Assembly (NCBI GenBank): GCA_002166865.1
Contig: NHTQ01000006.1
Span: 1-64,000, forward strand
From: Rhodobacteraceae bacterium WFHF2C18
Lineage (GTDB): Bacteria > Pseudomonadota > Alphaproteobacteria > Rhodobacterales > Rhodobacteraceae
DNA length: 64,000 bases
Direction of reading: 5' to 3'
The notes below the pieces were generated by a model. That model had not been told where the DNA came from and did no database searches. It worked only from the letters and a program-made list of their open reading frames with translations. This document shows, one piece after another, positions 1 to 64,000 of the stretch (positions are counted from its first letter, which is position 1; each line of letters starts with the position of its first letter). The translations under genes and the position numbers were made by a program.

Positions 1-144
1 TTCCGCCAGATCGGCGCCTGGATCGTGGAGGTCGTGGACGGGCTGGCCACCAACGGCGCCGAGGCCAACACCGCGGTGGAGGCCAAGGTCCGCGCGGAAG
101 TCGCCGACCTCTGCGCCCGGTTCCCCCTCTACCCGAACCTCTGA
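1..144 (+). CDS. glyA: Serine hydroxymethyltransferase, C-terminal fragment
   Basis: This is the last 47 codons of a gene that begins before the window. The tail, with IGAWIVEVVDGL followed by a charged helix and ending in FPLYPNL, matches the C-terminus of serine hydroxymethyltransferase, the PLP enzyme that interconverts serine and glycine with tetrahydrofolate. No catalytic residue lies in the visible part, so the call rests on tail similarity alone. A strong hairpin follows the stop codon directly. Confidence 0.75.
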   Translation, partial: FRQIGAWIVEVVDGLATNGAEANTAVEAKVRAEVADLCARFPLYPNL

Positions 145-152
145 CACCCCCC

Positions 153-181
153 CCCCGCCCCGGAAATCCCCCGGGGCGGGG
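153..181. terminator. Bidirectional hairpin between convergent genes
   Basis: A perfect 11-bp GC stem (CCCCGCCCCGG against CCGGGGCGGGG) with a 7-nt loop sits between the glyA stop and the stop of the convergent gene at 184. There is no clear T-run on either strand, so its efficiency as an intrinsic terminator is uncertain. Confidence 0.6.
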
Positions 182-183
182 GA

Positions 184-558
184 TCAGATCAGCCCCCGCC
201 AGCGCAGAAGCGCCGCCATGAGGGCCCCGAAAATCAAGAGGTTGAGCACCACGCCCGCCAGAACGGCCAAGGCGGCACCGCGTCGCCGGACACCGCGGTC
301 AACGGAGTGCAGATGATCGCGCAGCAGGTCGTGCGCGCGGGCCACCTCTGTTGCGTCAATCAGCCGGGCAAGGCGCGGATGTTCGGCCATCGCCTGCGCC
401 CGGGTCAGGACGCGGCCGGCGTGGCGGGCGGGCCGGGGCAGGTCGGGCCGCGCCTTGCGCAGCTGGACGGCAAGGTTGCGGCCATGCACGCCCAAGCGCG
501 CGTTCAACAGCTCTGCCACCTCCTCGGTCTTGCGATTTATCCCTTTTGGATCAAACAC
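184..558 (-). CDS. Hypothetical protein with one C-terminal membrane helix
   Basis: A 124-residue protein that I do not recognise. The N-terminal two thirds is polar and Arg-rich, with a stretch around residues 15-60 (NARLGVHGRNLAVQLRKARPDLPR) that looks helical. Residues about 96-118 form one hydrophobic segment (LAVLAGVVLNLLIFGALMAALL) followed by RWR, so the protein is probably a tail-anchored inner-membrane protein with its soluble part in the cytoplasm. It converges on glyA. Nothing in the sequence points to a function. Confidence 0.6.
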   Translation of the reverse strand: MFDPKGINRKTEEVAELLNARLGVHGRNLAVQLRKARPDLPRPARHAGRVLTRAQAMAEHPRLARLIDATEVARAHDLLRDHLHSVDRGVRRRGAALAVLAGVVLNLLIFGALMAALLRWRGLI

Positions 559-648
559 TTATATATCTCCTCGCCGACAGGATAGCCGCAATCGCGGATG
601 CGCTCAACAGGGGTGGCCCTTGGCGCCCGTCACGGGTATCTAGGGGAT

Positions 649-1404
649 ATGCTCAATGTCATCGAACATGGCCAAGCCACGGAAAAGCCCGGCCTGCTGA
701 TCGCGCACGGGCTTTATGGCTCGGCGCGGAACTGGGGCGTCATCGCCAAACGGCTGTCCGACGACCGGGAGGTGCTGGCCGCCGACATGCGCAACCACGG
801 GCTAAGCCCCTGGTATGAAACGCATTCCTATCCGGACATGGCCGCGGACCTGGGCGCGGTGATCAAGGCGCGGGGCGGGCCGCGGGACGTTTTGGGCCAT
901 TCCATGGGCGGCAAGGCCGCCATGGTGCTGGCGCTGACCCGGCCGGAGCTGGTGAACCGCTTGATCGTGGCAGATATTGCGCCCGTGGCCTATGCGCACT
1001 CCCAGATAGAGTATATCGAGGCGATGCAGGCGGTGGACCTGTCCGGCGTGCAAAAGCGGTCGGACGCGGCGCCGCTGCTGGCCGCGCAGGGCGTCGAGGA
1101 AAACCTGATTTCCTTTTTTCTTCAATCACTTGACGTGAAAAACAGGCGCTGGCTGCTGAACCTGGAGACGCTGCGGCGCGAGATGCCGAAGATCCTGGAT
1201 TTCCCGGAGATGTCCGGCACCTACACGGGCGACACGCTGTTCCTGTCGGGGGCGGAGTCGGACTACGTGAAGCGCGAATATCGCAGCGAAATCAAACGGT
1301 TGTTCCCGAACGCGCAGTTCATGAAAATTCCCGGCGCGGGCCATTGGCTGCACGCGGAGAAGCCCCGCGAATTCGAGGCCGCAGTGCGTGCCTGGCTGGG
1401 CTGA
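649..1404 (+). CDS. Alpha/beta hydrolase, YbfF-like esterase
   Basis: A 251-residue alpha/beta hydrolase. The oxyanion region HGLYGSARNW lies near residue 24, the nucleophile elbow GHSMGG near residue 83, and the catalytic His is in GAGHWLHAEKP near the C-terminus. Length and motifs fit the YbfF-type short-chain esterases, which are cytoplasmic and of broad specificity. I chose the ATG at 649 because family members start a few residues before the first beta strand (MLNVIEHG); an in-frame ATG at 598 would add 17 unlike residues. No operon partner is evident and the natural substrate is unknown. Confidence 0.8.
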   Translation: MLNVIEHGQATEKPGLLIAHGLYGSARNWGVIAKRLSDDREVLAADMRNHGLSPWYETHSYPDMAADLGAVIKARGGPRDVLGHSMGGKAAMVLALTRPELVNRLIVADIAPVAYAHSQIEYIEAMQAVDLSGVQKRSDAAPLLAAQGVEENLISFFLQSLDVKNRRWLLNLETLRREMPKILDFPEMSGTYTGDTLFLSGAESDYVKREYRSEIKRLFPNAQFMKIPGAGHWLHAEKPREFEAAVRAWLG

Positions 1405-1408
1405 GGCC

Positions 1409-1444
1409 CGTACGGATCGTACGAACCGTACGGATTTTCCGTAC
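1409..1444. repeat. Cluster of GTACG palindromic units, possible terminator
   Basis: Directly after the esterase stop, the motif CGTACG or GTACGG occurs repeatedly in 36 bp. The last part, 1428-1444, can fold as GTACGGA-TTT-TCCGTAC, a perfect 7-bp stem. It may end esterase transcription. The head-to-tail repetition is more than a simple terminator needs. Confidence 0.45.
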
Positions 1445-1551
1445 CGCCCCGCGACCTCTGCCAAGGCGGGCAAGGGGCCGCAGCCATCCCCTCGTCGGGA
1501 CCTCCCCCTGCTGCCCCCTGGCCTCGCCGCCGGGCGGGACCGGGCGCGCCC

Positions 1552-1737
1552 TCAGCGCGTGCCGTAGAGCGCGCGGGCGACGGAATAGGAGACGGGGAAG
1601 GCCGCGACGAAGCCGACCGCCGCGGCGACCACGATGGGAATCAGGGTGTCGTAGCCCAGAACCAGCGCGGCGATGACGCAGGAGCCCGCGATCGTGGATC
1701 CGATGAAGACGTGTAGAATGAGGACAAGGGCCAGCAT
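1552..1737 (-). CDS. Small two-helix membrane protein
   Basis: A 61-residue, very hydrophobic protein with two predicted membrane segments (about residues 2-27 and 33-53) and a short cationic tail (ARALYGTR). It resembles the small Rhodobacterales proteins often mislabelled CTP synthetase, but has no enzyme domain. It stands alone and its function is unknown. Two uninterrupted hydrophobic spans separated by a short polar turn support it being real. Confidence 0.55.
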   Translation of the reverse strand: MLALVLILHVFIGSTIAGSCVIAALVLGYDTLIPIVVAAAVGFVAAFPVSYSVARALYGTR

Positions 1738-1880
1738 GGCGTGCCTCCGAATGAAGTCCGCGCGCGTTTCCGCCGGGATTTGGTAACCGGGCGCGGTGCG
1801 GCGCGCCTTGATCCAGGTCAGATGCGCGCGCGGCTTACCTATGGTAAGGTAACGGGTGGATGACAGCCCGGGAGGACGCG

Positions 1881-2162
1881 ATGATCACGGCCGACGACAT
1901 CGAGGACATGACCTGCCTCACGCGCGAGGAGATCGCGGCGGTGGCCGAGCACGAGCACCTGCCGGAGGTGAGCGCGGCCCTGCTGGGCGACTACAAGATG
2001 CAGATCGCCAACGGCCCGCAGGAGGTGCAGCGCATGATCTGCGAGGATATCCGCGAGGCACTGCACAAGGGCGACAAGGCGCATGCCAAGGAGCTCTACG
2101 CGGTGCTGCACCACTTCATCGCCCAGCACCCCGAGGCGGTGCGGGGATCGGACGCCGGGTGA
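1881..2162 (+). CDS. Conserved-looking hypothetical, small acidic helical protein
   Basis: A 93-residue soluble protein, acidic and mostly helical, beginning MITADDIEDMTCLTREEIAAVAEHE. The ATG at 1881 is preferred over the in-frame ATG at 1860 because GGGAGG lies at the right distance upstream of it. I do not recognise a domain. The repeated Glu/Asp/His-rich helices could be a small regulatory or hemerythrin-like fold, but no diagnostic metal-ligand set is visible. It is a single gene upstream of a convergent operon. Confidence 0.5.
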   Translation: MITADDIEDMTCLTREEIAAVAEHEHLPEVSAALLGDYKMQIANGPQEVQRMICEDIREALHKGDKAHAKELYAVLHHFIAQHPEAVRGSDAG

Positions 2163-2449
2163 GGGCGCAGACCGCGCGCGGCTGGCAGGATGGGCCCGAT
2201 CCGGTTCCCGGCAGCCCGGGGTGAGCGGCGAAACGTGCTTTTCCACAGACGCGCCGGCGCGACACGGCCTATGGCTGGTGACGGATGAGGGGGCAAGGCA
2301 TGGCGCGGCGTTGCGCGCGTTCCTCGACCCGGCCGGACGCGAACGGGGGCAAGGCGCGGTTTTCCATCTCGATCCCGGGGCGCGGGCGCCCCGCCTGCCT
2401 GCCGGTGATGACAGAGGGCCGGGATGACGGGGCCCGCGCCGACGCGCCC
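2163..2449. other. Gene-free stretch with one hairpin
   Basis: No convincing coding sequence on either strand. At 2376-2393 there is a perfect 8-bp stem, CGGGGCGC-GG-GCGCCCCG. It may separate the upstream small gene from the convergent dehydrogenase operon that ends at 2450. Confidence 0.35.
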
Positions 2450-3340
2450 TCAGATCGTCATCCGGCGCGGATCTGACAGCAGCCGCGCGTAATGGGCGGT
2501 GAAGCGCGCCGCGTCGGCCCCGTTGATGACCCGGTGGTCATAGCTGAGATCCAGCGGCACCATCGGCACGGGCTGCCAGGTGTCATCCTCCCAGACCGGC
2601 ACGGTCTCGGTGCGGGTGAGCCCGAGGATCGCGACCTCGGGCGGGTTGACGATGGGGGTGAATGCGGTGCCGCCGATGCCGCCGAGGTTGGTGATCGTCA
2701 TGGAGGCGCCGCCCATCTCGTCGGGGCCGACCTTGCGCGCCTGCGCGCGGGCGGCGAGATCGGTGATCTCGGCGGCGATGGTCCACAGCCCCTTGGTGTC
2801 GGCGTCGCGGATCACCGGCACCATCAGCCCGTGCGCGGTGTCCACGGCGATACCGATGTGAACGTACTCCTTCAGGATCAGCGTCTTGCCGTCGGGCGAC
2901 AGCGAGGCGTTGAAGCGCGGGAACGCGCACAGGCAGCGCGCCGTCGCCATGACGTGGAAGGCCAGCGCGGTGAGCTTCACGCCGCGCGCCTGCGCCTCGG
3001 GCTTCAGTTCGCGGCGGAGCGCCTCGACGGCGCGCACATCGGCGCGGTCGTGGTGGGTGACCGCCGGGATCAGCGCCTGCGCGGCCGCGAGGTTCGCGGC
3101 GGCGACCTGCGCGAAGCGACCCATCGGCTCCTCTCGCACGGGGCCGTACCGGGCATGGTCCACGTCCCAGTGGGTGCTGTCGCCGGCGGGCGCTGCGGGC
3201 GCGTCCGCGGCGGGGGCCGCGCGGCCCAGGTCGTCGCGCGTGAGGGTCCCCCGCCCCAGCCTGGCGGCGTGCTCCTCGGGGTCGATGCCCATCTCCAGCG
3301 CGCGCTTGCGCACCGAGGGGCTGACGATGACGTCTGACAT
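2450..3340 (-). CDS. Dihydrolipoamide acyltransferase (E2) catalytic subunit without lipoyl domain
   Basis: A 296-residue E2 made only of a peripheral-subunit-binding domain (about residues 5-40, SVRKRALEMGIDPEEHAARL) and the chloramphenicol-acetyltransferase-like catalytic domain. The active-site motif is DHRVINGADA with His269; Asn273 replaces the usual Asp of HxxxDG, a variant I recall from Azotobacter E2p. No lipoyl domain is present, so the acyl-lipoyl substrate must come from the lipoyl protein encoded at 4798-6099. It is the last gene of the E1alpha-E1beta-lipoyl-ALDH-E2 operon, 11 bp after the aldehyde dehydrogenase. Expected product is acetyl-CoA or another acyl-CoA. Confidence 0.85.
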   Translation of the reverse strand: MSDVIVSPSVRKRALEMGIDPEEHAARLGRGTLTRDDLGRAAPAADAPAAPAGDSTHWDVDHARYGPVREEPMGRFAQVAAANLAAAQALIPAVTHHDRADVRAVEALRRELKPEAQARGVKLTALAFHVMATARCLCAFPRFNASLSPDGKTLILKEYVHIGIAVDTAHGLMVPVIRDADTKGLWTIAAEITDLAARAQARKVGPDEMGGASMTITNLGGIGGTAFTPIVNPPEVAILGLTRTETVPVWEDDTWQPVPMVPLDLSYDHRVINGADAARFTAHYARLLSDPRRMTI

Positions 3341-3351
3341 GGTCGCCTCCT

Positions 3352-4782
3352 TCACCAGTCGGCCGAGATGTACTGGGTTTCCATGAACTCCAGCATGCCC
3401 TCGTGCCCGCCCTCGCGACCCAGTCCGGACTGCTTGGTGCCGCCGAAGGGCGCGGCCGGGTCGCTGACCAGCCCGCGGTTGAGCCCCACCATGCCGTAAT
3501 CCAGCCGCTCGCAGACCTGCATCGCGCGCTTGAAATCGCCCGAGAAGACATAGGCGACCAGCCCGTACTCGGTGGCGTTGGCGCGGCGGATCACGTCCTC
3601 CTGGTCGCTGAAGGTCTGGATCGCGGCCACGGGGCCGAAGATCTCGTCCTGCACGCAGGCCGCGTCCTCGCTGACGCCGGACAGCACCGTGGGCGGATAG
3701 TAGAACCCCTTGCCCGCCGGTGCCTCGCCGCCGCATTCGACCTTTGCCCCCTTCGCGACGGCATCGGCCACGAACGCGGCCACCTTGTCGCGGGTCTCGG
3801 CATTCACCAACGGGCCGACATCGACGGTGGGGTCCGTGCCGTCCCCCGTCTTGAGCGCCGCCATGCGCCCGGTCAGGCGGCGGGTGAACGCCTCGGCCAC
3901 ATCCTCGTGCACGTAGATCCTGTTGGCCGCCGTGCAGGCCTCGCCGAGGTTGCGCATCTTGGCCAGCATGGTGCCCTCGATCGCGGTGTCCATGTCGGCA
4001 TCCTCGAACACGATGCAGGGCGCGTTGCCGCCCAGCTCCATCGCCGGTTTCAGCACCTGGTCGGCGGCCGACTGCAGCAGCTTGCGCCCCACGCCGGTGG
4101 AGCCGGTGAAGCTGACCACCCGAACGCGGGGGTCATGCAGCATGTGATCGACCAGCGCGCCTGTGCGTCCGGAGGGGAGCACGTTCACCAGCCCCGGCGG
4201 CACGCCGGCCTCTTCCAAGAGCGGCATCAGCGCCAGCATGGTCAGCGGCGTTTCCGAGGCGGGCTTGATCACGACGCCGCAGCCCGCGGCCAGCGCCGGG
4301 GCGATCTTGCGGGTGCCCATGGCGGCGGGGTAGTTCCACGGGGTGACCAGCACGGCAAGGCCGGCGGGCTTGTGCTGCACCACGATGCGCGCACCGCTGG
4401 CGGGGGCCCGGGTGATCAGCCCGTCGGCGCGCACGGCCTCCTCGGCGAACCAGCGGAAGAACTCGGCGGCATAGGTTGCCTCGCCGCGGGCATCCGCGCC
4501 GGCCTTGCCGTTCTCCAGCGTTATCAGATGCGCGAAATGGTCGAGCCGTGCGGTCATCAGCTCCCACGCGCGGCGCAGAACCTCGGAACGCTGGCGCGGG
4601 GTGCGCGCGGCCCAGTCGGCCATCGCGCGCGCGGCCGCATCGAGCGCGGCGTCGGCATCCTCGACCCCGGCCGAGGCGACGGAGGCGAGCACCTCCTCGG
4701 TGGCGGGGTTGATCACGTCGAAACGGTCGCCCGCCGCGCCCTTTTGCCATTGGCCGTCGATGTAGAGATCGGTGTAGTCCAT
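3352..4782 (-). CDS. NAD(P)-dependent aldehyde dehydrogenase, succinate-semialdehyde-dehydrogenase-like
   Basis: A 476-residue aldehyde dehydrogenase of normal length. The cofactor region has PWNYP and FTGSTGVG, the general base Glu is in MELGG (Glu249), and the nucleophile is Cys283 in GEACTAANR. The sequence most resembles the GabD/SSADH group, cytoplasmic enzymes that oxidise aldehydes to acids. It is embedded between the lipoyl protein and the E2 catalytic subunit, which suggests it removes an aldehyde made in the same pathway, for example acetaldehyde from acetoin cleavage. The substrate is inferred from context only. Confidence 0.85.
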   Translation of the reverse strand: MDYTDLYIDGQWQKGAAGDRFDVINPATEEVLASVASAGVEDADAALDAAARAMADWAARTPRQRSEVLRRAWELMTARLDHFAHLITLENGKAGADARGEATYAAEFFRWFAEEAVRADGLITRAPASGARIVVQHKPAGLAVLVTPWNYPAAMGTRKIAPALAAGCGVVIKPASETPLTMLALMPLLEEAGVPPGLVNVLPSGRTGALVDHMLHDPRVRVVSFTGSTGVGRKLLQSAADQVLKPAMELGGNAPCIVFEDADMDTAIEGTMLAKMRNLGEACTAANRIYVHEDVAEAFTRRLTGRMAALKTGDGTDPTVDVGPLVNAETRDKVAAFVADAVAKGAKVECGGEAPAGKGFYYPPTVLSGVSEDAACVQDEIFGPVAAIQTFSDQEDVIRRANATEYGLVAYVFSGDFKRAMQVCERLDYGMVGLNRGLVSDPAAPFGGTKQSGLGREGGHEGMLEFMETQYISADW

Positions 4783-4797
4783 GTGGGTCTCCGTGGG

Positions 4798-6099
4798 TCA
4801 GAGCAGGTGGCGGAGCGGTTGCTCCATCCGGCCCGCGAAATCGGAAAGAAGGGTGATGGCCTCGGGCGCGGCAAGCTGGTCGGCCGCGCATTCCAGCGTC
4901 AGCGTCAGCCCCGCCCCCGCCGCCGTGACGGTGAGCACGGGGGTGTCCTCGCCCCCCATCTGCACGGCGCTGAGCCGGGTGACGCGCATGTCGCGCAGGC
5001 GCAGGTCTGGGGTGGTGTCCGGGGCGGCCTCGGCCACCGCGCCCAGCCGGCCGGACGGCACGGCGAACAGTCGGGTCTGGCCGAAGGCCTCCACCGCGAC
5101 GGTCGCGCCGGGCCGCAGGCTGGCGCCCGCGAGCCCGGCCAGCAGCGCGCCGGTGTCGGTCAGCCCGGCCTCGCGCGCCGCCCAATCGGCGAAACCGGCG
5201 AAGCCGCAGGCCGGCACCTCGGCCGTCAGGCGGCGCGCGGCGGCCCCGGCGGGCCGCGCGGCGGGCGCCTCGGGCAGCGCCTTGAGCGTTTCCAAATCCT
5301 TGACGTGATAGGGCTGCGGGTGCCCGGCCTCGGCCAGCCGGGCGAGGTCGAGCCCCTGCTCCAGCGCCAGGCGGCGCGCCTTGGGCGAGGCGAGGATGCG
5401 CCCGCCGGCGGCGCGGGTCGGCGCCGCGGGGGCGGCGGGTTGCTCGTCCGCCTTTTCAGGCGGCCTTGCCGGGGTCTCTGGCGCCGATGCGGACGCCGGG
5501 GGCGGCGCCGCCTCCTTGATGCTGCGGCGCACCGGGGCCTGCGGCTGCTCGGCGGAGATCACGGCGATGGCCGCGCCCACCGCGGCCTCCTCCCCGGCCT
5601 CGGCCAGCAGGGCGGCGACATAGCCGTCATGTCCGGCCTCCACCTCCATGGTGGACTTGTCGGTTTCCACCTCGAACAGGATGTCGCCGGCCGCCACCGC
5701 CTCGCCCGCATCCTTGTGCCAGGCGACGATCAGCCCGGTGTCCTGCGCCATGCCCAGCGCGGGCATGATGACCTCTTCGCCGGTCACGGGCCCCGGTTCG
5801 GCGGTGGTCACGATCTCTTCCGGCGTGTCGTGGCTGTCGGCGGCCGGGCCCGCGCCCTCGGGCGTGTCGGAGACGCGCGCGATGACCTGCCCCACCGGCA
5901 CCTCGGCGCCGGCCGGGGCGGTGACGTCCGTAAGGTAGCCCGCCGCCTGCGCCTCGACCTCCATGGTGGCCTTGTCGGTCTCCACCTCGAAGAGCGCGTC
6001 GCCCTCGGCCACCGCGTCGCCCGGCTGCTTCAGCCAGGTGACGAGGACGCCGCTGTCCTGCGCCATCCCGAGCGCGGGCATGATGACGTCATGCGGCAT
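4798..6099 (-). CDS. Two-lipoyl-domain E2-like protein with degenerate acyltransferase domain
   Basis: A 433-residue protein with two lipoyl domains (residues about 3-77 and 108-182; lipoylation lysines Lys43 in ETDKATME and Lys148 in ETDKSTME), an Ala/Pro-rich linker (about 185-232), and a subunit-binding domain (about 234-270). A C-terminal part of about 150 residues lacks the HxxxD/NG motif and is shorter than a catalytic E2 domain. It probably acts as the swinging-arm scaffold that carries acyl groups from E1 to the separate E2 catalytic subunit at 2450-3340. Its start overlaps the E1 beta stop by 11 nt, implying coupled translation. No E3 gene follows, so E3 must be shared. Confidence 0.8.
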   Translation of the reverse strand: MPHDVIMPALGMAQDSGVLVTWLKQPGDAVAEGDALFEVETDKATMEVEAQAAGYLTDVTAPAGAEVPVGQVIARVSDTPEGAGPAADSHDTPEEIVTTAEPGPVTGEEVIMPALGMAQDTGLIVAWHKDAGEAVAAGDILFEVETDKSTMEVEAGHDGYVAALLAEAGEEAAVGAAIAVISAEQPQAPVRRSIKEAAPPPASASAPETPARPPEKADEQPAAPAAPTRAAGGRILASPKARRLALEQGLDLARLAEAGHPQPYHVKDLETLKALPEAPAARPAGAAARRLTAEVPACGFAGFADWAAREAGLTDTGALLAGLAGASLRPGATVAVEAFGQTRLFAVPSGRLGAVAEAAPDTTPDLRLRDMRVTRLSAVQMGGEDTPVLTVTAAGAGLTLTLECAADQLAAPEAITLLSDFAGRMEQPLRHLL

Positions 6100-7084
6100 G
6101 GATCATCTCCCCCGCGCACAGCCGGCGCGCGTTGTCGGCCACGCCCTCGGGCGCGGGCACGGTGATGTCCTCCAGCGCCGGGCTGAAGGGGACGGGCACA
6201 TCCATCGCCCCCATCCGCAGCACCGGCGCGTCGAGGTGGTAGAACGCCTTTTCGTTGAGGCGCGAGGCGATCTCGGCGGTCACGCCGTAGCTCTGGTGGC
6301 CCTCGTCGATGACGATGGCGCGCGAGGTCTTTTTCACCGACTCAAGCAGCGTCGCCTCGTCGAGCGGGACGATGGTGCGCGGGTCGATCACCTCGGCCTC
6401 GATGCCCTCGGCGGCCAGCGTCTCGGCCGCTTTCTCGGCCACCTGCACCATGGACGACGTGGCGATCAGCGTGATGTCGCGGCCTTCGCGCTTCACATTG
6501 GCCTCGCCGAAGGGGATCAGGTATTCCTCTTCGGGCACCGGGGCCTTGTCCTGGTACATCAGCTTGTCCTCGAAGATGACGACCGGGTTGTTGTCGCGCA
6601 CCGCCGTCTTCATCAGCCCCTTGGCCTCGTAGGCGGAGGAGGGCATCGCCACCTTGAGCCCCGGGATATGGGCGACGAGCGCCTGCAGCGACTGGCTGTG
6701 CTGCGCGGCTGAGCGGCGCGTGGCGCCCAGATTGGTGCGCAGCACCATGGGCACGGTCAGCTTGCCGCCCGACATGTAGTGTTGCTTGGCCGCCTGGTTG
6801 CACAGCTGGTCCATCACCAGATAGAGGAAGTCGCCGAACATCAGGTCCACGATGGGCCGCGCCCCGGTCATCGCCGCGCCCACCGCGAGGCCGACGAAGC
6901 CCGGCTCGGAAATCGGGGTGTCCAGCACGCGCTCGGTGCCGAACTCCTCGACCAGTCCACTCAGCACCTTGAAGGGCGTGCCGGCCTCGGCCACGTCCTC
7001 GCCCATGAGGAAGGTGGTGGGGTCGCGGCGCATTTCCTCGGCGATGGCCTCGTTCACGGCCCGGGACAGGGTGATCTCTCGCAT
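6089..7084 (-). CDS. 2-oxoacid/acetoin dehydrogenase E1 component, beta subunit
   Basis: A 331-residue transketolase-like beta subunit beginning MREITLSRAVNEAIAEEM. It has the conserved GEDVAEAGTPFKV and DTPISEPGFVGLAVGAAMTG segments typical of AcoB and PdhB. It pairs with E1 alpha (stop 12 bp upstream) to form the alpha2beta2 ThDP enzyme that decarboxylates or cleaves the substrate and acylates lipoyl domains. Similarity to acetoin dehydrogenase subunits together with the adjacent aldehyde dehydrogenase favours acetoin, but pyruvate or a branched 2-oxoacid is possible. Confidence 0.85.
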   Translation of the reverse strand: MREITLSRAVNEAIAEEMRRDPTTFLMGEDVAEAGTPFKVLSGLVEEFGTERVLDTPISEPGFVGLAVGAAMTGARPIVDLMFGDFLYLVMDQLCNQAAKQHYMSGGKLTVPMVLRTNLGATRRSAAQHSQSLQALVAHIPGLKVAMPSSAYEAKGLMKTAVRDNNPVVIFEDKLMYQDKAPVPEEEYLIPFGEANVKREGRDITLIATSSMVQVAEKAAETLAAEGIEAEVIDPRTIVPLDEATLLESVKKTSRAIVIDEGHQSYGVTAEIASRLNEKAFYHLDAPVLRMGAMDVPVPFSPALEDITVPAPEGVADNARRLCAGEMIHAA

Positions 7085-7096
7085 CTATGGTCTCCT

Positions 7097-8101
7097 TCAG
7101 GCGCCGGGGCGCAGGGTCGCGGGGTCGGTCTCGGCATGGACGTGCATGTCCACCTCCGAAATGTCGGGGTAGCGGGCGGCCTCGGCGTAGGTGACAGCCT
7201 CCTTGGCGTCCTGTTTTACCTGCGCGTTCAGCGCCTCGATCTCGTCCTCGGTGGCGATGCCCTGCGCCACCAGCCAGCCGCGGAACCGCACGATCGGGTC
7301 GCGGTTCTCCTTCCAATCGGCCTCTTCCTCCTTGGAGCGGTAGTATTCGCGGTTGATGTCGCCCACGTGGTGGCCGTGGTAGCGGTAGGTCATGAGCTCC
7401 ACGAAGAACGGGCCCTCGCCCTTGCGGCAGCGGGCCGCGAGCGTCTGCGCCAGCTCGTTGACGGCCAGCACGTCCTGCCCGTCCACCCTGTGCGCCTCGA
7501 TGCCGAAGGCCTCGGCCCGGGCGGTGATCGAGCCGGCGGCGATCTCTTCGGTTTTCGTGTATTCGGAATAGCCGTTGTTCTCGCAGGCGTAGATGACCGG
7601 CAGCCGCCAGAGCGCGGCCATGTTCATCACCTCGTACCAAAGGCCCTGCGCGGTGGCCCCGTCACCGAAGAAGCACACGGTGACGTCATCGGCGCCCTGC
7701 AGCTTCGCGCGCAGCGCCGAGCCGGTGGCGATCCCCATCGAGCCGCCGACGATAGCGTTGGCGCCCAGGTTGCCGTGGCTCTGGTCGGCGATGTGCATCG
7801 AGCCGCCCTTGCCACGGCAGTACCCTTCTTCCTTGCCCAGAAGCTCGCAGAACATCTGCCTGAACTCGGCGCCCTTGGCGACGCAGTGGCCGTGGCCCCG
7901 GTGGGTGGAGGTGATGCGATCGCTGTCGGTCAGCGCCTCGCAGATGCCCACGGCGACGGCTTCCTCGCCGGAATACATGTGCGTCAGCCCCGGCATCTTG
8001 GCCGAGAGGTAGAGCTGATTGGCGTTGTCCTCGAAGGTGCGGATGCGCACCATCTGGGTATACATCCGCAGGTAATCGTCTGTGTTGGTCTTGGCGGTCA
8101 T
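7097..8101 (-). CDS. 2-oxoacid/acetoin dehydrogenase E1 component, alpha subunit
   Basis: A 334-residue ThDP-binding subunit. The cofactor motif runs from GDGATAQG to ENN, and THRGHGHCVAKGA and HGHHVGD are the typical active-site and phosphorylation-loop-like segments. I take the ATG at 8101 (MTAKTNTDDYLRMY); the reading frame is open to 8272, but the extra 57 residues are Pro/Ala-rich and cross a terminator hairpin, so they are unlikely to be coding. It is the first gene of the five-gene operon and lies just after the terminator of the upstream transport operon. Confidence 0.85.
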   Translation of the reverse strand: MTAKTNTDDYLRMYTQMVRIRTFEDNANQLYLSAKMPGLTHMYSGEEAVAVGICEALTDSDRITSTHRGHGHCVAKGAEFRQMFCELLGKEEGYCRGKGGSMHIADQSHGNLGANAIVGGSMGIATGSALRAKLQGADDVTVCFFGDGATAQGLWYEVMNMAALWRLPVIYACENNGYSEYTKTEEIAAGSITARAEAFGIEAHRVDGQDVLAVNELAQTLAARCRKGEGPFFVELMTYRYHGHHVGDINREYYRSKEEEADWKENRDPIVRFRGWLVAQGIATEDEIEALNAQVKQDAKEAVTYAEAARYPDISEVDMHVHAETDPATLRPGA

Positions 8102-8134
8102 GGCGGTCGGTCCGTCCTTCGGCGGTTGTCGGTC

Positions 8135-8170
8135 AAAAGGTTCCGGCGGCGCGGCCGGGGTGCCGGAACC
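8135..8170 (-). terminator. Intrinsic terminator of the sugar ABC operon
   Basis: On the minus strand a perfect 9-bp stem, GGTTCCGGC against GCCGGAACC, is followed by TTTT. It lies between the truncated dehydrogenase stub and the start of E1 alpha and separates the two operons. Confidence 0.7.
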
Positions 8171-8204
8171 GGATGGTGGCGGCGGCTCCGCGCGCGCAGG
8201 CACG

Positions 8205-8276
8205 TCAGGCGGCGCGCCTGCCCCCGGCGGCCCAGAGCGCGCCCATGCGGCCCAGTCCTGCGAATCCCACACGCAT
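8205..8276 (-). pseudogene. 5' stub of a 3-hydroxyisobutyrate/6-phosphogluconate-type dehydrogenase
   Basis: The ATG overlaps the ATPase stop as TGATG and opens with MRVGFAGLGRMG, the Rossmann start typical of the 3-hydroxyisobutyrate/beta-hydroxyacid dehydrogenase family. Only 23 codons remain (then ALWAAGGRRAA and stop), against about 290 in the family. No further homology follows before the terminator. It looks like the remnant of the last gene of the ABC operon, cut away by a deletion next to the dehydrogenase operon. Confidence 0.6.
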
Positions 8277-9787
8277 CACGCCACCTTGTCGTTGCTCAGG
8301 CCCGAGATGGCCTGGATCAGGTTGTCCTCGGTCACCTCGTCGGAAGTGAAGGTCCGGTTCACGCGGCCGCTGAACATCGCCACGATGCGGTCGCTGACGT
8401 GCAGCACCTCGGGCATTTCCGAGCTGATCACGATCACCGCGTAACCCTGCGCGGCCAGATCGCGGATCAGGTTGTGGATCTCGGCCTTGGAGCCCACGTC
8501 GATACCGCGGGTGGGTTCGTCCACGATCAGGACGCTGGGGTGCATCGACAGCCACTTGCCCAGCACGATCTTCTGCTGGTTGCCGCCCGACAGGTTGCCC
8601 ACCTGCTGTTTCCAGCCCGGCGTGCGGATATCCAGCCGGTCGCGGTACTGGTCGAATATCGCGATCTCGGCCCCGTCGGCGACGAAGGGGCCGGCCTTGA
8701 GGTCGTCCACCTGCGGCAGGGTCATGTTGTCGCGGCAGTTCATGCCGAGCACGAGGCCCTGCCCCTTGCGGTCCTCGGGCACCAGGGAAATGCCCCGCGC
8801 GATGGCATCGTGGGGCGAGTGGATGCGCACCGCCTCGCCGTCGAGCCGGATCTCGCCGGCGGACGGATCGCGCAGGCCGAAGAGCGTCTCGGCGATCTCG
8901 GTGCGGCCGGCGCCGACAAGGCCGTAGAAGCCGACCACCTCGCCCCGGCGCACCTCGAAGGTCACGTCCTGGAACAGCTCGCCGCAGGACAGGTTGCGCA
9001 CCTCCAGTGCGACGTCGCCCAGCTCGTGATGCGAGACGTTGCGCGACAGGTCGAGCTTGCGGCCGATCATCAGCTGGGTGACGGCCTCCTCGTCGGTCTC
9101 GGCCGTCTTGACAGTTCCGCGGTGCTGGCCGTCGCGCAGCACGCTGATGCGGTCGGTGATGCGGAAGATCTCCTCCATCCGGTGCGAGATGTAGATGATG
9201 CCCACCCCGTCGCGCCTGAGATCCGCGATCACGTCGAAGAGCACGACCTTCTCGGCATCGGTCAGCGAGGCCGTGGGCTCGTCGAAGATCACCGCCTTGG
9301 CGTCGACGGTCAGGGCGCGGGCGATCTCGACCATCTGCTGGTTGGCCACCGACAAGTCGCCCACGCGCGCCCGCGCGTCGAAGCCGACCCGCAGCTTGCC
9401 CAGGATCTCGTCGGTCCGGGCGTGAAGCCTGGCCCAGTCCACCCGGCCGAAGCTCTTGCGCGGCAGTTCGCCCAGGAACACGTTCTCGGCCACCGTCAGT
9501 TCCTCGGCCAGACTGAGTTCCTGGTGGATGAAGACGATCCCCAGCCCCTTGGCCTGCAAGGGCGAGGTCATCACGACCGGTTCCTCCCCCACGAAGATCC
9601 GGCCCGCGTCGGGCTGGTAGATGCCACCCAGCACCTTCATCAGGGTGGACTTGCCGGCGCCGTTCTCGCCCATCAGGGCGTGGACCTCGCCGGGCAGCAC
9701 GTCGAAGGAGACATCGTCGAGAGCGCGCACGCCGGGGAAGGTCTTGACGATGCCTTCCAGGCGCAGGGCGGGCGTTTGTCCGCTCAT
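8276..9787 (-). CDS. Sugar ABC transporter, double ATP-binding protein (RbsA/XylG type)
   Basis: A 503-residue tandem ATPase of the carbohydrate-uptake class. The first half has GENGAGKS (Walker A), a non-canonical LSVANQQ signature and VIFDEPTASL (Walker B). The second half has the degenerate Walker A GLVGAGRTE normal for this family, then LSGGNQQK and LIVDEPTRGID. It energises import by the two permeases encoded upstream; its ATG overlaps the preceding permease stop by 4 nt. The substrate is not readable from this subunit. Confidence 0.9.
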   Translation of the reverse strand: MSGQTPALRLEGIVKTFPGVRALDDVSFDVLPGEVHALMGENGAGKSTLMKVLGGIYQPDAGRIFVGEEPVVMTSPLQAKGLGIVFIHQELSLAEELTVAENVFLGELPRKSFGRVDWARLHARTDEILGKLRVGFDARARVGDLSVANQQMVEIARALTVDAKAVIFDEPTASLTDAEKVVLFDVIADLRRDGVGIIYISHRMEEIFRITDRISVLRDGQHRGTVKTAETDEEAVTQLMIGRKLDLSRNVSHHELGDVALEVRNLSCGELFQDVTFEVRRGEVVGFYGLVGAGRTEIAETLFGLRDPSAGEIRLDGEAVRIHSPHDAIARGISLVPEDRKGQGLVLGMNCRDNMTLPQVDDLKAGPFVADGAEIAIFDQYRDRLDIRTPGWKQQVGNLSGGNQQKIVLGKWLSMHPSVLIVDEPTRGIDVGSKAEIHNLIRDLAAQGYAVIVISSEMPEVLHVSDRIVAMFSGRVNRTFTSDEVTEDNLIQAISGLSNDKVA

Positions 9788-10785
9788 GTCTTCAACTCCT
9801 CTTTTGCCCTGATATTCAGCTGCTTGTCCAGGAACAGCACCGCGATCAGGATCAGGCCGATCACCAGATTGACCGTCGAGGTATCGGCGCCGATGTGGGC
9901 CAGCCCCTTGCGCAGGAGCTGGATCGCCAGCACGCCCCCGAAGGTGGCGACGATCGAGCCCGATCCGCCCGTGAGCTTGGTGCCGCCCAGCACGACCGCG
10001 GTGATGACCCACAGCTCGTAGAGTTCGCCGTCATTGGGGTTGACCGATCCGGACTCGGAATAGAACACCACCGCCGACAGCGCGGCGAGAAAGCCGATGA
10101 TCACGAAGTTGATCATCATGTGCGGGCCCACGCGGATGCCGGCGTTGACCGCCGCCTCGCGATTGTCGCCGATGGCATAGGCGTTGCGCCCGTGCACGGT
10201 GCGGTTCATGACCCACCAGATCACCGCCGTCACGCCCAGCAGGAACCAGGTGGCGGTGTGTATGCCGAGGAACTGCGCCTCGGCGAAGTCCACCAGCGTC
10301 CAGTTGAGATGGCTGGTGGGCTGTTCGCCGTTGTACATGAACACCAGCCCGCGATAGCCCAGCATTGCGCCCAGCGTGACGATGAAGGCGTCCACGCCCG
10401 TCTTCCACACGATCAGCCCGTTGATCGCGCCCAGCACGCCCCCGGCGGCCAGCGCAAAGGTCCAGGCCAGGGGAATCGCCCAGTCGCCCAATTCTTCCAT
10501 GAAGGGCCAGCTCAGGCTGTCCAGCAGGATCACCGCGGCCAGCGCGAATGTGGCGCCGACGCTGAGGTCGATGTTGCCGTTGACCATCACGATGGTCATG
10601 CCCATCGCGATGATCCCCAGCGGCGCCGTCTGCTTGAGCAGCAGCAGCATGTTGCCCGCATCCATGAAGGCCTTGTCGGTGATCGCCAGATATTCGCCGG
10701 CGATCGAGAAGAAGATCAGTTCGAGCACGATGAAGCCCCAGATCGCGCCGCGCCGCAGGTAGTTGGCCAGTGTTCCGGCTTGCAT
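9784..10785 (-). CDS. Sugar ABC transporter permease (RbsC type)
   Basis: A 333-residue polytopic protein with the RbsC-family signature GNIDLSVGATFALAAV and the cytoplasmic loop GRNAYAIGDNREAAVNAGI that contacts the ATPase. Eight to ten hydrophobic segments are visible. It forms a heteromeric channel with the second permease at 10798-11775. The stop overlaps the ATPase start (ATGA). Confidence 0.9.
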   Translation of the reverse strand: MQAGTLANYLRRGAIWGFIVLELIFFSIAGEYLAITDKAFMDAGNMLLLLKQTAPLGIIAMGMTIVMVNGNIDLSVGATFALAAVILLDSLSWPFMEELGDWAIPLAWTFALAAGGVLGAINGLIVWKTGVDAFIVTLGAMLGYRGLVFMYNGEQPTSHLNWTLVDFAEAQFLGIHTATWFLLGVTAVIWWVMNRTVHGRNAYAIGDNREAAVNAGIRVGPHMMINFVIIGFLAALSAVVFYSESGSVNPNDGELYELWVITAVVLGGTKLTGGSGSIVATFGGVLAIQLLRKGLAHIGADTSTVNLVIGLILIAVLFLDKQLNIRAKEELKT

Positions 10786-10797
10786 GGTGTCCTCCCC

Positions 10798-11775
10798 TCA
10801 GGCGATCGGCGACCAGAGCCGGCCGCGCTTGCCCGCGATGTCCAGCCAGACGGCCAGGATGATGATGATCCAGGTGACGACGTACTGGACATAGAACTGC
10901 AGCCCCACGAGCAGCAGGCCGTTCTGGATGAAGCCCAGGATCAGCACGCCGATCACGGTGCGGAAGATGGTGCCCGCGCCGCCCATCAGGGAGGCGCCGC
11001 CCAGGATCACGGCGGCCAGCACTTCCAACTCCATGCCCTGGCCCACGGTGTTCTGGCTGCCCAGGGACCGCCCGGCCTGGATCAGGCCCGCGGTGGCCAC
11101 GCAGAAGGCGGAGATCAGGTAACAGGTGAACACGACCCGCGCCCGCCGGATGCCCGAGAAGGTGGCGGCGGTGCCGTTGCCGCCCACGGCATAGACCTTG
11201 CGGCCGAAGGGCGTTTTCGCCAGCGCGATCCCGAGGATCGCCGCCAGCAGCGCGAAGATCAGGATCGGCACGGGGATACCCACGATCTCGCCCTGCCCGA
11301 AGACATCGAACCACGTCCCCGCCTTGTCGTCGATGTCCATGTTCTTGCCGCCCGAGTAGGTCAGCGTCAGGCCGTGGATGGCCGAGAGCATGCCCAGCGT
11401 GACGATGAGCGAGTTGAGCTTGAGATACCCCACCAGGAAGCCGATGAAGGCGCCCAGCGCCAACGTCATCCCGAACATCGCCGGGATCGCCAGCGTCGGG
11501 CCGATCTTGTCGTGCAGGTCGAGCACCACGATGGTCGAGAACGACATCATCGAGCCCACGGACAGATCCAGGTTGCCGCTGATCACCACGAAGGTGACGC
11601 CCAGCGCCATCATCCCCAGGATCGCCGAAGAACGGATCACGCCAAGGACGTTGTCGGGGTCGAGGAACCGGTCGTTGGCGATGGTGAAGCCGATGATGAA
11701 GAGGGCGAAGGCCACCAGGATGCCCTGGCGGGCCAGAAACCCCACGATGTTTTCCCTTGATAGCGCTGCGGCCAT
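10798..11775 (-). CDS. Sugar ABC transporter permease (RbsC type), second copy
   Basis: A 325-residue inner-membrane permease of the same family, with GNLDLSVGSMMSFS and the coupling loop GRKVYAVGGNGTAATFSGI. It is paralogous to the next permease but clearly diverged, so the transporter is heterodimeric. It lies 12 bp upstream of its partner and 58 bp after the SDR gene. Confidence 0.9.
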   Translation of the reverse strand: MAAALSRENIVGFLARQGILVAFALFIIGFTIANDRFLDPDNVLGVIRSSAILGMMALGVTFVVISGNLDLSVGSMMSFSTIVVLDLHDKIGPTLAIPAMFGMTLALGAFIGFLVGYLKLNSLIVTLGMLSAIHGLTLTYSGGKNMDIDDKAGTWFDVFGQGEIVGIPVPILIFALLAAILGIALAKTPFGRKVYAVGGNGTAATFSGIRRARVVFTCYLISAFCVATAGLIQAGRSLGSQNTVGQGMELEVLAAVILGGASLMGGAGTIFRTVIGVLILGFIQNGLLLVGLQFYVQYVVTWIIIILAVWLDIAGKRGRLWSPIA

Positions 11776-11833
11776 GCCTTCCTCCCTGCGTGGTCGGGCG
11801 GCGTGAGCCCCCGCGCACGTTTCCTGCGGCCCG

Positions 11834-12631
11834 TCAGACCAGGACCATTCCCCCGTCGATCATCACGACCTGCCCGGTCATGTAGTCGCTGTCCCTGCTG
11901 GCCAGGAATGTCGTCGTTCCCGTCACGTCCTCCGGCGTGGCCACGCGGCCCTTCAGGATGTCGGCGGAAAACTCCTCCATCGCCTGTCCGGGGCGCTCGG
12001 CGGCACCGATCTCCATCAGGTCGCGGTCGACCTGTTCCCACATCTCGGTGGCCACCACGCCCGGCGCGAAGCCGGTGACGGTGATACCATGTTTCGCCAG
12101 ATCGCGCGCGCCGGATTGGGTGAGCGAGACGACCGCCCACTTGCTGGCGCAGTAGGGGGCCACGTTGTCGAAGCCCTGGCGGCTGGCGATGCTGGCGGTG
12201 TTGACGATCTTGCCGCCCCCGCCCTGCGCGATCATCTGCGCCGCGGCCTCCTGCATGCCGATCAGGCAACCCAGGCCGTTGACCTCCATGATGAAGCGCC
12301 AGTTGTCCTCGGTCACGTCCATGAAATTCATCGGCTTGTTGACGCCGGCGTTGTTGAACTTCACGTCGAGCTTGCCGAAGGTCTCGACGGTGTGGGCGAT
12401 CATGGCCCGCACCCGGGCGCGGTCGGTCACGTCCACCGCGGCGTGGGTCACCCGGCCGCCGCCCCGCGCGGCGCGGTCGGCGGCGGATCGGGCCACCTCG
12501 GCGACCTTCGCGCGGTCGATGTCGGCGAAACAGACATCGGCCCCCTCGTCGAGAAGCGCCTCGCCGATCGCGCGGCCTATACCCTGTGCTGCCCCCGTCA
12601 CGATGCAGGAGCGTCCCGAAACACGGCCCAT
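11834..12631 (-). CDS. SDR-family dehydrogenase of the sugar/polyol locus
   Basis: A 265-residue classical short-chain dehydrogenase: NAD(P) motif TGAAQGIGRA (residues about 12-21), NNAG, a catalytic Ser in NTASIAS, and the YxxxK pair in YCASK. It ends DYMTGQVVMIDGG as usual. Located between the binding protein and permease genes, it probably oxidises the imported sugar or polyol in the cytoplasm. It is similar to the SDR at 15718-16524 on the other side of the locus, so the two may act on successive or related substrates. The ATG at 12631 follows GGAGGAGC. Confidence 0.85.
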   Translation of the reverse strand: MGRVSGRSCIVTGAAQGIGRAIGEALLDEGADVCFADIDRAKVAEVARSAADRAARGGGRVTHAAVDVTDRARVRAMIAHTVETFGKLDVKFNNAGVNKPMNFMDVTEDNWRFIMEVNGLGCLIGMQEAAAQMIAQGGGGKIVNTASIASRQGFDNVAPYCASKWAVVSLTQSGARDLAKHGITVTGFAPGVVATEMWEQVDRDLMEIGAAERPGQAMEEFSADILKGRVATPEDVTGTTTFLASRDSDYMTGQVVMIDGGMVLV

Positions 12632-12665
12632 CGTGCTCCTCCGGCTTTTCAACGGTTGCGCATGA

Positions 12666-12691
12666 CGCGCGGGGCCCGCAGGCCCCACGCG
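12666..12691 (-). terminator. Intercistronic attenuator hairpin after the binding-protein gene
   Basis: Between the binding-protein stop and the SDR start, an 11-bp stem (CGCG, one G-U pair, GGGGCC with a 4-nt loop) can form on the minus-strand transcript. There is no U-tract. Such hairpins after binding-protein genes commonly stabilise the upstream mRNA and lower downstream expression. Confidence 0.5.
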
Positions 12692-12704
12692 CCAGGGAGG
12701 ATCC

Positions 12705-13670
12705 TCAGAAGACGGGTTTGTCGTACTCGTCCATGTTCTCCTGGGTGATCTTCGGCGTGTCGAAGTAGTTGAGGAACGGAACGTCCTCTCCCTCCAGCAC
12801 GTCGATGGCCGTCTGCAGGGCGGCCTCGGCGTCGTCCACCGGCGACTGGTAGATCGAGCCCCAGTATTCGCCGCGCGCCATCGCCTCATAGCCCACCGCG
12901 AAGTTGGTGGCGCCGACGAAGGTGATGTCCTCGGCCCGGTTGGCGGCCTTGGCGGCGTTCAGGGCCCCCACGCCCATGTTGTCATCGCCGGCATAGACGC
13001 CGTCGATGTCGTCGTATTTCACGAGGAAGGCCTCCATCACCTTCTGCGCCTTCTCGCGGTTCCAGTCGCCCGGCTGGCTTTCCATCAGGTCCACGTCCGG
13101 GCAGACCTCGGGCAGGCGGTCCTGAAAACCGGTCGAGCGCTCGATCGCGGTGGTATAGCCCGGCTGGCCGGTGATCTCGACGATCTGGGCCTCGTCGGCG
13201 ATGCCGAGATCCTTGAACCGGTCGCACATGATCTCGGCCGCGCGCTTGCCCTGCGTGATGTTGTCGGGGCCGGAGAACGACGAGATGAAATCGAACCCCG
13301 CTTCGTCGATGTTGGAATTGGTGATGATCACCGGGATCTCGGCCTTGAACGCCTTGCGCACGGCCGGGATCACCGCCTCGCCGTTGGTGGGCCAGATGAT
13401 CATCGCGTCCACTTCCTGCTGGATCAGGTCCTCGATCTGCGCGATCTGGCGGGCGACGTCGCCGCCGGCGTCGAGAACGACCGTCTCGACGTTGTCGTTC
13501 GCCTCGGCGGCCGCGATGAAGGCCTTCTCGTAGGTCGTCTGGTAGCTGTCGACGCCCACGTTGTTCTGAGTGATGCCGATCTTCCATGTATCGGCCGCGG
13601 CGGCGCCGGCGAGGGCCGCACCGGCCAGGACGGTGCTGACGGCCATTCCGGCCTTCGTCGTGAGTCGCAT
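12705..13670 (-). CDS. Sugar ABC transporter periplasmic binding protein (RbsB/LacI fold)
   Basis: A 321-residue protein with a Sec signal peptide (MRLTTKAGMAVSTVLAGAALAGAAAA) and the type I periplasmic binding fold. Landmarks are QIAQIEDLIQQEVDAMIIWPTN, ITNSNIDEAGFDFISSF and DGVYAGDDNMGVGAL. The ATG at 13670 follows GGAGGAAAG. It is the first gene of the ABC operon and is transcribed away from the hybrid regulator at 13874. The ligand is probably a sugar or polyol, given the two SDR genes; it cannot be named from sequence. Confidence 0.9.
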   Translation of the reverse strand: MRLTTKAGMAVSTVLAGAALAGAAAADTWKIGITQNNVGVDSYQTTYEKAFIAAAEANDNVETVVLDAGGDVARQIAQIEDLIQQEVDAMIIWPTNGEAVIPAVRKAFKAEIPVIITNSNIDEAGFDFISSFSGPDNITQGKRAAEIMCDRFKDLGIADEAQIVEITGQPGYTTAIERSTGFQDRLPEVCPDVDLMESQPGDWNREKAQKVMEAFLVKYDDIDGVYAGDDNMGVGALNAAKAANRAEDITFVGATNFAVGYEAMARGEYWGSIYQSPVDDAEAALQTAIDVLEGEDVPFLNYFDTPKITQENMDEYDKPVF

Positions 13671-13782
13671 GGTCTTTCCTCCCATAGGTTCATTGCGGCT
13701 GACTGCCTGCCGTCCTCCCGGCAGGGGACACCCCTTGGCAATGGGCGTACCATGCCGCCTTGGGCCGCCCGAATCGCGACCG

Positions 13783-13820
13783 AAAATATCCAATTTGAAT
13801 ATTTTGTGGTCCAATATGGA
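13783..13820. promoter_or_regulatory. Two tandem operator-like dyads in the divergent promoter
   Basis: In an AT-rich island inside a GC-rich region, the motif TCCA-N3-TGRA occurs twice: TCCAATTTGAA at 13789 and TCCAATATGGA at 13810. They are 21 bp apart, two helical turns. The first is extended by AAAATAT/ATATTTT arms into a near-perfect 23-bp palindrome (13783-13805). It lies between the binding-protein gene and the divergent regulator, the expected place for that regulator's operator. Confidence 0.55.
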
Positions 13821-13873
13821 TACAACGGGCATACTCGAACCCGCTCGATCTGAACATTCTGGCGGGACCATCC

Positions 13874-15697
13874 ATGAGCGATTCATCCAATTCGAACGAA
13901 CAGGACAAAGGGCGCGCGACCGTGACCGTCATGCCCGGAAAACCGATCCAATCCGGACAAGAGGCCGGATCAACGGCCGACGGCGCCTATGCCGCCAGCC
14001 GGGCCGAGATGCTGGGCGTGATCGGCTTTCTCGAGGCGGTTTCGACCGAGATCGACACGACGCTCGAACCCAACGCGCCGAACCCCTACCTGAACATGTC
14101 GCTGCACCTGTTACGCAGCCATCTCGAGGGCCGCACCGTGACCGCTTCCTCGCTGGTTTCGGTGGCGGGTGTGCCCTATGCCACGGCGATGCGAAAGCTG
14201 GGCGACATGCAGGCAGCCGGCCTGATCAAACAGCGCCCGCGCACCAAGAGCGGCAAGAGCTTTTCCCTGCACCCCAGCGCGCAGTTGATCGAAACCTGGA
14301 GCCAGCTGACCGACCGGCTGCAACGCATTTCGCACCAGACCTTCGGCAGCGCCGCGACGGCGGCTTCGGGCGACGACTACTATTTCGGCGGCTCCTACAT
14401 GGCCGCGCGCGGCACCATCCAGCCCCCGAAGGTGCTGCCGGATCCGCTGATGCTGCAAGGGGGGCTGCGCATCCTGGTGCACGGGGATCCGACCTTCATG
14501 GTCATGGAGAACCTCAAGCGCCAGTTCGAGCAGGTGATCGGCACGTCGATCAGCCAGCGCGCCTTCTCGATCGACCGCCTGCACGAAGAGGCCCTGCGCA
14601 ACGCCGAACGCGACAGCAGCCGTTACGACCTGATCGCGGTGGACCTGCCCTGGGTCGGCGAGTTCGTCGGCAAGGGCGTCCTGCTGCCACTGGACGAGGT
14701 GCTGGACCTCGACCGGCTGGATCCTGGCGATTTCCATACCGCGGGCTGGCGGGCGGCGCACTGGGGCGGGCGCCCCTACGGCGTGCCCAGCCAGACGACG
14801 CCGGAACTGCTTTTCTACCGCAAGGACCTTTTCGCGGAGGCCGGTCTTGACCCGCCCCGCAGCACCGGGGCCGTGCTCGAGGCCGCGCGCGCCTTTCACG
14901 ATCCGCGGCGCGGGCGGTACGGGATCGCCTGGAACGCGGCACGCGGAACGGCACTGGGCCATACCTTCATCATGACCTGTGCCGACTTCGGCCAGCCCAT
15001 CCTGAACATGAAACCGATCGCCGGAGGGTACGACGCGGATCACCTGGATCGCAACGACCTGGTCCCGCAGATCGATACCCCGCGCGCCCGGGCGGCGGCG
15101 GACTACCTGCTGGCACTGATGGAGTTCTCGCCGCCCGACATCCTGTCGATGTCCTGGTACGAACGGGTGCGCCCCTACGCGGCCGGCACGGTGGCCATGG
15201 CCTACGGTTACACGCTGCTGGCGCCCTATTTCGAGCTGGACCCGGCCTCGCCGGCCCACGGCAGGACGGGCTACCTGCCGCATCCCGCCGGCCCGGACGG
15301 CGCGCCGGTGGCCCCCGTCGGGGGATACGTGCTGGGCATTCCGGCCAACCTGCCCGCCGATCGGAAGTCGGCGGCGGCCGAGGCGCTGATCGCCTTCACA
15401 TCGCCCGAGGCGCAGAAGCTCTACGTGCTCAACGGCAGCCGCACCGCGCCGCGCTACTCGGTCGGGGCCGACCCGGAGGTACGGCGCCTGTCGCCCATAT
15501 TCGAGGCGGTCGACGCGATGAGCTGGCGCGACGAGCTGCAGTTCTGGCCCCGTCCGCCGGTGCCCGCCATCAGCGAGATCATCGCGATCTGCGGGGAGGA
15601 GATTCACGACATGCTCCGGGGCGTCACCGCGCCCGGGGAGGCGCTGCCGCGGGCCCAGGCGCGCGCCGAAGAGGCAATGCGACGATCGCAGACGTAG
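13874..15697 (+). CDS. Hybrid regulator: winged-helix domain fused to a family 1 solute-binding-protein domain
   Basis: A 607-residue protein with no signal peptide. Residues about 70-140 form a winged helix (SLVSVAGVPYATAMRKLGDMQAAGLIKQRPRTKSGKSFSL, with turn, recognition helix and wing). From about residue 197 to the end it resembles extracellular family 1 binding proteins (GGLRILVHGDP, VPSQTTPELLFYRKDLFAEAGLDPP, GSRTAPRYSVGADPEV). I infer a cytoplasmic transcription factor that senses the imported substrate with a domuesticated binding-protein fold. It is divergent from the ABC operon, with two operator-like dyads between them, and is followed by an SDR gene 20 bp downstream. Confidence 0.8.
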   Translation: MSDSSNSNEQDKGRATVTVMPGKPIQSGQEAGSTADGAYAASRAEMLGVIGFLEAVSTEIDTTLEPNAPNPYLNMSLHLLRSHLEGRTVTASSLVSVAGVPYATAMRKLGDMQAAGLIKQRPRTKSGKSFSLHPSAQLIETWSQLTDRLQRISHQTFGSAATAASGDDYYFGGSYMAARGTIQPPKVLPDPLMLQGGLRILVHGDPTFMVMENLKRQFEQVIGTSISQRAFSIDRLHEEALRNAERDSSRYDLIAVDLPWVGEFVGKGVLLPLDEVLDLDRLDPGDFHTAGWRAAHWGGRPYGVPSQTTPELLFYRKDLFAEAGLDPPRSTGAVLEAARAFHDPRRGRYGIAWNAARGTALGHTFIMTCADFGQPILNMKPIAGGYDADHLDRNDLVPQIDTPRARAAADYLLALMEFSPPDILSMSWYERVRPYAAGTVAMAYGYTLLAPYFELDPASPAHGRTGYLPHPAGPDGAPVAPVGGYVLGIPANLPADRKSAAAEALIAFTSPEAQKLYVLNGSRTAPRYSVGADPEVRRLSPIFEAVDAMSWRDELQFWPRPPVPAISEIIAICGEEIHDMLRGVTAPGEALPRAQARAEEAMRRSQT

Positions 15698-15717
15698 GAC
15701 CACCGAGGGAGGAAAGC

Positions 15718-16524
15718 ATGGACCCCAACCGCCTGAAGGGCAAGAACATCCTGATTACCGGCGCCGCCCAGGGCATGGGCGCCACCAACGCCGAGCATTT
15801 CGCCGCCCAGGGCGCAAATGTCTGCCTGGCCGACCTGGACCTGGACAAGGCCCAGGAGGTCGCGGACCGGGTCAACGACCGCGCGGGCGGCAAGGCCATC
15901 GCCGTGCGGACGGATGTGACCCAGCGCGCCGACAACGCCGCCGCCGTGAAGGCCACGGTGGACGCCTTCGGCACGATCAACGTGGCCCTGTTCAACGCCG
16001 GGCTGAACAAGCCGCGGTTCTTCATGGACATCGACGAGGACAACTGGGACCTCATCATGAACGTGAACACCAGGGGCATGTGGCTTGGCATGCAGGAGAC
16101 GGCCAAGCAGATGATCGCGCAGGGCAAGCAGGATTTTCCCTACAAGCTGATCTGCGTGGGCTCGATCGCCTCGCGCAAGCCGCTGGTGGACGTGACCGTC
16201 TATTGCACCTCGAAATACGGCTGCCTGGCGCTGACCCATTGCGCCGCGCTGGGGCTGGCCGAGCACAACATCACCGTCAACGGCTATGCCCCGGGCGTGG
16301 TGAAGACCCCGCTGTGGGAACAGCTGGACAAGGATCTGGTCGACATCGGCTTCAAGGAAAAGGAGGGCCAGGCCTTCGACGACATCGTCGACAACGAACT
16401 GGTGATCAAGCGCGTGTCCACCCCCGACGACGTCAAGGGCACGGCCGCTTTCCTCGCCAGCCCCGACAGCGACTACATGACCGGGCAGATGATCCATATC
16501 GACGGCGGCTGGTGCATACAGTGA
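15718..16524 (+). CDS. SDR-family dehydrogenase
   Basis: A 268-residue classical short-chain dehydrogenase: TGAAQGMGA for the dinucleotide, FNAG, a catalytic Ser in CVGSIAS and YCTSK. It is similar over its length to the SDR at 11834-12631, sharing the NKP-F-MD and DSDYMTGQ segments, so the two flank the locus as diverged paralogs. A GGGAGGAAAGC ribosome site precedes the ATG. It probably oxidises a polyol or sugar delivered by the divergent ABC transporter. Confidence 0.85.
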   Translation: MDPNRLKGKNILITGAAQGMGATNAEHFAAQGANVCLADLDLDKAQEVADRVNDRAGGKAIAVRTDVTQRADNAAAVKATVDAFGTINVALFNAGLNKPRFFMDIDEDNWDLIMNVNTRGMWLGMQETAKQMIAQGKQDFPYKLICVGSIASRKPLVDVTVYCTSKYGCLALTHCAALGLAEHNITVNGYAPGVVKTPLWEQLDKDLVDIGFKEKEGQAFDDIVDNELVIKRVSTPDDVKGTAAFLASPDSDYMTGQMIHIDGGWCIQ

Positions 16525-16534
16525 CCGCCCCCGC

Positions 16535-16554
16535 GCGGGCGATGCGTCGCCCGC
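16535..16554. terminator. Intercistronic hairpin
   Basis: A perfect 8-bp stem GCGGGCGA-TGCG-TCGCCCGC starts 11 nt after the SDR stop. There is no U-tract. It may partly separate the SDR gene from the M24-family gene 77 nt downstream. Confidence 0.4.
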
Positions 16555-16630
16555 CCGCGCCCCGAGACCCTGCAACCGCGAAACCGGAGACGGGCCGTGC
16601 CGGCCCGCCAAGCCTTTTGAGGAGCCACCA

Positions 16631-17929
16631 ATGACGTCCGCCCTGACACCCAACATCCTTACGCCCCAGGACCTCGACCCCCAGTGGAAATGGGAGGGCC
16701 GCCTTCCCGCCTGGGGCCACACATCGGTCGATTTCGAACGCCGCGTCGATCACGACCGCCTGCGCCGCTACCGCCTGAGCCGCACGCGGGAGGCGCTGAA
16801 GGCCTCGGACTGCGGCACGCTGCTGCTGTTCGACGTCAACAACATCCGCTATGTCTCGGCCACCAAGATCGGCGAGTGGGAACGCGACAAGATGTGCCGT
16901 TTCTGCCTGATGACCGGTGACGACGCGCCCTATGTCTGGGATTTCGGCTCGGCCGCGGTGCATCACAAGAAATACGCCGACTGGCTGATCGCCGACCACT
17001 GCCGCGCGGGCGTGACGGGCATGCGTGGCACCATCCCGCCCAGCGTGGGGCTGATCCGCAAGTACGCCGAGGAAATCGCCGGGCTGATCGAGGACGCGGG
17101 CATGAAGGACATGCCCGTCGGCGTGGACTATGCCGAGACGGCCATGTTCCACGCCCTGCAGGAGGCCGGGCTGAAGGTCGTGGACGGCCAGCAGATCATG
17201 CTGTCGGCCCGCGAGATCAAGAACTGGGACGAGATCCAGCTGCTCACGCAGGCCGCCAGCATGGTCGATGGCTGCTATCACATGATCTACGAGGAACTGA
17301 AGCCCGGCGTGCGGGAAAACGACATCGTGGCGCTGTCCAACAAGCTGCTCTACGAAATGGGCAGCGACGACGTGGAGGCGATCAACGCGATCTCGGGCGA
17401 ACGCTGCAGCCCGCACCCCCACAATTTCACGGATCGGTACTTCCGACCCGGCGACCAGGCGTTCTTCGACATCCTGCAATCCTACCAGGGCTATCGCACC
17501 TGCTACTACCGGACGTTCAACATCGGCCGGGCGACCTCGGCGCAGCACGACGCCTATACCAAGGCGCGGGAATGGATCGATGCCTCGATCGACCTGATCC
17601 GCCCGGGCGTTTCCACCGACACGGTCGCGCAGGCCTGGCCCAAGGCGGAGGAATTCGGTTTCCCCGACGAGCTTTCCGCCTTCGGCCTGCAGTTCGGCCA
17701 CGGCCTCGGCCTCGCGTTGCACGAGCGGCCCATCATCAGCCGGGCGGTCAGCCTTGAACACCCGATGGAGATCAAGACCGGGATGGTCTTCGCGCTGGAA
17801 ACCTATTGCCCGGCCGCCGACGGCTACTCGGCCGCCCGGATCGAGGAGGAGGTCGTGGTGACCGACACCGGCTGCGAGGTGATCTCGCTCTTCCCCGCCG
17901 AGGAGTTGCCGATCGCCAACCGCTACTGA
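16631..17929 (+). CDS. M24-family (creatinase/Xaa-Pro-peptidase-like) protein with incomplete metal site
   Basis: A 432-residue protein with a creatinase N-like domain (about 45-185) and a pita-bread M24 domain (about 190-432). Of the five usual metal ligands, Asp280 (AFFDIL), His357 (FGHGLG), Glu390 (FALET) and Glu405 or Glu406 (IEEEVVV) are visible. The second Asp is replaced by Cys291 (GYRTCYYRTF against the usual SDxxRTF). It may therefore be a non-peptidase member, like creatinase or the DMSP lyase DddP, but it also lacks the Asp pair of DddP. GAGG lies 8 nt before the ATG. It closes the plus-strand arm of the sugar/polyol locus; its reaction is unknown. Confidence 0.75.
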   Translation: MTSALTPNILTPQDLDPQWKWEGRLPAWGHTSVDFERRVDHDRLRRYRLSRTREALKASDCGTLLLFDVNNIRYVSATKIGEWERDKMCRFCLMTGDDAPYVWDFGSAAVHHKKYADWLIADHCRAGVTGMRGTIPPSVGLIRKYAEEIAGLIEDAGMKDMPVGVDYAETAMFHALQEAGLKVVDGQQIMLSAREIKNWDEIQLLTQAASMVDGCYHMIYEELKPGVRENDIVALSNKLLYEMGSDDVEAINAISGERCSPHPHNFTDRYFRPGDQAFFDILQSYQGYRTCYYRTFNIGRATSAQHDAYTKAREWIDASIDLIRPGVSTDTVAQAWPKAEEFGFPDELSAFGLQFGHGLGLALHERPIISRAVSLEHPMEIKTGMVFALETYCPAADGYSAARIEEEVVVTDTGCEVISLFPAEELPIANRY

Positions 17930-17938
17930 CACGACGGT

Positions 17939-17959
17939 GGCCCGGCCGGACGCCGGGCC
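17939..17959. terminator. Hairpin after the M24 gene
   Basis: A perfect 8-bp stem GGCCCGGC-CGGAC-GCCGGGCC begins 9 nt after the stop codon. There is no U-tract. It is the likely 3' end of the regulator-SDR-M24 transcript. Confidence 0.5.
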
Positions 17960-18169
17960 GCATTCGTGGCGCGCCCCCGGCGGGGGACATGCACCGCCGG
18001 AGTCTCGAACGGGAAACCGGGCCTGGATCACGGCGGGCATGCTGCGCCGTGGTCTCGCACGTGTCTCCCGTGCCTTGGCGTCCGGCAGGCATTGCGCAAC
18101 CGATCAACCGAGGGTCGCGGGAACACGGACGCCTTGGCGACCTTTTCGCGCTGGATCGCTGATGGCCCG

Positions 18170-19240
18170 TCACCGACGGTCCGGCGCCTTGGCGTCCGGC
18201 CCTTGCTGGTGCGGCGTGGCGGGCGGCGGCACCCCTTCGGCATCTTGCACGGGATCAAACAGCGCGACACGGCGGCGGCCCTGCATCTTGGCGGTGTAAA
18301 GCGCGCGGTCGGCATCGGCCAAGAGCTGGTCCATCTCCGGGTGCGCGTAGTCGCGGCTGAGGACCGCGCCGATGCTGGCCGATACCCGGCATTCCTCACC
18401 TTCGAAGGGGATCGGCGCCTCCAGACATCCGATGACACGCTCCGCGATGTCGACCAGCACCGGCCCCTCCGCGTGACCGGCGAGGATCACCACGAACTCG
18501 TCCCCGCCGACGCGCGCGATGGTATCGGCCCCGCGCATCTGACCGACGATGCGGCGCGCAACCTGCTGAAGAACGTGATCGCCGGCCGCATGGCCAAGGG
18601 AATCGTTGACGGCCTTGAAGTAATCGAGATCCAGGCTCATCAGCGCGAAATCCTCGCCCCGGTCGATCAGCCGGGTCAGCACATGGTCCATCGCCCGGCG
18701 ATTCTTCAGGCCCGTCAGCGTGTCGGTGAAGGCCTGCTCCTCGGCCGCGATCATTGCCCCCTGGAGCCGCAGGTTCAGTTTGCGCGACGCCTCCATCGCG
18801 GCGGACTTGGCCTCGAAAAGGTAGAGCATCTCGATCGTGGGGTCGGTCACCGCGAAATCCGAGCCGGTCAGGGCGAAGTCGCGCACCGCGTCGATGACCG
18901 AGATGCCGAAGCTCAGGTCGACCAGCGCGCCCCCGGACAGCGGGCCGCCGTCCTTGGGCAGCGCGATCAGGACCGCGGTGAGGTCGATCTGAGGTGGGGA
19001 CCGCATCCGCAGATGCAGGCGCGACCCGCTGGCCGCACGCAGCACCGCCATCGACGGGCCGATGCGGGGGCGGCGGATCTCGAACACCTCGGTGAAGCGC
19101 TGCCCCACCGGATCCTCCCGCCCCTGGATCTTGCGCAGGGTCGCACCGCACCGGAGGATGTGGCCGGTGCCGCTGACGACCGCGTGCATGGGGCAGAGCC
19201 GGTCAAGGCAGGCGGCGGGTATGGCAAGCGGACCAGTCAC
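18170..19240 (-). CDS. Diguanylate cyclase with H-NOX-associated (HNOBA-like) domain
   Basis: A 356-residue protein. The N-terminal part (about 1-170) resembles the HNOBA domain that follows H-NOX proteins, including LSFGISVIDAVRDFALTGSDFAVTDPTIEMLYLFEAKS. A short coiled region follows, then a complete GGDEF domain (TDTLTGLKNRRA, RVGGDEFVVILAGH), so it should make c-di-GMP. The start is a GTG at 19240 that overlaps the stop of the H-NOX-like gene as GTGA, which implies tight translational coupling. It probably receives the signal sensed by that partner. Confidence 0.85.
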   Translation of the reverse strand: MTGPLAIPAACLDRLCPMHAVVSGTGHILRCGATLRKIQGREDPVGQRFTEVFEIRRPRIGPSMAVLRAASGSRLHLRMRSPPQIDLTAVLIALPKDGGPLSGGALVDLSFGISVIDAVRDFALTGSDFAVTDPTIEMLYLFEAKSAAMEASRKLNLRLQGAMIAAEEQAFTDTLTGLKNRRAMDHVLTRLIDRGEDFALMSLDLDYFKAVNDSLGHAAGDHVLQQVARRIVGQMRGADTIARVGGDEFVVILAGHAEGPVLVDIAERVIGCLEAPIPFEGEECRVSASIGAVLSRDYAHPEMDQLLADADRALYTAKMQGRRRVALFDPVQDAEGVPPPATPHQQGPDAKAPDRR

Positions 19241-19833
19241 GGTGGCGTGGCCCCCAGATCGAAGTGGCGCCCCTCGGCGAAGGCCGGCTCCAGCAGCCGG
19301 ATCTCGATCAGTTCGGCCGCGCCGCGATCTCCCTTGTAATCGAGAACGACCAGGGCGCCGTAATCGTCGGCCATCGCCCGCAAGAGCCCCATGACGACGC
19401 GGCCGAAGGGCAGGGTCGCAGGCTTGGGCGAAAACACCGTCAGGGCGTAGCACTGATCGGTATGGGGCACGAGTTCAAGCCGGGGCAGATCGAGGTCGGG
19501 AACCGCCAGGCGCCCCCGCCCCGGAAGATCATCCAGCGACAGCAGGAACTCCTCGAAGGTGACGCCGCCGAAGCGCAGCAGGCGGCGCAGCGACTCGACG
19601 TTCGGATGCGAGACGAGATAGGTGCCGATATCCTCCAGCAGGTCCGGGGCCGGCTTGTCCAGCAGGTCGGCCAGTTGCTGCAACAGCCGCGTCGTGACGG
19701 CATCGTCGTAGTGCAGCATCGCCGCGACCTCGGTGAAGCCGAGGTCCATCCGTCGCGTCGCCTGGATCCAGACGTCCCCGCCGTAGGTGTCGCGCGCAAA
19801 CCGCTCGATCGCGCGGTTGATCAGGCCGTGCAT
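19237..19833 (-). CDS. H-NOX-like sensor protein lacking the heme-ligand histidine
   Basis: A 198-residue protein starting MHGLINRAIERFARDTYG, the typical H-NOX opening, and of normal length. The position of the proximal His in the NLDxLH motif holds Pro104 (LLSLDDLPGRG), and the porphyrin-propionate motif YxSxR is VFSPK (residues 133-137). Heme binding as in canonical H-NOX is therefore doubtful. I use the ATG at 19833 because GGAGAACGCA precedes it; the longer frame has no similarity. It overlaps the diguanylate cyclase gene. It may sense another ligand or bind heme differently. Confidence 0.8.
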   Translation of the reverse strand: MHGLINRAIERFARDTYGGDVWIQATRRMDLGFTEVAAMLHYDDAVTTRLLQQLADLLDKPAPDLLEDIGTYLVSHPNVESLRRLLRFGGVTFEEFLLSLDDLPGRGRLAVPDLDLPRLELVPHTDQCYALTVFSPKPATLPFGRVVMGLLRAMADDYGALVVLDYKGDRGAAELIEIRLLEPAFAEGRHFDLGATPP

Positions 19834-19965
19834 TGCGTTCTCCGCTTTCCCGCCAGCAGGGTCGCATCCGTGCCTGAAGGAAAGCCTAACGTCGAAAATG
19901 CGCCGGCATTTTCCATCCGCGGCCGTGGCTTGCCTCGGCCCGGGGCGGGTGCTATGTTTCACCCA

Positions 19966-20051
19966 TCCGTTGGGGTGCCCCGCAACCGGGGCTGAGAGGC
20001 GACTGCCAACCCAGAGAACCTGATCCGGTCAGTACCGGCGGAGGGAACGGA
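19966..20051 (+). promoter_or_regulatory. TPP riboswitch (THI element)
   Basis: The conserved THI-box elements are all present: GGGGTGCC, CTGAGAGGC and GAACCTGATCCGGTCAGTAC followed by GGCGGAGGGAA. The closing helix P1 pairs TCCGTT (19966-19971) with AACGGA (20046-20051). It lies upstream of the thiY-tenA-thiZ-thiX operon and should turn it down when thiamine pyrophosphate is plentiful. Confidence 0.95.
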
Positions 20052-20115
20052 AAACGAAGCGCATCGCGCGTGGCTCGTCCGTCTTCCTTGGCCTGACTGC
20101 AACGAGGAAGAGGAC

Positions 20116-20238
20116 ATGCCAAACGACCTGCCCCCCCGTGCAAGGCCCGCCCAGCCCGTCGGTGATCGCGCTTTCTCGGCCCGATCGGCAGAGCGCACGG
20201 CAACGGATCCCCAGACCCAGGAAGGAGAAACCCGATGA
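20116..20238 (+). CDS. Possible 40-residue leader peptide upstream of thiY
   Basis: An ATG at 20116 behind AGGAAGAGGAC opens a 40-codon frame beginning MPNDLPPRARPAQP. It ends exactly in an ATGA overlap with the thiY start. It lies between the riboswitch and the first structural gene. No known peptide is recognisable and the region is GC-rich, so a chance open frame is possible. If it is translated, it would couple thiY initiation to leader translation. Confidence 0.35.
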   Translation: MPNDLPPRARPAQPVGDRAFSARSAERTATDPQTQEGETR

Positions 20239-21173
20239 AACGCGCGATTGCCGTGGCCGCGGCGCTGCTGGCCGGCACACCCGCCCTTGCCCAGGACAAG
20301 CTGACACTGATGCTCGACTGGTTCGTGAACCCCAACCACGGGCCCATCGTCATCGCCCAGGAGAACGGGTATTTCGCCGACGAAAACCTTTCCGTCGAGG
20401 TGATCGCCCCCGCCGACCCGGCGGATCCGCCCAAGATGGTCGCCGCGGGCAAGGCGGACCTGGCGATTTCCTATCAGCCGCAGCTTCACCTGCAAGTGGC
20501 CGAGGACATGCCCCTGACCCGCGTGGGCACCCTGATCGCGAGCCCGCTCAACTGCCTGCTGGTCCTGGAGGACGGCCCCATCGAGGAGGTCGCCGACCTG
20601 GAGGGGCACACGATCGGCTATTCCGTCGCCGGGGTGGAGGAAGCGCTGCTTCAGGCGATCCTGGACCAGGCCGGGCTCGGCCTTGATGACGTGGAACTCG
20701 TCAACGTCAACTGGTCGCTGTCGCCGTCGCTCATGTCGGGGCAGGTGGACGCCGTCATCGGGGCCTATCGCAACTTCGAACTCAACCAGATGCAGATCGA
20801 GGGCGTGCCGGGCGCGTGCCTGTACATCGAGGAGGAGGGCGTGCCCCCCTATGACGAACTGATCTACGTGGCCAACAGCGATGACATGGACACGGACACG
20901 ATCAACCGCTTCCTGCGCGCGACCGAACTGGCCACCCAGTTCATCGTGAACCATCCGCAGGAGGCGTGGGAAATCTTCTCCTCCACTTCCAAGGAGTTGC
21001 AGGACGACCTCAACGAAAAGGCCTGGTCGGACACGATCCCGCGCTTCGCGCTGCGCCCCGCGGCGCTGGATGCCGGGCGCTACATGGCATTCCAGGAGTT
21101 CCTGCTGGACGCGGGCCTGATCGAGGCCAGGCAGACGCTCGACCGGCTGGCCTTGGACCCGGGCCGGCAATGA
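20235..21173 (+). CDS. thiY: Thiamine-precursor (HMP/formylaminopyrimidine) ABC transporter binding protein
   Basis: A 312-residue periplasmic protein with a signal peptide (MKRAIAVAAALLAGTPALAQ) and an NMT1/THI5-like fold (LMLDWFVNPNHGPIVIAQENGYF, ADLAISYQPQLH). These bind the pyrimidine precursor of thiamine. Strong ribosome site AGGAAGGAG. It is the first gene after the TPP riboswitch and overlaps tenA by 4 nt. Together with thiZ and thiX it imports salvageable pyrimidine, which TenA then converts. Confidence 0.92.
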   Translation: MKRAIAVAAALLAGTPALAQDKLTLMLDWFVNPNHGPIVIAQENGYFADENLSVEVIAPADPADPPKMVAAGKADLAISYQPQLHLQVAEDMPLTRVGTLIASPLNCLLVLEDGPIEEVADLEGHTIGYSVAGVEEALLQAILDQAGLGLDDVELVNVNWSLSPSLMSGQVDAVIGAYRNFELNQMQIEGVPGACLYIEEEGVPPYDELIYVANSDDMDTDTINRFLRATELATQFIVNHPQEAWEIFSSTSKELQDDLNEKAWSDTIPRFALRPAALDAGRYMAFQEFLLDAGLIEARQTLDRLALDPGRQ

Positions 21174-21844
21174 CGGACTACGGGCGCGCCTTCGCAAAGT
21201 GGCGGGAAGCGGCGGGCGACCACTGGCCCGCCTACACCCGACATCCCTTCGTTCAGGGCCTGGCGGACGGCAGCCTGCCCCGGCAGGCCTTTCTGGGGTA
21301 TCTGACGCAGGATTACCTGTTCCTCATCCATTTCGCCCGGGCCTGGGCGCTTGCCGTGACAAAGGCGGAAACGCCCGAGGAGATGCGCCTGGCGGCGGCG
21401 ACGGTCAGCGCGCTGGTCAACGACGAGATCCGCCTGCACATCGACACCTGCGCGCGCGCCGGCCTGACAGAGGCGGACCTGCGCACCGCCGAGGAAGCGC
21501 CGGCCAACCTCGCCTACACGCGCTACGTTCTGGACGCGGGCCACTCGGGCGACCTGCTGGACCTGCTGGCGGCACTGGCGCCCTGCGTGCTGGGCTACGG
21601 CGAGATCGGCGCGCGGTTGTCGCGGGAGGCCACCAGCGACACCTACGCCGAATGGATCGGGACCTACGCCGCCGATGACTACCAGGCACTGTGCCGCGAC
21701 GTCGGCCAGTTGATCGATGGCGCGGTGGCGCGGCGCATCGGCCCCGATCCGGAGCAAACCCCGCGCTGGCCCGCGCTGTGCCGGCATTTCACCAAGGCCA
21801 CAAAGCTGGAGGCGGGATTCTGGGAGATGGGGCTGGCCGAATGA
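21170..21844 (+). CDS. tenA: Aminopyrimidine aminohydrolase, TenA family
   Basis: A 224-residue all-helical TenA/thiaminase II protein. It has the WPAYTRHPFVQGLADGSLP start, LTQDYLF, and the catalytic Cys in LAPCVLGYGEIG. The enzyme hydrolyses aminopyrimidine breakdown products of thiamine to HMP for salvage, in the cytoplasm. It is placed between the binding protein and ATPase genes with 4-nt overlaps on both sides. Confidence 0.92.
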   Translation: MTDYGRAFAKWREAAGDHWPAYTRHPFVQGLADGSLPRQAFLGYLTQDYLFLIHFARAWALAVTKAETPEEMRLAAATVSALVNDEIRLHIDTCARAGLTEADLRTAEEAPANLAYTRYVLDAGHSGDLLDLLAALAPCVLGYGEIGARLSREATSDTYAEWIGTYAADDYQALCRDVGQLIDGAVARRIGPDPEQTPRWPALCRHFTKATKLEAGFWEMGLAE

Positions 21845-22566
21845 GCCGGGCGCCCGCGCTGATGGTCTCCGGCACGGCGCGTTATGGCGCGGCGGTGGTT
21901 TTCGGCCCCCTCGACCTGCGTGCCGGCGCAGGGGAATGGACCTGCCTGCTGGGGCCCTCGGGCGTGGGCAAGACGACGCTCCTGCGCCTGATCGCGGGCG
22001 TGGACGATTTCACCGACTTCCGCGGCGAGATCCGCGCCTCGGACGACCTGCCGCTTCAGGGGCGGCTGGCTCTCATGGCGCAAAGCGACCTGCTGATGCC
22101 CTGGCTGGATGTCATGGGCAACGTGGTTCTGGGCGCGCGGCTGCGCGGCGAACGGGCCGACCTGGACCGCGCGGCCGAGGTGCTGGACCGCGTCGGGCTG
22201 ACCGCGCATCGCGGCAAGACGCCCGACCGCCTGTCGGGCGGGCAGCGCCAGCGCGTGGCCCTGGCCCGGACCCTGATGGAGGATCGCCCGGTGGTCCTGC
22301 TGGACGAGCCGTTTTCCGCGCTCGACGCTCGCACCCGGGCGCAGATCCAGGACCTGACGGCCGAACTGCTGGCGGGGCGCACGGTCCTGATGGTCACCCA
22401 CGACCCGGCCGAGGCCGCCCGCCTTGGCCAGGCGATCCTGATCCTGTCGGAAAGCGGCCTGTCCGAGGTGGCCCCGCCGGCCGGGCCGGCGCCGCGGCCT
22501 GTGGACGACCCCGAGACCCTGCGCGCGCAGGGCGAGCTGTTCAACCGCCTGCGGGGCGCGGCATGA
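21841..22566 (+). CDS. thiZ: Thiamine-precursor ABC transporter ATP-binding protein
   Basis: A 241-residue ATPase: Walker A GPSGVGKTT, signature LSGGQRQR, Walker B VVLLDEP, and switch His in MVTHDP. It is of the nitrate/taurine/thiamine-pyrimidine class. The ATG overlaps the tenA stop and its own stop overlaps the permease start, so the four genes form one translationally linked unit. Confidence 0.92.
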   Translation: MSRAPALMVSGTARYGAAVVFGPLDLRAGAGEWTCLLGPSGVGKTTLLRLIAGVDDFTDFRGEIRASDDLPLQGRLALMAQSDLLMPWLDVMGNVVLGARLRGERADLDRAAEVLDRVGLTAHRGKTPDRLSGGQRQRVALARTLMEDRPVVLLDEPFSALDARTRAQIQDLTAELLAGRTVLMVTHDPAEAARLGQAILILSESGLSEVAPPAGPAPRPVDDPETLRAQGELFNRLRGAA

Positions 22567-23315
22567 CGCGCGGCGCCACACTCACCGCCTCGGCGGCCCT
22601 GGGGCTTCTGCTGTGGCAGGGACTGGTCTGGCTGACCGGCGTGCCGCCCTTCATCCTGCCCGGGCCGGTGCGCGTGGCCGACGAGTTGTGGCAAAGCCGC
22701 GCGCTCATCGCCGAACACGCCGGTATCACCGTGGCGGAGGTGCTGATCGGCCTCGTGCTCGGGGCGCTTCTGGGCGGGCTGACCGCGGTGGCACTGGCAA
22801 CCTCGCGGCCGGCGCGGGACCTGGTGCGGCCCATGCTGGTCTTCAGCCAGGCCATCCCTGTCTTCGCGCTGGCCCCGATCCTCACCCTCTGGCTGGGCTA
22901 CGGCCTGGGATCGAAGATCGCCATGGCGCTTCTCATCATCTACTTTCCCGTCACCTCGTCGTTCTTCGACGCGCTGATGCGCACGCCGCAGGCCTGGCTG
23001 GACCTGGCCAAGGTGATGGGCGCGTCCCGCCGGCGCATCATGTGGCGCATCCGGGTTCCGTCCGCCCTGCCGGGCTTTGCCTCGGGGATGCGGCTGGCGG
23101 CCGTCTACGCCCCCATCGGGGCGATCATCGGCGAATGGGTGGGCGCCTCGAAGGGGCTGGGCTATCTCATGCTGCTGGCCAACGGCCGCGCCAAGACCGA
23201 CCTGATGTTCGCCGCGCTGATCGTGCTGGCGGTCTTCACCCTGGCGCTGCACGCGGGCGTGGACCGGGCCTGCCGGCGCTGGCTGGACGGGCGGGTCGTG
23301 CGCGAGGCCCGCTGA
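22563..23315 (+). CDS. thiX: Thiamine-precursor ABC transporter permease
   Basis: A 250-residue inner-membrane permease with about six hydrophobic segments and the binding-protein-dependent transport motif (EAA loop) near ALMRTPQAWLDLAKVMGASRRRIMWRIRVPSALPG. It ends the TPP-controlled operon. The convergent YcjF-like gene ends 8 bp downstream, and no strong hairpin is seen in the gap. Confidence 0.92.
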   Translation: MTRGATLTASAALGLLLWQGLVWLTGVPPFILPGPVRVADELWQSRALIAEHAGITVAEVLIGLVLGALLGGLTAVALATSRPARDLVRPMLVFSQAIPVFALAPILTLWLGYGLGSKIAMALLIIYFPVTSSFFDALMRTPQAWLDLAKVMGASRRRIMWRIRVPSALPGFASGMRLAAVYAPIGAIIGEWVGASKGLGYLMLLANGRAKTDLMFAALIVLAVFTLALHAGVDRACRRWLDGRVVREAR

Positions 23316-23322
23316 GCCCGGC

Positions 23323-24318
23323 TCAGGATCCGAACAGCCCGGTCAGGGCCCGGCGCATCAGCGTCGAGACCGAGGGCCGCGGCATGGCACGGAAGGGCAG
23401 CGGCCTGCAGACCTCCATCGCGGCAACGCCGACGCGGGTCGTCAGGGCCCCGTTCACCACCCCCTCGCCGAAGCGCCGCGACAGTCGCGACAGGATCCCG
23501 CCCCCGGCGATCGAGCTGAGCATGTCGTCGCCCACGGCCACCGCGCCGGTGGCCACCAGGTGCGTCATGACCGAGCGCGCCAGCCGCCAGCCCCCCAGCA
23601 CGCCCGAGCGGCCGCCGTAGATCTCGGCGATCCGCCGGATCATGCGGATGTTTGCGGCCAGCGCCGCCACCACGTCCGCCAGGGCCAGCGGCACAACCGC
23701 CGTGACACCCGCCACCTGCCGGGCCGCGGCCTGCACCTCGGCGGCGGCGGCCGCGTCGAGCGGCGCGAGAACCTCGCGCTCGGCCAGTTCCAGCAGGCCG
23801 GCGGGATCGAACTGCTCGCCGCTGCGCTCTTTCAGGCGTTCCCGGCCCCAGCGTGTGTCGTCCCGGCCGGCGTAGAGCGCCGCGAGATCCCGGGCGACCC
23901 CGCGGGCCGCGCCCAGGTCCTCGCCCGCCAACGCCGTCTCGGCGGCATGTTGCAGCTTGTCGATCCGGGCCAGCCGGGCGAAAGCCGCGGCCTCGCGCAC
24001 CGCGATGATCACCAGCACCAGCAGGAAGGCCGCCATCAGGCCGGCCACCGCGTAGCCCAGAACCGGCGTGCGCGCGACAAGCCCGGTGGCGAAATCCCAG
24101 GCGGCCACGGACACCGCCACCGCCAGGATCGCCCCCAGAAGCCCCCAGAAGGCGCGCGCCAGCCGCGACGGGCGCCGCGCGGCGAGCGTGGCCAGCGTCT
24201 GCATCGCCCGACCCTCGGGCGCCTCCGGCGCCTCGGCATCCGGCACCGGCGGCGCGGTATCCGGGCGCGGCCCCTCGGGCCCCCACCCGAAATCGAACAT
24301 CATCGGGCCCTTGCTCAT
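23323..24318 (-). CDS. YcjF-family (DUF697) inner-membrane protein
   Basis: A 331-residue protein with a Pro-rich N-terminus, two membrane segments (about residues 57-75 and 88-107), and a long C-terminal DUF697 domain of glycine-rich helices (VAGVTAVVPLALADVVAALAANIRMIRRIAEIYGGR). This is the TIGR01620/YcjF family, regularly encoded beside the P-loop protein YcjX, as here. The cellular role is not established; an envelope-stress link is known for the pair in other bacteria. Confidence 0.85.
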   Translation of the reverse strand: MSKGPMMFDFGWGPEGPRPDTAPPVPDAEAPEAPEGRAMQTLATLAARRPSRLARAFWGLLGAILAVAVSVAAWDFATGLVARTPVLGYAVAGLMAAFLLVLVIIAVREAAAFARLARIDKLQHAAETALAGEDLGAARGVARDLAALYAGRDDTRWGRERLKERSGEQFDPAGLLELAEREVLAPLDAAAAAEVQAAARQVAGVTAVVPLALADVVAALAANIRMIRRIAEIYGGRSGVLGGWRLARSVMTHLVATGAVAVGDDMLSSIAGGGILSRLSRRFGEGVVNGALTTRVGVAAMEVCRPLPFRAMPRPSVSTLMRRALTGLFGS

Positions 24319-24356
24319 CCGTGTCCCCTTCCCGTTTCAGCCACCGCGCGGGGCCG

Positions 24357-25784
24357 TCATAACCTGTCCCCGATCAGGAACTCCGCCGCCCGGTCCAGAC
24401 GGATGTGCGGCGGCCCTTCCCCGGGCCTGAGCGTGAGCGCCGCGGGCGCAAAGGACATCACCTCGTACTGCGCATCCAGCCATGTTTCGGCCCCCGACCG
24501 CGCCGGCGACAGAAGCCGCGCCGGATCCTCGGGCAGTTCGCCGGGGTAGAAGGCCGCCTGCTTGCCCCGGCTGCCATCCGGGTTCAGCAGCGTGCCGCGC
24601 ACGCAGTCAAGCTCATGCCCGTCGTGGCTAACGGTTTCTTCCACCGTGGCGCGCAGGGCCGCGAGGGCCAGGGCGCGCGTCTGCGCGCCGGCGAAATCGG
24701 CCCTGTCGCGCGCATCGCGCAACAGTGCGGCGATGATGTCGCGCAGGCGTCCGTGCTGGGAATGATGCAGGTGATCGGCCTTGGTCGCGGCAAAGAGGAT
24801 CTTCTCCACCCGCCGGCCCGTCAGGAGCCGCGTGAGAAACGCGTTCCGCCCCGGCCGGAATGCGCCCAGGATCTCGGCCAGGGTTTGCCGCATGTCCTCC
24901 ACCGCCTGCGGGCCGGCGTGGATCGCGCCAAGCGCGTCGACCAGGACAACCTGGCGGTCGATGCGGGCGAAATGATCCCGGAAGAAGGGTTTGACGACGC
25001 GGGCCTTGTAGGCCTCGAAGCGCCGCTCCATCTCGCGCCAGAGGCTCTTGCGCGGGGTCGTGTCCGGCGCGGGCAGCGGGGCAAAGGTCAGCACCGGCGA
25101 GCCCGCCAGATCGCCGGGCAACAGGAACCGCCCCGGCGTGCCGTCGGAGTAGCCGGCGCCGCGCGCCTGTTGCAGGTAGTCGGTGTAGAGCCGCGCCAGC
25201 GTCTGTGCCCGGGCCTCCTCCAGCTCCGCGGTCGCGTCGGTCTGCTTGACCAGGCGGCGAAACTCGGCGGCCTGGGGCCGGCTTTCGATCCGGGCCAACT
25301 GATCGGCGGACCACTGCGCGTAACTCTTGTCCAGAAGCGCGAGGTCCAGCAGCCACTCGCCGGGATAGTCCACGATGTCCAGGTGAACGGTGCGCGGGCC
25401 GGTCACGCCCGCCAGCAGACCGGTGGGCCAGATGCGCAGCGACAGCCGCAACTCCGACACCGCGCGGGTGCTTTCCGGCCAGCGTGGGGTTGCGCCCGTC
25501 AGTGCCGCCAGATGCGCCTCGTAGTCGAAGCGCGGCACCGTATCGTCGGGCTGCGGCTGCAGGAAGGCGGCGGCGATACGCCCCTCGGCCGCCGCCGTCA
25601 GGCCGGGCATTCGGCCACGGTCCATCAGGTTGGCCACCAGCGAGGTGATGAAGACGGTCTTGCCCGCCCGGCTGAGCCCGGTCACCCCCAGCCGGATCAC
25701 CGGCTCGAAGAACTGCCCCGAGATCGTGTCGCCGATCTGTTCCGCCCCGCGCGTGAGCCCCTCGGCGAAATTGGTGAAAACCAA
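24357..25784 (-). CDS. YcjX-family P-loop NTPase
   Basis: A 475-residue protein with Walker A GLSRAGKT near residue 36 and conserved blocks typical of YcjX (HLDIVDYPGEWLLDL, VLVDALGAIHAGPQ, FAATKADHLHHSQH). The last block, with TKAD, acts as a GTPase-like specificity motif. It probably binds GTP and works with the membrane protein encoded 38 bp downstream. Confidence 0.88.
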   Translation of the reverse strand: MVFTNFAEGLTRGAEQIGDTISGQFFEPVIRLGVTGLSRAGKTVFITSLVANLMDRGRMPGLTAAAEGRIAAAFLQPQPDDTVPRFDYEAHLAALTGATPRWPESTRAVSELRLSLRIWPTGLLAGVTGPRTVHLDIVDYPGEWLLDLALLDKSYAQWSADQLARIESRPQAAEFRRLVKQTDATAELEEARAQTLARLYTDYLQQARGAGYSDGTPGRFLLPGDLAGSPVLTFAPLPAPDTTPRKSLWREMERRFEAYKARVVKPFFRDHFARIDRQVVLVDALGAIHAGPQAVEDMRQTLAEILGAFRPGRNAFLTRLLTGRRVEKILFAATKADHLHHSQHGRLRDIIAALLRDARDRADFAGAQTRALALAALRATVEETVSHDGHELDCVRGTLLNPDGSRGKQAAFYPGELPEDPARLLSPARSGAETWLDAQYEVMSFAPAALTLRPGEGPPHIRLDRAAEFLIGDRL

Positions 25785-25953
25785 GACCCTGCCCTTCGTC
25801 TGCTGTCGCGTCCAGGATAACCAGACCCGGCCCCGGTTGCCAGAGGCGCGCCGACCGGTCGCGGCGCGCGGCCGCCCGTTGGCACAGGCCGTTGCCCAGC
25901 CACCGCCCTTGCGCTAGTCCATGCAGGGTCCACCGATCCCGGAACAGCCCCCG

Positions 25954-26721
25954 ATGCCCCGTTACGCGCTGAAAATCGAATACCACGGCGCCCCCTTCGC
26001 CGGCTGGCAGCGCCAGGCCGACCAGCCATCGGTGCAGGAGGCGGTCGAGACCGCGCTGGCCCGGCTGGAGCCCGGCCCCCACAGGATCGGGGCCGCGGGG
26101 CGCACCGACGCCGGCGTGCACGCCCTGGGCCAGGTGGCGCATTGCGACATGGCGAAGGACTGGTCGCCCTTCCGGCTCAGCGAAGCACTCAACCACCACC
26201 TCAAGCCGGCGCCGGTGGCCATCGTGGACTGCGCCCGGGTTCCGGATGACTGGCACGCGCGCTTCTCCGCCATCGAACGGCGGTATCTTTTCCGGCTGCT
26301 CATGCGGCGCGCCCCCGCGACGCTGGACCGCGGGCTGGTCTGGCAGGTGCCAAGGCTGCTGGACGTGGCCGCCATGCGGGCGGGCGCGGCGCATCTTCTG
26401 GGCCATCACGACTTCACCACCTTCCGCTCTTCGATCTGCCAAGCGAACAGCCCGGTCAAGACACTGGATTCGCTGGACATCACGGAAACCGAGGGCGACA
26501 GCGGCCCCGAGTTGCGCTTCGCGCTGCGGGCGCGGTCGTTCCTGCACAACCAGGTGCGCAGCATTGTCGGCACGCTTGAACGCGTCGGGGCCGGTTCCTG
26601 GGCGCCCGAGGACGTGCGCGCGGTGCTCGCGGCCCGCGACCGCGCGGCCTGCGGCCCGGTCTGCCCGCCCCAGGGGCTGTACCTGGCCGGCGTCGGCTAT
26701 CCGCAGGATCCATTCGCCTGA
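25954..26721 (+). CDS. truA: tRNA pseudouridine(38-40) synthase
   Basis: A 255-residue enzyme that makes pseudouridine at positions 38-40 of tRNA anticodon arms. The catalytic Asp52 is in GRTDAGVHA, and YLFRLL, FTTFR and [13 protein letters not shown] are family blocks. I use the ATG at 25954 ([12 protein letters not shown]) because homologs start there; an in-frame ATG at 25921 would add 11 residues. It lies just before a tRNA gene. Confidence 0.92.
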
Positions 26722-26768
26722 ATTGGGCTTTGAACTCGTGCCGGCGCCGGGGTAAAGCAGGCCGCAGC

Positions 26769-26845
26769 GGTCCCGTAGCTCAACAGGATAGAGCAGCTGA
26801 CTTCTAATCAGCAGGTTCGAGGTTCGAGTCCTCGCGGGATCGCCA
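26769..26845 (+). tRNA. tRNA-Arg (anticodon TCT)
   Basis: A complete cloverleaf of 77 nt. The acceptor GGTCCCG pairs with CGGGATC (one G-U), the D stem is GCTC/GAGC, and the anticodon stem GCTGA/TCAGC holds loop CTTCTAA. The T arm is CGAGG-TTCGAGT-CCTCG and CCA is encoded at 26843-26845. TCT reads AGA and AGG, which are rare codons in such a GC-rich genome. Confidence 0.95.
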
Positions 26846-26905
26846 CGGCCATCGCGGCTTCGCGCATCGCGGGCCTGTCGCATCGCTGTTACTTCCCCAC
26901 GCTAG

Positions 26906-26922
26906 TTTCTGCGCCGCAGAAA
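26906..26922. promoter_or_regulatory. PhaR-type operator upstream of fabI-DUF3141
   Basis: A perfect dyad TTTCTGC-GCC-GCAGAAA contains CTGC-N3-GCAG, the site reported for the PHB-responsive repressor PhaR in Rhodobacter. It lies 14 bp before the fabI ATG, so a bound repressor could block transcription start or early elongation. This ties the operon to PHB metabolism; the assignment is by motif match only. Confidence 0.55.
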
Positions 26923-26935
26923 GCGGGGTTTCTCC

Positions 26936-27700
26936 ATGTTCTCACTCGACGGCAAGACGGCCCTGGTGGTCGGAATCGCCAATGAGCAGTCGATCGCCTA
27001 CGGCTGCGCCCGCGCGTTGCGTGAACAGGGGGCGCGGCTGGCCGTGACCTATCTCAACGCCAAGGCGGAACCGCATGTGCGGCCCCTGGCCGAACACCTG
27101 GGGGCCGAGATCATCGCCCCGCTCGACGTGCGTGATCCCGGCCAGATGACGGCGCTCTTCGACCGGATAGGCGGTGCCTGGGGGCAGCTCGACATCTGCC
27201 TGCATTCCATCGCCTTCTGCCCCGGCGAGGACCTGCACGGCCGGGTCACCGACTGTTCGCGCGCGGGCTTCGCGACCGCGATGGATATCTCGGTTGGATC
27301 CTTCATCGAGCTGGTGCGCCGGTCCGAGCCGCTGATGCCGCCGGGGGGGACCTGCATGACCGTCAGCTTCTACGGCGCCGAGAAGGTGGTCGCGCACTAC
27401 AACGTCATGGGCCCGGTGAAGGCGGCGCTTGAATCCACCACCCGGTATCTCGCCGCGGAACTGGGCGAGAAAGGGATCTCGGTGCATGCTCTCTCGCCCG
27501 GGCCGCTCAAGACGCGCGCGGCCTCGGGCATCGAACACTTCGACGCGCTGCTGGATAGGGCCGCCGCCCGCGCGCCGACGCACCACCTGGCCAGCATTGA
27601 GGACGTCGGCGCCTACGCCGCCTTCCTTGCCAGCGCCGAGGCCGCCAACGTGACCGGCGGCGTCCACTACATCGACGGCGGCTATCACATCGTGGGGTGA
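26936..27700 (+). CDS. fabI: Enoyl-ACP reductase, FabI-type paralog
   Basis: A 254-residue SDR-fold enoyl-[acyl-carrier-protein] reductase. GIANEQSIAYGCA replaces the Gly-rich loop as in FabI, and SFYGAEK and HYNVMGPVKAALE give the catalytic Tyr155 and Lys162 (Tyr-x6-Lys). It reduces enoyl-ACP with NAD(P)H in fatty-acid synthesis. Its position before a PHB-synthase-like DUF3141 gene and near ackA/pta suggests a paralog with a special role rather than the housekeeping enzyme. The stop is 1 nt before the next ATG. Confidence 0.88.
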   Translation: MFSLDGKTALVVGIANEQSIAYGCARALREQGARLAVTYLNAKAEPHVRPLAEHLGAEIIAPLDVRDPGQMTALFDRIGGAWGQLDICLHSIAFCPGEDLHGRVTDCSRAGFATAMDISVGSFIELVRRSEPLMPPGGTCMTVSFYGAEKVVAHYNVMGPVKAALESTTRYLAAELGEKGISVHALSPGPLKTRAASGIEHFDALLDRAAARAPTHHLASIEDVGAYAAFLASAEAANVTGGVHYIDGGYHIVG

Positions 27701-27701
27701 C

Positions 27702-30017
27702 ATGACGCGCGCAGACGACAGCGACACCCGCCTCGCGCAGGCGCGGGAGACATGGGATCACGCCAGGGCGCAGGCCGATCTTCTGGCCCGCCTGGCGCGC
27801 ACGCACGGCGGCGGCCTGACCGCCTCGGCAGCGGAACACTGGCAGCACACGGCGCGGGCGGCACGGGCCGTCCTGGCGGAAACCGATCCGCTGGCGCTGG
27901 GGGCGGCGTGGCGGGACTATCTCGTGGACATGCAGCAGCGCGCCGTTCTCTTCCTCGACGTGCTGCGGCGCCGGGGCGACGCGGCCCGGACACGCGAAGC
28001 CGACGGGTTGAAGCCGGTGCTGGCCTTCGACTACGACGTGGTCCTTGACGGGGCGGATCTGCCGCGGCCGGTCAATTATGCCCTGGTCCGCATCCGGGCC
28101 GGGGCGGACCATCCGCCGACGCGCACCGATGGCCGGCCCTGGGTCATCATCGATCCCCGGGCGGGGCATGGCAGCGGTATCGGCGGGTTCAAGGCCGAAT
28201 CCGAGGTGGGCGAGGCCCTGGCCGATGGCCATCCCGTCTATTTCGTCATCTTCCGCCCCGACCCGGCCCCGGAACAGACCCTGGCCGATGTCGTCGCCGC
28301 CGAAGCCGCCTTCCTGCGGCGGGTCAGTGCGCTGCATCCGAAAAGCCCCCGGCCCCTCGTCACCGGCAACTGCCAGGGCGGCTGGGGCGCGATGATCCTG
28401 GCGGCCACGCATCCCGACCTGACGGGCCCGCTGGTCATCGCCGGCGCGCCGCTGAGCTACTGGGCGGGGCAGGTCGGGCGCAATCCCTTCCGCTACTACG
28501 GCGGCCTGGCCGGGGGCGCTGTGCCCGCGCTGCTGGCGGCGGACCTGGGCGGGGGCCGGTTCGACGGCGCGCATCTTGTCCAGAATTTCGAGGCGCTGAA
28601 CCCCGCCCGGACCTGGTGGCGCAAGAACTACGACCTCTTCGCCGGCGTGGACACCGGTGCCGACCGGTTCCTGGAATTCGAGCGCTGGTGGTCGGGATTC
28701 TACTTCATGAACGAGGCCGAGATCCGCTGGATCCTCGAGAACCTGTTCATCGGCAATCGCCTGACCGCGGGGCGGGCGGCGCTTGACGACGGCACGCCGG
28801 TGGACCTGACGCGCATTACCGCCCCCGTCGTGGTCTTCGCCAGCCACGGCGACAACATCACGCCACCGCAGCAAGCCCTGCAGTGGATCCCGGACCTCTA
28901 CCACGACACCGACGAGTTGCGCGCGCGCGGCCACGTCATCGTCTACACGCTGCACGACAGCGTCGGCCACCTGGGCATCTTCGTTTCGGCCAAGATCGCA
29001 AGCACCCAGCACAAGCAGATCACAAGCGTGGTCAAGACCATCGAGTCCCTGGCCCCCGGCCTTTACGAGATGATCATCAGCCAGGGGCCCGACGGCGGCT
29101 ATGCCGTGGAATTCCAGGCCCGCGGGATCGAGGACATCCGCCGCATGGGGGACGGCCCCGACACCGCCGAGGAATTCGCGGCGGTCGCCGAACTCTCCGA
29201 CCTGGCCACCAAGGGCTACGACGTGACCCTGCGCCCGCTTCTGCGCGCCACCGTGACCCCCCAGATGGCCGAGGCGAGCCGCCGGATGCACCCCCTGCGC
29301 CTGCAGACCGCGGCCCTGTCGTCGCAGAATCCGCTCATGCAGCCCCTCGCGCCCCAGGCCGAGGCGGTGCGCAGGCAGCGGATGCCCGCCGGCGACGGCA
29401 ATCCCTTTCTCAGGGCGGAGCGGCTTGCCGCCGATATCATCGAGCGCAACTGGGACCTGTTCCGCGACACCCGTGACGCCTGGATCGAGATGGGGTTCCA
29501 CGCGCTCTATGCCTCGCCCTGGATGCGGCACCTTGCCAGGCAGACCGCGCAGCCCGTTCATCGCGAGCCGCGGGACGTGCGCGCCTTTCCCGAGGTGCGC
29601 GAGATGCTGGAACATGTTGACCGGGGCGGCTACGCCGAGGCGATCGTGCGCATGATGATCCTGCTGGCGCGGGCGCGCGGCGCGGTGCGCCGGGAACGGC
29701 TGGAGCGCGCCAATGCCCTGCTGCATGCCCAGGCGCCCTTTGCCACGATGGACGCGGCGCACCGGAACCAGATGATCCACGAGCAAAGCCTGATCGTCGA
29801 TCTGGCCCAGCACGAGGCCATCGCCGCCCTGCCCCGGCTGCTGCGGGACGACGTGGACCGCATCCGCGCCCTCAACCTGGTTCTGGAAGTGGCCGGCCCG
29901 GCGGAGGAAATGGACGCCAACACGATCGCCATGTTCGAGCGTTTCCAGAGCGCCCTTTCGATCCGGGCCCGGAACTGGACAGGCGTTACCCGGCACGCCG
30001 GCAGCGCGGCGCGCTAA
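27702..30017 (+). CDS. DUF3141 protein, PHA-synthase-like alpha/beta hydrolase
   Basis: A 771-residue protein. The N-terminal helical region (1-110) precedes an alpha/beta-hydrolase core. Its nucleophile elbow is GNCQGGWG with Cys224, as in PHA synthases, where the lipase Ser is a Cys; the Asp and His are probably in ASHGDNITPP and DSVGHLGIF. The C-terminal 350 residues are helical and specific to DUF3141. The family is encoded beside fabI, ackA and pta in many proteobacteria. Its exact reaction is unknown; a polymerase or acyl-transfer role for hydroxyacyl groups is inferred. Confidence 0.8.
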   Translation: MTRADDSDTRLAQARETWDHARAQADLLARLARTHGGGLTASAAEHWQHTARAARAVLAETDPLALGAAWRDYLVDMQQRAVLFLDVLRRRGDAARTREADGLKPVLAFDYDVVLDGADLPRPVNYALVRIRAGADHPPTRTDGRPWVIIDPRAGHGSGIGGFKAESEVGEALADGHPVYFVIFRPDPAPEQTLADVVAAEAAFLRRVSALHPKSPRPLVTGNCQGGWGAMILAATHPDLTGPLVIAGAPLSYWAGQVGRNPFRYYGGLAGGAVPALLAADLGGGRFDGAHLVQNFEALNPARTWWRKNYDLFAGVDTGADRFLEFERWWSGFYFMNEAEIRWILENLFIGNRLTAGRAALDDGTPVDLTRITAPVVVFASHGDNITPPQQALQWIPDLYHDTDELRARGHVIVYTLHDSVGHLGIFVSAKIASTQHKQITSVVKTIESLAPGLYEMIISQGPDGGYAVEFQARGIEDIRRMGDGPDTAEEFAAVAELSDLATKGYDVTLRPLLRATVTPQMAEASRRMHPLRLQTAALSSQNPLMQPLAPQAEAVRRQRMPAGDGNPFLRAERLAADIIERNWDLFRDTRDAWIEMGFHALYASPWMRHLARQTAQPVHREPRDVRAFPEVREMLEHVDRGGYAEAIVRMMILLARARGAVRRERLERANALLHAQAPFATMDAAHRNQMIHEQSLIVDLAQHEAIAALPRLLRDDVDRIRALNLVLEVAGPAEEMDANTIAMFERFQSALSIRARNWTGVTRHAGSAAR

Positions 30018-30054
30018 CGCCCGCGCGCCCCCGGCGGTTCGGGAAAACGCGGGC

Positions 30055-31227
30055 TCAGGCGACCAGCCGTGCCGCCGCGCGGGCGATGACGAGTTCCTCG
30101 TTCGTGGGAATGACAAGGACCCGGACGCGGCTTTGCGGGGCGGAGATCTCGGTGTCCTGCGCGGCGTTGCGCCCCGGTTCGAGGCTGAGGCCAAGCCACT
30201 CCATCCCCGCGCAGACCTCGGCGCGGACGCGGGCGGAATGCTCGCCGATCCCGCCCGTGAAGACCAGCCCGTCAAGCCCCTCCAGCGCGGCGGCGAGCGC
30301 ACCCAGTTCGCGCCGGATGCGGAAGGTGAAATAGGCGATGGCCTCGTCCGCCTCGGGCGCCTCCGAGCTTTCGAGTTCCCGCATGTCATGGCTGATGCCC
30401 GACAGGCCCAGAAGGCCGGATTCCTTGTAGAGCAGTTCGGTGACCTCGGGCACGCTCATGCCCTCCTCCTCCAGCAGGTAGAGGATCACGCCGGGATCGA
30501 GCTGACCCGACCGCGTGCCCATGGGCAGCCCGTCAAGCGCGGTGAAGCCCATCGTCGAGGCCACCGATCGTCCGCCGCGCATGCCGCACATCGACGCCCC
30601 GTTGCCCAGGTGCGCGACCACCACCCGGCCCGCGTGCAACTCGGCGTCGTAATCGGCCAGCGCGCCGGCGATGTAATCGTAGCTCAGGCCATGAAACCCG
30701 TAACGCCGCACGCCCTGGTCGTAGAACCGGCGCGGCAGGCCGAAGACGTCGTTGACGAAAGGATGGCTGCGATGAAAGCCGGTGTCGAAACAGGCCGCCT
30801 GCCGCGCCTGCGGGAACGCCGCTTGCGCCGCGCGGACGCCGGCCAGGTTGTGCGGCAGGTGAAGCGGCGCGAGCGGCACCAGCTCCTCGATGGTGTCGAT
30901 CACCGCCTGCGTGATCTCGACCGGCTCGTCGTAGTGCCGGCCGCCGTGCACGATACGGTGGCCCACGGTCACGATTTGCGCCTCGGGAAACTCCTCTTCC
31001 AGGGCCGAAAGCGCCGCTTCCAGCGCCCCGTCGTGGTCCGCCGCACGCTCCTGCGACAGCTCGCGTTCCAGGCTGCGCTCCGCCCCTTCTATGTCCAGGC
31101 GCAGGCGCGCCGGCCCGCCGATCCGTTCCACCGCGCCAGTGGCCAGGGCGCGCGGCGTGCTCTCGGCGGTGAACAGGCCGAACTTGAGCGACGAGGAGCC
31201 GGCGTTCAGGGTCAGGACGTGGGTCAT
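30055..31227 (-). CDS. ackA: Acetate kinase
   Basis: A 390-residue kinase that makes acetyl-phosphate from acetate and ATP or the reverse. It has the N-terminal VLTLNAGSSSLKFGLF, GHRIVHGG, the active-site Arg and Asp in CFDTGFH, VAHLGNG, and FTGGIGEHS. The ATG overlaps the stop of the MaoC-Pta gene (ATGA), so it is co-translated with its usual partner. It converges on DUF3141 with 37 bp between the stop codons. Confidence 0.93.
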   Translation of the reverse strand: MTHVLTLNAGSSSLKFGLFTAESTPRALATGAVERIGGPARLRLDIEGAERSLERELSQERAADHDGALEAALSALEEEFPEAQIVTVGHRIVHGGRHYDEPVEITQAVIDTIEELVPLAPLHLPHNLAGVRAAQAAFPQARQAACFDTGFHRSHPFVNDVFGLPRRFYDQGVRRYGFHGLSYDYIAGALADYDAELHAGRVVVAHLGNGASMCGMRGGRSVASTMGFTALDGLPMGTRSGQLDPGVILYLLEEEGMSVPEVTELLYKESGLLGLSGISHDMRELESSEAPEADEAIAYFTFRIRRELGALAAALEGLDGLVFTGGIGEHSARVRAEVCAGMEWLGLSLEPGRNAAQDTEISAPQSRVRVLVIPTNEELVIARAAARLVA

Positions 31228-32606
31228 GCGTCATCTCCGGTGGTCCAGGCGTGATGAAGGGCCGCGACAGCACAGGAGGCCAGGCGCGACATGTCGTCGT
31301 CCGAGCGCGAGTTCAGGATGATGGGCACCCGCGCGCCCATTACCACCCCCGCGCCCTCGGCGTGGCTGATGTAGGTCAGTTGCTTGGCCAGCATGTTGCC
31401 GGCGTCCAGTCCGGGCACCACGAGTATCTCCGCCCGGCCGGCCACGGGCGAGGTCAGCCCCTTGACCCGGGCGGCGGCCATGTCCACCGCGTTGTCCATC
31501 GCCAGCGGCCCGTCCACCAGCCCGCCGGTGATCTGGCCGCGTTCCGCCATCTTCGACAGAAGCGCCGCGTCGACCGACGAGGGAATCTCGGGATTGACCG
31601 TCTCGACCGCCGACAGGACACCGGCCTTGGGCTCCTCGATGCCGATGGCGCGGCCAAGGTCGATGGCGTTCTGCAGGATATCGACCTTGGTCTTGAGGTC
31701 GGGGGCGATATTGATCGCGGCGTCCGTCACCAGCAGGGGGTGATCCAGCCCCGGCACATCCATGACGAAGACATGGGTGAAGCGCCGTTCTCCGCGCAGG
31801 CCCGCCTGTTTGTCCAGGGCCGGATGCAGCAGGTCGTCGGTGTGCAGATGCCCCTTCATCAGCGCCTGGGCCCGGCCGGCATTGACCAGTTCGACCGCGG
31901 TGCGCGCGGCGGCGCGGTGATCGGCGATATCGACGATCTCGATGTCGTCCAGCTGCGCGCCGATCTCCTCGGCGGTGGCGCGGATGGCGGCGGCATCGCC
32001 CACCAGGATCGGCTCGATCAGGGTGTGGCGCCGGGCCAGAAGTGCGCCGGCCAGCGCATTCGCCTCCTGGGGGCAGACGACGGCGGTCCGCAGGGCGGGC
32101 AGCGGTTCGGCCCGGGCCAGCAGGGCGTCGAAATGGCGGTGCCGCTGCACCACGAGGCCGGGCAGTTCGTCCGCCTCGTAGGACAGCTTGCGCCGCGGGG
32201 CCTCGACCACGGCCTGGCCGGTCAGCACCAGCAGATCGTCGGCCACGCGCCGCACGACGGTATCGAGCGTCACCGTGCCGTCGCGGTCGTTCTTGGCGGC
32301 CACGGTCACGGTGGCAAGCAGTTCGTCCCCCGCATGCACATGCGCGCAGAACTCGAAATGCTGCGACCGGTAGAGAGTGCCCGCCCCGGGCAGAAGGTTG
32401 CCCAGGACGGCCGTCACGACCGCCCCCACGTACATCCCCGGCGCGATCGCCTCCTCCACGCCGTCGTCGTCGAGGTCGAACAGGTGCATCGGGTTGTGAT
32501 TGCCCGAGACATTGGCGAACACGATCAGGTCGTCCTGGGTGATCAGGCGGCGCAGCTCGGCGCTCTCGCCCACTTGCAGTTCATCGAAGGTCTTGTTCTC
32601 GGTCAC
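31224..32606 (-). CDS. Bifunctional MaoC-type hydratase / phosphate acyltransferase
   Basis: A 460-residue fusion. Residues about 5-140 are a hot-dog MaoC-like domain with the catalytic segment DLIVFANVSGNHNPMH. Residues about 150-460 are a phosphate acetyl/butyryltransferase domain (VVCPQEANAL, LMKGHLHTDDLLHPAL, DAAINIAPDLKTKVDI, VEILVVPGLDAGNM-like block). It can interconvert acyl-CoA and acyl-phosphate, feeding acetate kinase, while the hot-dog domain probably hydrates enoyl-CoA. This fusion next to ackA is a known arrangement. It is divergent from pcaC. Confidence 0.88.
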   Translation of the reverse strand: MTENKTFDELQVGESAELRRLITQDDLIVFANVSGNHNPMHLFDLDDDGVEEAIAPGMYVGAVVTAVLGNLLPGAGTLYRSQHFEFCAHVHAGDELLATVTVAAKNDRDGTVTLDTVVRRVADDLLVLTGQAVVEAPRRKLSYEADELPGLVVQRHRHFDALLARAEPLPALRTAVVCPQEANALAGALLARRHTLIEPILVGDAAAIRATAEEIGAQLDDIEIVDIADHRAAARTAVELVNAGRAQALMKGHLHTDDLLHPALDKQAGLRGERRFTHVFVMDVPGLDHPLLVTDAAINIAPDLKTKVDILQNAIDLGRAIGIEEPKAGVLSAVETVNPEIPSSVDAALLSKMAERGQITGGLVDGPLAMDNAVDMAAARVKGLTSPVAGRAEILVVPGLDAGNMLAKQLTYISHAEGAGVVMGARVPIILNSRSDDDMSRLASCAVAALHHAWTTGDDA

Positions 32607-32744
32607 CTTTCGGTCCCTTTTCCGCGGTTGCAGGCCCGCCCGTGCCTAGACGGCCGGCTTGACGATCGCATGACAGAGGCTCGCGGTTCCTTTCCCCGCC
32701 CGCCTGTGCAAGTATCGCAACCCAGCACAGGGGGACAAGGCCGC

Positions 32745-33125
32745 ATGACCGACCGCTACGACAAAGGCATGCAGATTCGCAGGAAGACACTTGGCGATGC
32801 CCATGTCGACCGGGCCGAGGCGGCGCGCAGCACCTTCGACGCCCCGTTCCAGCAGATGATCACCGAAGGGGCCTGGGGAACGGTCTGGGCCGGCGACGGG
32901 CTGACGCCGCGCGACCGGTCGCTCGTGACCCTGGCGCTTCTGGCGGGAGGCGGCAACTGGGAGGAACTGGCCATGCACGTGCGCGCCACCGCCAACACCG
33001 GCGCCACCCCCCAGGAGGTGCGCGAGGCGCTCATGCATGTCGCCGTCTATGCCGGCGTGCCGCGGGCGAATCAAGCCTTCAGGATCGTCAAGCAGACCTA
33101 CCGGGACATGGGGGTGGAGGTATGA
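32745..33125 (+). CDS. pcaC: 4-carboxymuconolactone decarboxylase
   Basis: A 126-residue protein of the CMD/AhpD family. It has the [52 protein letters not shown] core and ordinary PcaC length. It decarboxylates 4-carboxymuconolactone in the protocatechuate branch of the beta-ketoadipate pathway. It overlaps pcaH by 4 nt. No pcaB or pcaD is in the window, so the rest of the pathway is elsewhere. Confidence 0.9.
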
Positions 33126-33853
33126 GCCGCGACACCAAGGGCGATTACTACCCGCGCGACCGGCAGTGGCAGCCGCCGGCCCACGCGCCGGGATACAAGA
33201 CCTCGGTGGCGCGCTCGCCCAGCCAGCCGCTCCTGTCGCTGGAGACCACGCTGTCCGAGGCCACCGGCCCGGTCTTCCCGCCGCAGGACCTGGGCCCGCT
33301 GGACAACGACCTGATCCGCAATTTCGCCCGGGGCGGCGATCCGGTGGGCGAACGGATCATCCTGCACGGACGCGTGCTGGACGAAAACGCGCGCCCCGTG
33401 CCCGATACGCTGGTCGAGATCTGGCAGGCCAATGCCGGCGGCCGCTACCGGCACCGCAACGATACCTACCTGGCGCCGGTCGACCCCAATTTCGGCGGCT
33501 GCGGGCGCACCCTGACCGATGCCGAGGGATATTACGTCTTCCGCACGATCAAGCCCGGCGCCTACCCCTGGCGCAACGGAACCGACAGCTGGCGCCCGGC
33601 CCATATCCATGTCTCGGTTTTCGGCGCGGCCTTCGCGCAGCGGCTGGTCACCCAGCTCTATTTCGAGGGCGACCCGCTGATCCCGCGCTGCCCGATCGTG
33701 CAGACCCTTCCCGACCCGGAGGCGGTGGCGCAGCTGGTTGCCGCGCTGGACATGAAGGCCGCGGTGCCCTTCGACTGCCTGGCCTACAAGTTCGATATCG
33801 TGCTGCGCGGGCGCCGGTCCACGTATTTCGAGAACCGCCCGGAAGGCAACTGA
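33122..33853 (+). CDS. pcaH: Protocatechuate 3,4-dioxygenase, beta subunit
   Basis: A 243-residue intradiol dioxygenase subunit carrying the non-heme Fe(III) site. The two His ligands are in [11 protein letters not shown], and tyrosines lie in GGRYRHRND and PGAYPWRNG. It opens protocatechuate between its two hydroxyls to give 3-carboxymuconate. It lies one nucleotide before pcaG and is co-translated with pcaC. Confidence 0.93.
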
Positions 33854-33854
33854 G

Positions 33855-34481
33855 ATGGTACAGAAGCTCGACTACCTCAAGGAAACCCCGTCGCAGACGG
33901 CCGGCCCCTACGTGCACATCGGCCTCGCCCCGGGGGCGGCGGGGTTCTCCATATTCGAACGCGAACTGGGCTGGGATATCGCCGGCCCCAACGCGGCCGG
34001 CGACCGGATCCGGGTCGAAGGGATTGTGCGCGATGCCACGGGCGCGCCGGTCAAGGACGTGCTTCTGGAAATCTGGCAGGCCAACGCGGCCGGGCGCTAC
34101 GCCCACCCCGAGGATCCCTCCGGCGGCGCCGTGGAGGAAGGTTTTCGCGGCTGGGGCCGGGTGATCTCGGACTTCGACACCGGCCTGTGGTCCGTCGAGA
34201 CCGTGAAGCCGGGCCCGGTGCCCGGCCGCGCGGGGGCGTTGCAGGCGCCGCATCTCAACCTGTGGATCGTGGCGCGCGGCATCAACATCGGGCTGAACAC
34301 GCGGATGTATTTCGCCGACGAGGCCGAGGCGAACGAAACCGACCCGGTGCTGCGCATGATCGAACAGGCGCACCGCCGCGAAACCCTGATCGCCCCGCGC
34401 GAAGAGAGCGAAACCGGCCCCGTCTACCGCTTCGACATCCGCCTGCAGGGCGCGGACGAAACCGTCTTCTTCGATATCTGA
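33855..34481 (+). CDS. pcaG: Protocatechuate 3,4-dioxygenase, alpha subunit
   Basis: A 208-residue alpha subunit, paralogous to pcaH: LKETPSQTAGPYVHIGLAPG, EIWQANAAGRYAHPED, and APHLNLWIVARGINIG where the beta subunit has HIH. It lacks the iron-binding His pair, as expected, but completes the active-site pocket. It ends the pcaCHG unit, and a hairpin follows. Confidence 0.93.
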   Translation: MVQKLDYLKETPSQTAGPYVHIGLAPGAAGFSIFERELGWDIAGPNAAGDRIRVEGIVRDATGAPVKDVLLEIWQANAAGRYAHPEDPSGGAVEEGFRGWGRVISDFDTGLWSVETVKPGPVPGRAGALQAPHLNLWIVARGINIGLNTRMYFADEAEANETDPVLRMIEQAHRRETLIAPREESETGPVYRFDIRLQGADETVFFDI

Positions 34482-34508
34482 ACCGGGCCGCCGCGGGCGC
34501 GGCGAGAG

Positions 34509-34530
34509 GTCCCGGCGCGGGGGCCGGGAC
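34509..34530 (+). terminator. Hairpin after pcaG
   Basis: A perfect 8-bp stem GTCCCGGC-GCGGGG-GCCGGGAC starts 28 nt after the pcaG stop. No U-tract is seen. Confidence 0.45.
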
Positions 34531-34564
34531 GGGCCTCAATCCGTGATCCGGCGCTTCGCCCACC

Positions 34565-34697
34565 CGCGCGCAGGGCCGTCGCGTCGCTGACCAGCGCCAC
34601 CTTCTCGACCCTCGTGCGATGATCGCGAATGAAGGACACGTGCCGCATCAGCGCCTCGAAATTCTTCCCAACCGGGATGGGACTCGGTGTGGATCAT
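34565..34697 (-). pseudogene. Remnant of a SpoIIAA-like (STAS/SEC14-type) protein gene
   Basis: On the minus strand, a frame starting at 34697 reads HPGWEEF, and a second frame reads EALMRHVSFIRDHRTRVEKVALVSDA. Joined by a one-base shift, the two match the middle of small SpoIIAA-like proteins (about 120 residues). The N-terminus, the C-terminus and the reading frame are all lost. It lies just after the regulator gene at 34694, overlapping its last codons. Confidence 0.5.
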
Positions 34698-35710
34698 GCG
34701 GACCTCCGCGCATCGGGTGCCTCGTCGGGGAACGCGCGCCCGCGCGGCGCGGTTCCGCGGCGCAGATCCCTGGGCGTCGCCCCGTAGTGGCGCCGGATCG
34801 CGCGGGTCAGGGCGGCCGGCGATTCATAGCCGCAGCGTACCGCGACCTCGGCCAGGGACAGGCTGCCGCCCTCGAGCAGTTTGCGCGCCGCGGCCAGCCG
34901 CAGGTGCCGGTACACCGTGCCGGGCGGCGCGCCAAGCCGGGCCTGCACGCGCCGGCCCAGGGTGCGAGGCTGGCAGGAAAGGCGCGCCGCCAGGGCGGAC
35001 AGCGACAGCGGCCGCTCGATGTTGTCGCGCATCAGCGCGAGCGCGCGGCGCACCAGCGGGTCGGTCACGGCCTGGCCTTCGCGGTTCTGGCCGACCGGCG
35101 GGTCGCCGTGAATGAACAGGGCCTCGACGTCCAGCCGCGCCGACAACCCGAGGTGATCCGCGATCAGCCCCAGGGTCAGGTCCAGGGCCGACATCGCGCC
35201 GGCGCAGGTCATGAAGGCGCCGTCACGCAGCACGCGGGCCTGCTCGACCCGGATATCGAGGAAGGCTTCGGTGAACGCGTCCAGCAGGTCCCAGTGCACC
35301 GTGGCGCGCCGCCCCTGGAGCAGCCCGGCCGAGGCCAGCAGCCAGGGCCCGGCATCCAGCCCAACGACCACCCCGGCCTGTTGCGCGGCGCCGCGCAGCG
35401 CGCGGCGATTGGCCGGGCTGTCGTGGCGCTCGTGCTCGTAGCTGGAAAGAACGAACAGGTAATCGCAGCTTTCCAGCTCGGCCAGGGGGCGGTGCGGCAC
35501 CACCTGCAGGCCGCTGGAACTCAGCACCGGGGCGCCGTCGGGGGTCAGGATCTCCCATTCGAAGGCGCGCCGGCCCGTCTGCGTGTTGGCCGCGCGCAGC
35601 GGCTCAAGGCAGTTGGCCAGGCACAGGTTCGAGAACCGGTCGAACAGAAGAAAGGCGATCCGCGTGGGCGCCGCCGGGGGATTTGTCCATTCCTGCATGT
35701 TGATTGTCAT
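34694..35710 (-). CDS. GlxA/CdhR-type AraC-family regulator of carnitine catabolism
   Basis: A 338-residue regulator. A DJ-1/PfpI-like domain (about 15-190: RIAFLLFDRFSNLCLANCLEPLRAAN, CDYLFVLSSY) is followed by a two-helix-turn-helix AraC domain (about 220-320: SLSALAARLSCQPRTLGRR, SLAEVAVRCGYESPAALTRAIRRHYG). It is divergent from the carnitine genes with 64 bp between starts, and a perfect palindrome lies in the gap. CdhR of Pseudomonas has this architecture and activates carnitine dehydrogenase, so the same role is inferred here. Confidence 0.85.
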   Translation of the reverse strand: MTINMQEWTNPPAAPTRIAFLLFDRFSNLCLANCLEPLRAANTQTGRRAFEWEILTPDGAPVLSSSGLQVVPHRPLAELESCDYLFVLSSYEHERHDSPANRRALRGAAQQAGVVVGLDAGPWLLASAGLLQGRRATVHWDLLDAFTEAFLDIRVEQARVLRDGAFMTCAGAMSALDLTLGLIADHLGLSARLDVEALFIHGDPPVGQNREGQAVTDPLVRRALALMRDNIERPLSLSALAARLSCQPRTLGRRVQARLGAPPGTVYRHLRLAAARKLLEGGSLSLAEVAVRCGYESPAALTRAIRRHYGATPRDLRRGTAPRGRAFPDEAPDARRSA

Positions 35711-35738
35711 TTAGTGCAAACTCTTCCCGCTGGCCAGC

Positions 35739-35752
35739 GCTTAGATCTAAGC
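35739..35752. promoter_or_regulatory. Perfect palindrome in the regulator/carnitine divergent promoter
   Basis: GCTTAGATCTAAGC is a perfect 14-bp palindrome, 22 bp before the 3-keto acid cleavage enzyme start and 28 bp from the regulator start. It is AT-richer than its surroundings. Position suggests an operator for the divergent CdhR-like protein or for a repressor. Confidence 0.45.
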
Positions 35753-35774
35753 CTTGAAACGAATGGAGGACAGC

Positions 35775-36686
35775 ATGCCACTCGCCATGAACCGCGAGGT
35801 TTTCATCACCTGCGCCGTGACCGGATCGGGCGGCACCCAGGACCGCAGCCCGCACGTGCCCCGCAGCCCCGAAGAAATCGCCGACAGCGCCATCGCCGCC
35901 GCCAAGGCGGGCGCGGCCATCGTGCATTGCCACGTCCGCGACCCCGAAACCGGCGCTCCGTCGCGGGACGTCGGCCTTTTCCGCGAGGTCACGCAGCGCA
36001 TCCGCGACGCCGACACCGACGTGGTGCTCAACCTCACCGCCGGCATGGGCGGCGACATCACTTTCGGCGGGGTCGAAGCCCCCCTGCCCGTCGACGCGGC
36101 CGGCACCGACATGATCGGCGCGACCGAGCGGGTGGCCCATGTCGCCGAATGCCTGCCCGAGATCTGCACGCTGGACTGCGGCACCATGAACTTCGCCGAG
36201 GCCGATTACGTCATGACCAACACGCCCGGCATGCTGCAGGCCATGGGCCGGATGATGACCGACCTCGGCGTCAAGCCCGAGATCGAGGCCTTCGACACCG
36301 GCCATCTCTGGTACGCCAAGCAGCTGGTGGCCGACGGCATCCTGGAGCCCGACGCGCTGGTGCAGCTTTGCATGGGCGTGCCCTGGGGCGCGCCGGACGA
36401 TCTGAACACCTTCATGGCGATGGTGAACAACATCCCCGATGACTGGACCTTCTCGGCCTTCGGCCTTGGGCGCAACCAGATGCCCTATGTCGCGGCCAGC
36501 GTTCTGGCCGGTGGCAACGTGCGCGTGGGGCTGGAGGACAACCTGATGCTGGACAAGGGCGTGCTGGCGCAGAACTGGCAGCTTGTCGAACGTGCGGTCG
36601 GCATCGTCGAGAACCTGGGCGCCCGCGTGATCGGCCCCGAGCAGGTGCGCGAGAAACTGCGCCTGACCAAACGCGCCCCCGCCTAG
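35775..36686 (+). CDS. 3-keto-5-(trimethylammonio)-acid cleavage enzyme (BKACE, dehydrocarnitine type)
   Basis: A 303-residue TIM-barrel BKACE (DUF849) enzyme. The zinc-binding HCHVRDPETG motif and the ITCAVTGSGGT start are present. The family condenses a beta-keto acid with acetyl-CoA to give acetoacetate and a shorter acyl-CoA; in a carnitine cluster the substrate is dehydrocarnitine and the product betainyl-CoA. I chose the ATG at 35775, which has GGAGG 5 nt upstream; an ATG at 35754 is also in frame. First gene of the catabolic operon. Confidence 0.85.
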   Translation: MPLAMNREVFITCAVTGSGGTQDRSPHVPRSPEEIADSAIAAAKAGAAIVHCHVRDPETGAPSRDVGLFREVTQRIRDADTDVVLNLTAGMGGDITFGGVEAPLPVDAAGTDMIGATERVAHVAECLPEICTLDCGTMNFAEADYVMTNTPGMLQAMGRMMTDLGVKPEIEAFDTGHLWYAKQLVADGILEPDALVQLCMGVPWGAPDDLNTFMAMVNNIPDDWTFSAFGLGRNQMPYVAASVLAGGNVRVGLEDNLMLDKGVLAQNWQLVERAVGIVENLGARVIGPEQVREKLRLTKRAPA

Positions 36687-36726
36687 GCGCGACCGGGCAA
36701 GGCACAAGCATTCGGGAGAAACGGCC

Positions 36727-37494
36727 ATGAGCGGGCAGCGGGTTGTGATAACCGGCGGCGCCTCGGGGATCGGTCTGGCCCTGGCGCACCGTTTTGCCGG
36801 GCGCGGCGATCGCGTGGCGCTTTGCGATGCGGACGCCGACGCGGTGCGCGGCGCCAAGGCGGACCTGCCCGCGGCCATCGCGGAAACCGCCGATGTCACG
36901 GACCCCGCGCAGATCGGGGCCTTCCTCGCCGGGGTCGAGGACGCGTGGGGCGGTGCCGACGTGGTCTGCGCCAACGCGGGCACCGGCGGCCCGGCTGGCC
37001 GGATCGAGGATCTCGACTTCGACGACTGGCGCGCCTGCCTGGACGTGAACCTCGACGGCGCCTTCCTGACATGCCGCTGGGCGGCGCGGGTGATGCGGGC
37101 CCAGCGGTCGGGCGCGATCATCCTGACGGCCTCCACCTCCGGGCTGCACGGCGTGCCCCACCGCAGCCCCTACGTCGCGGCGAAATGGGGGCTGGTGGGG
37201 CTGACCAAGACGCTGGCGATGGAACTCGGCCCCGCGGGCGTGCGGGTGAACGCCCTGGCCCCCGGCGCCGTCGAAGGGGCGCGGATGGAACGCGTCCTGG
37301 CGATGGAGGCCGAGGCCGGCGGCACGACGCTGGAGTCCGTGCGCGCGCAATACGTGAACGGCACGAGCCTGCGCAGCTGGGTGACGGCAGAGGACGTGGC
37401 CGAGATGGCGCTGTTCCTCGCCTCGCCGGCGGCGAGCAAGATTTCCGGCCAGGTGATGGCCGTGGACGGACACACGGAGACGATGACACCATGA
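36727..37494 (+). CDS. SDR-family oxidoreductase in the carnitine cluster
   Basis: A 255-residue classical SDR: TGGASGIGLA, ANAG, a catalytic Ser in TASTS, and Tyr and Lys in YVAAK. It sits between the cleavage enzyme and carnitine dehydrogenase and overlaps the latter by 4 nt. Its role is not obvious, because carnitine oxidation is already covered by the next gene. It may act on trimethylaminobutyraldehyde-level or side intermediates. Confidence 0.8.
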   Translation: MSGQRVVITGGASGIGLALAHRFAGRGDRVALCDADADAVRGAKADLPAAIAETADVTDPAQIGAFLAGVEDAWGGADVVCANAGTGGPAGRIEDLDFDDWRACLDVNLDGAFLTCRWAARVMRAQRSGAIILTASTSGLHGVPHRSPYVAAKWGLVGLTKTLAMELGPAGVRVNALAPGAVEGARMERVLAMEAEAGGTTLESVRAQYVNGTSLRSWVTAEDVAEMALFLASPAASKISGQVMAVDGHTETMTP

Positions 37495-38900
37495 CAAAAA
37501 CGGCAGCCATCATCGGCGGCGGCGTGATCGGCGGCGGATGGGCCGCGCGGTTTCTGCTCAACGGCTGGGACGTGCGGGTCTACGACCCCGACGAGGAAGC
37601 CGAGCGCAAGATCGGCGAGGTTCTCGACAATGCCCGGCGGGCATTGCCCATGCTTTATGACTGTGCCATGCCGCCCGAGGGCACGCTGACCTTCTGCGGC
37701 AGCATCGCCCAGGCGGTCGACGGCGCCGCCTTCATCCAGGAAAGCGTGCCCGAACGGCTGGACATCAAGCACGCCGTCTTCGCCGAGATCCAGGCGGCCT
37801 GTGACCCAGAGGCGGTCATCGGGTCCTCGACCAGCGGCTACAAGCCCTCCGAACTTCAGCAGGGCGCGCGCGATCCCGGCCAGATCATGGTCGCGCATCC
37901 CTTCAACCCCGTCTACCTGCTGCCGTTGATCGAGGTGGTTCCCTCCGCCGAAACCGCGCAGGCGGCGGTCGCGCGTGCCTCGCACATGATGGCCGAGGTG
38001 GGCCTGCACCCCCTGCGGCTGCACCGCGAGATCGACGCGCATATCGCCGACCGCCTGATGGAGGCGGTCTGGCGAGAGGGTCTGTGGCTCGTGCACGACG
38101 ACGTGGCCACCACCGAGGAGATCGACAACGCGATCCGCTACGGTTTTGGCCTGCGGTGGGGCCAGATGGGCCTGTTCGAGACTTTCCGCATCGCCGGGGG
38201 CGAGGCCGGCATGCGCCACTTCATCGGCCAGTTCGGGCCGGCCCTGAAGTGGCCCTGGACCAAGCTGATGGACGTGCCGGACCTGACCGATGATCTGGTC
38301 GAGAAGATCGCCAGCCAGTCCGACGCGCAGTCGGGCCATCTCAGCATCCGGGCGCTGGAGCGCAAGCGCGACAACAACCTCATCGCCATGATGCGCGCGC
38401 TCAAGCAGCAGGGCAACGCCGCGGGCCGGCTGATCCTCGAACACCAGAAGCGGCTGGCCCCGCAAAGCGTCGAGGCCGCGCCGCTGGTGACGCAGGCCCG
38501 CGTGATCCCCGTGGACTGGACCGACATGAACGGCCACATGAACGAGGGCCGTTACGGGCAGATCTTCTCGGACGCGGCCGAGGTCGTGATGGCCCATGTG
38601 GGCGCCGATGACGACTACGTCGCGTCCGGCATGAGCTATTTCACCGTGGAAACGGATATCAAGTACCTCGCCGAGACCCACGCCGGCGAGCGGGTCGAGG
38701 TGGTCACCTGGGTCACCGAGGGCCGCGGCAAGAAGCTGCGCTGCTTCCACGAGATGCGCCGCGCCACCGACGGCGAGGTGATGGCGACCTGCGATCAGTT
38801 GATGCTGCACGTCAGCCTTGAGACCCGCCGCACCTGCGAACCGCCCGCCCCTGTCCTCGACCGGGTCGCGGCACTGGCCAAACTGCACCAGGAGGCATGA
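37491..38900 (+). CDS. L-carnitine dehydrogenase fused to betainyl-CoA thioesterase
   Basis: A 469-residue fusion. Residues 1-320 are a 3-hydroxyacyl-CoA-dehydrogenase-like carnitine dehydrogenase (NAD motif GGGVIGGGWAARF; GSSTSGYKPSEL; MVAHPFNPVYLLPL with the catalytic His). Residues about 335-469 are a hot-dog thioesterase (DWTDMNGHMNEGRYGQIF). In Pseudomonas these are separate CdhA and CdhC; the fusion is known in alphaproteobacteria. The first domain makes 3-dehydrocarnitine, and the second releases glycine betaine from betainyl-CoA made by the cleavage enzyme. Confidence 0.9.
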   Translation: MTKTAAIIGGGVIGGGWAARFLLNGWDVRVYDPDEEAERKIGEVLDNARRALPMLYDCAMPPEGTLTFCGSIAQAVDGAAFIQESVPERLDIKHAVFAEIQAACDPEAVIGSSTSGYKPSELQQGARDPGQIMVAHPFNPVYLLPLIEVVPSAETAQAAVARASHMMAEVGLHPLRLHREIDAHIADRLMEAVWREGLWLVHDDVATTEEIDNAIRYGFGLRWGQMGLFETFRIAGGEAGMRHFIGQFGPALKWPWTKLMDVPDLTDDLVEKIASQSDAQSGHLSIRALERKRDNNLIAMMRALKQQGNAAGRLILEHQKRLAPQSVEAAPLVTQARVIPVDWTDMNGHMNEGRYGQIFSDAAEVVMAHVGADDDYVASGMSYFTVETDIKYLAETHAGERVEVVTWVTEGRGKKLRCFHEMRRATDGEVMATCDQLMLHVSLETRRTCEPPAPVLDRVAALAKLHQEA

Positions 38901-40063
38901 CAATGCATTTCGGACTGACAGACGAGCAGGAGATGATCGTCTCGACCGTGCGCAGCTTCGTCGAGAACGAGATCTACCCCCACGAGGCGCAGGTCGAGCG
39001 CACCGGAGAGGTGCCCCCAGACGTGGCCGAAGAGATCAAGCGCAAGACGATCGATCTGGGCTTCTACGCCTGCAACTTCCCCGAGGAGGTCGGCGGCGCA
39101 GGACTGAGCCACCTGGAATTCGCCCTGGTCGAGCGCGAACTGGGCCGCGGCTCGATGGCGCTGACGCATTTCTTCGGGCGGCCCCAGAACATCCTGATGG
39201 CCTGCGAAGGCGACCAGCGCGAGCAATACCTGCTGCCCGCGGTGCGCGGCGAGAAGATGGATGCGCTGGCCATGACCGAACCCGACGCCGGATCGGACGT
39301 GCGCGGCATGAAGTGCTTCGCCCGTCGCGACGGCGGCGACTGGATCATCAACGGCACCAAGCACTTCATCTCGGGGGCCGATCACGCCGATTTCTTCATC
39401 GTCTTCATCGCCACCGGCGAGGACCAGACCGACAAGGGCCCGAAGAAGCGCATCACGGCCTTCCTGGTGGATCGCGGCACCCCCGGTTTCGAGGTGCGCG
39501 AGGGCTACAACTCGGTTTCCCACAAGGGATACAAGAACTGCATTCTCAGCTTCGACGACTGCCGCCTGCCCGACGCGCAGGTGCTGGGCGAGGTCGACGG
39601 CGGCTTCGCGGTGATGAACGAATGGCTCTACGCCACGCGGATCACCGTGGCCACCATGAGCGTGGGCCGCGCGCGCCGGTGCTTCGACTGGGCGCTCCAG
39701 CACGCGGCCGAGCGCACCCAGTTCGGCCAGCCCATCGGCAAGTTCCAGGGCGTCAGCTTCCAGATCGCCGACATGATCACCGAGATCGACGCGGCCGACT
39801 GGATGACGCTGGCCTCGGCCTGGCGCCTGGACGAGGGGTTGCCCGCCAACCGCGAGATCGCCAGCGCCAAACTCTACGCCACCGAGATGCTGGCGCGGGT
39901 CACTGACGCCACGCTCCAGGTCTATGGCGGCATGGGACTGATGGACGACTTCCCCATCGAGCGGTTCTGGCGCGACGCGCGGGTGGAACGCATCTGGGAC
40001 GGCACGTCCGAGATCCAGCGCCATATCATCAGCCGCGAATTGCTGCGGCCGCTCGGCGCCTAG
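38897..40063 (+). CDS. Acyl-CoA dehydrogenase (probable gamma-butyrobetainyl/crotonobetainyl-CoA enzyme)
   Basis: A 388-residue FAD acyl-CoA dehydrogenase with DALAMTEPDAGSDVRGM, the flavin contact VYGGMGLMDDFPIERFWRD and the C-terminal ERIWDGTSEIQRHIISREL. The ATG overlaps the preceding stop, and a GGAGG site lies within that gene. By context it oxidises gamma-butyrobetainyl-CoA to crotonobetainyl-CoA, the step of CaiA-like enzymes run in the catabolic direction. Confidence 0.85.
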   Translation: MTMHFGLTDEQEMIVSTVRSFVENEIYPHEAQVERTGEVPPDVAEEIKRKTIDLGFYACNFPEEVGGAGLSHLEFALVERELGRGSMALTHFFGRPQNILMACEGDQREQYLLPAVRGEKMDALAMTEPDAGSDVRGMKCFARRDGGDWIINGTKHFISGADHADFFIVFIATGEDQTDKGPKKRITAFLVDRGTPGFEVREGYNSVSHKGYKNCILSFDDCRLPDAQVLGEVDGGFAVMNEWLYATRITVATMSVGRARRCFDWALQHAAERTQFGQPIGKFQGVSFQIADMITEIDAADWMTLASAWRLDEGLPANREIASAKLYATEMLARVTDATLQVYGGMGLMDDFPIERFWRDARVERIWDGTSEIQRHIISRELLRPLGA

Positions 40064-40110
40064 ACCCGCGCCGCCGAAATCCACACCCCCCGCAAGCGAG
40101 AAGGAACACG

Positions 40111-42180
40111 ATGGCGCCCCGAGACGACAACACTCAGGTCCCGCACCGCCTTGACCGCCTGTTCCGGCCGCGGACGATCGCCGTGGTCGGCGGCGGCGCC
40201 TGGTGCGCTTCGGTGATCGAGCAATGCGCCAAGATGGGGTTCGCGGGATCCGTCTGGCCCGTACACCCCAAGCGTACAGAGGTGGCCGGCACGCCCGCCT
40301 ACCCCACGCTCGATGACCTGCCGGGCGTACCGGATGCCACCTTCATCGGCGTCAACCGCCACGCCACGGTCGAGATCGTCCGGAAACTCGGCCGCATGGG
40401 CGCCGGCGGCGCGGTCTGTTTCGCCAGCGGTTTCCGCGAGGCCCAGGGCGAGACCGGAGACGGCGACAGCCTGCAGGCCGCGCTTCTGGAGGCCGCGGGC
40501 TCGATGCCCATCGTGGGGCCCAACTGCTATGGCTTCATCAATTACCTCGATGGTGCACTGCTTTGGCCCGACCAGCACGGCGCAGAGCGCTGCGCGCAGG
40601 GCGCGGCCATCCTGACGCAAAGCTCCAACATGGCGATCAACCTGACCATGCAGGCCCGGGGCCTGCCGCTGGCCTATGTCGCCACGGCGGGCAACCAGGC
40701 CCAGGTGGGCCTGGCCGAAATGGGCCGCGCGCTGCTGGCGGATCCGCGCGTGACCTGCCTGGGGCTGCACGTGGAGGGCGTGGGCGACCTGCGGGCCTTC
40801 GAGACCCTGGCCACCGAGGCGCGGGTGGCGGGCAAGACCGTCGTCGCGCTCAAGGCCGGGCGATCCGCGCAGGCGCAGGCGGCGGCGGTGTCGCATACCG
40901 CCTCGCTCACGGGCAGCGACGCGGGCGCGCGGGCCCTCCTGCGGCGGCTGGGGATCGCCCAGGTCGAATCCCTGCCCGCCCTGGTGGAAATCCTGAAGCT
41001 CTTGCACTTCGCCGGGCCGCTGCCGTCGAATCGCATCGCCTCGATGTCCTGTTCGGGCGGCGAGGCCAGCCTGATGGCCGATAGCGCCCTCGGCCGGGAC
41101 GTGTCGCTGCCGGCGCTCGGCGAACGGCAGACGGATGATCTGCGCGCGGCGCTCGGCCCGATGGTGGCCCTGGCCAACCCCTTGGACTACCACACTTTCA
41201 TCTGGAACTACGTACCGGCCATGGCGCAATGCTTCACGGCCATGATGCGCGGCGATGTCGCCATCGGGTGCCTGGTGGTGGACTTTCCCCGGCCCGACAG
41301 GTGCGACCTGTCGGCCTGGGACTGCGTGATAACGGCCGCGGCGCAGGCCGCGGAGGCCACCGGAAAGCCGCTGGCGCTGGTCGCCACCCTGCCCGAGGCC
41401 CTGCCAGAACCGATCGCCCGGCGCTGCACCGACGCCGGGCTGATCCCGCTGGCAGGGCTCGACGACGCCCTGACCGCCATCGAGGCCGCCGCCTGGCTGG
41501 GCCGGCACCGTCCCGCGCCGGCGCCGCTGTTGCAGCCCGGCACACCACGGGCGCCCCGCACGCTCAGCGAGGCGGAGGCCAAGGCGGCCCTGTCGCGCCA
41601 CGGCGTTCCCGTGCCGCGCGCCATGCGCGCCGAGACCAGCGCCGCCCTGGCCGAAACGGCACGCGCGATCGGCCCGCCGCTGGTGATCAAGGCCGAGGGG
41701 CTGGCCCACAAGACCGAGGCCGGCGGCGTGGCCTTCGACCGGGACGGCAGCGGCGCGGCGGTGCAGGCGGCCTTGACCATGCCCTGCGAGAGCTGGCTGG
41801 TCGAAGAGATGATCGACGGCGCGGTGGCCGAACTGCTGGTCGGGGTCCTGCGCGATCCCGCGCATGGCTTCGTGCTGACGCTGGGGGCCGGCGGCACCCT
41901 GACCGAGATCCTGGATGACAGCGTTTCGCTCTTGCTGCCCGCGACGGAGGAGGAGATCCGCGATAGCCTGTCGCGCCTGCGGATTTCCCGGGTGCTGCAA
42001 GGCTACCGCGGCAAGCCGGGCGTGGACCTGCAGGCCGTTGCCGCCGCCGTCCGCGCCGTGCAGGATTTCGTGACGGCCAATGCCGGCCGGCTGGAAGAAG
42101 TGGAAATCAACCCGCTCATCTGCACGCCCACGCGGGCCGTGGCGGCGGATGCGCTGATAAGGATCGGAGAGGCGCAATGA
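40111..42180 (+). CDS. ADP-forming acyl-CoA synthetase (probable betaine-acid:CoA ligase)
   Basis: A 689-residue single-chain NDP-forming acyl-CoA synthetase. The N-terminal CoA-binding Rossmann domain is LFRPRTIAVVGGG, the phosphohistidine segment is VSHTASLTGSD, and the C-terminal ATP-grasp domain (about 475-689) includes VIKAEGLAHKTEAGGV and EVEINPL. It should activate gamma-butyrobetaine, crotonobetaine or carnitine with CoA and ATP, the job of the AMP-forming CaiC elsewhere. Substrate is inferred from context. It overlaps the next gene by 4 nt. Confidence 0.8.
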   Translation: MAPRDDNTQVPHRLDRLFRPRTIAVVGGGAWCASVIEQCAKMGFAGSVWPVHPKRTEVAGTPAYPTLDDLPGVPDATFIGVNRHATVEIVRKLGRMGAGGAVCFASGFREAQGETGDGDSLQAALLEAAGSMPIVGPNCYGFINYLDGALLWPDQHGAERCAQGAAILTQSSNMAINLTMQARGLPLAYVATAGNQAQVGLAEMGRALLADPRVTCLGLHVEGVGDLRAFETLATEARVAGKTVVALKAGRSAQAQAAAVSHTASLTGSDAGARALLRRLGIAQVESLPALVEILKLLHFAGPLPSNRIASMSCSGGEASLMADSALGRDVSLPALGERQTDDLRAALGPMVALANPLDYHTFIWNYVPAMAQCFTAMMRGDVAIGCLVVDFPRPDRCDLSAWDCVITAAAQAAEATGKPLALVATLPEALPEPIARRCTDAGLIPLAGLDDALTAIEAAAWLGRHRPAPAPLLQPGTPRAPRTLSEAEAKAALSRHGVPVPRAMRAETSAALAETARAIGPPLVIKAEGLAHKTEAGGVAFDRDGSGAAVQAALTMPCESWLVEEMIDGAVAELLVGVLRDPAHGFVLTLGAGGTLTEILDDSVSLLLPATEEEIRDSLSRLRISRVLQGYRGKPGVDLQAVAAAVRAVQDFVTANAGRLEEVEINPLICTPTRAVAADALIRIGEAQ

Positions 42181-42962
42181 CGGAAAGCCCCGTGAAGACC
42201 GAAAGACGCGGCCATGTGCTGGAAGTGACGCTCGACCGGCCGAAGGCCAACGCGATCGACCTGGAAACAAGCCGGATGATGGGCGAGGTGTTCAAGGACT
42301 TCCGGGACGATCCCGACCTGCGCATCGCGCTGCTGACCGGCGCGGGGGAGAAGTTCTTCTGCCCCGGGTGGGATCTGAAGGCCGCCGCGGAGGGCGACGC
42401 GGTTGACGGCGATTACGGCGTCGGCGGTTTCGGCGGGCTGCAGGAGATGCGCGCGATGAACAAGCCGGTGATCGCCGCGGTGAACGGCATCTGCTGCGGG
42501 GGGGGACTGGAGCTTGCGCTGTCGGCCGACATCATCCTGTCCGCCGACCACGCCCAGTTCGCCCTGCCCGAGATCCGCTCGGGCACGGTGGCGGACGCCG
42601 CCAGCGTCAAGCTGCCCAAGCGCATCCCCTACCACATCGCGATGGAAATGCTGCTGACCGGCCGCTGGATCGACGCCGAGGAGGCCGCCCGCTGGGGGTT
42701 GGTCAATCACGTCCACCCCGCCGGCACCCTGATGCATAAGGCCCGCGAGATGGCCGATCACCTGGCCTCGGGCCCGCCGCTCGTCTACGCGGCGATCAAG
42801 GAAATCGTGCGCGAGGCCGAGGCGATGACCTTCCAGGACGCGATGAACCGGATCACCAAGCGCCAGTTCGAAACGGTCGATATCCTCTACGACTCCGAGG
42901 ACCAGGAGGAAGGCGCCCGCGCCTTCGCCGAAAAGCGCGACCCTGTGTGGAAAGGCCGGTAG
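42177..42962 (+). CDS. Enoyl-CoA hydratase (carnitinyl-CoA dehydratase-like)
   Basis: A 261-residue crotonase-family protein with the oxyanion-hole regions FCPGWDLKAAAEGD and AVNGICCGGGLELAL. The catalytic acidic position is in LPEIRSGTVADAASVKLPKRIPYHIAMEMLLTGRWIDAEEA. It resembles CaiD and probably hydrates crotonobetainyl-CoA to carnitinyl-CoA, joining the butyrobetaine branch to carnitine dehydrogenase. Last gene of the operon. Confidence 0.85.
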   Translation: MTESPVKTERRGHVLEVTLDRPKANAIDLETSRMMGEVFKDFRDDPDLRIALLTGAGEKFFCPGWDLKAAAEGDAVDGDYGVGGFGGLQEMRAMNKPVIAAVNGICCGGGLELALSADIILSADHAQFALPEIRSGTVADAASVKLPKRIPYHIAMEMLLTGRWIDAEEAARWGLVNHVHPAGTLMHKAREMADHLASGPPLVYAAIKEIVREAEAMTFQDAMNRITKRQFETVDILYDSEDQEEGARAFAEKRDPVWKGR

Positions 42963-42981
42963 CGCGCGGGCCGCGGGCGTC

Positions 42982-44178
42982 TCAGGGGCCCGTGGCGGCC
43001 GCAACCCGCCGCATGAGGGCCGCCGCCGCGATGGCCAGCGCACAGGCCGCGAGCATCGGCAGGGCGGCAAAGCGCCAGTCGCCGCCGCCCAGGTCGACGG
43101 ACAGGGCCACCAGCGGCGCCCCCGCGAATTGGCCCAGGGCCGAGCCCTGCATCAACAGGCCGTTGCCGGCACTGATGTGCAGCGGACCCGGCGCGAAGCG
43201 CGGAACGCTGTTGAACAGGCTCGGCGGCACCAGCCCGCCGAAGAACGAAAAGGCGAGGCTGGCCAGGATGCGCGCCGGACCCGGCAGAACGGGCAGGAAG
43301 ATCGCCAGCGCGCAAAGCCCCATGATCGCACTGCCAAGCATCAGGAGCGCGCGTGCCGACCGGCCCCGGCGCAACAGCCAGCCACCCCAGAGGCAGCCGG
43401 GCACGTTCATCAGGACCACCAGCGCGGTGACCAGCGCCGCACGGTCGAGCCCGAGCTGCAGGCTCTCGGTCTGGAAGGTGGGCAGCCAGACCATGAGCGC
43501 CATCCACTGGAACGCGTAGAGGCAGAATATCAGCCCGATGAGAAGCAGACCGGGCGCGCGGACCGCTTCGATCACCAGCCGCAAAAAGCCCGCCCGCGCG
43601 GCCCCGGGCAGGGCCAGCCGCCGCATCCGGCGCAGCAGGGCGATTCCCGCAAGGGCACAGAGGGGAACGATCGCCCACCACAATCCCCGCCACCCCGCGG
43701 CGCTCAGCGCGCTCGGGGCCGCCAGCATGGCCAGCGACATCCCCAGCGGGGTGAAGACGCTCCAGAGGCCGAGCGCAAGCCCCTGGTCGCGGTCGGCGGT
43801 GGCGGCCAGGATGACGGCCGGCATCGACACCGCAAGCGACAGGAAGCCCACGCCCTCGATCAGCCGGCTTGCCATCAGCGTTGTCAGATCCTGCGCCAAC
43901 GCCCCCAGCACGCCGCCCGCCGCAAGGCAGCAAAGCCCCGCGATGACGGTGCGGATCCGGCCGACCTGTTCGGCGATTCCGCCGACAAGGACGCCGGTGG
44001 TCATCGTCAGCACGTTGAAAAGCGACACGACGAACCCGCCGGCCACCAGGCCGAAGCCAAGCTCGGCCCGCATCAGCGGCAAGGCGGGGGGCAGTTTGCC
44101 GATATGCAGGGCCGCGATCACGCCACCGAGGACGGCGACGGCCACGGTGCTCCAGGATGTGCGGTCATTGCCTGTCAA
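42982..44178 (-). CDS. MFS transporter
   Basis: A 398-residue protein with about 12 hydrophobic segments and the MFS loop GGIAEQVGRIRTVIAG between helices 2 and 3. It converges on the carnitine operon (19 bp between stops). The substrate is unknown. Carnitine and butyrobetaine are usually imported by BCCT or ABC systems, so a link to the adjacent cluster is not assured. Confidence 0.8.
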   Translation of the reverse strand: MTGNDRTSWSTVAVAVLGGVIAALHIGKLPPALPLMRAELGFGLVAGGFVVSLFNVLTMTTGVLVGGIAEQVGRIRTVIAGLCCLAAGGVLGALAQDLTTLMASRLIEGVGFLSLAVSMPAVILAATADRDQGLALGLWSVFTPLGMSLAMLAAPSALSAAGWRGLWWAIVPLCALAGIALLRRMRRLALPGAARAGFLRLVIEAVRAPGLLLIGLIFCLYAFQWMALMVWLPTFQTESLQLGLDRAALVTALVVLMNVPGCLWGGWLLRRGRSARALLMLGSAIMGLCALAIFLPVLPGPARILASLAFSFFGGLVPPSLFNSVPRFAPGPLHISAGNGLLMQGSALGQFAGAPLVALSVDLGGGDWRFAALPMLAACALAIAAAALMRRVAAATGP

Positions 44179-44273
44179 GACCTCTGCTCCTGCCGCGGAA
44201 AGATGCCCGGCACCTCAAGCACCAAACGCCGGCAGAGGCAATGCCACCCCGCCCAGACCGGCGCGGCGAGCGC

Positions 44274-44759
44274 CTAGAAGGCGCCCATGCTCAGCCCCGC
44301 GGCCAGGGCCATGCCCAGCTCGCGGCACCGGTCAAGATCGGCGTCGGGGATGGTCTTGGGGGCCAGGATCTGCTCGGGCGTCTGCGCGTGCGTGCAGACG
44401 ATCAGCGGTTCCTGCACCTCTTTCAGGCGCCAGCCCTGCGCGATGCGCGCGGTCTGGCGGGCCGCGTTCTCGCCATCGGAGCCCGCACAGACCATCTGGG
44501 CATAGGGCCGGCCCGCGATCCGGCCGAGGACCGGGTAATAGCACCGGTCGAAGAAGTCCTTCATGATCCCGGCGATCGCGGCCAGGTTCTCGGGCGCGCA
44601 AAACAGGTATCCATCCGCCCGCAGAAGATCGTCGGGGCCGGCCTCGACCGCCGTCTTGAGCGTGACGGGCGCCTCGTCACGCGCGGCATCGGCGGCGGCT
44701 TCGGCCATTTGCCGGCTGCCACCCGTCTTGGAGTGATACACGATCAGGAGTTCCGTCAT
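44274..44759 (-). CDS. Flavodoxin-fold protein, possible NAD(P)H-dependent reductase
   Basis: A 161-residue protein with a flavodoxin FMN-binding loop YHSKTGGSRQMAE (residues about 8-20) and FCAPENLAAIAGIMKDFFDR near residue 53, where the isoalloxazine contact is expected. The length fits a short-chain flavodoxin. It is a single gene upstream of the MFS gene on the same strand, with 95 bp between. Its redox partner is unknown. Confidence 0.75.
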   Translation of the reverse strand: MTELLIVYHSKTGGSRQMAEAAADAARDEAPVTLKTAVEAGPDDLLRADGYLFCAPENLAAIAGIMKDFFDRCYYPVLGRIAGRPYAQMVCAGSDGENAARQTARIAQGWRLKEVQEPLIVCTHAQTPEQILAPKTIPDADLDRCRELGMALAAGLSMGAF

Positions 44760-44880
44760 CACGCCGCACCCTAGCGCATCGCGGCCCGACTGACAGGGCG
44801 AATCGCGGTGAATCCCCCCACCGCATTGCACAGGTATACCGCCGCTGACGTAATGGACCCGCTTGGCGCGCGCGGGCGCG

Positions 44881-45099
44881 TCAGGGCGCGGGGTCTTGCA
44901 CCTGTCGGCCCGTGCCACCGCGGCGCGGCGCGACGACGGCCGGCGCGGCACGGCGCACGCGGTCACGCCGCACGCCGAAGTAGCGGGCGATTTCCTCTTC
45001 GCTCAGCCCAAGACCCGCAAGGGCCGCGACACTGCGGTCCGGCCTGGGGCCCATGGGGCCCGGATCCCGGGGGGCGACTTTCCCTTGATCGGCGCGCAT
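44881..45099 (-). CDS. Small helix-turn-helix protein (uncertain)
   Basis: A 72-residue frame whose centre, RPDRSVAALAGLGLSEEEIARYFGVRRDRVRRA, looks like a helix-turn-helix of the sigma-70 region 4 kind. The flanks are low in complexity and rich in Pro and Arg. The ATG at 45099 follows a weak GGGAATCGG; an in-frame ATG at 45174 would add 25 residues. It is divergent from the PHB depolymerase gene. I do not recognise a family. Confidence 0.4.
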   Translation of the reverse strand: MRADQGKVAPRDPGPMGPRPDRSVAALAGLGLSEEEIARYFGVRRDRVRRAAPAVVAPRRGGTGRQVQDPAP

Positions 45100-45375
45100 T
45101 GGTCCGATTCCCTGCTGGCTTTCCTTGCGGCACCTTATCGGCGGGATCGGGCCGGACGCCTTGATCGTGATCATTGCCAGGAGCCCGCCGCCCGGTCTAG
45201 GCTGTGGCAGATTGACGTGCGCGCACAGACCCCGCCATCCGCGATAGGCCGCCCGGACAGGCCAGCCCCGCGCCACGCGACCACCCCCAACCCGGGAGTC
45301 ACCCTCGTGCCCGATCCCAGGCCCGGAAGGAACCGCCGGCGCCCCGGCCCGCAAACCCTTTCGCCCGGGGCGGCG

Positions 45376-46461
45376 ATGACAGCCGTGCGCGGCCCGCCCT
45401 TCGCGGGCGCGGACCAGCCGGCGCGGCGCAGCCTCGAGATCGCGGCGGTGGACCTGCCCTGCGGCGCGGTGCCTGTGAGCAACGAGGACCTTGCGGCGTC
45501 ACCGTTCCACACCCTCACCGTCTTCCGGGTGTCGGGCCGCGGCCCGGGGCCCGCCGTCCTGCTGGTGCCGCCCCTGTCGGGCCACATGCCGATCCTGCTG
45601 CGCGATACTGTCCTGGGACTTCTGCAGTTCCGCGATGTCGCGCTGCTGGACTGGGTGAACGTCCGGCACGTGCCGGGGCGCCTCGGCAGCTTCGGCTTCG
45701 ACGACAACATCATCGCGATCGAACAGGCGGTCCGGCAGCTTGGCCCCGATGTCTCGGTCCTGGCGCTGTGCCAGGCCGGCGTGCCCGCGCTTGCGGCCAC
45801 CGCCCGACTGGCCGCGGCGGCCCCGGCGGCGGCGCCGGCTGCCCTCGCCCTGATGGCCGCGCCGGTGGACCCCCTTGCCAATCCCACCGAGCTTGTCCGC
45901 TTTGCCCGGCGCATTCCGCTTTCCTGGTACAGGACCGTCCCCCTGGCCCCCGTGGCGCCGGGGTATGCCGGGTCCGGGCGGACGGTCTATCCCGCGCGCG
46001 CGCAGCTTCTGGCGCTGCGCCGGTTTCTGGGCCGGCAAGTGGCCCGGAACGGCGAACTGGCCCGGAAGATGGCGCAGGACGACGGGGCGGATCCGGCCAG
46101 GTTCCCGTTTCGCGATCTCTACACCGCCGTCATGGACATCGACGCGCGGCACTACGTCGAGAACATCGCGACGATCTTTCACACCCGGGCCCTGGCCGCG
46201 GGCCGTCTGAGCTGCGCGGGCGAGACCGTCGTACCGTCGGAGATCCGCCGAACGCGCCTGATGACGATCGAGGGCGAAAGCGACCCGATCGCCGCCCCGG
46301 GACAGACCGCGGCGGCCCATGACCTTTGCACCGGGTTGTCGGAGGCGCAGCGCACGAGCCTGGTGGTGCCCGCCTGCGGGCATTTTTCCCTGTTCCACGG
46401 AGATACCTGGCGCGCGCGTGTGCTTCCGGCTCTTTGCAGGCACATCGAGGGGGGGTCGTGA
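45376..46461 (+). CDS. phaZ: Intracellular polyhydroxybutyrate depolymerase
   Basis: A 361-residue protein of the PhaZ-type PHB depolymerase family. It has LLVPPLSGHMPILLRDTV for the oxyanion region, a Cys nucleophile in LALCQAGVP, Asp in EGESDPIAAPGQTAAAH and His in PACGHFSLFHGDTWR. It degrades stored PHB granules in the cytoplasm. The frame is open upstream, but the region before 45376 is low-complexity, so I take this ATG (MTAVRGPPF). It links this region to the fabI/DUF3141 operon and its PhaR-type site. Confidence 0.82.
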   Translation: MTAVRGPPFAGADQPARRSLEIAAVDLPCGAVPVSNEDLAASPFHTLTVFRVSGRGPGPAVLLVPPLSGHMPILLRDTVLGLLQFRDVALLDWVNVRHVPGRLGSFGFDDNIIAIEQAVRQLGPDVSVLALCQAGVPALAATARLAAAAPAAAPAALALMAAPVDPLANPTELVRFARRIPLSWYRTVPLAPVAPGYAGSGRTVYPARAQLLALRRFLGRQVARNGELARKMAQDDGADPARFPFRDLYTAVMDIDARHYVENIATIFHTRALAAGRLSCAGETVVPSEIRRTRLMTIEGESDPIAAPGQTAAAHDLCTGLSEAQRTSLVVPACGHFSLFHGDTWRARVLPALCRHIEGGS

Positions 46462-46589
46462 ACGCCTGACGGCGGGGGGAGCAGCCCGGCCGCCACGCTG
46501 ACGCGGGCCGGCACCCTGGCCCCGGCCCCTTGATGCAACCTGCCCGGCTGCAACAGGTCTTCACCGAGATCGAGGGGCAGCCGATGCCG

Positions 46590-47111
46590 CTAGCCCTGCG
46601 TGACCTCGACCTTGCGTTCCTTTTGCTTGGCTTCGGCGGTTTTCGGCAGCTCCACGGTAAGTATCCCGTTGGAAACGCTGGCGGTGACATTGTCGAGATC
46701 GACGCCCCGAGGAAGGGAAAAATCGCGACGGAACGCCCCGAACCGGCGTTCGCGCAGGTGATACTGTTCTTCGTCCTTGACCGTCTCCTCGCTTTTTTCG
46801 CCGCGGATGGTGAGCAGATTGTCGCCAAGCCTGACATCCACGTCCTCTGGCTCCAGTCCCGGTATCTCGGCCGTAACGCGATAGGCATCTTCGGCTTCGA
46901 CGAAATCAGTGGACGGTGCGGCGGCCGTTTCCCGCCGCATGCCGCGATAGGCAGGCAGGCGGAACATGCCGCTGTCGAATTCTTCGAACAGGCGGTCGAT
47001 CTCGTCCCGAAGGGTCGCGAACGGCGTCCTGCCGCGCGCGGACCCGGTGCCAGATACCGGACTCTTGGCTTCGCCTTTGCTGACATCGATATCGGCTTTT
47101 TCGTCCTTCAT
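46590..47111 (-). CDS. Small heat-shock protein, Hsp20/IbpA family
   Basis: A 173-residue chaperone. A charged N-terminal region with RDEIDRLFEEF precedes an alpha-crystallin domain (about 65-165: YRVTAEIPGLEPEDVDVRLGDNLLTIRGEK, FRRDFSLPRGVDLDNVTASVSNGILTVELPKT). It holds unfolding proteins in the cytoplasm. It is on the same strand as, and 110 bp after, the flavoprotein gene that ends the redox operon, so it may be read with it or separately. Confidence 0.92.
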   Translation of the reverse strand: MKDEKADIDVSKGEAKSPVSGTGSARGRTPFATLRDEIDRLFEEFDSGMFRLPAYRGMRRETAAAPSTDFVEAEDAYRVTAEIPGLEPEDVDVRLGDNLLTIRGEKSEETVKDEEQYHLRERRFGAFRRDFSLPRGVDLDNVTASVSNGILTVELPKTAEAKQKERKVEVTQG

Positions 47112-47221
47112 GATCAGTCTCCTCTTGCAGACGAAAGTTGATCCTGGGCTCGCGGCTAGCGGGGAGCGCCGCGGGCGGATGCTTCAGCCCTCGACCATGC
47201 CGGACTGCCCGACCGTCGGGG

Positions 47222-48685
47222 TCAGCCGCCGGCCGCGCGGCGCCCGGCGATCCGCCCCATCACCAGACAATTGGTCAGCGCGCCGCCACCGACGTAATCA
47301 TTGAAGAAGGCGTGCCCCGCCCCTTCGCCGGCCGCGAAGAGGCCGGGGATGACCCGTTCGTCAGCCTCCAGCACGCGCGCCGAGGTGTCGATCATCAGCC
47401 CGCCGAAGGTCAGCGTGACGCCGGGTGCCAAGGGATACAGCGCGTGATAGGTCGGCCCCTCCACGACGTGCGCGTAATCACTTTTCGGCGGCTCCAGCCC
47501 GTCCGCACGGCCCTCCTTGGCCGCGGCGTTGTACCGCGTGACCGTGTCTTCCAGCGCCTCGGGCGGGACCTCGATGGCGCGGGCCAGATCGGCAAGGCTG
47601 CCGGCGCTTTTCACGTCGATCCCCAGCCGGCGGAAGGTGCCGAGTGTCGATTCCGCGGCCGGAAGTTCCGCGATCTTTTCGTCGAAAACGAGCGCGGCGC
47701 GCTGGCCCGGCTGCTCAAGTACCGCCTTGCCGTGGGCGACGTAGCCGCGGGTTTCGTCGATGAAACGCTGGCCTTCCCGGTTCACGGAAATCGCGTGCGG
47801 CAAGAGCGAGAAGGGGTTGCCGGCGGCGGTCTCGACAGGATCCACGGCGGCCACGTGCAGGGCCATGACCCCGCCCATGCCTTTCCATCCGGCGCCCACC
47901 CCGCGCGCCATCTCCAGCCCGTCGCCCGTGGCCCAGGGCACGCCGCGCACCATCAGCGCGCCGGCATTGGGATCCGAGTAACTCTCCAGCAGACGGGTAT
48001 TGGCCGGGTACCCACCGGCGGCGAGGACCACGGCGGGCGCCGTCAGGTCGGCCACGCCCCCGGGTCCGACGACGCGAACCCCTTCGACCGAACCGGCATC
48101 GTTCATGACCAGATGCTGCGCCTTTGTCTCGAACCGGAAGCTTCCGCCACGTTCCTCGATCCGTGATCTGAGGTGGCGCAGCGCCCGCGGCATGCCCATG
48201 TAGAACCCCGGCGCGACCACCGCCATGACAACGTGGTAGGGGTCCACGCGCATCTCGTCGGTGAAGTCGATGCCGTGCTCGGCCAGCCAGGCCACGTCCT
48301 CGCGCGCGTGGGCCGCCATCACCTCGTAGAGGTCCGAGTTGCCGCGCCCCTGCGCCTTCTTCTCGAAGTCTTCCAGGAAGGCGGCGCGGGCCCCCTCCCC
48401 GGGGCCGGGCGGCATGGCGAAGCCGCCCCCCGCAAGCGCGGAGTTGCCGCCCATGCGCGCCTCGCGCGCCTTTTCCAGCACGCAGACCCGCGCGCCATCC
48501 TCGGCCGCCTGAAGCGCGGCAGCGCAGCCGGCCATGCCGGCGCCGACGACGACGACATCGAAAGCCTCCGTGCGTTCGGGCGCGGGCAGATAGCCGGCCC
48601 GCGCGGCGGTGGCCGACAAGCCCATGGCGCCCGCCCCGGTCAGGACGCCCCGCCGGGTCGGTCCCGGTCCCATGCGATGTGTCAT
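47222..48685 (-). CDS. Tat-exported FAD flavoprotein, fumarate-reductase/flavocytochrome c type
   Basis: A 487-residue FAD-binding-2 family protein with an N-terminal twin-arginine signal (PTRRGVLTGAGAMGLSATAARA). The FAD motif is VVGAGMAGCAAALQAAEDGARVCVLEKA, and the C-terminal GGGALTNCLVMGRIAG is typical of flavocytochrome c flavin domains. The substrate-site HPT-like motif of fumarate reductases is not clear (it reads ALHVAAVDP), so the acceptor is unknown. A tetraheme cytochrome is encoded 24 bp upstream and should deliver electrons; together they resemble a split periplasmic flavocytochrome c reductase. Confidence 0.85.
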   Translation of the reverse strand: MTHRMGPGPTRRGVLTGAGAMGLSATAARAGYLPAPERTEAFDVVVVGAGMAGCAAALQAAEDGARVCVLEKAREARMGGNSALAGGGFAMPPGPGEGARAAFLEDFEKKAQGRGNSDLYEVMAAHAREDVAWLAEHGIDFTDEMRVDPYHVVMAVVAPGFYMGMPRALRHLRSRIEERGGSFRFETKAQHLVMNDAGSVEGVRVVGPGGVADLTAPAVVLAAGGYPANTRLLESYSDPNAGALMVRGVPWATGDGLEMARGVGAGWKGMGGVMALHVAAVDPVETAAGNPFSLLPHAISVNREGQRFIDETRGYVAHGKAVLEQPGQRAALVFDEKIAELPAAESTLGTFRRLGIDVKSAGSLADLARAIEVPPEALEDTVTRYNAAAKEGRADGLEPPKSDYAHVVEGPTYHALYPLAPGVTLTFGGLMIDTSARVLEADERVIPGLFAAGEGAGHAFFNDYVGGGALTNCLVMGRIAGRRAAGG

Positions 48686-48709
48686 GTGGTTTCTCCTCCT
48701 GGCTGTTCG

Positions 48710-49039
48710 TCAATCGAGCGTGAACTGGAACCCCCTATGGCAGAACCGGCAGGTCACCTCGGACGGCGCGTGCACGCGGTGGCAACTCGTGCAATCGGGC
48801 GCCTCCTCCGCGGCAAGGTGCGGCGAGTGATGCGGATCGGGATGGTCGGGCACGGGCCCGGCCGTCATCGTGCCGTGACAGGCCAGGCAGGGTGCGTTTC
48901 CCGGATCCCGGGGCGCCTTCTCGGCGTGGCAGTCCGCGCAATCGACCCCGGCGGCAACGTGATGATCCAGCAGGTCCTGTGCCGCGGCGGCGCCGGCGAA
49001 CACGAAAAAACAGGCGAGGATCGCGACGAAGCTGCGCAA
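48710..49039 (-). CDS. Periplasmic tetraheme cytochrome c
   Basis: A 109-residue protein with a signal peptide (LRSFVAILACFFVFAGAAAAQ) and four CxxCH heme sites (CADCH, CLACH, CTSCH, CRFCH), plus many extra His residues for axial ligation. It resembles the heme domain of flavocytochrome c and small c3-like cytochromes. The start is probably the TTG at 49039, eight nt after GAGGAGG; the frame is open further upstream. It is paired with the flavoprotein downstream. Confidence 0.85.
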   Translation of the reverse strand: MRSFVAILACFFVFAGAAAAQDLLDHHVAAGVDCADCHAEKAPRDPGNAPCLACHGTMTAGPVPDHPDPHHSPHLAAEEAPDCTSCHRVHAPSEVTCRFCHRGFQFTLD

Positions 49040-49132
49040 ACCGATGGCCTCCTCCCTCAGACCGGTCTTGCCCGCAGTATCCGCGATTCGGACGGGCGCG
49101 GCATTGACGGCCGACATCGCCGCCCGGCCGGC

Positions 49133-50107
49133 TCAGCGCACCGGGGCGGCCAGCAGGGGCAAAAGATGCGCCTCGAAGAGCCTGTCCACGCCCTCGCGGT
49201 TCAGGTGATCGGTGTCGAAGAACAGAGCCGGGTCGTCGAAGGCGGCGGACAGGTCATGGAACGGGACGCCGCGGGCATCGAGGCGCCGGCGCAGCTCGGC
49301 CTGGAAGGCGGCGGTGTCCGGCAGGGCCTCGCGGAAGTGGGCGGGCAACGGCAGCCGCAACGCGACGACACGGATGCCGCGCGCCTGCATCGCGTCCACG
49401 AAGCGCGTGAAGGACGCCAGAGCAGGCCGCGCCTGCGCGATCCCGGCCCCTTCGGGGTAGAGATACTCGATCCGGCTTTGCACGGCATGGCGCGAGGGCC
49501 GCGCACGCCGGTCGAAGGCGGCCGCGCCCTCCCAGCCGCCGGTTTCGAAGCGCCGGGGCGGGTTCAACTTGGAAAACGCCGTCAGGTAATCGGCCAGGGC
49601 GGACGGGGCCACCCCTTCGCGGAGGACCATCCCTGCCATGAGCCGCGCGGTGATGGCGCGCAGGGGCGTGCGGCGCAACAACGTGCGGTCCTCCACCCGC
49701 CCGGCGTTCCAGTCGCGCGCCTGGAAGGCGAAGGGATCGACGATGTAGAGAACGCTGGCCGGCCGCACGTCCCGCACCGCCTGCCGCGCCACGAAGGCGG
49801 AATAGACCGGGCCGGCTCCGACATCGGCCAGGACCAGCATGCTCTGGCCCGTCCGCCGCTCAAGCCGCGCGGGAACATCGCCGTAGGCCAGCGGCAGCGC
49901 ATGAGAGGCCCCCAGCACGATCCAGTCCACCTGGCGGCCCCGGTTGGCCAGCAGTTTCTGGAACGCGCTTTCCTGGCCCGCGCGACCGACGTGGCGTTCC
50001 GCGACCACCGCCAAGGCGGCGTAGAGCAGCAAGAAGATCGCGACGAAAAGGATGACGCCGCGCCATGTCAGCCTGTCCCGGGAAGTATCGTCGCGTTCCA
50101 TGTCCAT
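49133..50107 (-). CDS. AlgJ/DltD-like membrane-anchored SGNH protein
   Basis: A 324-residue protein with one N-terminal membrane segment (LTWRGVILFVAIFLLLYAALAVVAE) and a periplasmic domain. GASHALPL supplies a candidate nucleophile and DTDHLN a DxxH-type dyad near the C-terminus. This is the layout of AlgJ/AlgX and DltD, the partners that finish transfer of an acyl group moved across the membrane by an MBOAT protein. It begins 2 bp after the MBOAT gene. The acyl acceptor is unknown; no polysaccharide genes are nearby. Confidence 0.72.
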   Translation of the reverse strand: MDMERDDTSRDRLTWRGVILFVAIFLLLYAALAVVAERHVGRAGQESAFQKLLANRGRQVDWIVLGASHALPLAYGDVPARLERRTGQSMLVLADVGAGPVYSAFVARQAVRDVRPASVLYIVDPFAFQARDWNAGRVEDRTLLRRTPLRAITARLMAGMVLREGVAPSALADYLTAFSKLNPPRRFETGGWEGAAAFDRRARPSRHAVQSRIEYLYPEGAGIAQARPALASFTRFVDAMQARGIRVVALRLPLPAHFREALPDTAAFQAELRRRLDARGVPFHDLSAAFDDPALFFDTDHLNREGVDRLFEAHLLPLLAAPVR

Positions 50108-50109
50108 CC

Positions 50110-51540
50110 TCAGAACTGCATGTAGACGAAGGCTTCGCTCTGCCAGCGGCCGAGCAGGATCAAGGCGAAGATGGCCGCGTACCATCCCGCCCAGCGGATG
50201 GCGCGGGGTGCCGCCACCAGCCGTGTCCGGGCGGCCGGGATCTCCTGCAGGGTTTCCACAAGCAGCAGCCCGGCGATGAGCGCCACCAGGAAGGCGTGTT
50301 CGGCGCCGAAGGGGTAATTCCCGACAAGGCCCGGCAGGCGGGGGAGGTACGCGCCGATCCGTTCCAGAACCACCAGCGCATCCGCGATGTCCCCGGCACG
50401 GAAGAAGACCCAGCTGACCAGGACGAGGTGGAAGACGACGACCCCGGCAAGCACGGCGTGCCCCCGGCCCTTCCAGCTGCCTTTCCACCGCCGCTTGAGC
50501 CGGCGCCGCCATGGCCGGACCCCGCGTTCGGCCCACAGATAGAGACCGTTGAGCGCCCCCCAGGCCAGAAAGCCCCAGCCGAAGCCGTATCCCAGCCCCG
50601 CGTGCCACAGCCCGCTGACGAGGAAGACCAGCATCAGCCCGGCATACATCCGCAGCATCGACTGGCTTTCGTTGACGAAGGGGTAATACACGTAGTCGCG
50701 GAACCAGTCCGACAGCGAAACGTGCCAGCGCCGCGACCAGAATTCGCCGATGGAGGTGGCGAAGTAGGAGCGTCGGAAGTTCTCGCTCAGGTCCACCCCG
50801 AACAGGCGGGAACTGCCCCGCGCGATATCGGTATAGCCCGAAAAATCGCAGTAGATCTGGAAGGCGAAGAAATAGGTCGCCAGGATCAGGTCCATCGGCA
50901 CCGCGTAGTCGGGGATGGCATAGGTGCGGTCGACGAAGGGCGCGAGGTTGTCGGCCACCACCACCTTCTTCACGAGCCCCCAGAGGATGAGCTGGCCGGC
51001 ACTGGCCAGCAGACGCGGATCAAGGCGCGGGGCGCGCGCCGTCTGGTCCGCGAACGGCTGGACGCGTTCGATCGGCCCGGCCAGGATCTTGGGAAACCAT
51101 GCCAGGAACAGCAGATCGGTGCCGGCCGAGGCGCGCGTTTCCGCCGGCTGGCGGTAGCGGTCGGCCAGCAACGCGATGGCCGTGAAGGCGTAGAACGAAA
51201 ATCCCGCCGGCGCGTCGAACCCCGCAACCGGCAGCGGCGGCAGCGCCTCGGCCACCGGATCGTGGTACTTGAGCAGGTACATCAACCCGAGGATGGCGAT
51301 CGTCCCGCCCCAGAAGGCCAGGTGCCGCAAGCCCGCCTCGGGCCGCAGAAGCCAGCGCCCCGCCATGAGCGCGATGGCCGCCACCGCCGCCAGGGCCAGC
51401 AGGTGACCGACCCCGTAGCTCGCGTAGAACAGAAAGCTTGCCAGCAGCACCACCGGCAGGCGAAGGCGTGCCGGCACCGCGTGGAACAACAGGGCCACCG
51501 CCGGCAGAAAGAGCAGGTAATCGAGCGAGTTGAACAGCAT
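50110..51540 (-). CDS. MBOAT-family O-acyltransferase (AlgI/DltB type)
   Basis: A 476-residue polytopic protein starting MLFNSLDYLLFLPAVALLF as AlgI proteins do. The core is KILAGPIERVQPF, CDFSGYTDIARG, FWSRRWHVSLSDWFRDYVYYP and LVSGLWHAG with the invariant His313. Such proteins carry acyl groups from a cytoplasmic donor to a periplasmic acceptor. It is 18 bp after a monoheme cytochrome gene and 2 bp before the AlgJ-like gene, inside a redox operon. An acyl-activating ligase and a carrier protein lie on the other side of the regulator. Confidence 0.88.
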   Translation of the reverse strand: MLFNSLDYLLFLPAVALLFHAVPARLRLPVVLLASFLFYASYGVGHLLALAAVAAIALMAGRWLLRPEAGLRHLAFWGGTIAILGLMYLLKYHDPVAEALPPLPVAGFDAPAGFSFYAFTAIALLADRYRQPAETRASAGTDLLFLAWFPKILAGPIERVQPFADQTARAPRLDPRLLASAGQLILWGLVKKVVVADNLAPFVDRTYAIPDYAVPMDLILATYFFAFQIYCDFSGYTDIARGSSRLFGVDLSENFRRSYFATSIGEFWSRRWHVSLSDWFRDYVYYPFVNESQSMLRMYAGLMLVFLVSGLWHAGLGYGFGWGFLAWGALNGLYLWAERGVRPWRRRLKRRWKGSWKGRGHAVLAGVVVFHLVLVSWVFFRAGDIADALVVLERIGAYLPRLPGLVGNYPFGAEHAFLVALIAGLLLVETLQEIPAARTRLVAAPRAIRWAGWYAAIFALILLGRWQSEAFVYMQF

Positions 51541-51558
51541 CGCCCGCCCCGCGCCCCC

Positions 51559-52098
51559 TCAGTAAGAGGCACCGCCCGCGCGCAGCTCCGGCGGAATCTG
51601 GTCGATGGGTATGCCGGCGTTCAGCGTCAGGTAATCCGCCAGAAGCTGCCGCTCGGTCTCGGTCACGTCGATCTCGATGTGGCTGGGCGAGTTCATGGTG
51701 CCAAGCCAGGCCTCCGGCGAGCGGTCCTGGGTCACGACCACCGTGACGATGTGGCACGACTGGCAAAGATCGAGGGTCATGTCGCGCCCGTCGCGCGGCA
51801 GATCACCTTCCGGATCGAGGGGTGCGTAGGCTTCAAGGTATTCGGCCAAAGTGGCGGCGTCCCACTGGTCCAGGTCCGTCCCGTCCAAACGCGTGCGCCA
51901 GGTCGCGGCCGTGGCCTCCTCGGTGCGGATGGACTTTGCCAGATCCCCCGGCAAGCCGTCGTCCTGCCACCGTTCCAGGATCGTTCGGCCGCCGTCGGGA
52001 ATGAAGGAAAAGACGTCACTTTGCTGGGCCAGCGTCATGCCGCCCCACACAGCGGCGGCGAGCGCCGCACCGGTGAGCGCCGGGCGATATGGTATCAT
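51559..52098 (-). CDS. Periplasmic monoheme cytochrome c, paralog A
   Basis: A 179-residue protein with a signal peptide (MIPYRPALTGAALAAAVWGGMTLAQ) and one heme site CQSCH at residues 112-116. A Met at 135 (WLGTMNSPSH) is placed to be the axial ligand. The C-terminal half aligns with paralog B at 52123-52677 (W-GT-SP-H-EI and IPPELR against VPPELR). It probably moves electrons in the periplasm between the exported dehydrogenase and another carrier. Confidence 0.78.
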   Translation of the reverse strand: MIPYRPALTGAALAAAVWGGMTLAQQSDVFSFIPDGGRTILERWQDDGLPGDLAKSIRTEEATAATWRTRLDGTDLDQWDAATLAEYLEAYAPLDPEGDLPRDGRDMTLDLCQSCHIVTVVVTQDRSPEAWLGTMNSPSHIEIDVTETERQLLADYLTLNAGIPIDQIPPELRAGGASY

Positions 52099-52122
52099 CA
52101 GGTCTCTCCCGTCATGGTCCGC

Positions 52123-52677
52123 TCAGAACCGCAATTCCGGCGGCACGTCCTCGATCTCCAGCGGCATGTTGAGCGCGGAGTAATTTGCGAAGGTGTCGCG
52201 CTCGACCTCGTTCATCGGGATCTCGGAATGGAACGGCGACTTGAAGGTACCCTTCCAGCCCGTCTCGTCCCGGTCGTGCATGAGATACCCGGTGAACAGC
52301 GAATGGCAGAACTGGCACTGCTGGATCGCCAGATCCTTGCCGTCGGGCGGCAGCAGCGCGGGATCGCCCGTCTGCGCGAGATCCTTCCGCGCTTCTTCGG
52401 GAAGCGGGAAATTGAGCGCCGCGTAGCCCGCGAAGGTTTCGGCCGCCGCAGGGTCCAGCTCCGGGGCTTGCCGGCGCGCCCAGTCCGCCCAGGCCGTTCT
52501 GTCCCGATCCCGGCCGGCGATTTCGGACAGCGTCTTGCCGTTCTCCGCCACGAGCTGCCCGGTCAGAAGACCGCGCCCGCCGGGCGGCATGAAGTCGTAT
52601 GTGTCCTCCTGCGCGACAGCCGCACCCACGCCGGCGAGGCCGATCGCGGTTGCAAGTCCCAGATCACGCCTTGTCAT
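52123..52677 (-). CDS. Periplasmic monoheme cytochrome c, paralog B
   Basis: A 184-residue protein with a short signal peptide (MTRRDLGLATAIGLAGVGAAVAQ), possibly Tat-like, and one heme site CQFCH at residues 121-125. It is clearly paralogous to the downstream cytochrome, but Phe145 replaces the candidate axial Met, so its heme ligation or potential probably differs. Its start lies inside the end of the zinc-finger gene (14-nt overlap). Confidence 0.78.
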   Translation of the reverse strand: MTRRDLGLATAIGLAGVGAAVAQEDTYDFMPPGGRGLLTGQLVAENGKTLSEIAGRDRDRTAWADWARRQAPELDPAAAETFAGYAALNFPLPEEARKDLAQTGDPALLPPDGKDLAIQQCQFCHSLFTGYLMHDRDETGWKGTFKSPFHSEIPMNEVERDTFANYSALNMPLEIEDVPPELRF

Positions 52678-52963
52678 CGCCTTGTTCCTTCTGCGTTCGC
52701 GGCAGCCTGAAAACCGGCACGGTCATCTCGCGCCGGGCGCCGTCCGGCGGAAAGCCGGTGCCGCGCAGCGCATCGAGCTGCATGGCCACCTCGTCCGACA
52801 GGAAACGCTCGCCACAGGCCGTGCAGACCATCGCCGGCACGTCCTCGACCACCACCAGCCGCTCGTCTTCCCACAGCGCGCTCTGGACCCGGCGCCCGGC
52901 CAGTTCCCCCGCCCCGCACATCTCGCAGCGCAGGGCCTCCTCGGCCCCGCGCTGCGGCGGCAT
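52664..52963 (-). CDS. YgiT/MqsA-type zinc-finger protein
   Basis: A 99-residue protein with the CxxC...CxxC zinc ribbon of the YgiT family (RCEMCGAG, about 30 residues, VCTACGERF). The antitoxin MqsA has this domain, but no mRNA-interferase gene is next to it and no C-terminal helix-turn-helix is evident. The ATG at 52963 lies 8 nt after the E1 beta stop. Within this operon it could be a metallochaperone or a regulator; that is speculation. Confidence 0.65.
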   Translation of the reverse strand: MPPQRGAEEALRCEMCGAGELAGRRVQSALWEDERLVVVEDVPAMVCTACGERFLSDEVAMQLDALRGTGFPPDGARREMTVPVFRLPRTQKEQGDDKA

Positions 52964-52970
52964 TGCCGCG

Positions 52971-53939
52971 TCAGACAAGGGCACGTGCGGCCTCCGCCAC
53001 GTTCTCGGGTCCGGGACGCATCCACAGGAACATCTCCGGCGAGGCCGGCGGCGGGGCGTCGGGGAAGGCCACGCGCTTGACCTTGACGCCCTCGACATTC
53101 TCCACCGACCGCGCGATCACCTCGGCGCCCGGGCAAAGCGTGTAGTAGGATTGGTCGACCGTCAGCAGCCGCTTGGTCTTGCTCACGGAATTGACGATGG
53201 TCTCGGTGTCCATTTCCGTGAGCGCGCGCAGGTCTATCACGTCCGCCGCGATCCCCTCGGCCGCCAGCGTCTCGGCCGCTTCCAGCACCCCGGGCATGCC
53301 CGCGCCGGAACTGACGATCGTCAGGTCGCCGCCCTCGCGCCGCACGGCGGCCTTGTCCAGCGGCACCTCGAAGGGGTCGTCGGGCACCTCCTCGGTCAGC
53401 GTGCGCAGGCCGGCGGGATAGAGATAGACCACCGGATCGCGCGAGCGCAGGGCAGCATGCATAAGCCCCTTGGCATCAAAGGGCGTGGAGGGAATGACCG
53501 TCCGCACGCCGGGGATGTGCATGTAGTAACTGTCCTCCTCGTAGCAGGAGTGCTGCTGCGCGAACCCGGGGGTCTGGCCCGTCATCTCGATGATCCAGAC
53601 CACGGGCATCTCGGCCCGGCCGCCGGTCTTGTGGCGCAGCTTGGCCGCGACGTTCTGGATCACCTGGAACGGCATGCACGACCCCTGGTAGGGAATGTAC
53701 GTGGCCGACCGCGAGCCCGCCAGGCCCGCCCCCAGCACCGCCGAGGCCATCCAGTTCTCGTCGATCCCGGTGTTGACCACGCGCTTGCGGCCGAACTCGG
53801 TCTCGAGGTTGATGACCGGCTTTCCGGGGTTCGAGGCCACCGGCGGCGTCAGTTCGAAGATCCAGGTCATGGCCGGGTCTTCGCGCATTTCGTGCTGGAC
53901 CGCTTCCAGCACCGAATACATCCAGCTCTTCATCGCCAT
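52971..53939 (-). CDS. ThDP-dependent dehydrogenase E1 beta subunit, partner of the Tat-exported alpha subunit
   Basis: A 322-residue transketolase-like beta subunit (pyrimidine-binding and C-terminal domains). It includes MSAVLEAVQHEM-like helix at the start, TYIPYQGSCMPFQVIQNVAAKLRH, VVWIIEMTGQTPGFAQQHSCYEEDSYYMHIPG and VIDLRALTEMDTETIVNSVSKTKRLLTVDQS. It has no signal peptide of its own, so it would have to be exported as a folded complex with E1 alpha. It is diverged from the E1 beta at 6089-7084. No E2 or E3 gene is in this operon. Confidence 0.82.
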   Translation of the reverse strand: MAMKSWMYSVLEAVQHEMREDPAMTWIFELTPPVASNPGKPVINLETEFGRKRVVNTGIDENWMASAVLGAGLAGSRSATYIPYQGSCMPFQVIQNVAAKLRHKTGGRAEMPVVWIIEMTGQTPGFAQQHSCYEEDSYYMHIPGVRTVIPSTPFDAKGLMHAALRSRDPVVYLYPAGLRTLTEEVPDDPFEVPLDKAAVRREGGDLTIVSSGAGMPGVLEAAETLAAEGIAADVIDLRALTEMDTETIVNSVSKTKRLLTVDQSYYTLCPGAEVIARSVENVEGVKVKRVAFPDAPPPASPEMFLWMRPGPENVAEAARALV

Positions 53940-53969
53940 CTGTCTGTCCTTTCCTGCTGGTCGCCCGGG

Positions 53970-55181
53970 TCAGCCGAACTGCCGCGGCGGCACGGTGCCT
54001 TCCACGAACACGTTCTTCAGGCCGTCCTCGGGCGTGCAAAGCGGCTGCGCGAGCCCCCATTCGAAGGCTTCGGCGATCTCTGCCTTGACCTCTTCCTCGA
54101 TCTCCCGGGCGCGGGCGGTATCGACCACGCCCCAGTCCACCAATATCTTGCGCGCGATATCCACCGGGTCGCGCTGCATCCAGGCGCGCAGTTCCTTCTC
54201 GGGGCGGAAATGGGTGATCGCCAACGGATCGTAACCGAAGGCGCCCAATTCACCGGCCTTGGCGCCCGGGGCGCCCCAGTGGTTGTAGTACCTGTAGGTC
54301 TTGGCCTCGATGAAGCTGGGGCCCTCGCCGGCGCGGGCGCGGTCCACCGCCTCCTTGGCGGCATTGTAGACCTGCACGACGTCCTGACCGTCGACCGTGC
54401 GGGCATGCACGCCGTAGACGCTGGCCGCCTCGGCGATGTCCACGTGCGGGCACGACAGCGAATAGTGCGCGTACTGGTGATAGAGGTTGTTCTCCATCAC
54501 GTAAATGAGCGGCAGATCGAGCAGCGCGGCGTTGTTCATCGTGGAATGGAAATGCGGCGCGGCATAGTTGCCGTCGCCGGCGAAGACCACCGCCACCTGG
54601 TCCGAGCCGCGGGCCCGCATGGCGAAGGCCGAACCACTGGCGATCACCGGCGCGGGGCCGATCATCCCGTCGGCCCCGGCGAAGCCCACGTCGGGATCGG
54701 CGATGTGCATCTCGGCCCCGTAGCCGCCGTTCATGCCGGTGCTGCGGAAATCCATCTCGGCCACCATCTTCGGGATGTCCACGCCCTTGGCGATGGCATG
54801 GCCCGAGGGACGGTGCGAGGAATAGGCCAGGTCGACCTGGTCGCGCGCGCCGGTGTTGCGCAGGGCGGCGCAGACGCCCGTGGCCACCGCCTCCTGCCCG
54901 GCGTAGAAATGGTTGTAACCCCGGTAGTCGGGGTTTTCGAGCATCTGGTCCGCCTGGGTCCGTTCGTGCCACCGGATCCGCAGGATCGTGCGGTACATCT
55001 CGATCAGCTTCTCGTTGCTGAGTTCGCGCGCCGCGAAGGGCACCTCGGACAGGGCACCGGCCTGGCGCCCGACCGACACAGCCGCGCCCGTCAGGGCGGC
55101 GAGTTTCAGAAATCCGCGGCGAGAGCGTGATTCAGGCACGTCGTCGGGCTCCCGTTGCGGGATCGTCGCATCATAGTCCAT
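53970..55181 (-). CDS. ThDP-dependent dehydrogenase E1 alpha subunit with twin-arginine signal
   Basis: A 403-residue E1 alpha. The ThDP motif spans GDG (202-204) to NN (231-232), and HFYAGQEAVATGVCAAL and AYSSHRPSGHAIAKG are family blocks. Uniquely, residues 20-26 read SRRGFLK, an exact Tat consensus, followed by the hydrophobic stretch LAALTGAAVSVG and AGA as a possible cleavage site. Folded, cofactor-loaded export fits the Tat route. The gene leads the operon that continues with E1 beta and c-type cytochromes, so electrons may pass to heme rather than lipoamide. The substrate is unknown, probably a 2-oxoacid. Confidence 0.85.
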   Translation of the reverse strand: MDYDATIPQREPDDVPESRSRRGFLKLAALTGAAVSVGRQAGALSEVPFAARELSNEKLIEMYRTILRIRWHERTQADQMLENPDYRGYNHFYAGQEAVATGVCAALRNTGARDQVDLAYSSHRPSGHAIAKGVDIPKMVAEMDFRSTGMNGGYGAEMHIADPDVGFAGADGMIGPAPVIASGSAFAMRARGSDQVAVVFAGDGNYAAPHFHSTMNNAALLDLPLIYVMENNLYHQYAHYSLSCPHVDIAEAASVYGVHARTVDGQDVVQVYNAAKEAVDRARAGEGPSFIEAKTYRYYNHWGAPGAKAGELGAFGYDPLAITHFRPEKELRAWMQRDPVDIARKILVDWGVVDTARAREIEEEVKAEIAEAFEWGLAQPLCTPEDGLKNVFVEGTVPPRQFG

Positions 55182-55277
55182 GAGTCTCCTCCCAGGTCTC
55201 GCGCGGCATGCCGCGCGGTCCGTTGCCGGCGGGATCTCGTGCCGGCGCCTTCAGGATGCGCCCCGTCCGAGGCGGCG

Positions 55278-56093
55278 TCATTGACGGCGGACAACGCCCC
55301 ATTGCCCGACCGGGTGTCCAGCCGGCGCCGGTTTTGTGACCTGCGTGCGTGGGCGGGCCGGCGCCCGGCGCGGGGAAGCGCCGAGGGCGACCTCCTGGGG
55401 ATCGAGGCGGGCCATTTCGCACATCTTGGCAAAGTTGCGGATGCGGTATCTGTCGCGGCCCAGGCTTTCCAAGTCCCCGGATTCGTTGAGCGCGCGCACC
55501 GTGCGGCTGATGGTTTCGGGCGTCGTGTCAGAGATGTCGGCCCAGTCGCGTCTCGGCAGGCGCATGGTGATCACGCAGCTGCCATCGGGCAGATGGTCCA
55601 CCGGCATGAAGCGCGTGGACAGCAGCAGAAAGGCGATCACGCGCTCGCGGCTGCCCAGCCGGCCGCGCAGCCAAATGAGCTCCTGAACGCGGGCAAGCTG
55701 GGCCGCGGCATCGCGAATCAGCTGCCGTCGCAGGCCGGGATCATCCTGAAGGCCTGCTTCGAGACCGCGGGAATCGGTCATGCACAGGACGACCTCCGTG
55801 ACCGTCTCCAGCATGTGATCGATCCTCCGGCCCGGCAGGCCGCCGATCAGGTCGCCGGGGCGTGCAACACCCAGCCCCCTGCGCTGACCATCGGGACCGA
55901 AGCGCATGAGCCGCATGTAGCCGCTGCGCAGAACGCCGAACCGGCAGGGGCGGTCGCCCTCGTAGAAGAGGGTCGTGTCCGGCGGCAGTCGCAGGATTCG
56001 CAGATGGGGAAGCACGCCGAGGCGACACGCGCCCCGGACCCCCAACCAGCAGCGCGCGCAGACCGATTCACAAGGTGCCGCTTCGCTTGTCAT
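55278..56093 (-). CDS. FNR-type (Crp/Fnr family) oxygen-responsive regulator
   Basis: A 271-residue regulator. The N-terminal cysteines Cys12-x2-Cys15-x7-Cys23 and Cys104 match the spacing of FNR/FnrL proteins that hold an oxygen-labile 4Fe-4S cluster. The cAMP-binding-type barrel is followed by a helix-turn-helix with recognition helix PETISRTVRAL, the E-xx-SR pattern that reads TTGAT half-sites. Such boxes occur in the divergent intergenic region at 56394 and 56435. It lies 96 bp upstream of the exported E1 operon on the same strand and is its likely regulator. Confidence 0.85.
   Translation of the reverse strand: MTSEAAPCESVCARCWLGVRGACRLGVLPHLRILRLPPDTTLFYEGDRPCRFGVLRSGYMRLMRFGPDGQRRGLGVARPGDLIGGLPGRRIDHMLETVTEVVLCMTDSRGLEAGLQDDPGLRRQLIRDAAAQLARVQELIWLRGRLGSRERVIAFLLLSTRFMPVDHLPDGSCVITMRLPRRDWADISDTTPETISRTVRALNESGDLESLGRDRYRIRNFAKMCEMARLDPQEVALGASPRRAPARPRTQVTKPAPAGHPVGQWGVVRRQ
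55281..55294 (-). promoter_or_regulatory. FNR-like dyad upstream of the exported E1 operon
   Basis: On the minus strand the sequence is TTGTC-CGCC-GTCAA, one base from the TTGAC-N4-GTCAA form. Its centre is about 106 bp before the E1 alpha ATG. It directly follows the stop of the FNR-type gene, so it could serve the operon's own promoter. Confidence 0.4.
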
Positions 56094-56393
56094 ATCAACT
56101 CCTTTCCCGACCCGCCGGATGGCCTCTGCCGCTCTGCAAGCGGCGCCGATTTCCGCGGACGGATACAGAATGCCTTGATGGAAAGATGAAGCTCGGGTGC
56201 CGCAACACCAGCGGCACCCAATGGGCCGGGCGCGGTCACGCAAGGTTTGGCCGGATCACGCGGCAGCGCACTTCCCCCCCGGACGGGGCTGACCGACCAC
56301 GCCTGGGGATCGGCCGTGCGCGCATGTTGCGTGACACCCATGCTGAATGCTCCCTACCCGCGGCAATTGGGGCAGAAAATTGACGCCACGTCA

Positions 56394-56407
56394 TTGATCA
56401 CTATCAA
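56394..56407. promoter_or_regulatory. FNR-type box (perfect consensus)
   Basis: TTGATCACTATCAA is an exact TTGAT-N4-ATCAA FNR/ANR consensus. Its centre is about 97 bp before the ligase ATG and about 307 bp before the start of the divergent FNR-type gene, whose recognition helix predicts this half-site. Confidence 0.75.
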
Positions 56408-56434
56408 CGCGGCCGCCCGGCAGTCCCCGCCGGC

Positions 56435-56448
56435 TTGACGGCCGTCAA
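56435..56448. promoter_or_regulatory. FNR-type box, TTGAC form
   Basis: TTGACGGCCGTCAA is a perfect 14-bp palindrome of the TTGAY-N4-RTCAA class seen for FnrL. It is 41 bp from the first box, about four helical turns, and its centre is about 56 bp before the ligase ATG. Confidence 0.6.
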
Positions 56449-56497
56449 TGACCCCTCCCCCCGCGGCGCGCGATGATCGCGGCGGGAGGGCACCATC

Positions 56498-58272
<1,775 letters not shown>

Positions 58273-58276
<4 letters not shown>

Positions 58277-58518
58277 CCGAAGAGGAAATCTACCGGCTGT
58301 TCGTCGAGGAACTGACCCGGGTCGCCCCCGACATCGACGCCGAAACGGTTGGGCCGGACGAGCATCTGCAGGAGGATCTCGATCTGGACTCGATGGATAT
58401 CGTCGCCCTGGTCTCGGCCCTGCATCGCCGGCTCGGGTTCGAGATCCCCGAGGCTGACTACCGGCAACTGGAAACGCCGGCCAAGGCGGCCGCCTACCTG
58501 GCGCGCCGGCAGGCATGA
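58273..58518 (+). CDS. Dedicated acyl carrier protein
   Basis: An 81-residue carrier protein with the phosphopantetheine site at Ser40 in [11 protein letters not shown] and the usual four-helix length and acidity. The ATG overlaps the ligase stop. Paired with an acyl-adenylating ligase, it recalls DltC with DltA; the MBOAT and DltD/AlgJ-like proteins needed to complete such a path are encoded at 49133-51540. Confidence 0.88.
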
Positions 58519-58534
58519 ACCGGGTGCCGACACC

Positions 58535-59572
58535 TCAGATGGATTCCGCCAGGACGAGATAGCTCCGCGCCTTGCGCGGCCATTTTCCGGGCGTGCGCAC
58601 CGGCCGGTCCCGCAGGTGGTCCAGCGTCAGCCGTGCGCGCGTCAGGCAGCGGTGCAGGCCGTAGGCGCGGCGCAACCCTTCGGAAGGCGGCGTCATGCCG
58701 GCCGCGTCCAGCCGTTGCGATACCAGGTCCGCGATCCAGGCGGCGCCCAGGCGTCGGCATTCCAGCCCCAGGTAGCCCAGTTCGTCGAAGGGATCGACAA
58801 GCCGCAGGCGGGAATCGAATTCGACGCGGTCGAAGATGACGGGCGGCGACTGCAGGCAGACATGCTCGGGCCGCAGGTCGCCGTGCCCCTCGGCCAGGTG
58901 CCCGCCGCGCCCGCGCGCGCGAATCTCTTCGGCGTGGCGCGCGATCAGTTCGCGGGTTTCCGTCAGCACCGCCTCGGGCAGATCCCCGTCAAGCGCATCC
59001 CGCATCTCGCGCAGGTTCGCCTCGTTCGTCTCGGCGTTCTCGCGCATGCGCGCCGCGATCACCTCGCCGGCCGAGGCCGCGGGTCGGTGCGCCTTGTAGA
59101 AGGCGATCATCGTGTCACAGGCGGCAGCGACCGCTTCGCGGCTGAGGGGGCGGGGGTCCTCCAGCCGCTGTTCCAGCATCTCCGACTCGGGCAGGCGGCG
59201 CATTTCGAGCAGCCAGTCGACCACCCTCCCCTCGCCGCCGACGGCAAGATCGCCCGAGGCCTGCTGAACCAGCGCGACCACGTCCAGGTAGATCTCGGGA
59301 CCGGCGAGTTCGCGATTGATCCGCAGTTCCTCGCGGCAGTTGCGCTCGCGCGCGTCCAGGCTGCGCAGGTCCAGCCAGGGCAGGCGGACCGGTTTTTTCA
59401 GTTTCCACGCCCGGTCGGCCGTGAGGAAGATCATCGCCGCATGCGTCTCGATCCGATCCACGGTGCTGGTCTCGGCAGGCCAGGTTGCCGCGGCGCCGAG
59501 GAAGGCAACCTTGTCCTCCAGCCCCGGGGCCTGCCGGTCCGCCTTGTCCGGCCTCTCGTCAGATCGGTCCAT
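58535..59572 (-). CDS. Aminoglycoside-phosphotransferase-like kinase
   Basis: A 345-residue APH/ChoK-fold protein. WKLKKPVRLPWLDLRSLDARERNCREEL supplies the ATP-binding Lys region, HGDLRPEHVCL is the catalytic loop with Asp, and VIFDRVEFDSRLRLVDPFDELGYLGLEC holds the metal-binding Asp. It matches the N-terminal half of AAA-fused APH proteins found in stress clusters; the C-terminal ATPase half is absent. The start is uncertain: the frame is open to 59689 and I chose the ATG at 59572. The substrate is unknown. It converges on the ACP gene. Confidence 0.65.
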   Translation of the reverse strand: MDRSDERPDKADRQAPGLEDKVAFLGAAATWPAETSTVDRIETHAAMIFLTADRAWKLKKPVRLPWLDLRSLDARERNCREELRINRELAGPEIYLDVVALVQQASGDLAVGGEGRVVDWLLEMRRLPESEMLEQRLEDPRPLSREAVAAACDTMIAFYKAHRPAASAGEVIAARMRENAETNEANLREMRDALDGDLPEAVLTETRELIARHAEEIRARGRGGHLAEGHGDLRPEHVCLQSPPVIFDRVEFDSRLRLVDPFDELGYLGLECRRLGAAWIADLVSQRLDAAGMTPPSEGLRRAYGLHRCLTRARLTLDHLRDRPVRTPGKWPRKARSYLVLAESI

Positions 59573-59687
59573 CGCGCAACGCGTCCCTTCCGGCATGGTG
59601 GCATCGGGCGGTATCATGCAGCCGGACCGGCGACGTGCAACCATCTGTATCATTTTCCCCTGCGCCCGCATCGGGCATACTGACCCC

Positions 59688-60704
59688 ATGTTGTTCTTTG
59701 CCCTTCAGGATTCGGACATGCTGGGCCGGCGCGTCGCAGCCGCCGGCGGGTTCGAGCTTGCACCGCACGAAGAGCGGGAGTTCGACGGGGGCGAGCACAA
59801 GGCCCGCCCCCTGACCAGTGTCCGCGGCAGCGATGTCTATGTCCTGCACGGGTTGCAAGGGGGCCCGGAGTTTTCGGCCAACGACCGCCTGCTGCGGATG
59901 CTGTTCTTTCTTGCCACCTGCAAGGAAAACGGGGCCGCACGCGTCACCGCGATCACGCCCTACCTGCCCTATTCCCGGAAAGAACGGCAGACAAAGCCGC
60001 GCGATCCCGTCACCTCGCGCTATGTCGCGCAGCTCTTCGAGGCCGCCGGGGCCGACGCGGTCGCCACGCTGGACGTGCACGTGCTGGCCGCCTTCCAGAA
60101 CGCGTACCGCTGCCGCACGCTGCACATGTCCATGCGCGAGACCTTCGCGCGGGACATCGAAGACCGGGTCACCGACCATCCCCTTGCGATCATGTCGCCG
60201 GATGCCGGCGGGGTGAAGCGCGCGCAGCTCCTGCGCGAGACGCTGGAAGAGGTGGCCGGGCGCGACGCAGGCTTCGCCTTCCTGGAAAAGCGGCGCAGCG
60301 AGGGGGTCGTCTCGGGCACGCATTTCGCCGGCGACGTGTCGGGGCGCAGCGTGCACATCCTCGACGACATGATCTGCGGCGGCGGCACCATCGTCCGGGC
60401 CGCGCGCACGGCGCGCGAGCAGGGCGCGGCCGAAGTGCATGCCTTGGCCACCCATGCCCTTTTCACCGACGAGACCGCCGAGAAGCTGGCCGAGGAGGGC
60501 CTTCTTGACAGTGTCACCGTGACCGACAGCGCCGCGCCCTTCCGCTTCCCGGTCGCGGGCCTGGGCGGGCGGCTGCGCGTGCTGGGGGCGGCGCCGCTCA
60601 TCGCGCGGACGATCCGGGCGCTGCACGGCGATCCCGCGATCGAAGAGATCGCACCGGAAGTCGAACTGCTGCCCGTTTCCGATTGCCGCGCGGGCGCGGA
60701 CTGA
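59688..60704 (+). CDS. Ribose-phosphate pyrophosphokinase-like protein
   Basis: A 338-residue PRPP-synthetase-type protein: tandem phosphoribosyltransferase folds, YLPYSRKERQTKPRDPVTSRYVAQLF (ATP and flexible loop), TLDVHVLAAF, and the PRPP loop VHILDDMICGGGTI. It makes PRPP from ribose-5-phosphate and ATP. As the nicotinate phosphoribosyltransferase gene converges on it, it probably supplies PRPP for NAD salvage. It is likely a paralog of the housekeeping Prs, since it starts with an unusual MLFFALQDSDMLGRRVA. Confidence 0.82.
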   Translation: MLFFALQDSDMLGRRVAAAGGFELAPHEEREFDGGEHKARPLTSVRGSDVYVLHGLQGGPEFSANDRLLRMLFFLATCKENGAARVTAITPYLPYSRKERQTKPRDPVTSRYVAQLFEAAGADAVATLDVHVLAAFQNAYRCRTLHMSMRETFARDIEDRVTDHPLAIMSPDAGGVKRAQLLRETLEEVAGRDAGFAFLEKRRSEGVVSGTHFAGDVSGRSVHILDDMICGGGTIVRAARTAREQGAAEVHALATHALFTDETAEKLAEEGLLDSVTVTDSAAPFRFPVAGLGGRLRVLGAAPLIARTIRALHGDPAIEEIAPEVELLPVSDCRAGAD

Positions 60705-60718
60705 CACCGCGCCGCGGC

Positions 60719-62077
60719 CTACGCGCCTGACGCCGCCTCGCCCATCATGCGCCGGTCGACCTCTTCGGCCAGGGTGACAAGCGGATCGGCGATCTCGACG
60801 GGATAGTCATCCGCCGGGTCGAGCCGCCTGAGCGCGTCGGGCAGCTGCGCAAGGCTGCGTGCCGCCCGCGCCTGGACCTCCTCCAGCGCGGGAGAGGGAG
60901 CGAGGCGTTTGCCCCCTTCCATGACGGGCCGAAGAAGAGGCGTGCCCGCGACCTCGTCGTCTTCCAGGGACAGCACGTCGCCCGTCATCCTGCCGTTGTC
61001 GTCGAATCGGCGCCAGACCTGCTTGCGTCCCGGCCAGGTGGCCTTGCCGGTGGAGAGCTTGCGCCGCGCCAGGCCGCGGTATTCCTGCAGCTTGTAGGCG
61101 CAATCGAGCACCGGCGCGTCGGAGATCGTGGTCAGGCTGGAGCCCACGCCGAAGCCGTCGATCGGGGCGTCATCTTCGACAAGCCCCGCGATCTTGTCCT
61201 CGTCAAGGCCCCCGCTGGCCACGATTCCGATGGACCCGAGCCCCGCATCATCAAGGATCGCGCGCACGCTCTTGGCCAGCGCGCCCAGGTCCCCGCTGTC
61301 CAGGCGGACGGCGCTGACCTCGATGCCCTCCTCGGCCAGCCGGGGGGCAAGCCGCGTCACCTTGCGCGCGCCCTCTTCGGTGTCGAAGGTATCGATCAGC
61401 AACACGAGGTTCTCGGGCCGCGCCCGCGCGAAGCGCAGGAAGGCCGCCTCTTCGTCCTCGTGGGCCTGGATGAAGGAATGCGCCATCGTGCCGTTGATCG
61501 GCAGCCCGAAACGTTCGCCGGCCAGCACCGTGGCGGTGGCATCGAAGCCCGCCACGCAGGCCGCCCGCGCCGCCAGCAGCCCCGCCTCGGCCCCGTGGGC
61601 CCGCCGCAGGCCGAAGTCCACCAGGCCGCGCCCCTGCGCGGCCAGGGTCATGCGCGCGGCCTTGGAGGCGACCATCGCCTGGTACTGCAGGATGTTGATG
61701 ATCCGCGTCTCCACGTACTGCGCCTCGGGCAAGGGGGCGGTGACGCGAATGATAGGCTCGTCGGGGAAGAAGGCCGTCCCCTCCGGCATCGCGTGCACAT
61801 CGCCGGTGAAGCGGAAATCGGCCAGATAATCCAGGAACGGCTTGCCGAAATGGCCGCTTTCCGACAGCCATTCCAGTTCCTCTGAAGGCACATGCAGGTT
61901 TTCAAGGAAATCCAGCGCCTGTTCCAGCCCCGCGGCCAGGAAGAAGCCGCGCCGGTCCGGCAGCTTGCGCACGAAGAACTCGAAGACCGCCGTCCCGGTT
62001 TCCCCGCTGGCGTGGTAGGCCTCCATCATGGCGAGTTGATACAGGTCGGTGAGCAGGAAACTCCGGTCTGGCTGCAT
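60719..62077 (-). CDS. pncB: Nicotinate phosphoribosyltransferase
   Basis: A 452-residue enzyme joining nicotinate and PRPP to nicotinate mononucleotide in NAD salvage. It has LLTDLYQLAMMEAYH at the start, RRAHGAEAGLLAARAACVAGFDATATVLAGERFGLPINGTMAHSFIQ, and VRLDSGDLGALAKSVRAILDDAG. It converges on the PRPP synthetase gene with 14 bp between stops, and follows the DUF2267 gene on the same strand by 60 bp. Confidence 0.9.
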   Translation of the reverse strand: MQPDRSFLLTDLYQLAMMEAYHASGETGTAVFEFFVRKLPDRRGFFLAAGLEQALDFLENLHVPSEELEWLSESGHFGKPFLDYLADFRFTGDVHAMPEGTAFFPDEPIIRVTAPLPEAQYVETRIINILQYQAMVASKAARMTLAAQGRGLVDFGLRRAHGAEAGLLAARAACVAGFDATATVLAGERFGLPINGTMAHSFIQAHEDEEAAFLRFARARPENLVLLIDTFDTEEGARKVTRLAPRLAEEGIEVSAVRLDSGDLGALAKSVRAILDDAGLGSIGIVASGGLDEDKIAGLVEDDAPIDGFGVGSSLTTISDAPVLDCAYKLQEYRGLARRKLSTGKATWPGRKQVWRRFDDNGRMTGDVLSLEDDEVAGTPLLRPVMEGGKRLAPSPALEEVQARAARSLAQLPDALRRLDPADDYPVEIADPLVTLAEEVDRRMMGEAASGA

Positions 62078-62137
62078 GCAGGGGGCCTCGATCTTTTGCA
62101 GTGGGGCGAAGCGCGCGGGCCGCGCGGAGCAGAGCGG

Positions 62138-62560
62138 TCAGAAAAGTGCCCGGATTTCCTGGGAAAAGGCGGTTTTCACGTCGTCCATCTCGCCCTCGGA
62201 GACATGCGCGTCCAGCACCGCCATGACCGCCGCGATCGCCTGCGGCGCGTCCCCCAGCGGGTCTGTCTCGAACGCCTCCTGGACGCGGGCGATGAACCCT
62301 TCCCGGCTGCGCTCGCGCACGGGCGTCCGCGAGGGATCCCATCCCTCGTAATAGATCCCGCGGATCAGCGTGGGGAGTTGCGCGCCCAGCTGGGCCGCCT
62401 CGTCAGGGTTGAGGTGATCGCGGACAACGTGAAGCACCTGCCGCAACAGGCGATAGGCGCGATGCTTGTGCTCCCAGCCCGTCCGCTCGTTCACCTCGTT
62501 GAACCAGACGTTCGCGGCTTCGGCGGACTCGTCGATGATCTTCAATCCCAGTGCGCTCAT
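62138..62560 (-). CDS. DUF2267 protein
   Basis: A 140-residue soluble all-helical protein with the DUF2267 core (NVWFNEVNERTGWEHKHRAYRLLRQVLHVVRDHLNPDEAAQLGAQLPTLIRGIYYEGWDPSRTP). The ATG at 62560 follows GGAGGGTGCC. Family members are often near heat-shock, phosphoketolase or NAD-salvage genes in hypoxia or stress clusters; their activity is unknown. It precedes pncB and is probably co-transcribed with it. Confidence 0.82.
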   Translation of the reverse strand: MSALGLKIIDESAEAANVWFNEVNERTGWEHKHRAYRLLRQVLHVVRDHLNPDEAAQLGAQLPTLIRGIYYEGWDPSRTPVRERSREGFIARVQEAFETDPLGDAPQAIAAVMAVLDAHVSEGEMDDVKTAFSQEIRALF

Positions 62561-62850
62561 GGCACCCTCCATGCAATGCGTGTGCTCACCTGTCCCCGGC
62601 CCCGTGCCAGTCCTGTCCGCCGCGATGCACGGCACCGCGCCGTCACACCTTGGCAAGATGACACCCGCGAAAGCAAGTGATCAATCCACCAAGAAGACGC
62701 CGCAACGGGCAGTTCCTGATAAGAGCCCCCGCCCGCGGCGCCACCGTATTGCACCGCCGCGATGCGGCAATGCTCTTCGGCAGAACGCAGGGCTTGCCCC
62801 CCGAATCCTGCCCGGTTCGTGATCGCGCATCAGACCGGGGCCGCAACGCC

Positions 62851-64000
62851 TTATCCGGTCCGTTGCGGCACCGCCGGTCGGCCCGCGGTGTGGCTGTGTG
62901 ATCGCTCTTGCTTCGCAAAGCTCACCGGCCCCTTGGCGTGCGTCCGGTCACGCGGCTCAACGCTGGCTACATGCCATGTGCCGGAATCCTTCCGCAGCGA
63001 GAAATGGAACGCGCCGGGCTCTCCCGCGTAGGAGGGGCGCGCGCCGAACCGCGTGGCGAGCAGATCGGCGACGTCCTCGATCTCCGGCGCCCTGACGGGG
63101 CGGTTCCGGAACCGGGTGCGGTGATTGTCGGTGACGATCGGATAGAGGCGGAGCGCCACGTCTTCCGCGCTCGCGATGTCCAGCATGCCCACAAGGCCAT
63201 AGGGCGGCGCACCACGCTTTCGGAACTGTCCGGGGGCATTCCATGCGAAATTGCCCATGCCATAGACAACGGGGCGGTTCCGGCGGATCTCCGCTGGCTG
63301 GATCGCGTGCGTGCCGTGTCCCAGAATGATGTCGGCTCCGGCGTCCAGAAGTGCATCCGCGGCCGCCTCCTGCCCGGGCGTCACGGGCGCGTAGCTCTCG
63401 CCCCAATGCGGATAGACCACGAAGATGGGCGCAGGCAGGTCGTCACGCAGGCGGTCGACCATTGCCGCGATCCGCTTCGGCGACAGCCGGGCCACTCCGC
63501 TGCGTTGCGCCGTGGCGTACCACCGGTAGCGCTGCGCGTAGCGGTCGCTGTATTGGAACCCCGCGAACACCACGACGCTCATCGGCGTCCCGTTCACATC
63601 GAAGCGGAAGATCAGCGGCTTCTCGGCGATCCGCTCGTCACTGCCGGCGCCGAACGCGGCGATGCCGGCCGCATCGAGCTGTTCCGTCGACGCGAAAAGC
63701 CCCTCTGCGCCGCAATCCAGGGCATGGTTGTTCGCGAGCCCGACCGCATCGAACCGCGCGTGGCGCAGGGCCGCGACGGTTCGGTCCGCGTCGGACCAGA
63801 CAAGCCCCCGCTTGCGCCCCCGCAATGCGGGATCCGAACGCCAGTGAAGCGGCACCTTGAGGTTTCCCACCCGGTAGTCGGCGCTTTCAAGCAGGCCCGA
63901 AAGGCGTTCCAGACAGCTTTCGTGTCCATGCCCTTCCAGTTGTGACTGCAGTTGCGTGACGCGGGGATGGTGCACGAAGCTTTCCCCGAAGCCGATATCG
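62851..64000 (-). CDS. CapA-family (poly-gamma-glutamate/capsule-type) metallophosphatase-like protein, 5' end beyond window
   Basis: At least 383 residues; the frame runs off the window edge, where it reads DIGFGESFVHHP, the start-proximal motif of CapA proteins. Further motifs are NLKVPL, VGLANNHALDCGAEGL, VYPHWGESYAPV and ILGHGTHAIQPAEIRRNRPVVYGMGNFAWN, which supply the metal-binding residues. The family is linked to capsule polyglutamate or has unknown phosphoesterase roles. No signal peptide can be judged because the N-terminus is missing. The tail is basic and low in complexity. Confidence 0.8.
   Translation of the reverse strand, partial: DIGFGESFVHHPRVTQLQSQLEGHGHESCLERLSGLLESADYRVGNLKVPLHWRSDPALRGRKRGLVWSDADRTVAALRHARFDAVGLANNHALDCGAEGLFASTEQLDAAGIAAFGAGSDERIAEKPLIFRFDVNGTPMSVVVFAGFQYSDRYAQRYRWYATAQRSGVARLSPKRIAAMVDRLRDDLPAPIFVVYPHWGESYAPVTPGQEAAADALLDAGADIILGHGTHAIQPAEIRRNRPVVYGMGNFAWNAPGQFRKRGAPPYGLVGMLDIASAEDVALRLYPIVTDNHRTRFRNRPVRAPEIEDVADLLATRFGARPSYAGEPGAFHFSLRKDSGTWHVASVEPRDRTHAKGPVSFAKQERSHSHTAGRPAVPQRTG

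Follow-up and report, generated by a model that had tools for sequence, protein, structure and literature searches.

An operon on the minus strand, running from position 55181 down to 49133 of the 64,000-nucleotide window (the whole stretch of DNA that was analysed), encodes an E1 alpha with a predicted twin-arginine (Tat) signal, together with E1 beta, two single-haem cytochromes and an MBOAT-SGNH acyltransferase pair. ThDP dehydrogenases of the E1 kind are classically cytoplasmic or mitochondrial and are tied to lipoyl E2 and E3. Judging from the sequences, we put at roughly 0.6 the probability that this operon specifies a periplasmic ThDP-dependent 2-oxoacid (or acyloin) dehydrogenase, which would deliver electrons to its own cytochromes and the acyl group to the MBOAT-SGNH pair, these partners replacing E2 and E3. 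The core of this reading, an exported E1 working with cytochromes, has the same probability.

Organization of the seven-gene operon

The seven closely spaced genes follow the order Tat-E1 alpha, E1 beta, YgiT-type zinc ribbon, CYT1, CYT2, MBOAT and DltD-like SGNH. These genes and their flanking features, in window coordinates, are listed below with the basis of each assignment.

55186 to 55190, minus strand: AGGAG ribosome-binding site, 4 bases 5' of the E1 alpha ATG (sequence reading)
53970 to 55181, minus strand: E1 alpha, ThDP-binding, 403 amino acids, ATG start, N-terminal Tat signal (open reading frame and Pfam)
55053 to 55181, minus strand: predicted signal peptide, E1 alpha residues 1-43 (motif and site reading)
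55104 to 55124, minus strand: twin-arginine motif SRRGFLK, E1 alpha residues 20-26 (read from the translation)
52971 to 53939, minus strand: E1 beta, 322 amino acids, without a signal (Transket_pyr and Transketolase_C matches)
52664 to 52963, minus strand: YgiT-type zinc ribbon with two CxxC, about 99 amino acids, start uncertain (TIGR03831)
52123 to 52677, minus strand: CYT1, secreted single-haem (CQFCH) protein, 184 amino acids (motif and N-terminus)
51559 to 52098, minus strand: CYT2, secreted single-haem (CQSCH) protein, 179 amino acids, paralogue of CYT1 (motif and N-terminus)
50110 to 51540, minus strand: MBOAT (DltB-like) acyltransferase, 476 amino acids, C-terminal FVYMQF (domain and motif)
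49133 to 50107, minus strand: membrane-anchored SGNH (DltD-like) protein, 324 amino acids, with S67, D297 and H300 (alignment and model)
55278 to 56045, minus strand: Crp/Fnr-family regulator directly upstream of the operon (domain matches)
55281 to 55294, minus strand: weak FNR-like box TTGTCCGCCGTCAA (3 mismatches to TTGAT-N4-ATCAA)
56498 to 58276, plus strand: divergently oriented acetate--CoA ligase, an optional neighbour (NF003313 at 840.9 bits; cut-off, 729)
58273 to 58518, plus strand: acyl-carrier-protein (ACP)-like, 81 amino acids, optional neighbour (45 bits, under the 71-bit cut-off)

A tblastn search that used the operon proteins of nine loci as queries recovered all seven genes, in one order and on one strand, in each of the 44 loci that extend at least 6.9 kb beyond the E1 alpha start. 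The set includes two duplicate copies of contigs already counted, which leaves 42 distinct loci; L105, on the opposite strand and outside this count, also shows the seven genes. The median intergenic gaps along the operon are 30, 3, -4, 28, 27 and 8 bp. The unity of the operon is thus well supported by sequence comparison.

The sequence-only reading had named c-type cytochromes as the genes next to E1 beta and had proposed a genome search for Tat-bearing E1 alphas beside CxxCH proteins. The linkage is indeed fixed, with two cytochromes in all 52 testable loci, but it is the zinc ribbon that directly follows E1 beta, and the cytochromes come after it. The earlier gene list also overlooked this zinc ribbon, present in 55 of 55 testable loci and as strictly linked as the enzymes, as well as the MBOAT-SGNH pair. 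Both are linked as strictly as the cytochromes and have to figure in any explanation.

The same reading had stated that E2 and E3 are absent, which holds for the surroundings of the operon. A lipoyl E2 encoded with E1, the mark of a 2-oxoacid dehydrogenase multienzyme complex, was found neither among the operon genes nor among the conserved neighbour families of 58 clustered neighbourhoods, and a search of the operon genes found no E3. The window as a whole does contain E2-like genes, which lie with an ordinary E1 alpha/beta at 2450-8101 (minus strand), so a cytoplasmic-type complex is also encoded there. One of these genes is of the lipoyl type (4798-6099) and one resembles an E2 catalytic domain (2450-3355), with an aldehyde dehydrogenase (3352-4782) between them; the genome thus has E2-like genes outside the operon.

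Conservation of the Tat signal in two E1 families

The window's E1 alpha matches Pfam E1_dh at 7.2e-48 and retains GDG...NN; against the PDH E1 alpha model it reaches 222.9 bits (cut-off, 393.85). In an alignment of 26 rows, consisting of the window protein and rows picked from 120 listed close homologues, G202-D203-G204, N231-N232 and H301 are invariant. Of the 57 called E1 alphas, 56 contain GDG-NN and one, a 177-residue contig-end fragment, does not; a wider pattern test recovers the loop His in 55 of them. E1 beta, described earlier as having no signal, begins where solved E1 beta chains begin and has no space for one. Its E60 and H129 occupy the canonical catalytic Glu/His positions and are invariant in 16/16 rows; with a wider pattern, this pair is found in 53 of 55 betas, both exceptions having mis-called starts. 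By fold, ThDP motif and catalytic residues, the two proteins belong to the 2-oxoacid dehydrogenase E1 alpha/beta family.

Tat signals were called by motif patterns and site reading. The SRRGFLK of E1 alpha, whose position and letters had been given correctly, is followed by a hydrophobic, uncharged stretch and by a small-x-Ala site near residue 43, which would be the cleavage site; these are the sequence features of a Tat substrate, and TatC is encoded in the genome. R21, R22 and F24 are invariant in all 26 aligned rows while residues 2-17 ahead of them vary, which argues that the signal is more than chance. It had been conceded that export would fall if all homologues started past the Tat-like segment. 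The homologues do not show this pattern. Among the 120 listed close ones, RRx[FLIVM] occurs by residue 60 in 117 (the strict form in 109); the remaining three, short proteins of 342, 374 and 368 residues, start beyond the motif. At the DNA level, the motif is in frame in 52 of the 55 close-family loci (54 fetched relatives plus the window) and takes the form [ST]RRxF in 43; the remaining three loci start within the E1 alpha gene at a contig end, leaving 52 testable. The control set comprised 55 other E1 alphas of related genomes, among them the second one encoded in the window and the best PDH-type match in the genome; none of them has a strict or Tat-like motif.

Among 295 genomes of the same family, nine, counting the window's own, have close E1 alpha relatives, and one intermediate scored 304 bits (L088, L102). 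This intermediate opens a sister family, about 40% identical to the close family, in which 113 of 120 listed homologues have a loose Tat motif in the first 70 residues (strict in 44); the seven listed proteins without it are 332-372 residues long. The RR is followed, 14-34 residues on, by a small-x-Ala site in 114 of the 117 close-family proteins that carry it and in all 113 such sister proteins. A tree of 84 E1 alphas, computed with the signal removed, groups the two Tat families in a single clade (100/99) that is separate from the 55 others; three rows of this tree bore an incorrect label. These sequence data support Tat targeting as a conserved property of the whole clade. Export of the E1 complex from the cytoplasm is well supported in the same way and would presumably take place in vivo; if so, E1 beta, having no signal, would be a hitch-hiker.

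The sister-family operon is known from one genome, the other sister members being proteins without context. In that single locus, L102, the same seven genes stand in the same order as in the window. The identities are 39% for E1 alpha, 41% for E1 beta, 36% for the zinc ribbon, 42% for MBOAT and 35% for SGNH, while the cytochromes resemble the window's only weakly (21-32% across the haem half; E-values, 4e-5 to 0.17). The L102 operon is surrounded by other genes, at 263-4505 and 12264-18384, among them a TRAP transporter, an aminotransferase, a BKACE (beta-keto acid cleavage enzyme), an aromatic amino acid lyase and FAD- and FMN-dependent oxidases. The part shared with the window is therefore the seven-gene set, and the L102 neighbours may point to a substrate different from pyruvate. 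Occurrence of the close family is patchy: it was found in 4 of 60 relatives, window included, and in one of 398 genomes across the phylum, namely the window's own, and by record title the 54 fetched loci fall in alpha- and betaproteobacteria. Cultured carriers include Rhodosalinus halophilus, Roseovarius marisflavi and Ramlibacter lithotrophicus. The plasmid collection gave no match for either Tat family.

Candidate redox and acyl partners and competing explanations

CYT1 and CYT2 each have one CxxCH, followed by an invariant His and Trp, and N-termini that look Sec-like by eye. They give weak cytochrome c matches at the Pfam level, and none of the 120 listed CYT1 homologues (138 in all) has a precomputed Pfam domain. 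The predicted CYT1 model (pLDDT, 91.9) found no confident match among solved structures. Both proteins look like two cytochrome-like halves, with CxxCH kept in the second half only. The zinc ribbon scores 48.4 bits against TIGR03831 (cut-off, 20.2). It looks cytoplasmic and plays no part in the models proposed here; a task as export chaperone or as regulator is conceivable.

In the MBOAT, H272 and H312 are invariant, the C-terminal FxYxxF is present in 44 of 45 proteins (AIYMQF in L058), and SG[LI]WH[AG] is present in 42 of 45. The nearest solved structure is DltB (profile match, 1.2e-31), and the score against the DltB model is 136.3 bits, with a cut-off of 375. The SGNH protein has a membrane helix and weak Pfam matches to the SGNH, DltD and ALGX families. 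Its S67, D297 and H300 are invariant in 25 rows; of 43 called genes, 39 have GxS[HR] and 42 have DxxHL, and those that lack a motif are short or truncated calls. For its predicted model (pLDDT, 92.8), DltD is nearest by Foldseek, and other SGNH hydrolases score equally in a second look. Together, the MBOAT His with FxYxxF and the SGNH Ser with Asp-His place the two proteins in the MBOAT-SGNH family. As PMC12148441 describes, acyl transfer to the SGNH partner runs through the tyrosine of FxYxxF, which is part of PatA itself and, in the Dlt system, of DltX.

The Crp/Fnr-family gene upstream is likely to be the regulator of the operon. The window's FNR-like box is no better than shuffled sequence (not significant). 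Across the family, 20 of 52 loci have an FNR-type box with at most one mismatch within 350 bp upstream of the start, for the most part at a distance of 70-180 bp, compared with 0.1 expected from base-shuffled sequences and 1 in 148 segments inside operon genes. In part of the family, this suggests that expression may be linked to low oxygen. Many loci have Hsp20, CBS, universal stress, hibernation factor, nitroreductase and alternative ATPase genes as neighbours (mostly named by eye), and the Hsp20 and PHB depolymerase-like genes of the window were matched by profile, both below curated cut-offs; such neighbourhoods look like low-oxygen or stress islands. Adjoining the operon at 47222-49117 (minus strand) is a Tat-like (TRRGVLTG) FAD protein of the flavocytochrome c/tricarballylate dehydrogenase type, below curated cut-offs, accompanied by a tetrahaem c3-like cytochrome. 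Both lie outside the conserved seven-gene set and are possibly a second periplasmic redox pair.

According to the mechanism we propose, E1 alpha and E1 beta would assemble and bind ThDP in the cytoplasm, and the twin-arginine signal on alpha would export the folded complex, with beta hitch-hiking. In the periplasm, E1 would decarboxylate a 2-oxoacid, our first guess being pyruvate or another short 2-oxoacid, or alternatively would cleave an acyloin. The two cytochromes would oxidise the ThDP-bound carbanion, one electron each, in place of lipoamide and E3, and the DltB/DltD-like pair would handle the remaining acyl group in place of E2; the acyl group may move inward, outward or to a periplasmic acceptor. 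The operon may thus cover all three tasks of the classical complex, decarboxylation, electron transfer and acyl transfer, with E2 and E3 replaced. A cytochrome as acceptor makes chemical sense because E1 without E2 can pass electrons to the artificial acceptor DCPIP, yielding acetate, as reported in PMC2663715. In this mechanism, export in vivo, the hitch-hiking, the E1 substrate, the electron transfer to the cytochromes and the coupling of the acyl pair to E1 catalysis are our inferences.

The best-surviving rival, which we nevertheless judge rather unlikely, is that the MBOAT-SGNH pair moves an acetyl-like group outward, taking it from cytoplasmic acyl-CoA or acyl-ACP and placing it on a lipid or polymer of the envelope. 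E1 and the cytochromes would then be a co-regulated low-oxygen electron source that does not feed the acylation. The known MBOAT-SGNH pairs described in PMC12148441 all run outward and end on a polymer, and the SGNH fold is nearest to DltD. A relative of the acetate--CoA ligase was found in the fetched flank of 9 of 58 searched sequences (8 distinct), and the same counts apply to the ACP, with both present in 7 distinct loci; where they occur, they resemble Dlt-type outward loading, so the acylation task need not use the E1 product. However, they are missing from the fetched flanks of most loci, and the linkage of MBOAT-SGNH, E1 and cytochromes, which holds without exception in the 42 distinct loci and also in the divergent sister operon, would be odd for unrelated tasks.

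The same observations bear on a more specific form of the periplasmic dehydrogenase, a trans-membrane 2-oxoacid dehydrogenase in which the acyl group would pass from E1 to the SGNH serine, then to the MBOAT tyrosine and finally to cytoplasmic CoA or ACP, with electrons going to the cytochromes. The outward direction of the known pairs, together with the ligase and the ACP near 8 distinct loci each, counts against such an inward relay, and we regard it as doubtful. If it were true, acyl-CoA would be gained without substrate import, by an MBOAT-SGNH pair running inward.

Less plausible still is an exported E1 that acts as an acyloin synthase or cleaving enzyme, through C-C bond formation or non-oxidative decarboxylation, while the cytochromes serve another partner. 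E1-type ThDP enzymes are capable of such reactions, and some homologues go under the name acetoin:DCPIP oxidoreductase alpha subunit in one source, but the two cytochromes are present in every testable locus and no other obvious redox partner is encoded in the operon. Finally, a cytoplasmic E1, as E1 enzymes otherwise are, with an unused Tat-like N-terminus or a start codon set too far upstream is very improbable given the ribosome-binding site at the upstream ATG, the invariant RR and F beside a variable n-region, the retention of the signal through a clade split at about 40% identity, and operon partners that have signal-like N-termini or are MBOAT-SGNH envelope proteins.

Relation to known systems and implications

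The periplasmic dehydrogenase that we favour resembles pyruvate and branched-chain 2-oxoacid dehydrogenase complexes in its E1 alpha/beta folds (by sequence), GDG-NN and catalytic Glu/His positions, whereas its operon adds a Tat signal, cytochromes and MBOAT-SGNH and has no lipoyl E2/E3. The known acetoin dehydrogenase E1 (acetoin:DCPIP oxidoreductase) is an E1-type enzyme that passes electrons to a dye in assays; it is cytoplasmic and works with E2/E3, which the window operon does not encode. PoxB and pyruvate:ferredoxin oxidoreductase also oxidise pyruvate with ThDP and hand electrons to a carrier other than lipoamide, but their architecture differs, with flavin or iron-sulphur carriers and a cytoplasmic or membrane-peripheral location.

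DltB-DltX-DltD, PatA-PatB and AlgI-AlgX (PMC12148441) share the MBOAT His, the C-terminal FxYxxF and a membrane-anchored SGNH Ser-Asp-His with the pair described here, which in the loci examined is always beside a Tat-signal E1 and cytochromes. It differs from the Dlt system in carrying the shuttle motif on the MBOAT itself, and the ligase and ACP expected for D-alanylation occur in only 8 distinct loci each, the ligase being of the acetate type. The Tat hitch-hiker PaoABC offers a parallel for the export step, in that one signalled subunit would carry unsignalled partners; PaoABC is a molybdoenzyme (PMC4273604), whereas the window enzyme is of the ThDP type. In the portion of the literature that our search reached, no published report of an exported E1 was found. 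E1, MBOAT, SGNH, zinc ribbon and cytochrome c are all known families; their assembly and predicted location appear to match no known kind.

If the periplasmic dehydrogenase is real, oxidative decarboxylation would also occur beyond the cytoplasmic membrane and feed electrons into respiration at the level of cytochrome c; alternatively, an old enzyme would have been recruited for an envelope acylation route. Under either reading, the operon would provide a new entry point into respiration or a new acyl source or sink at the cell surface.
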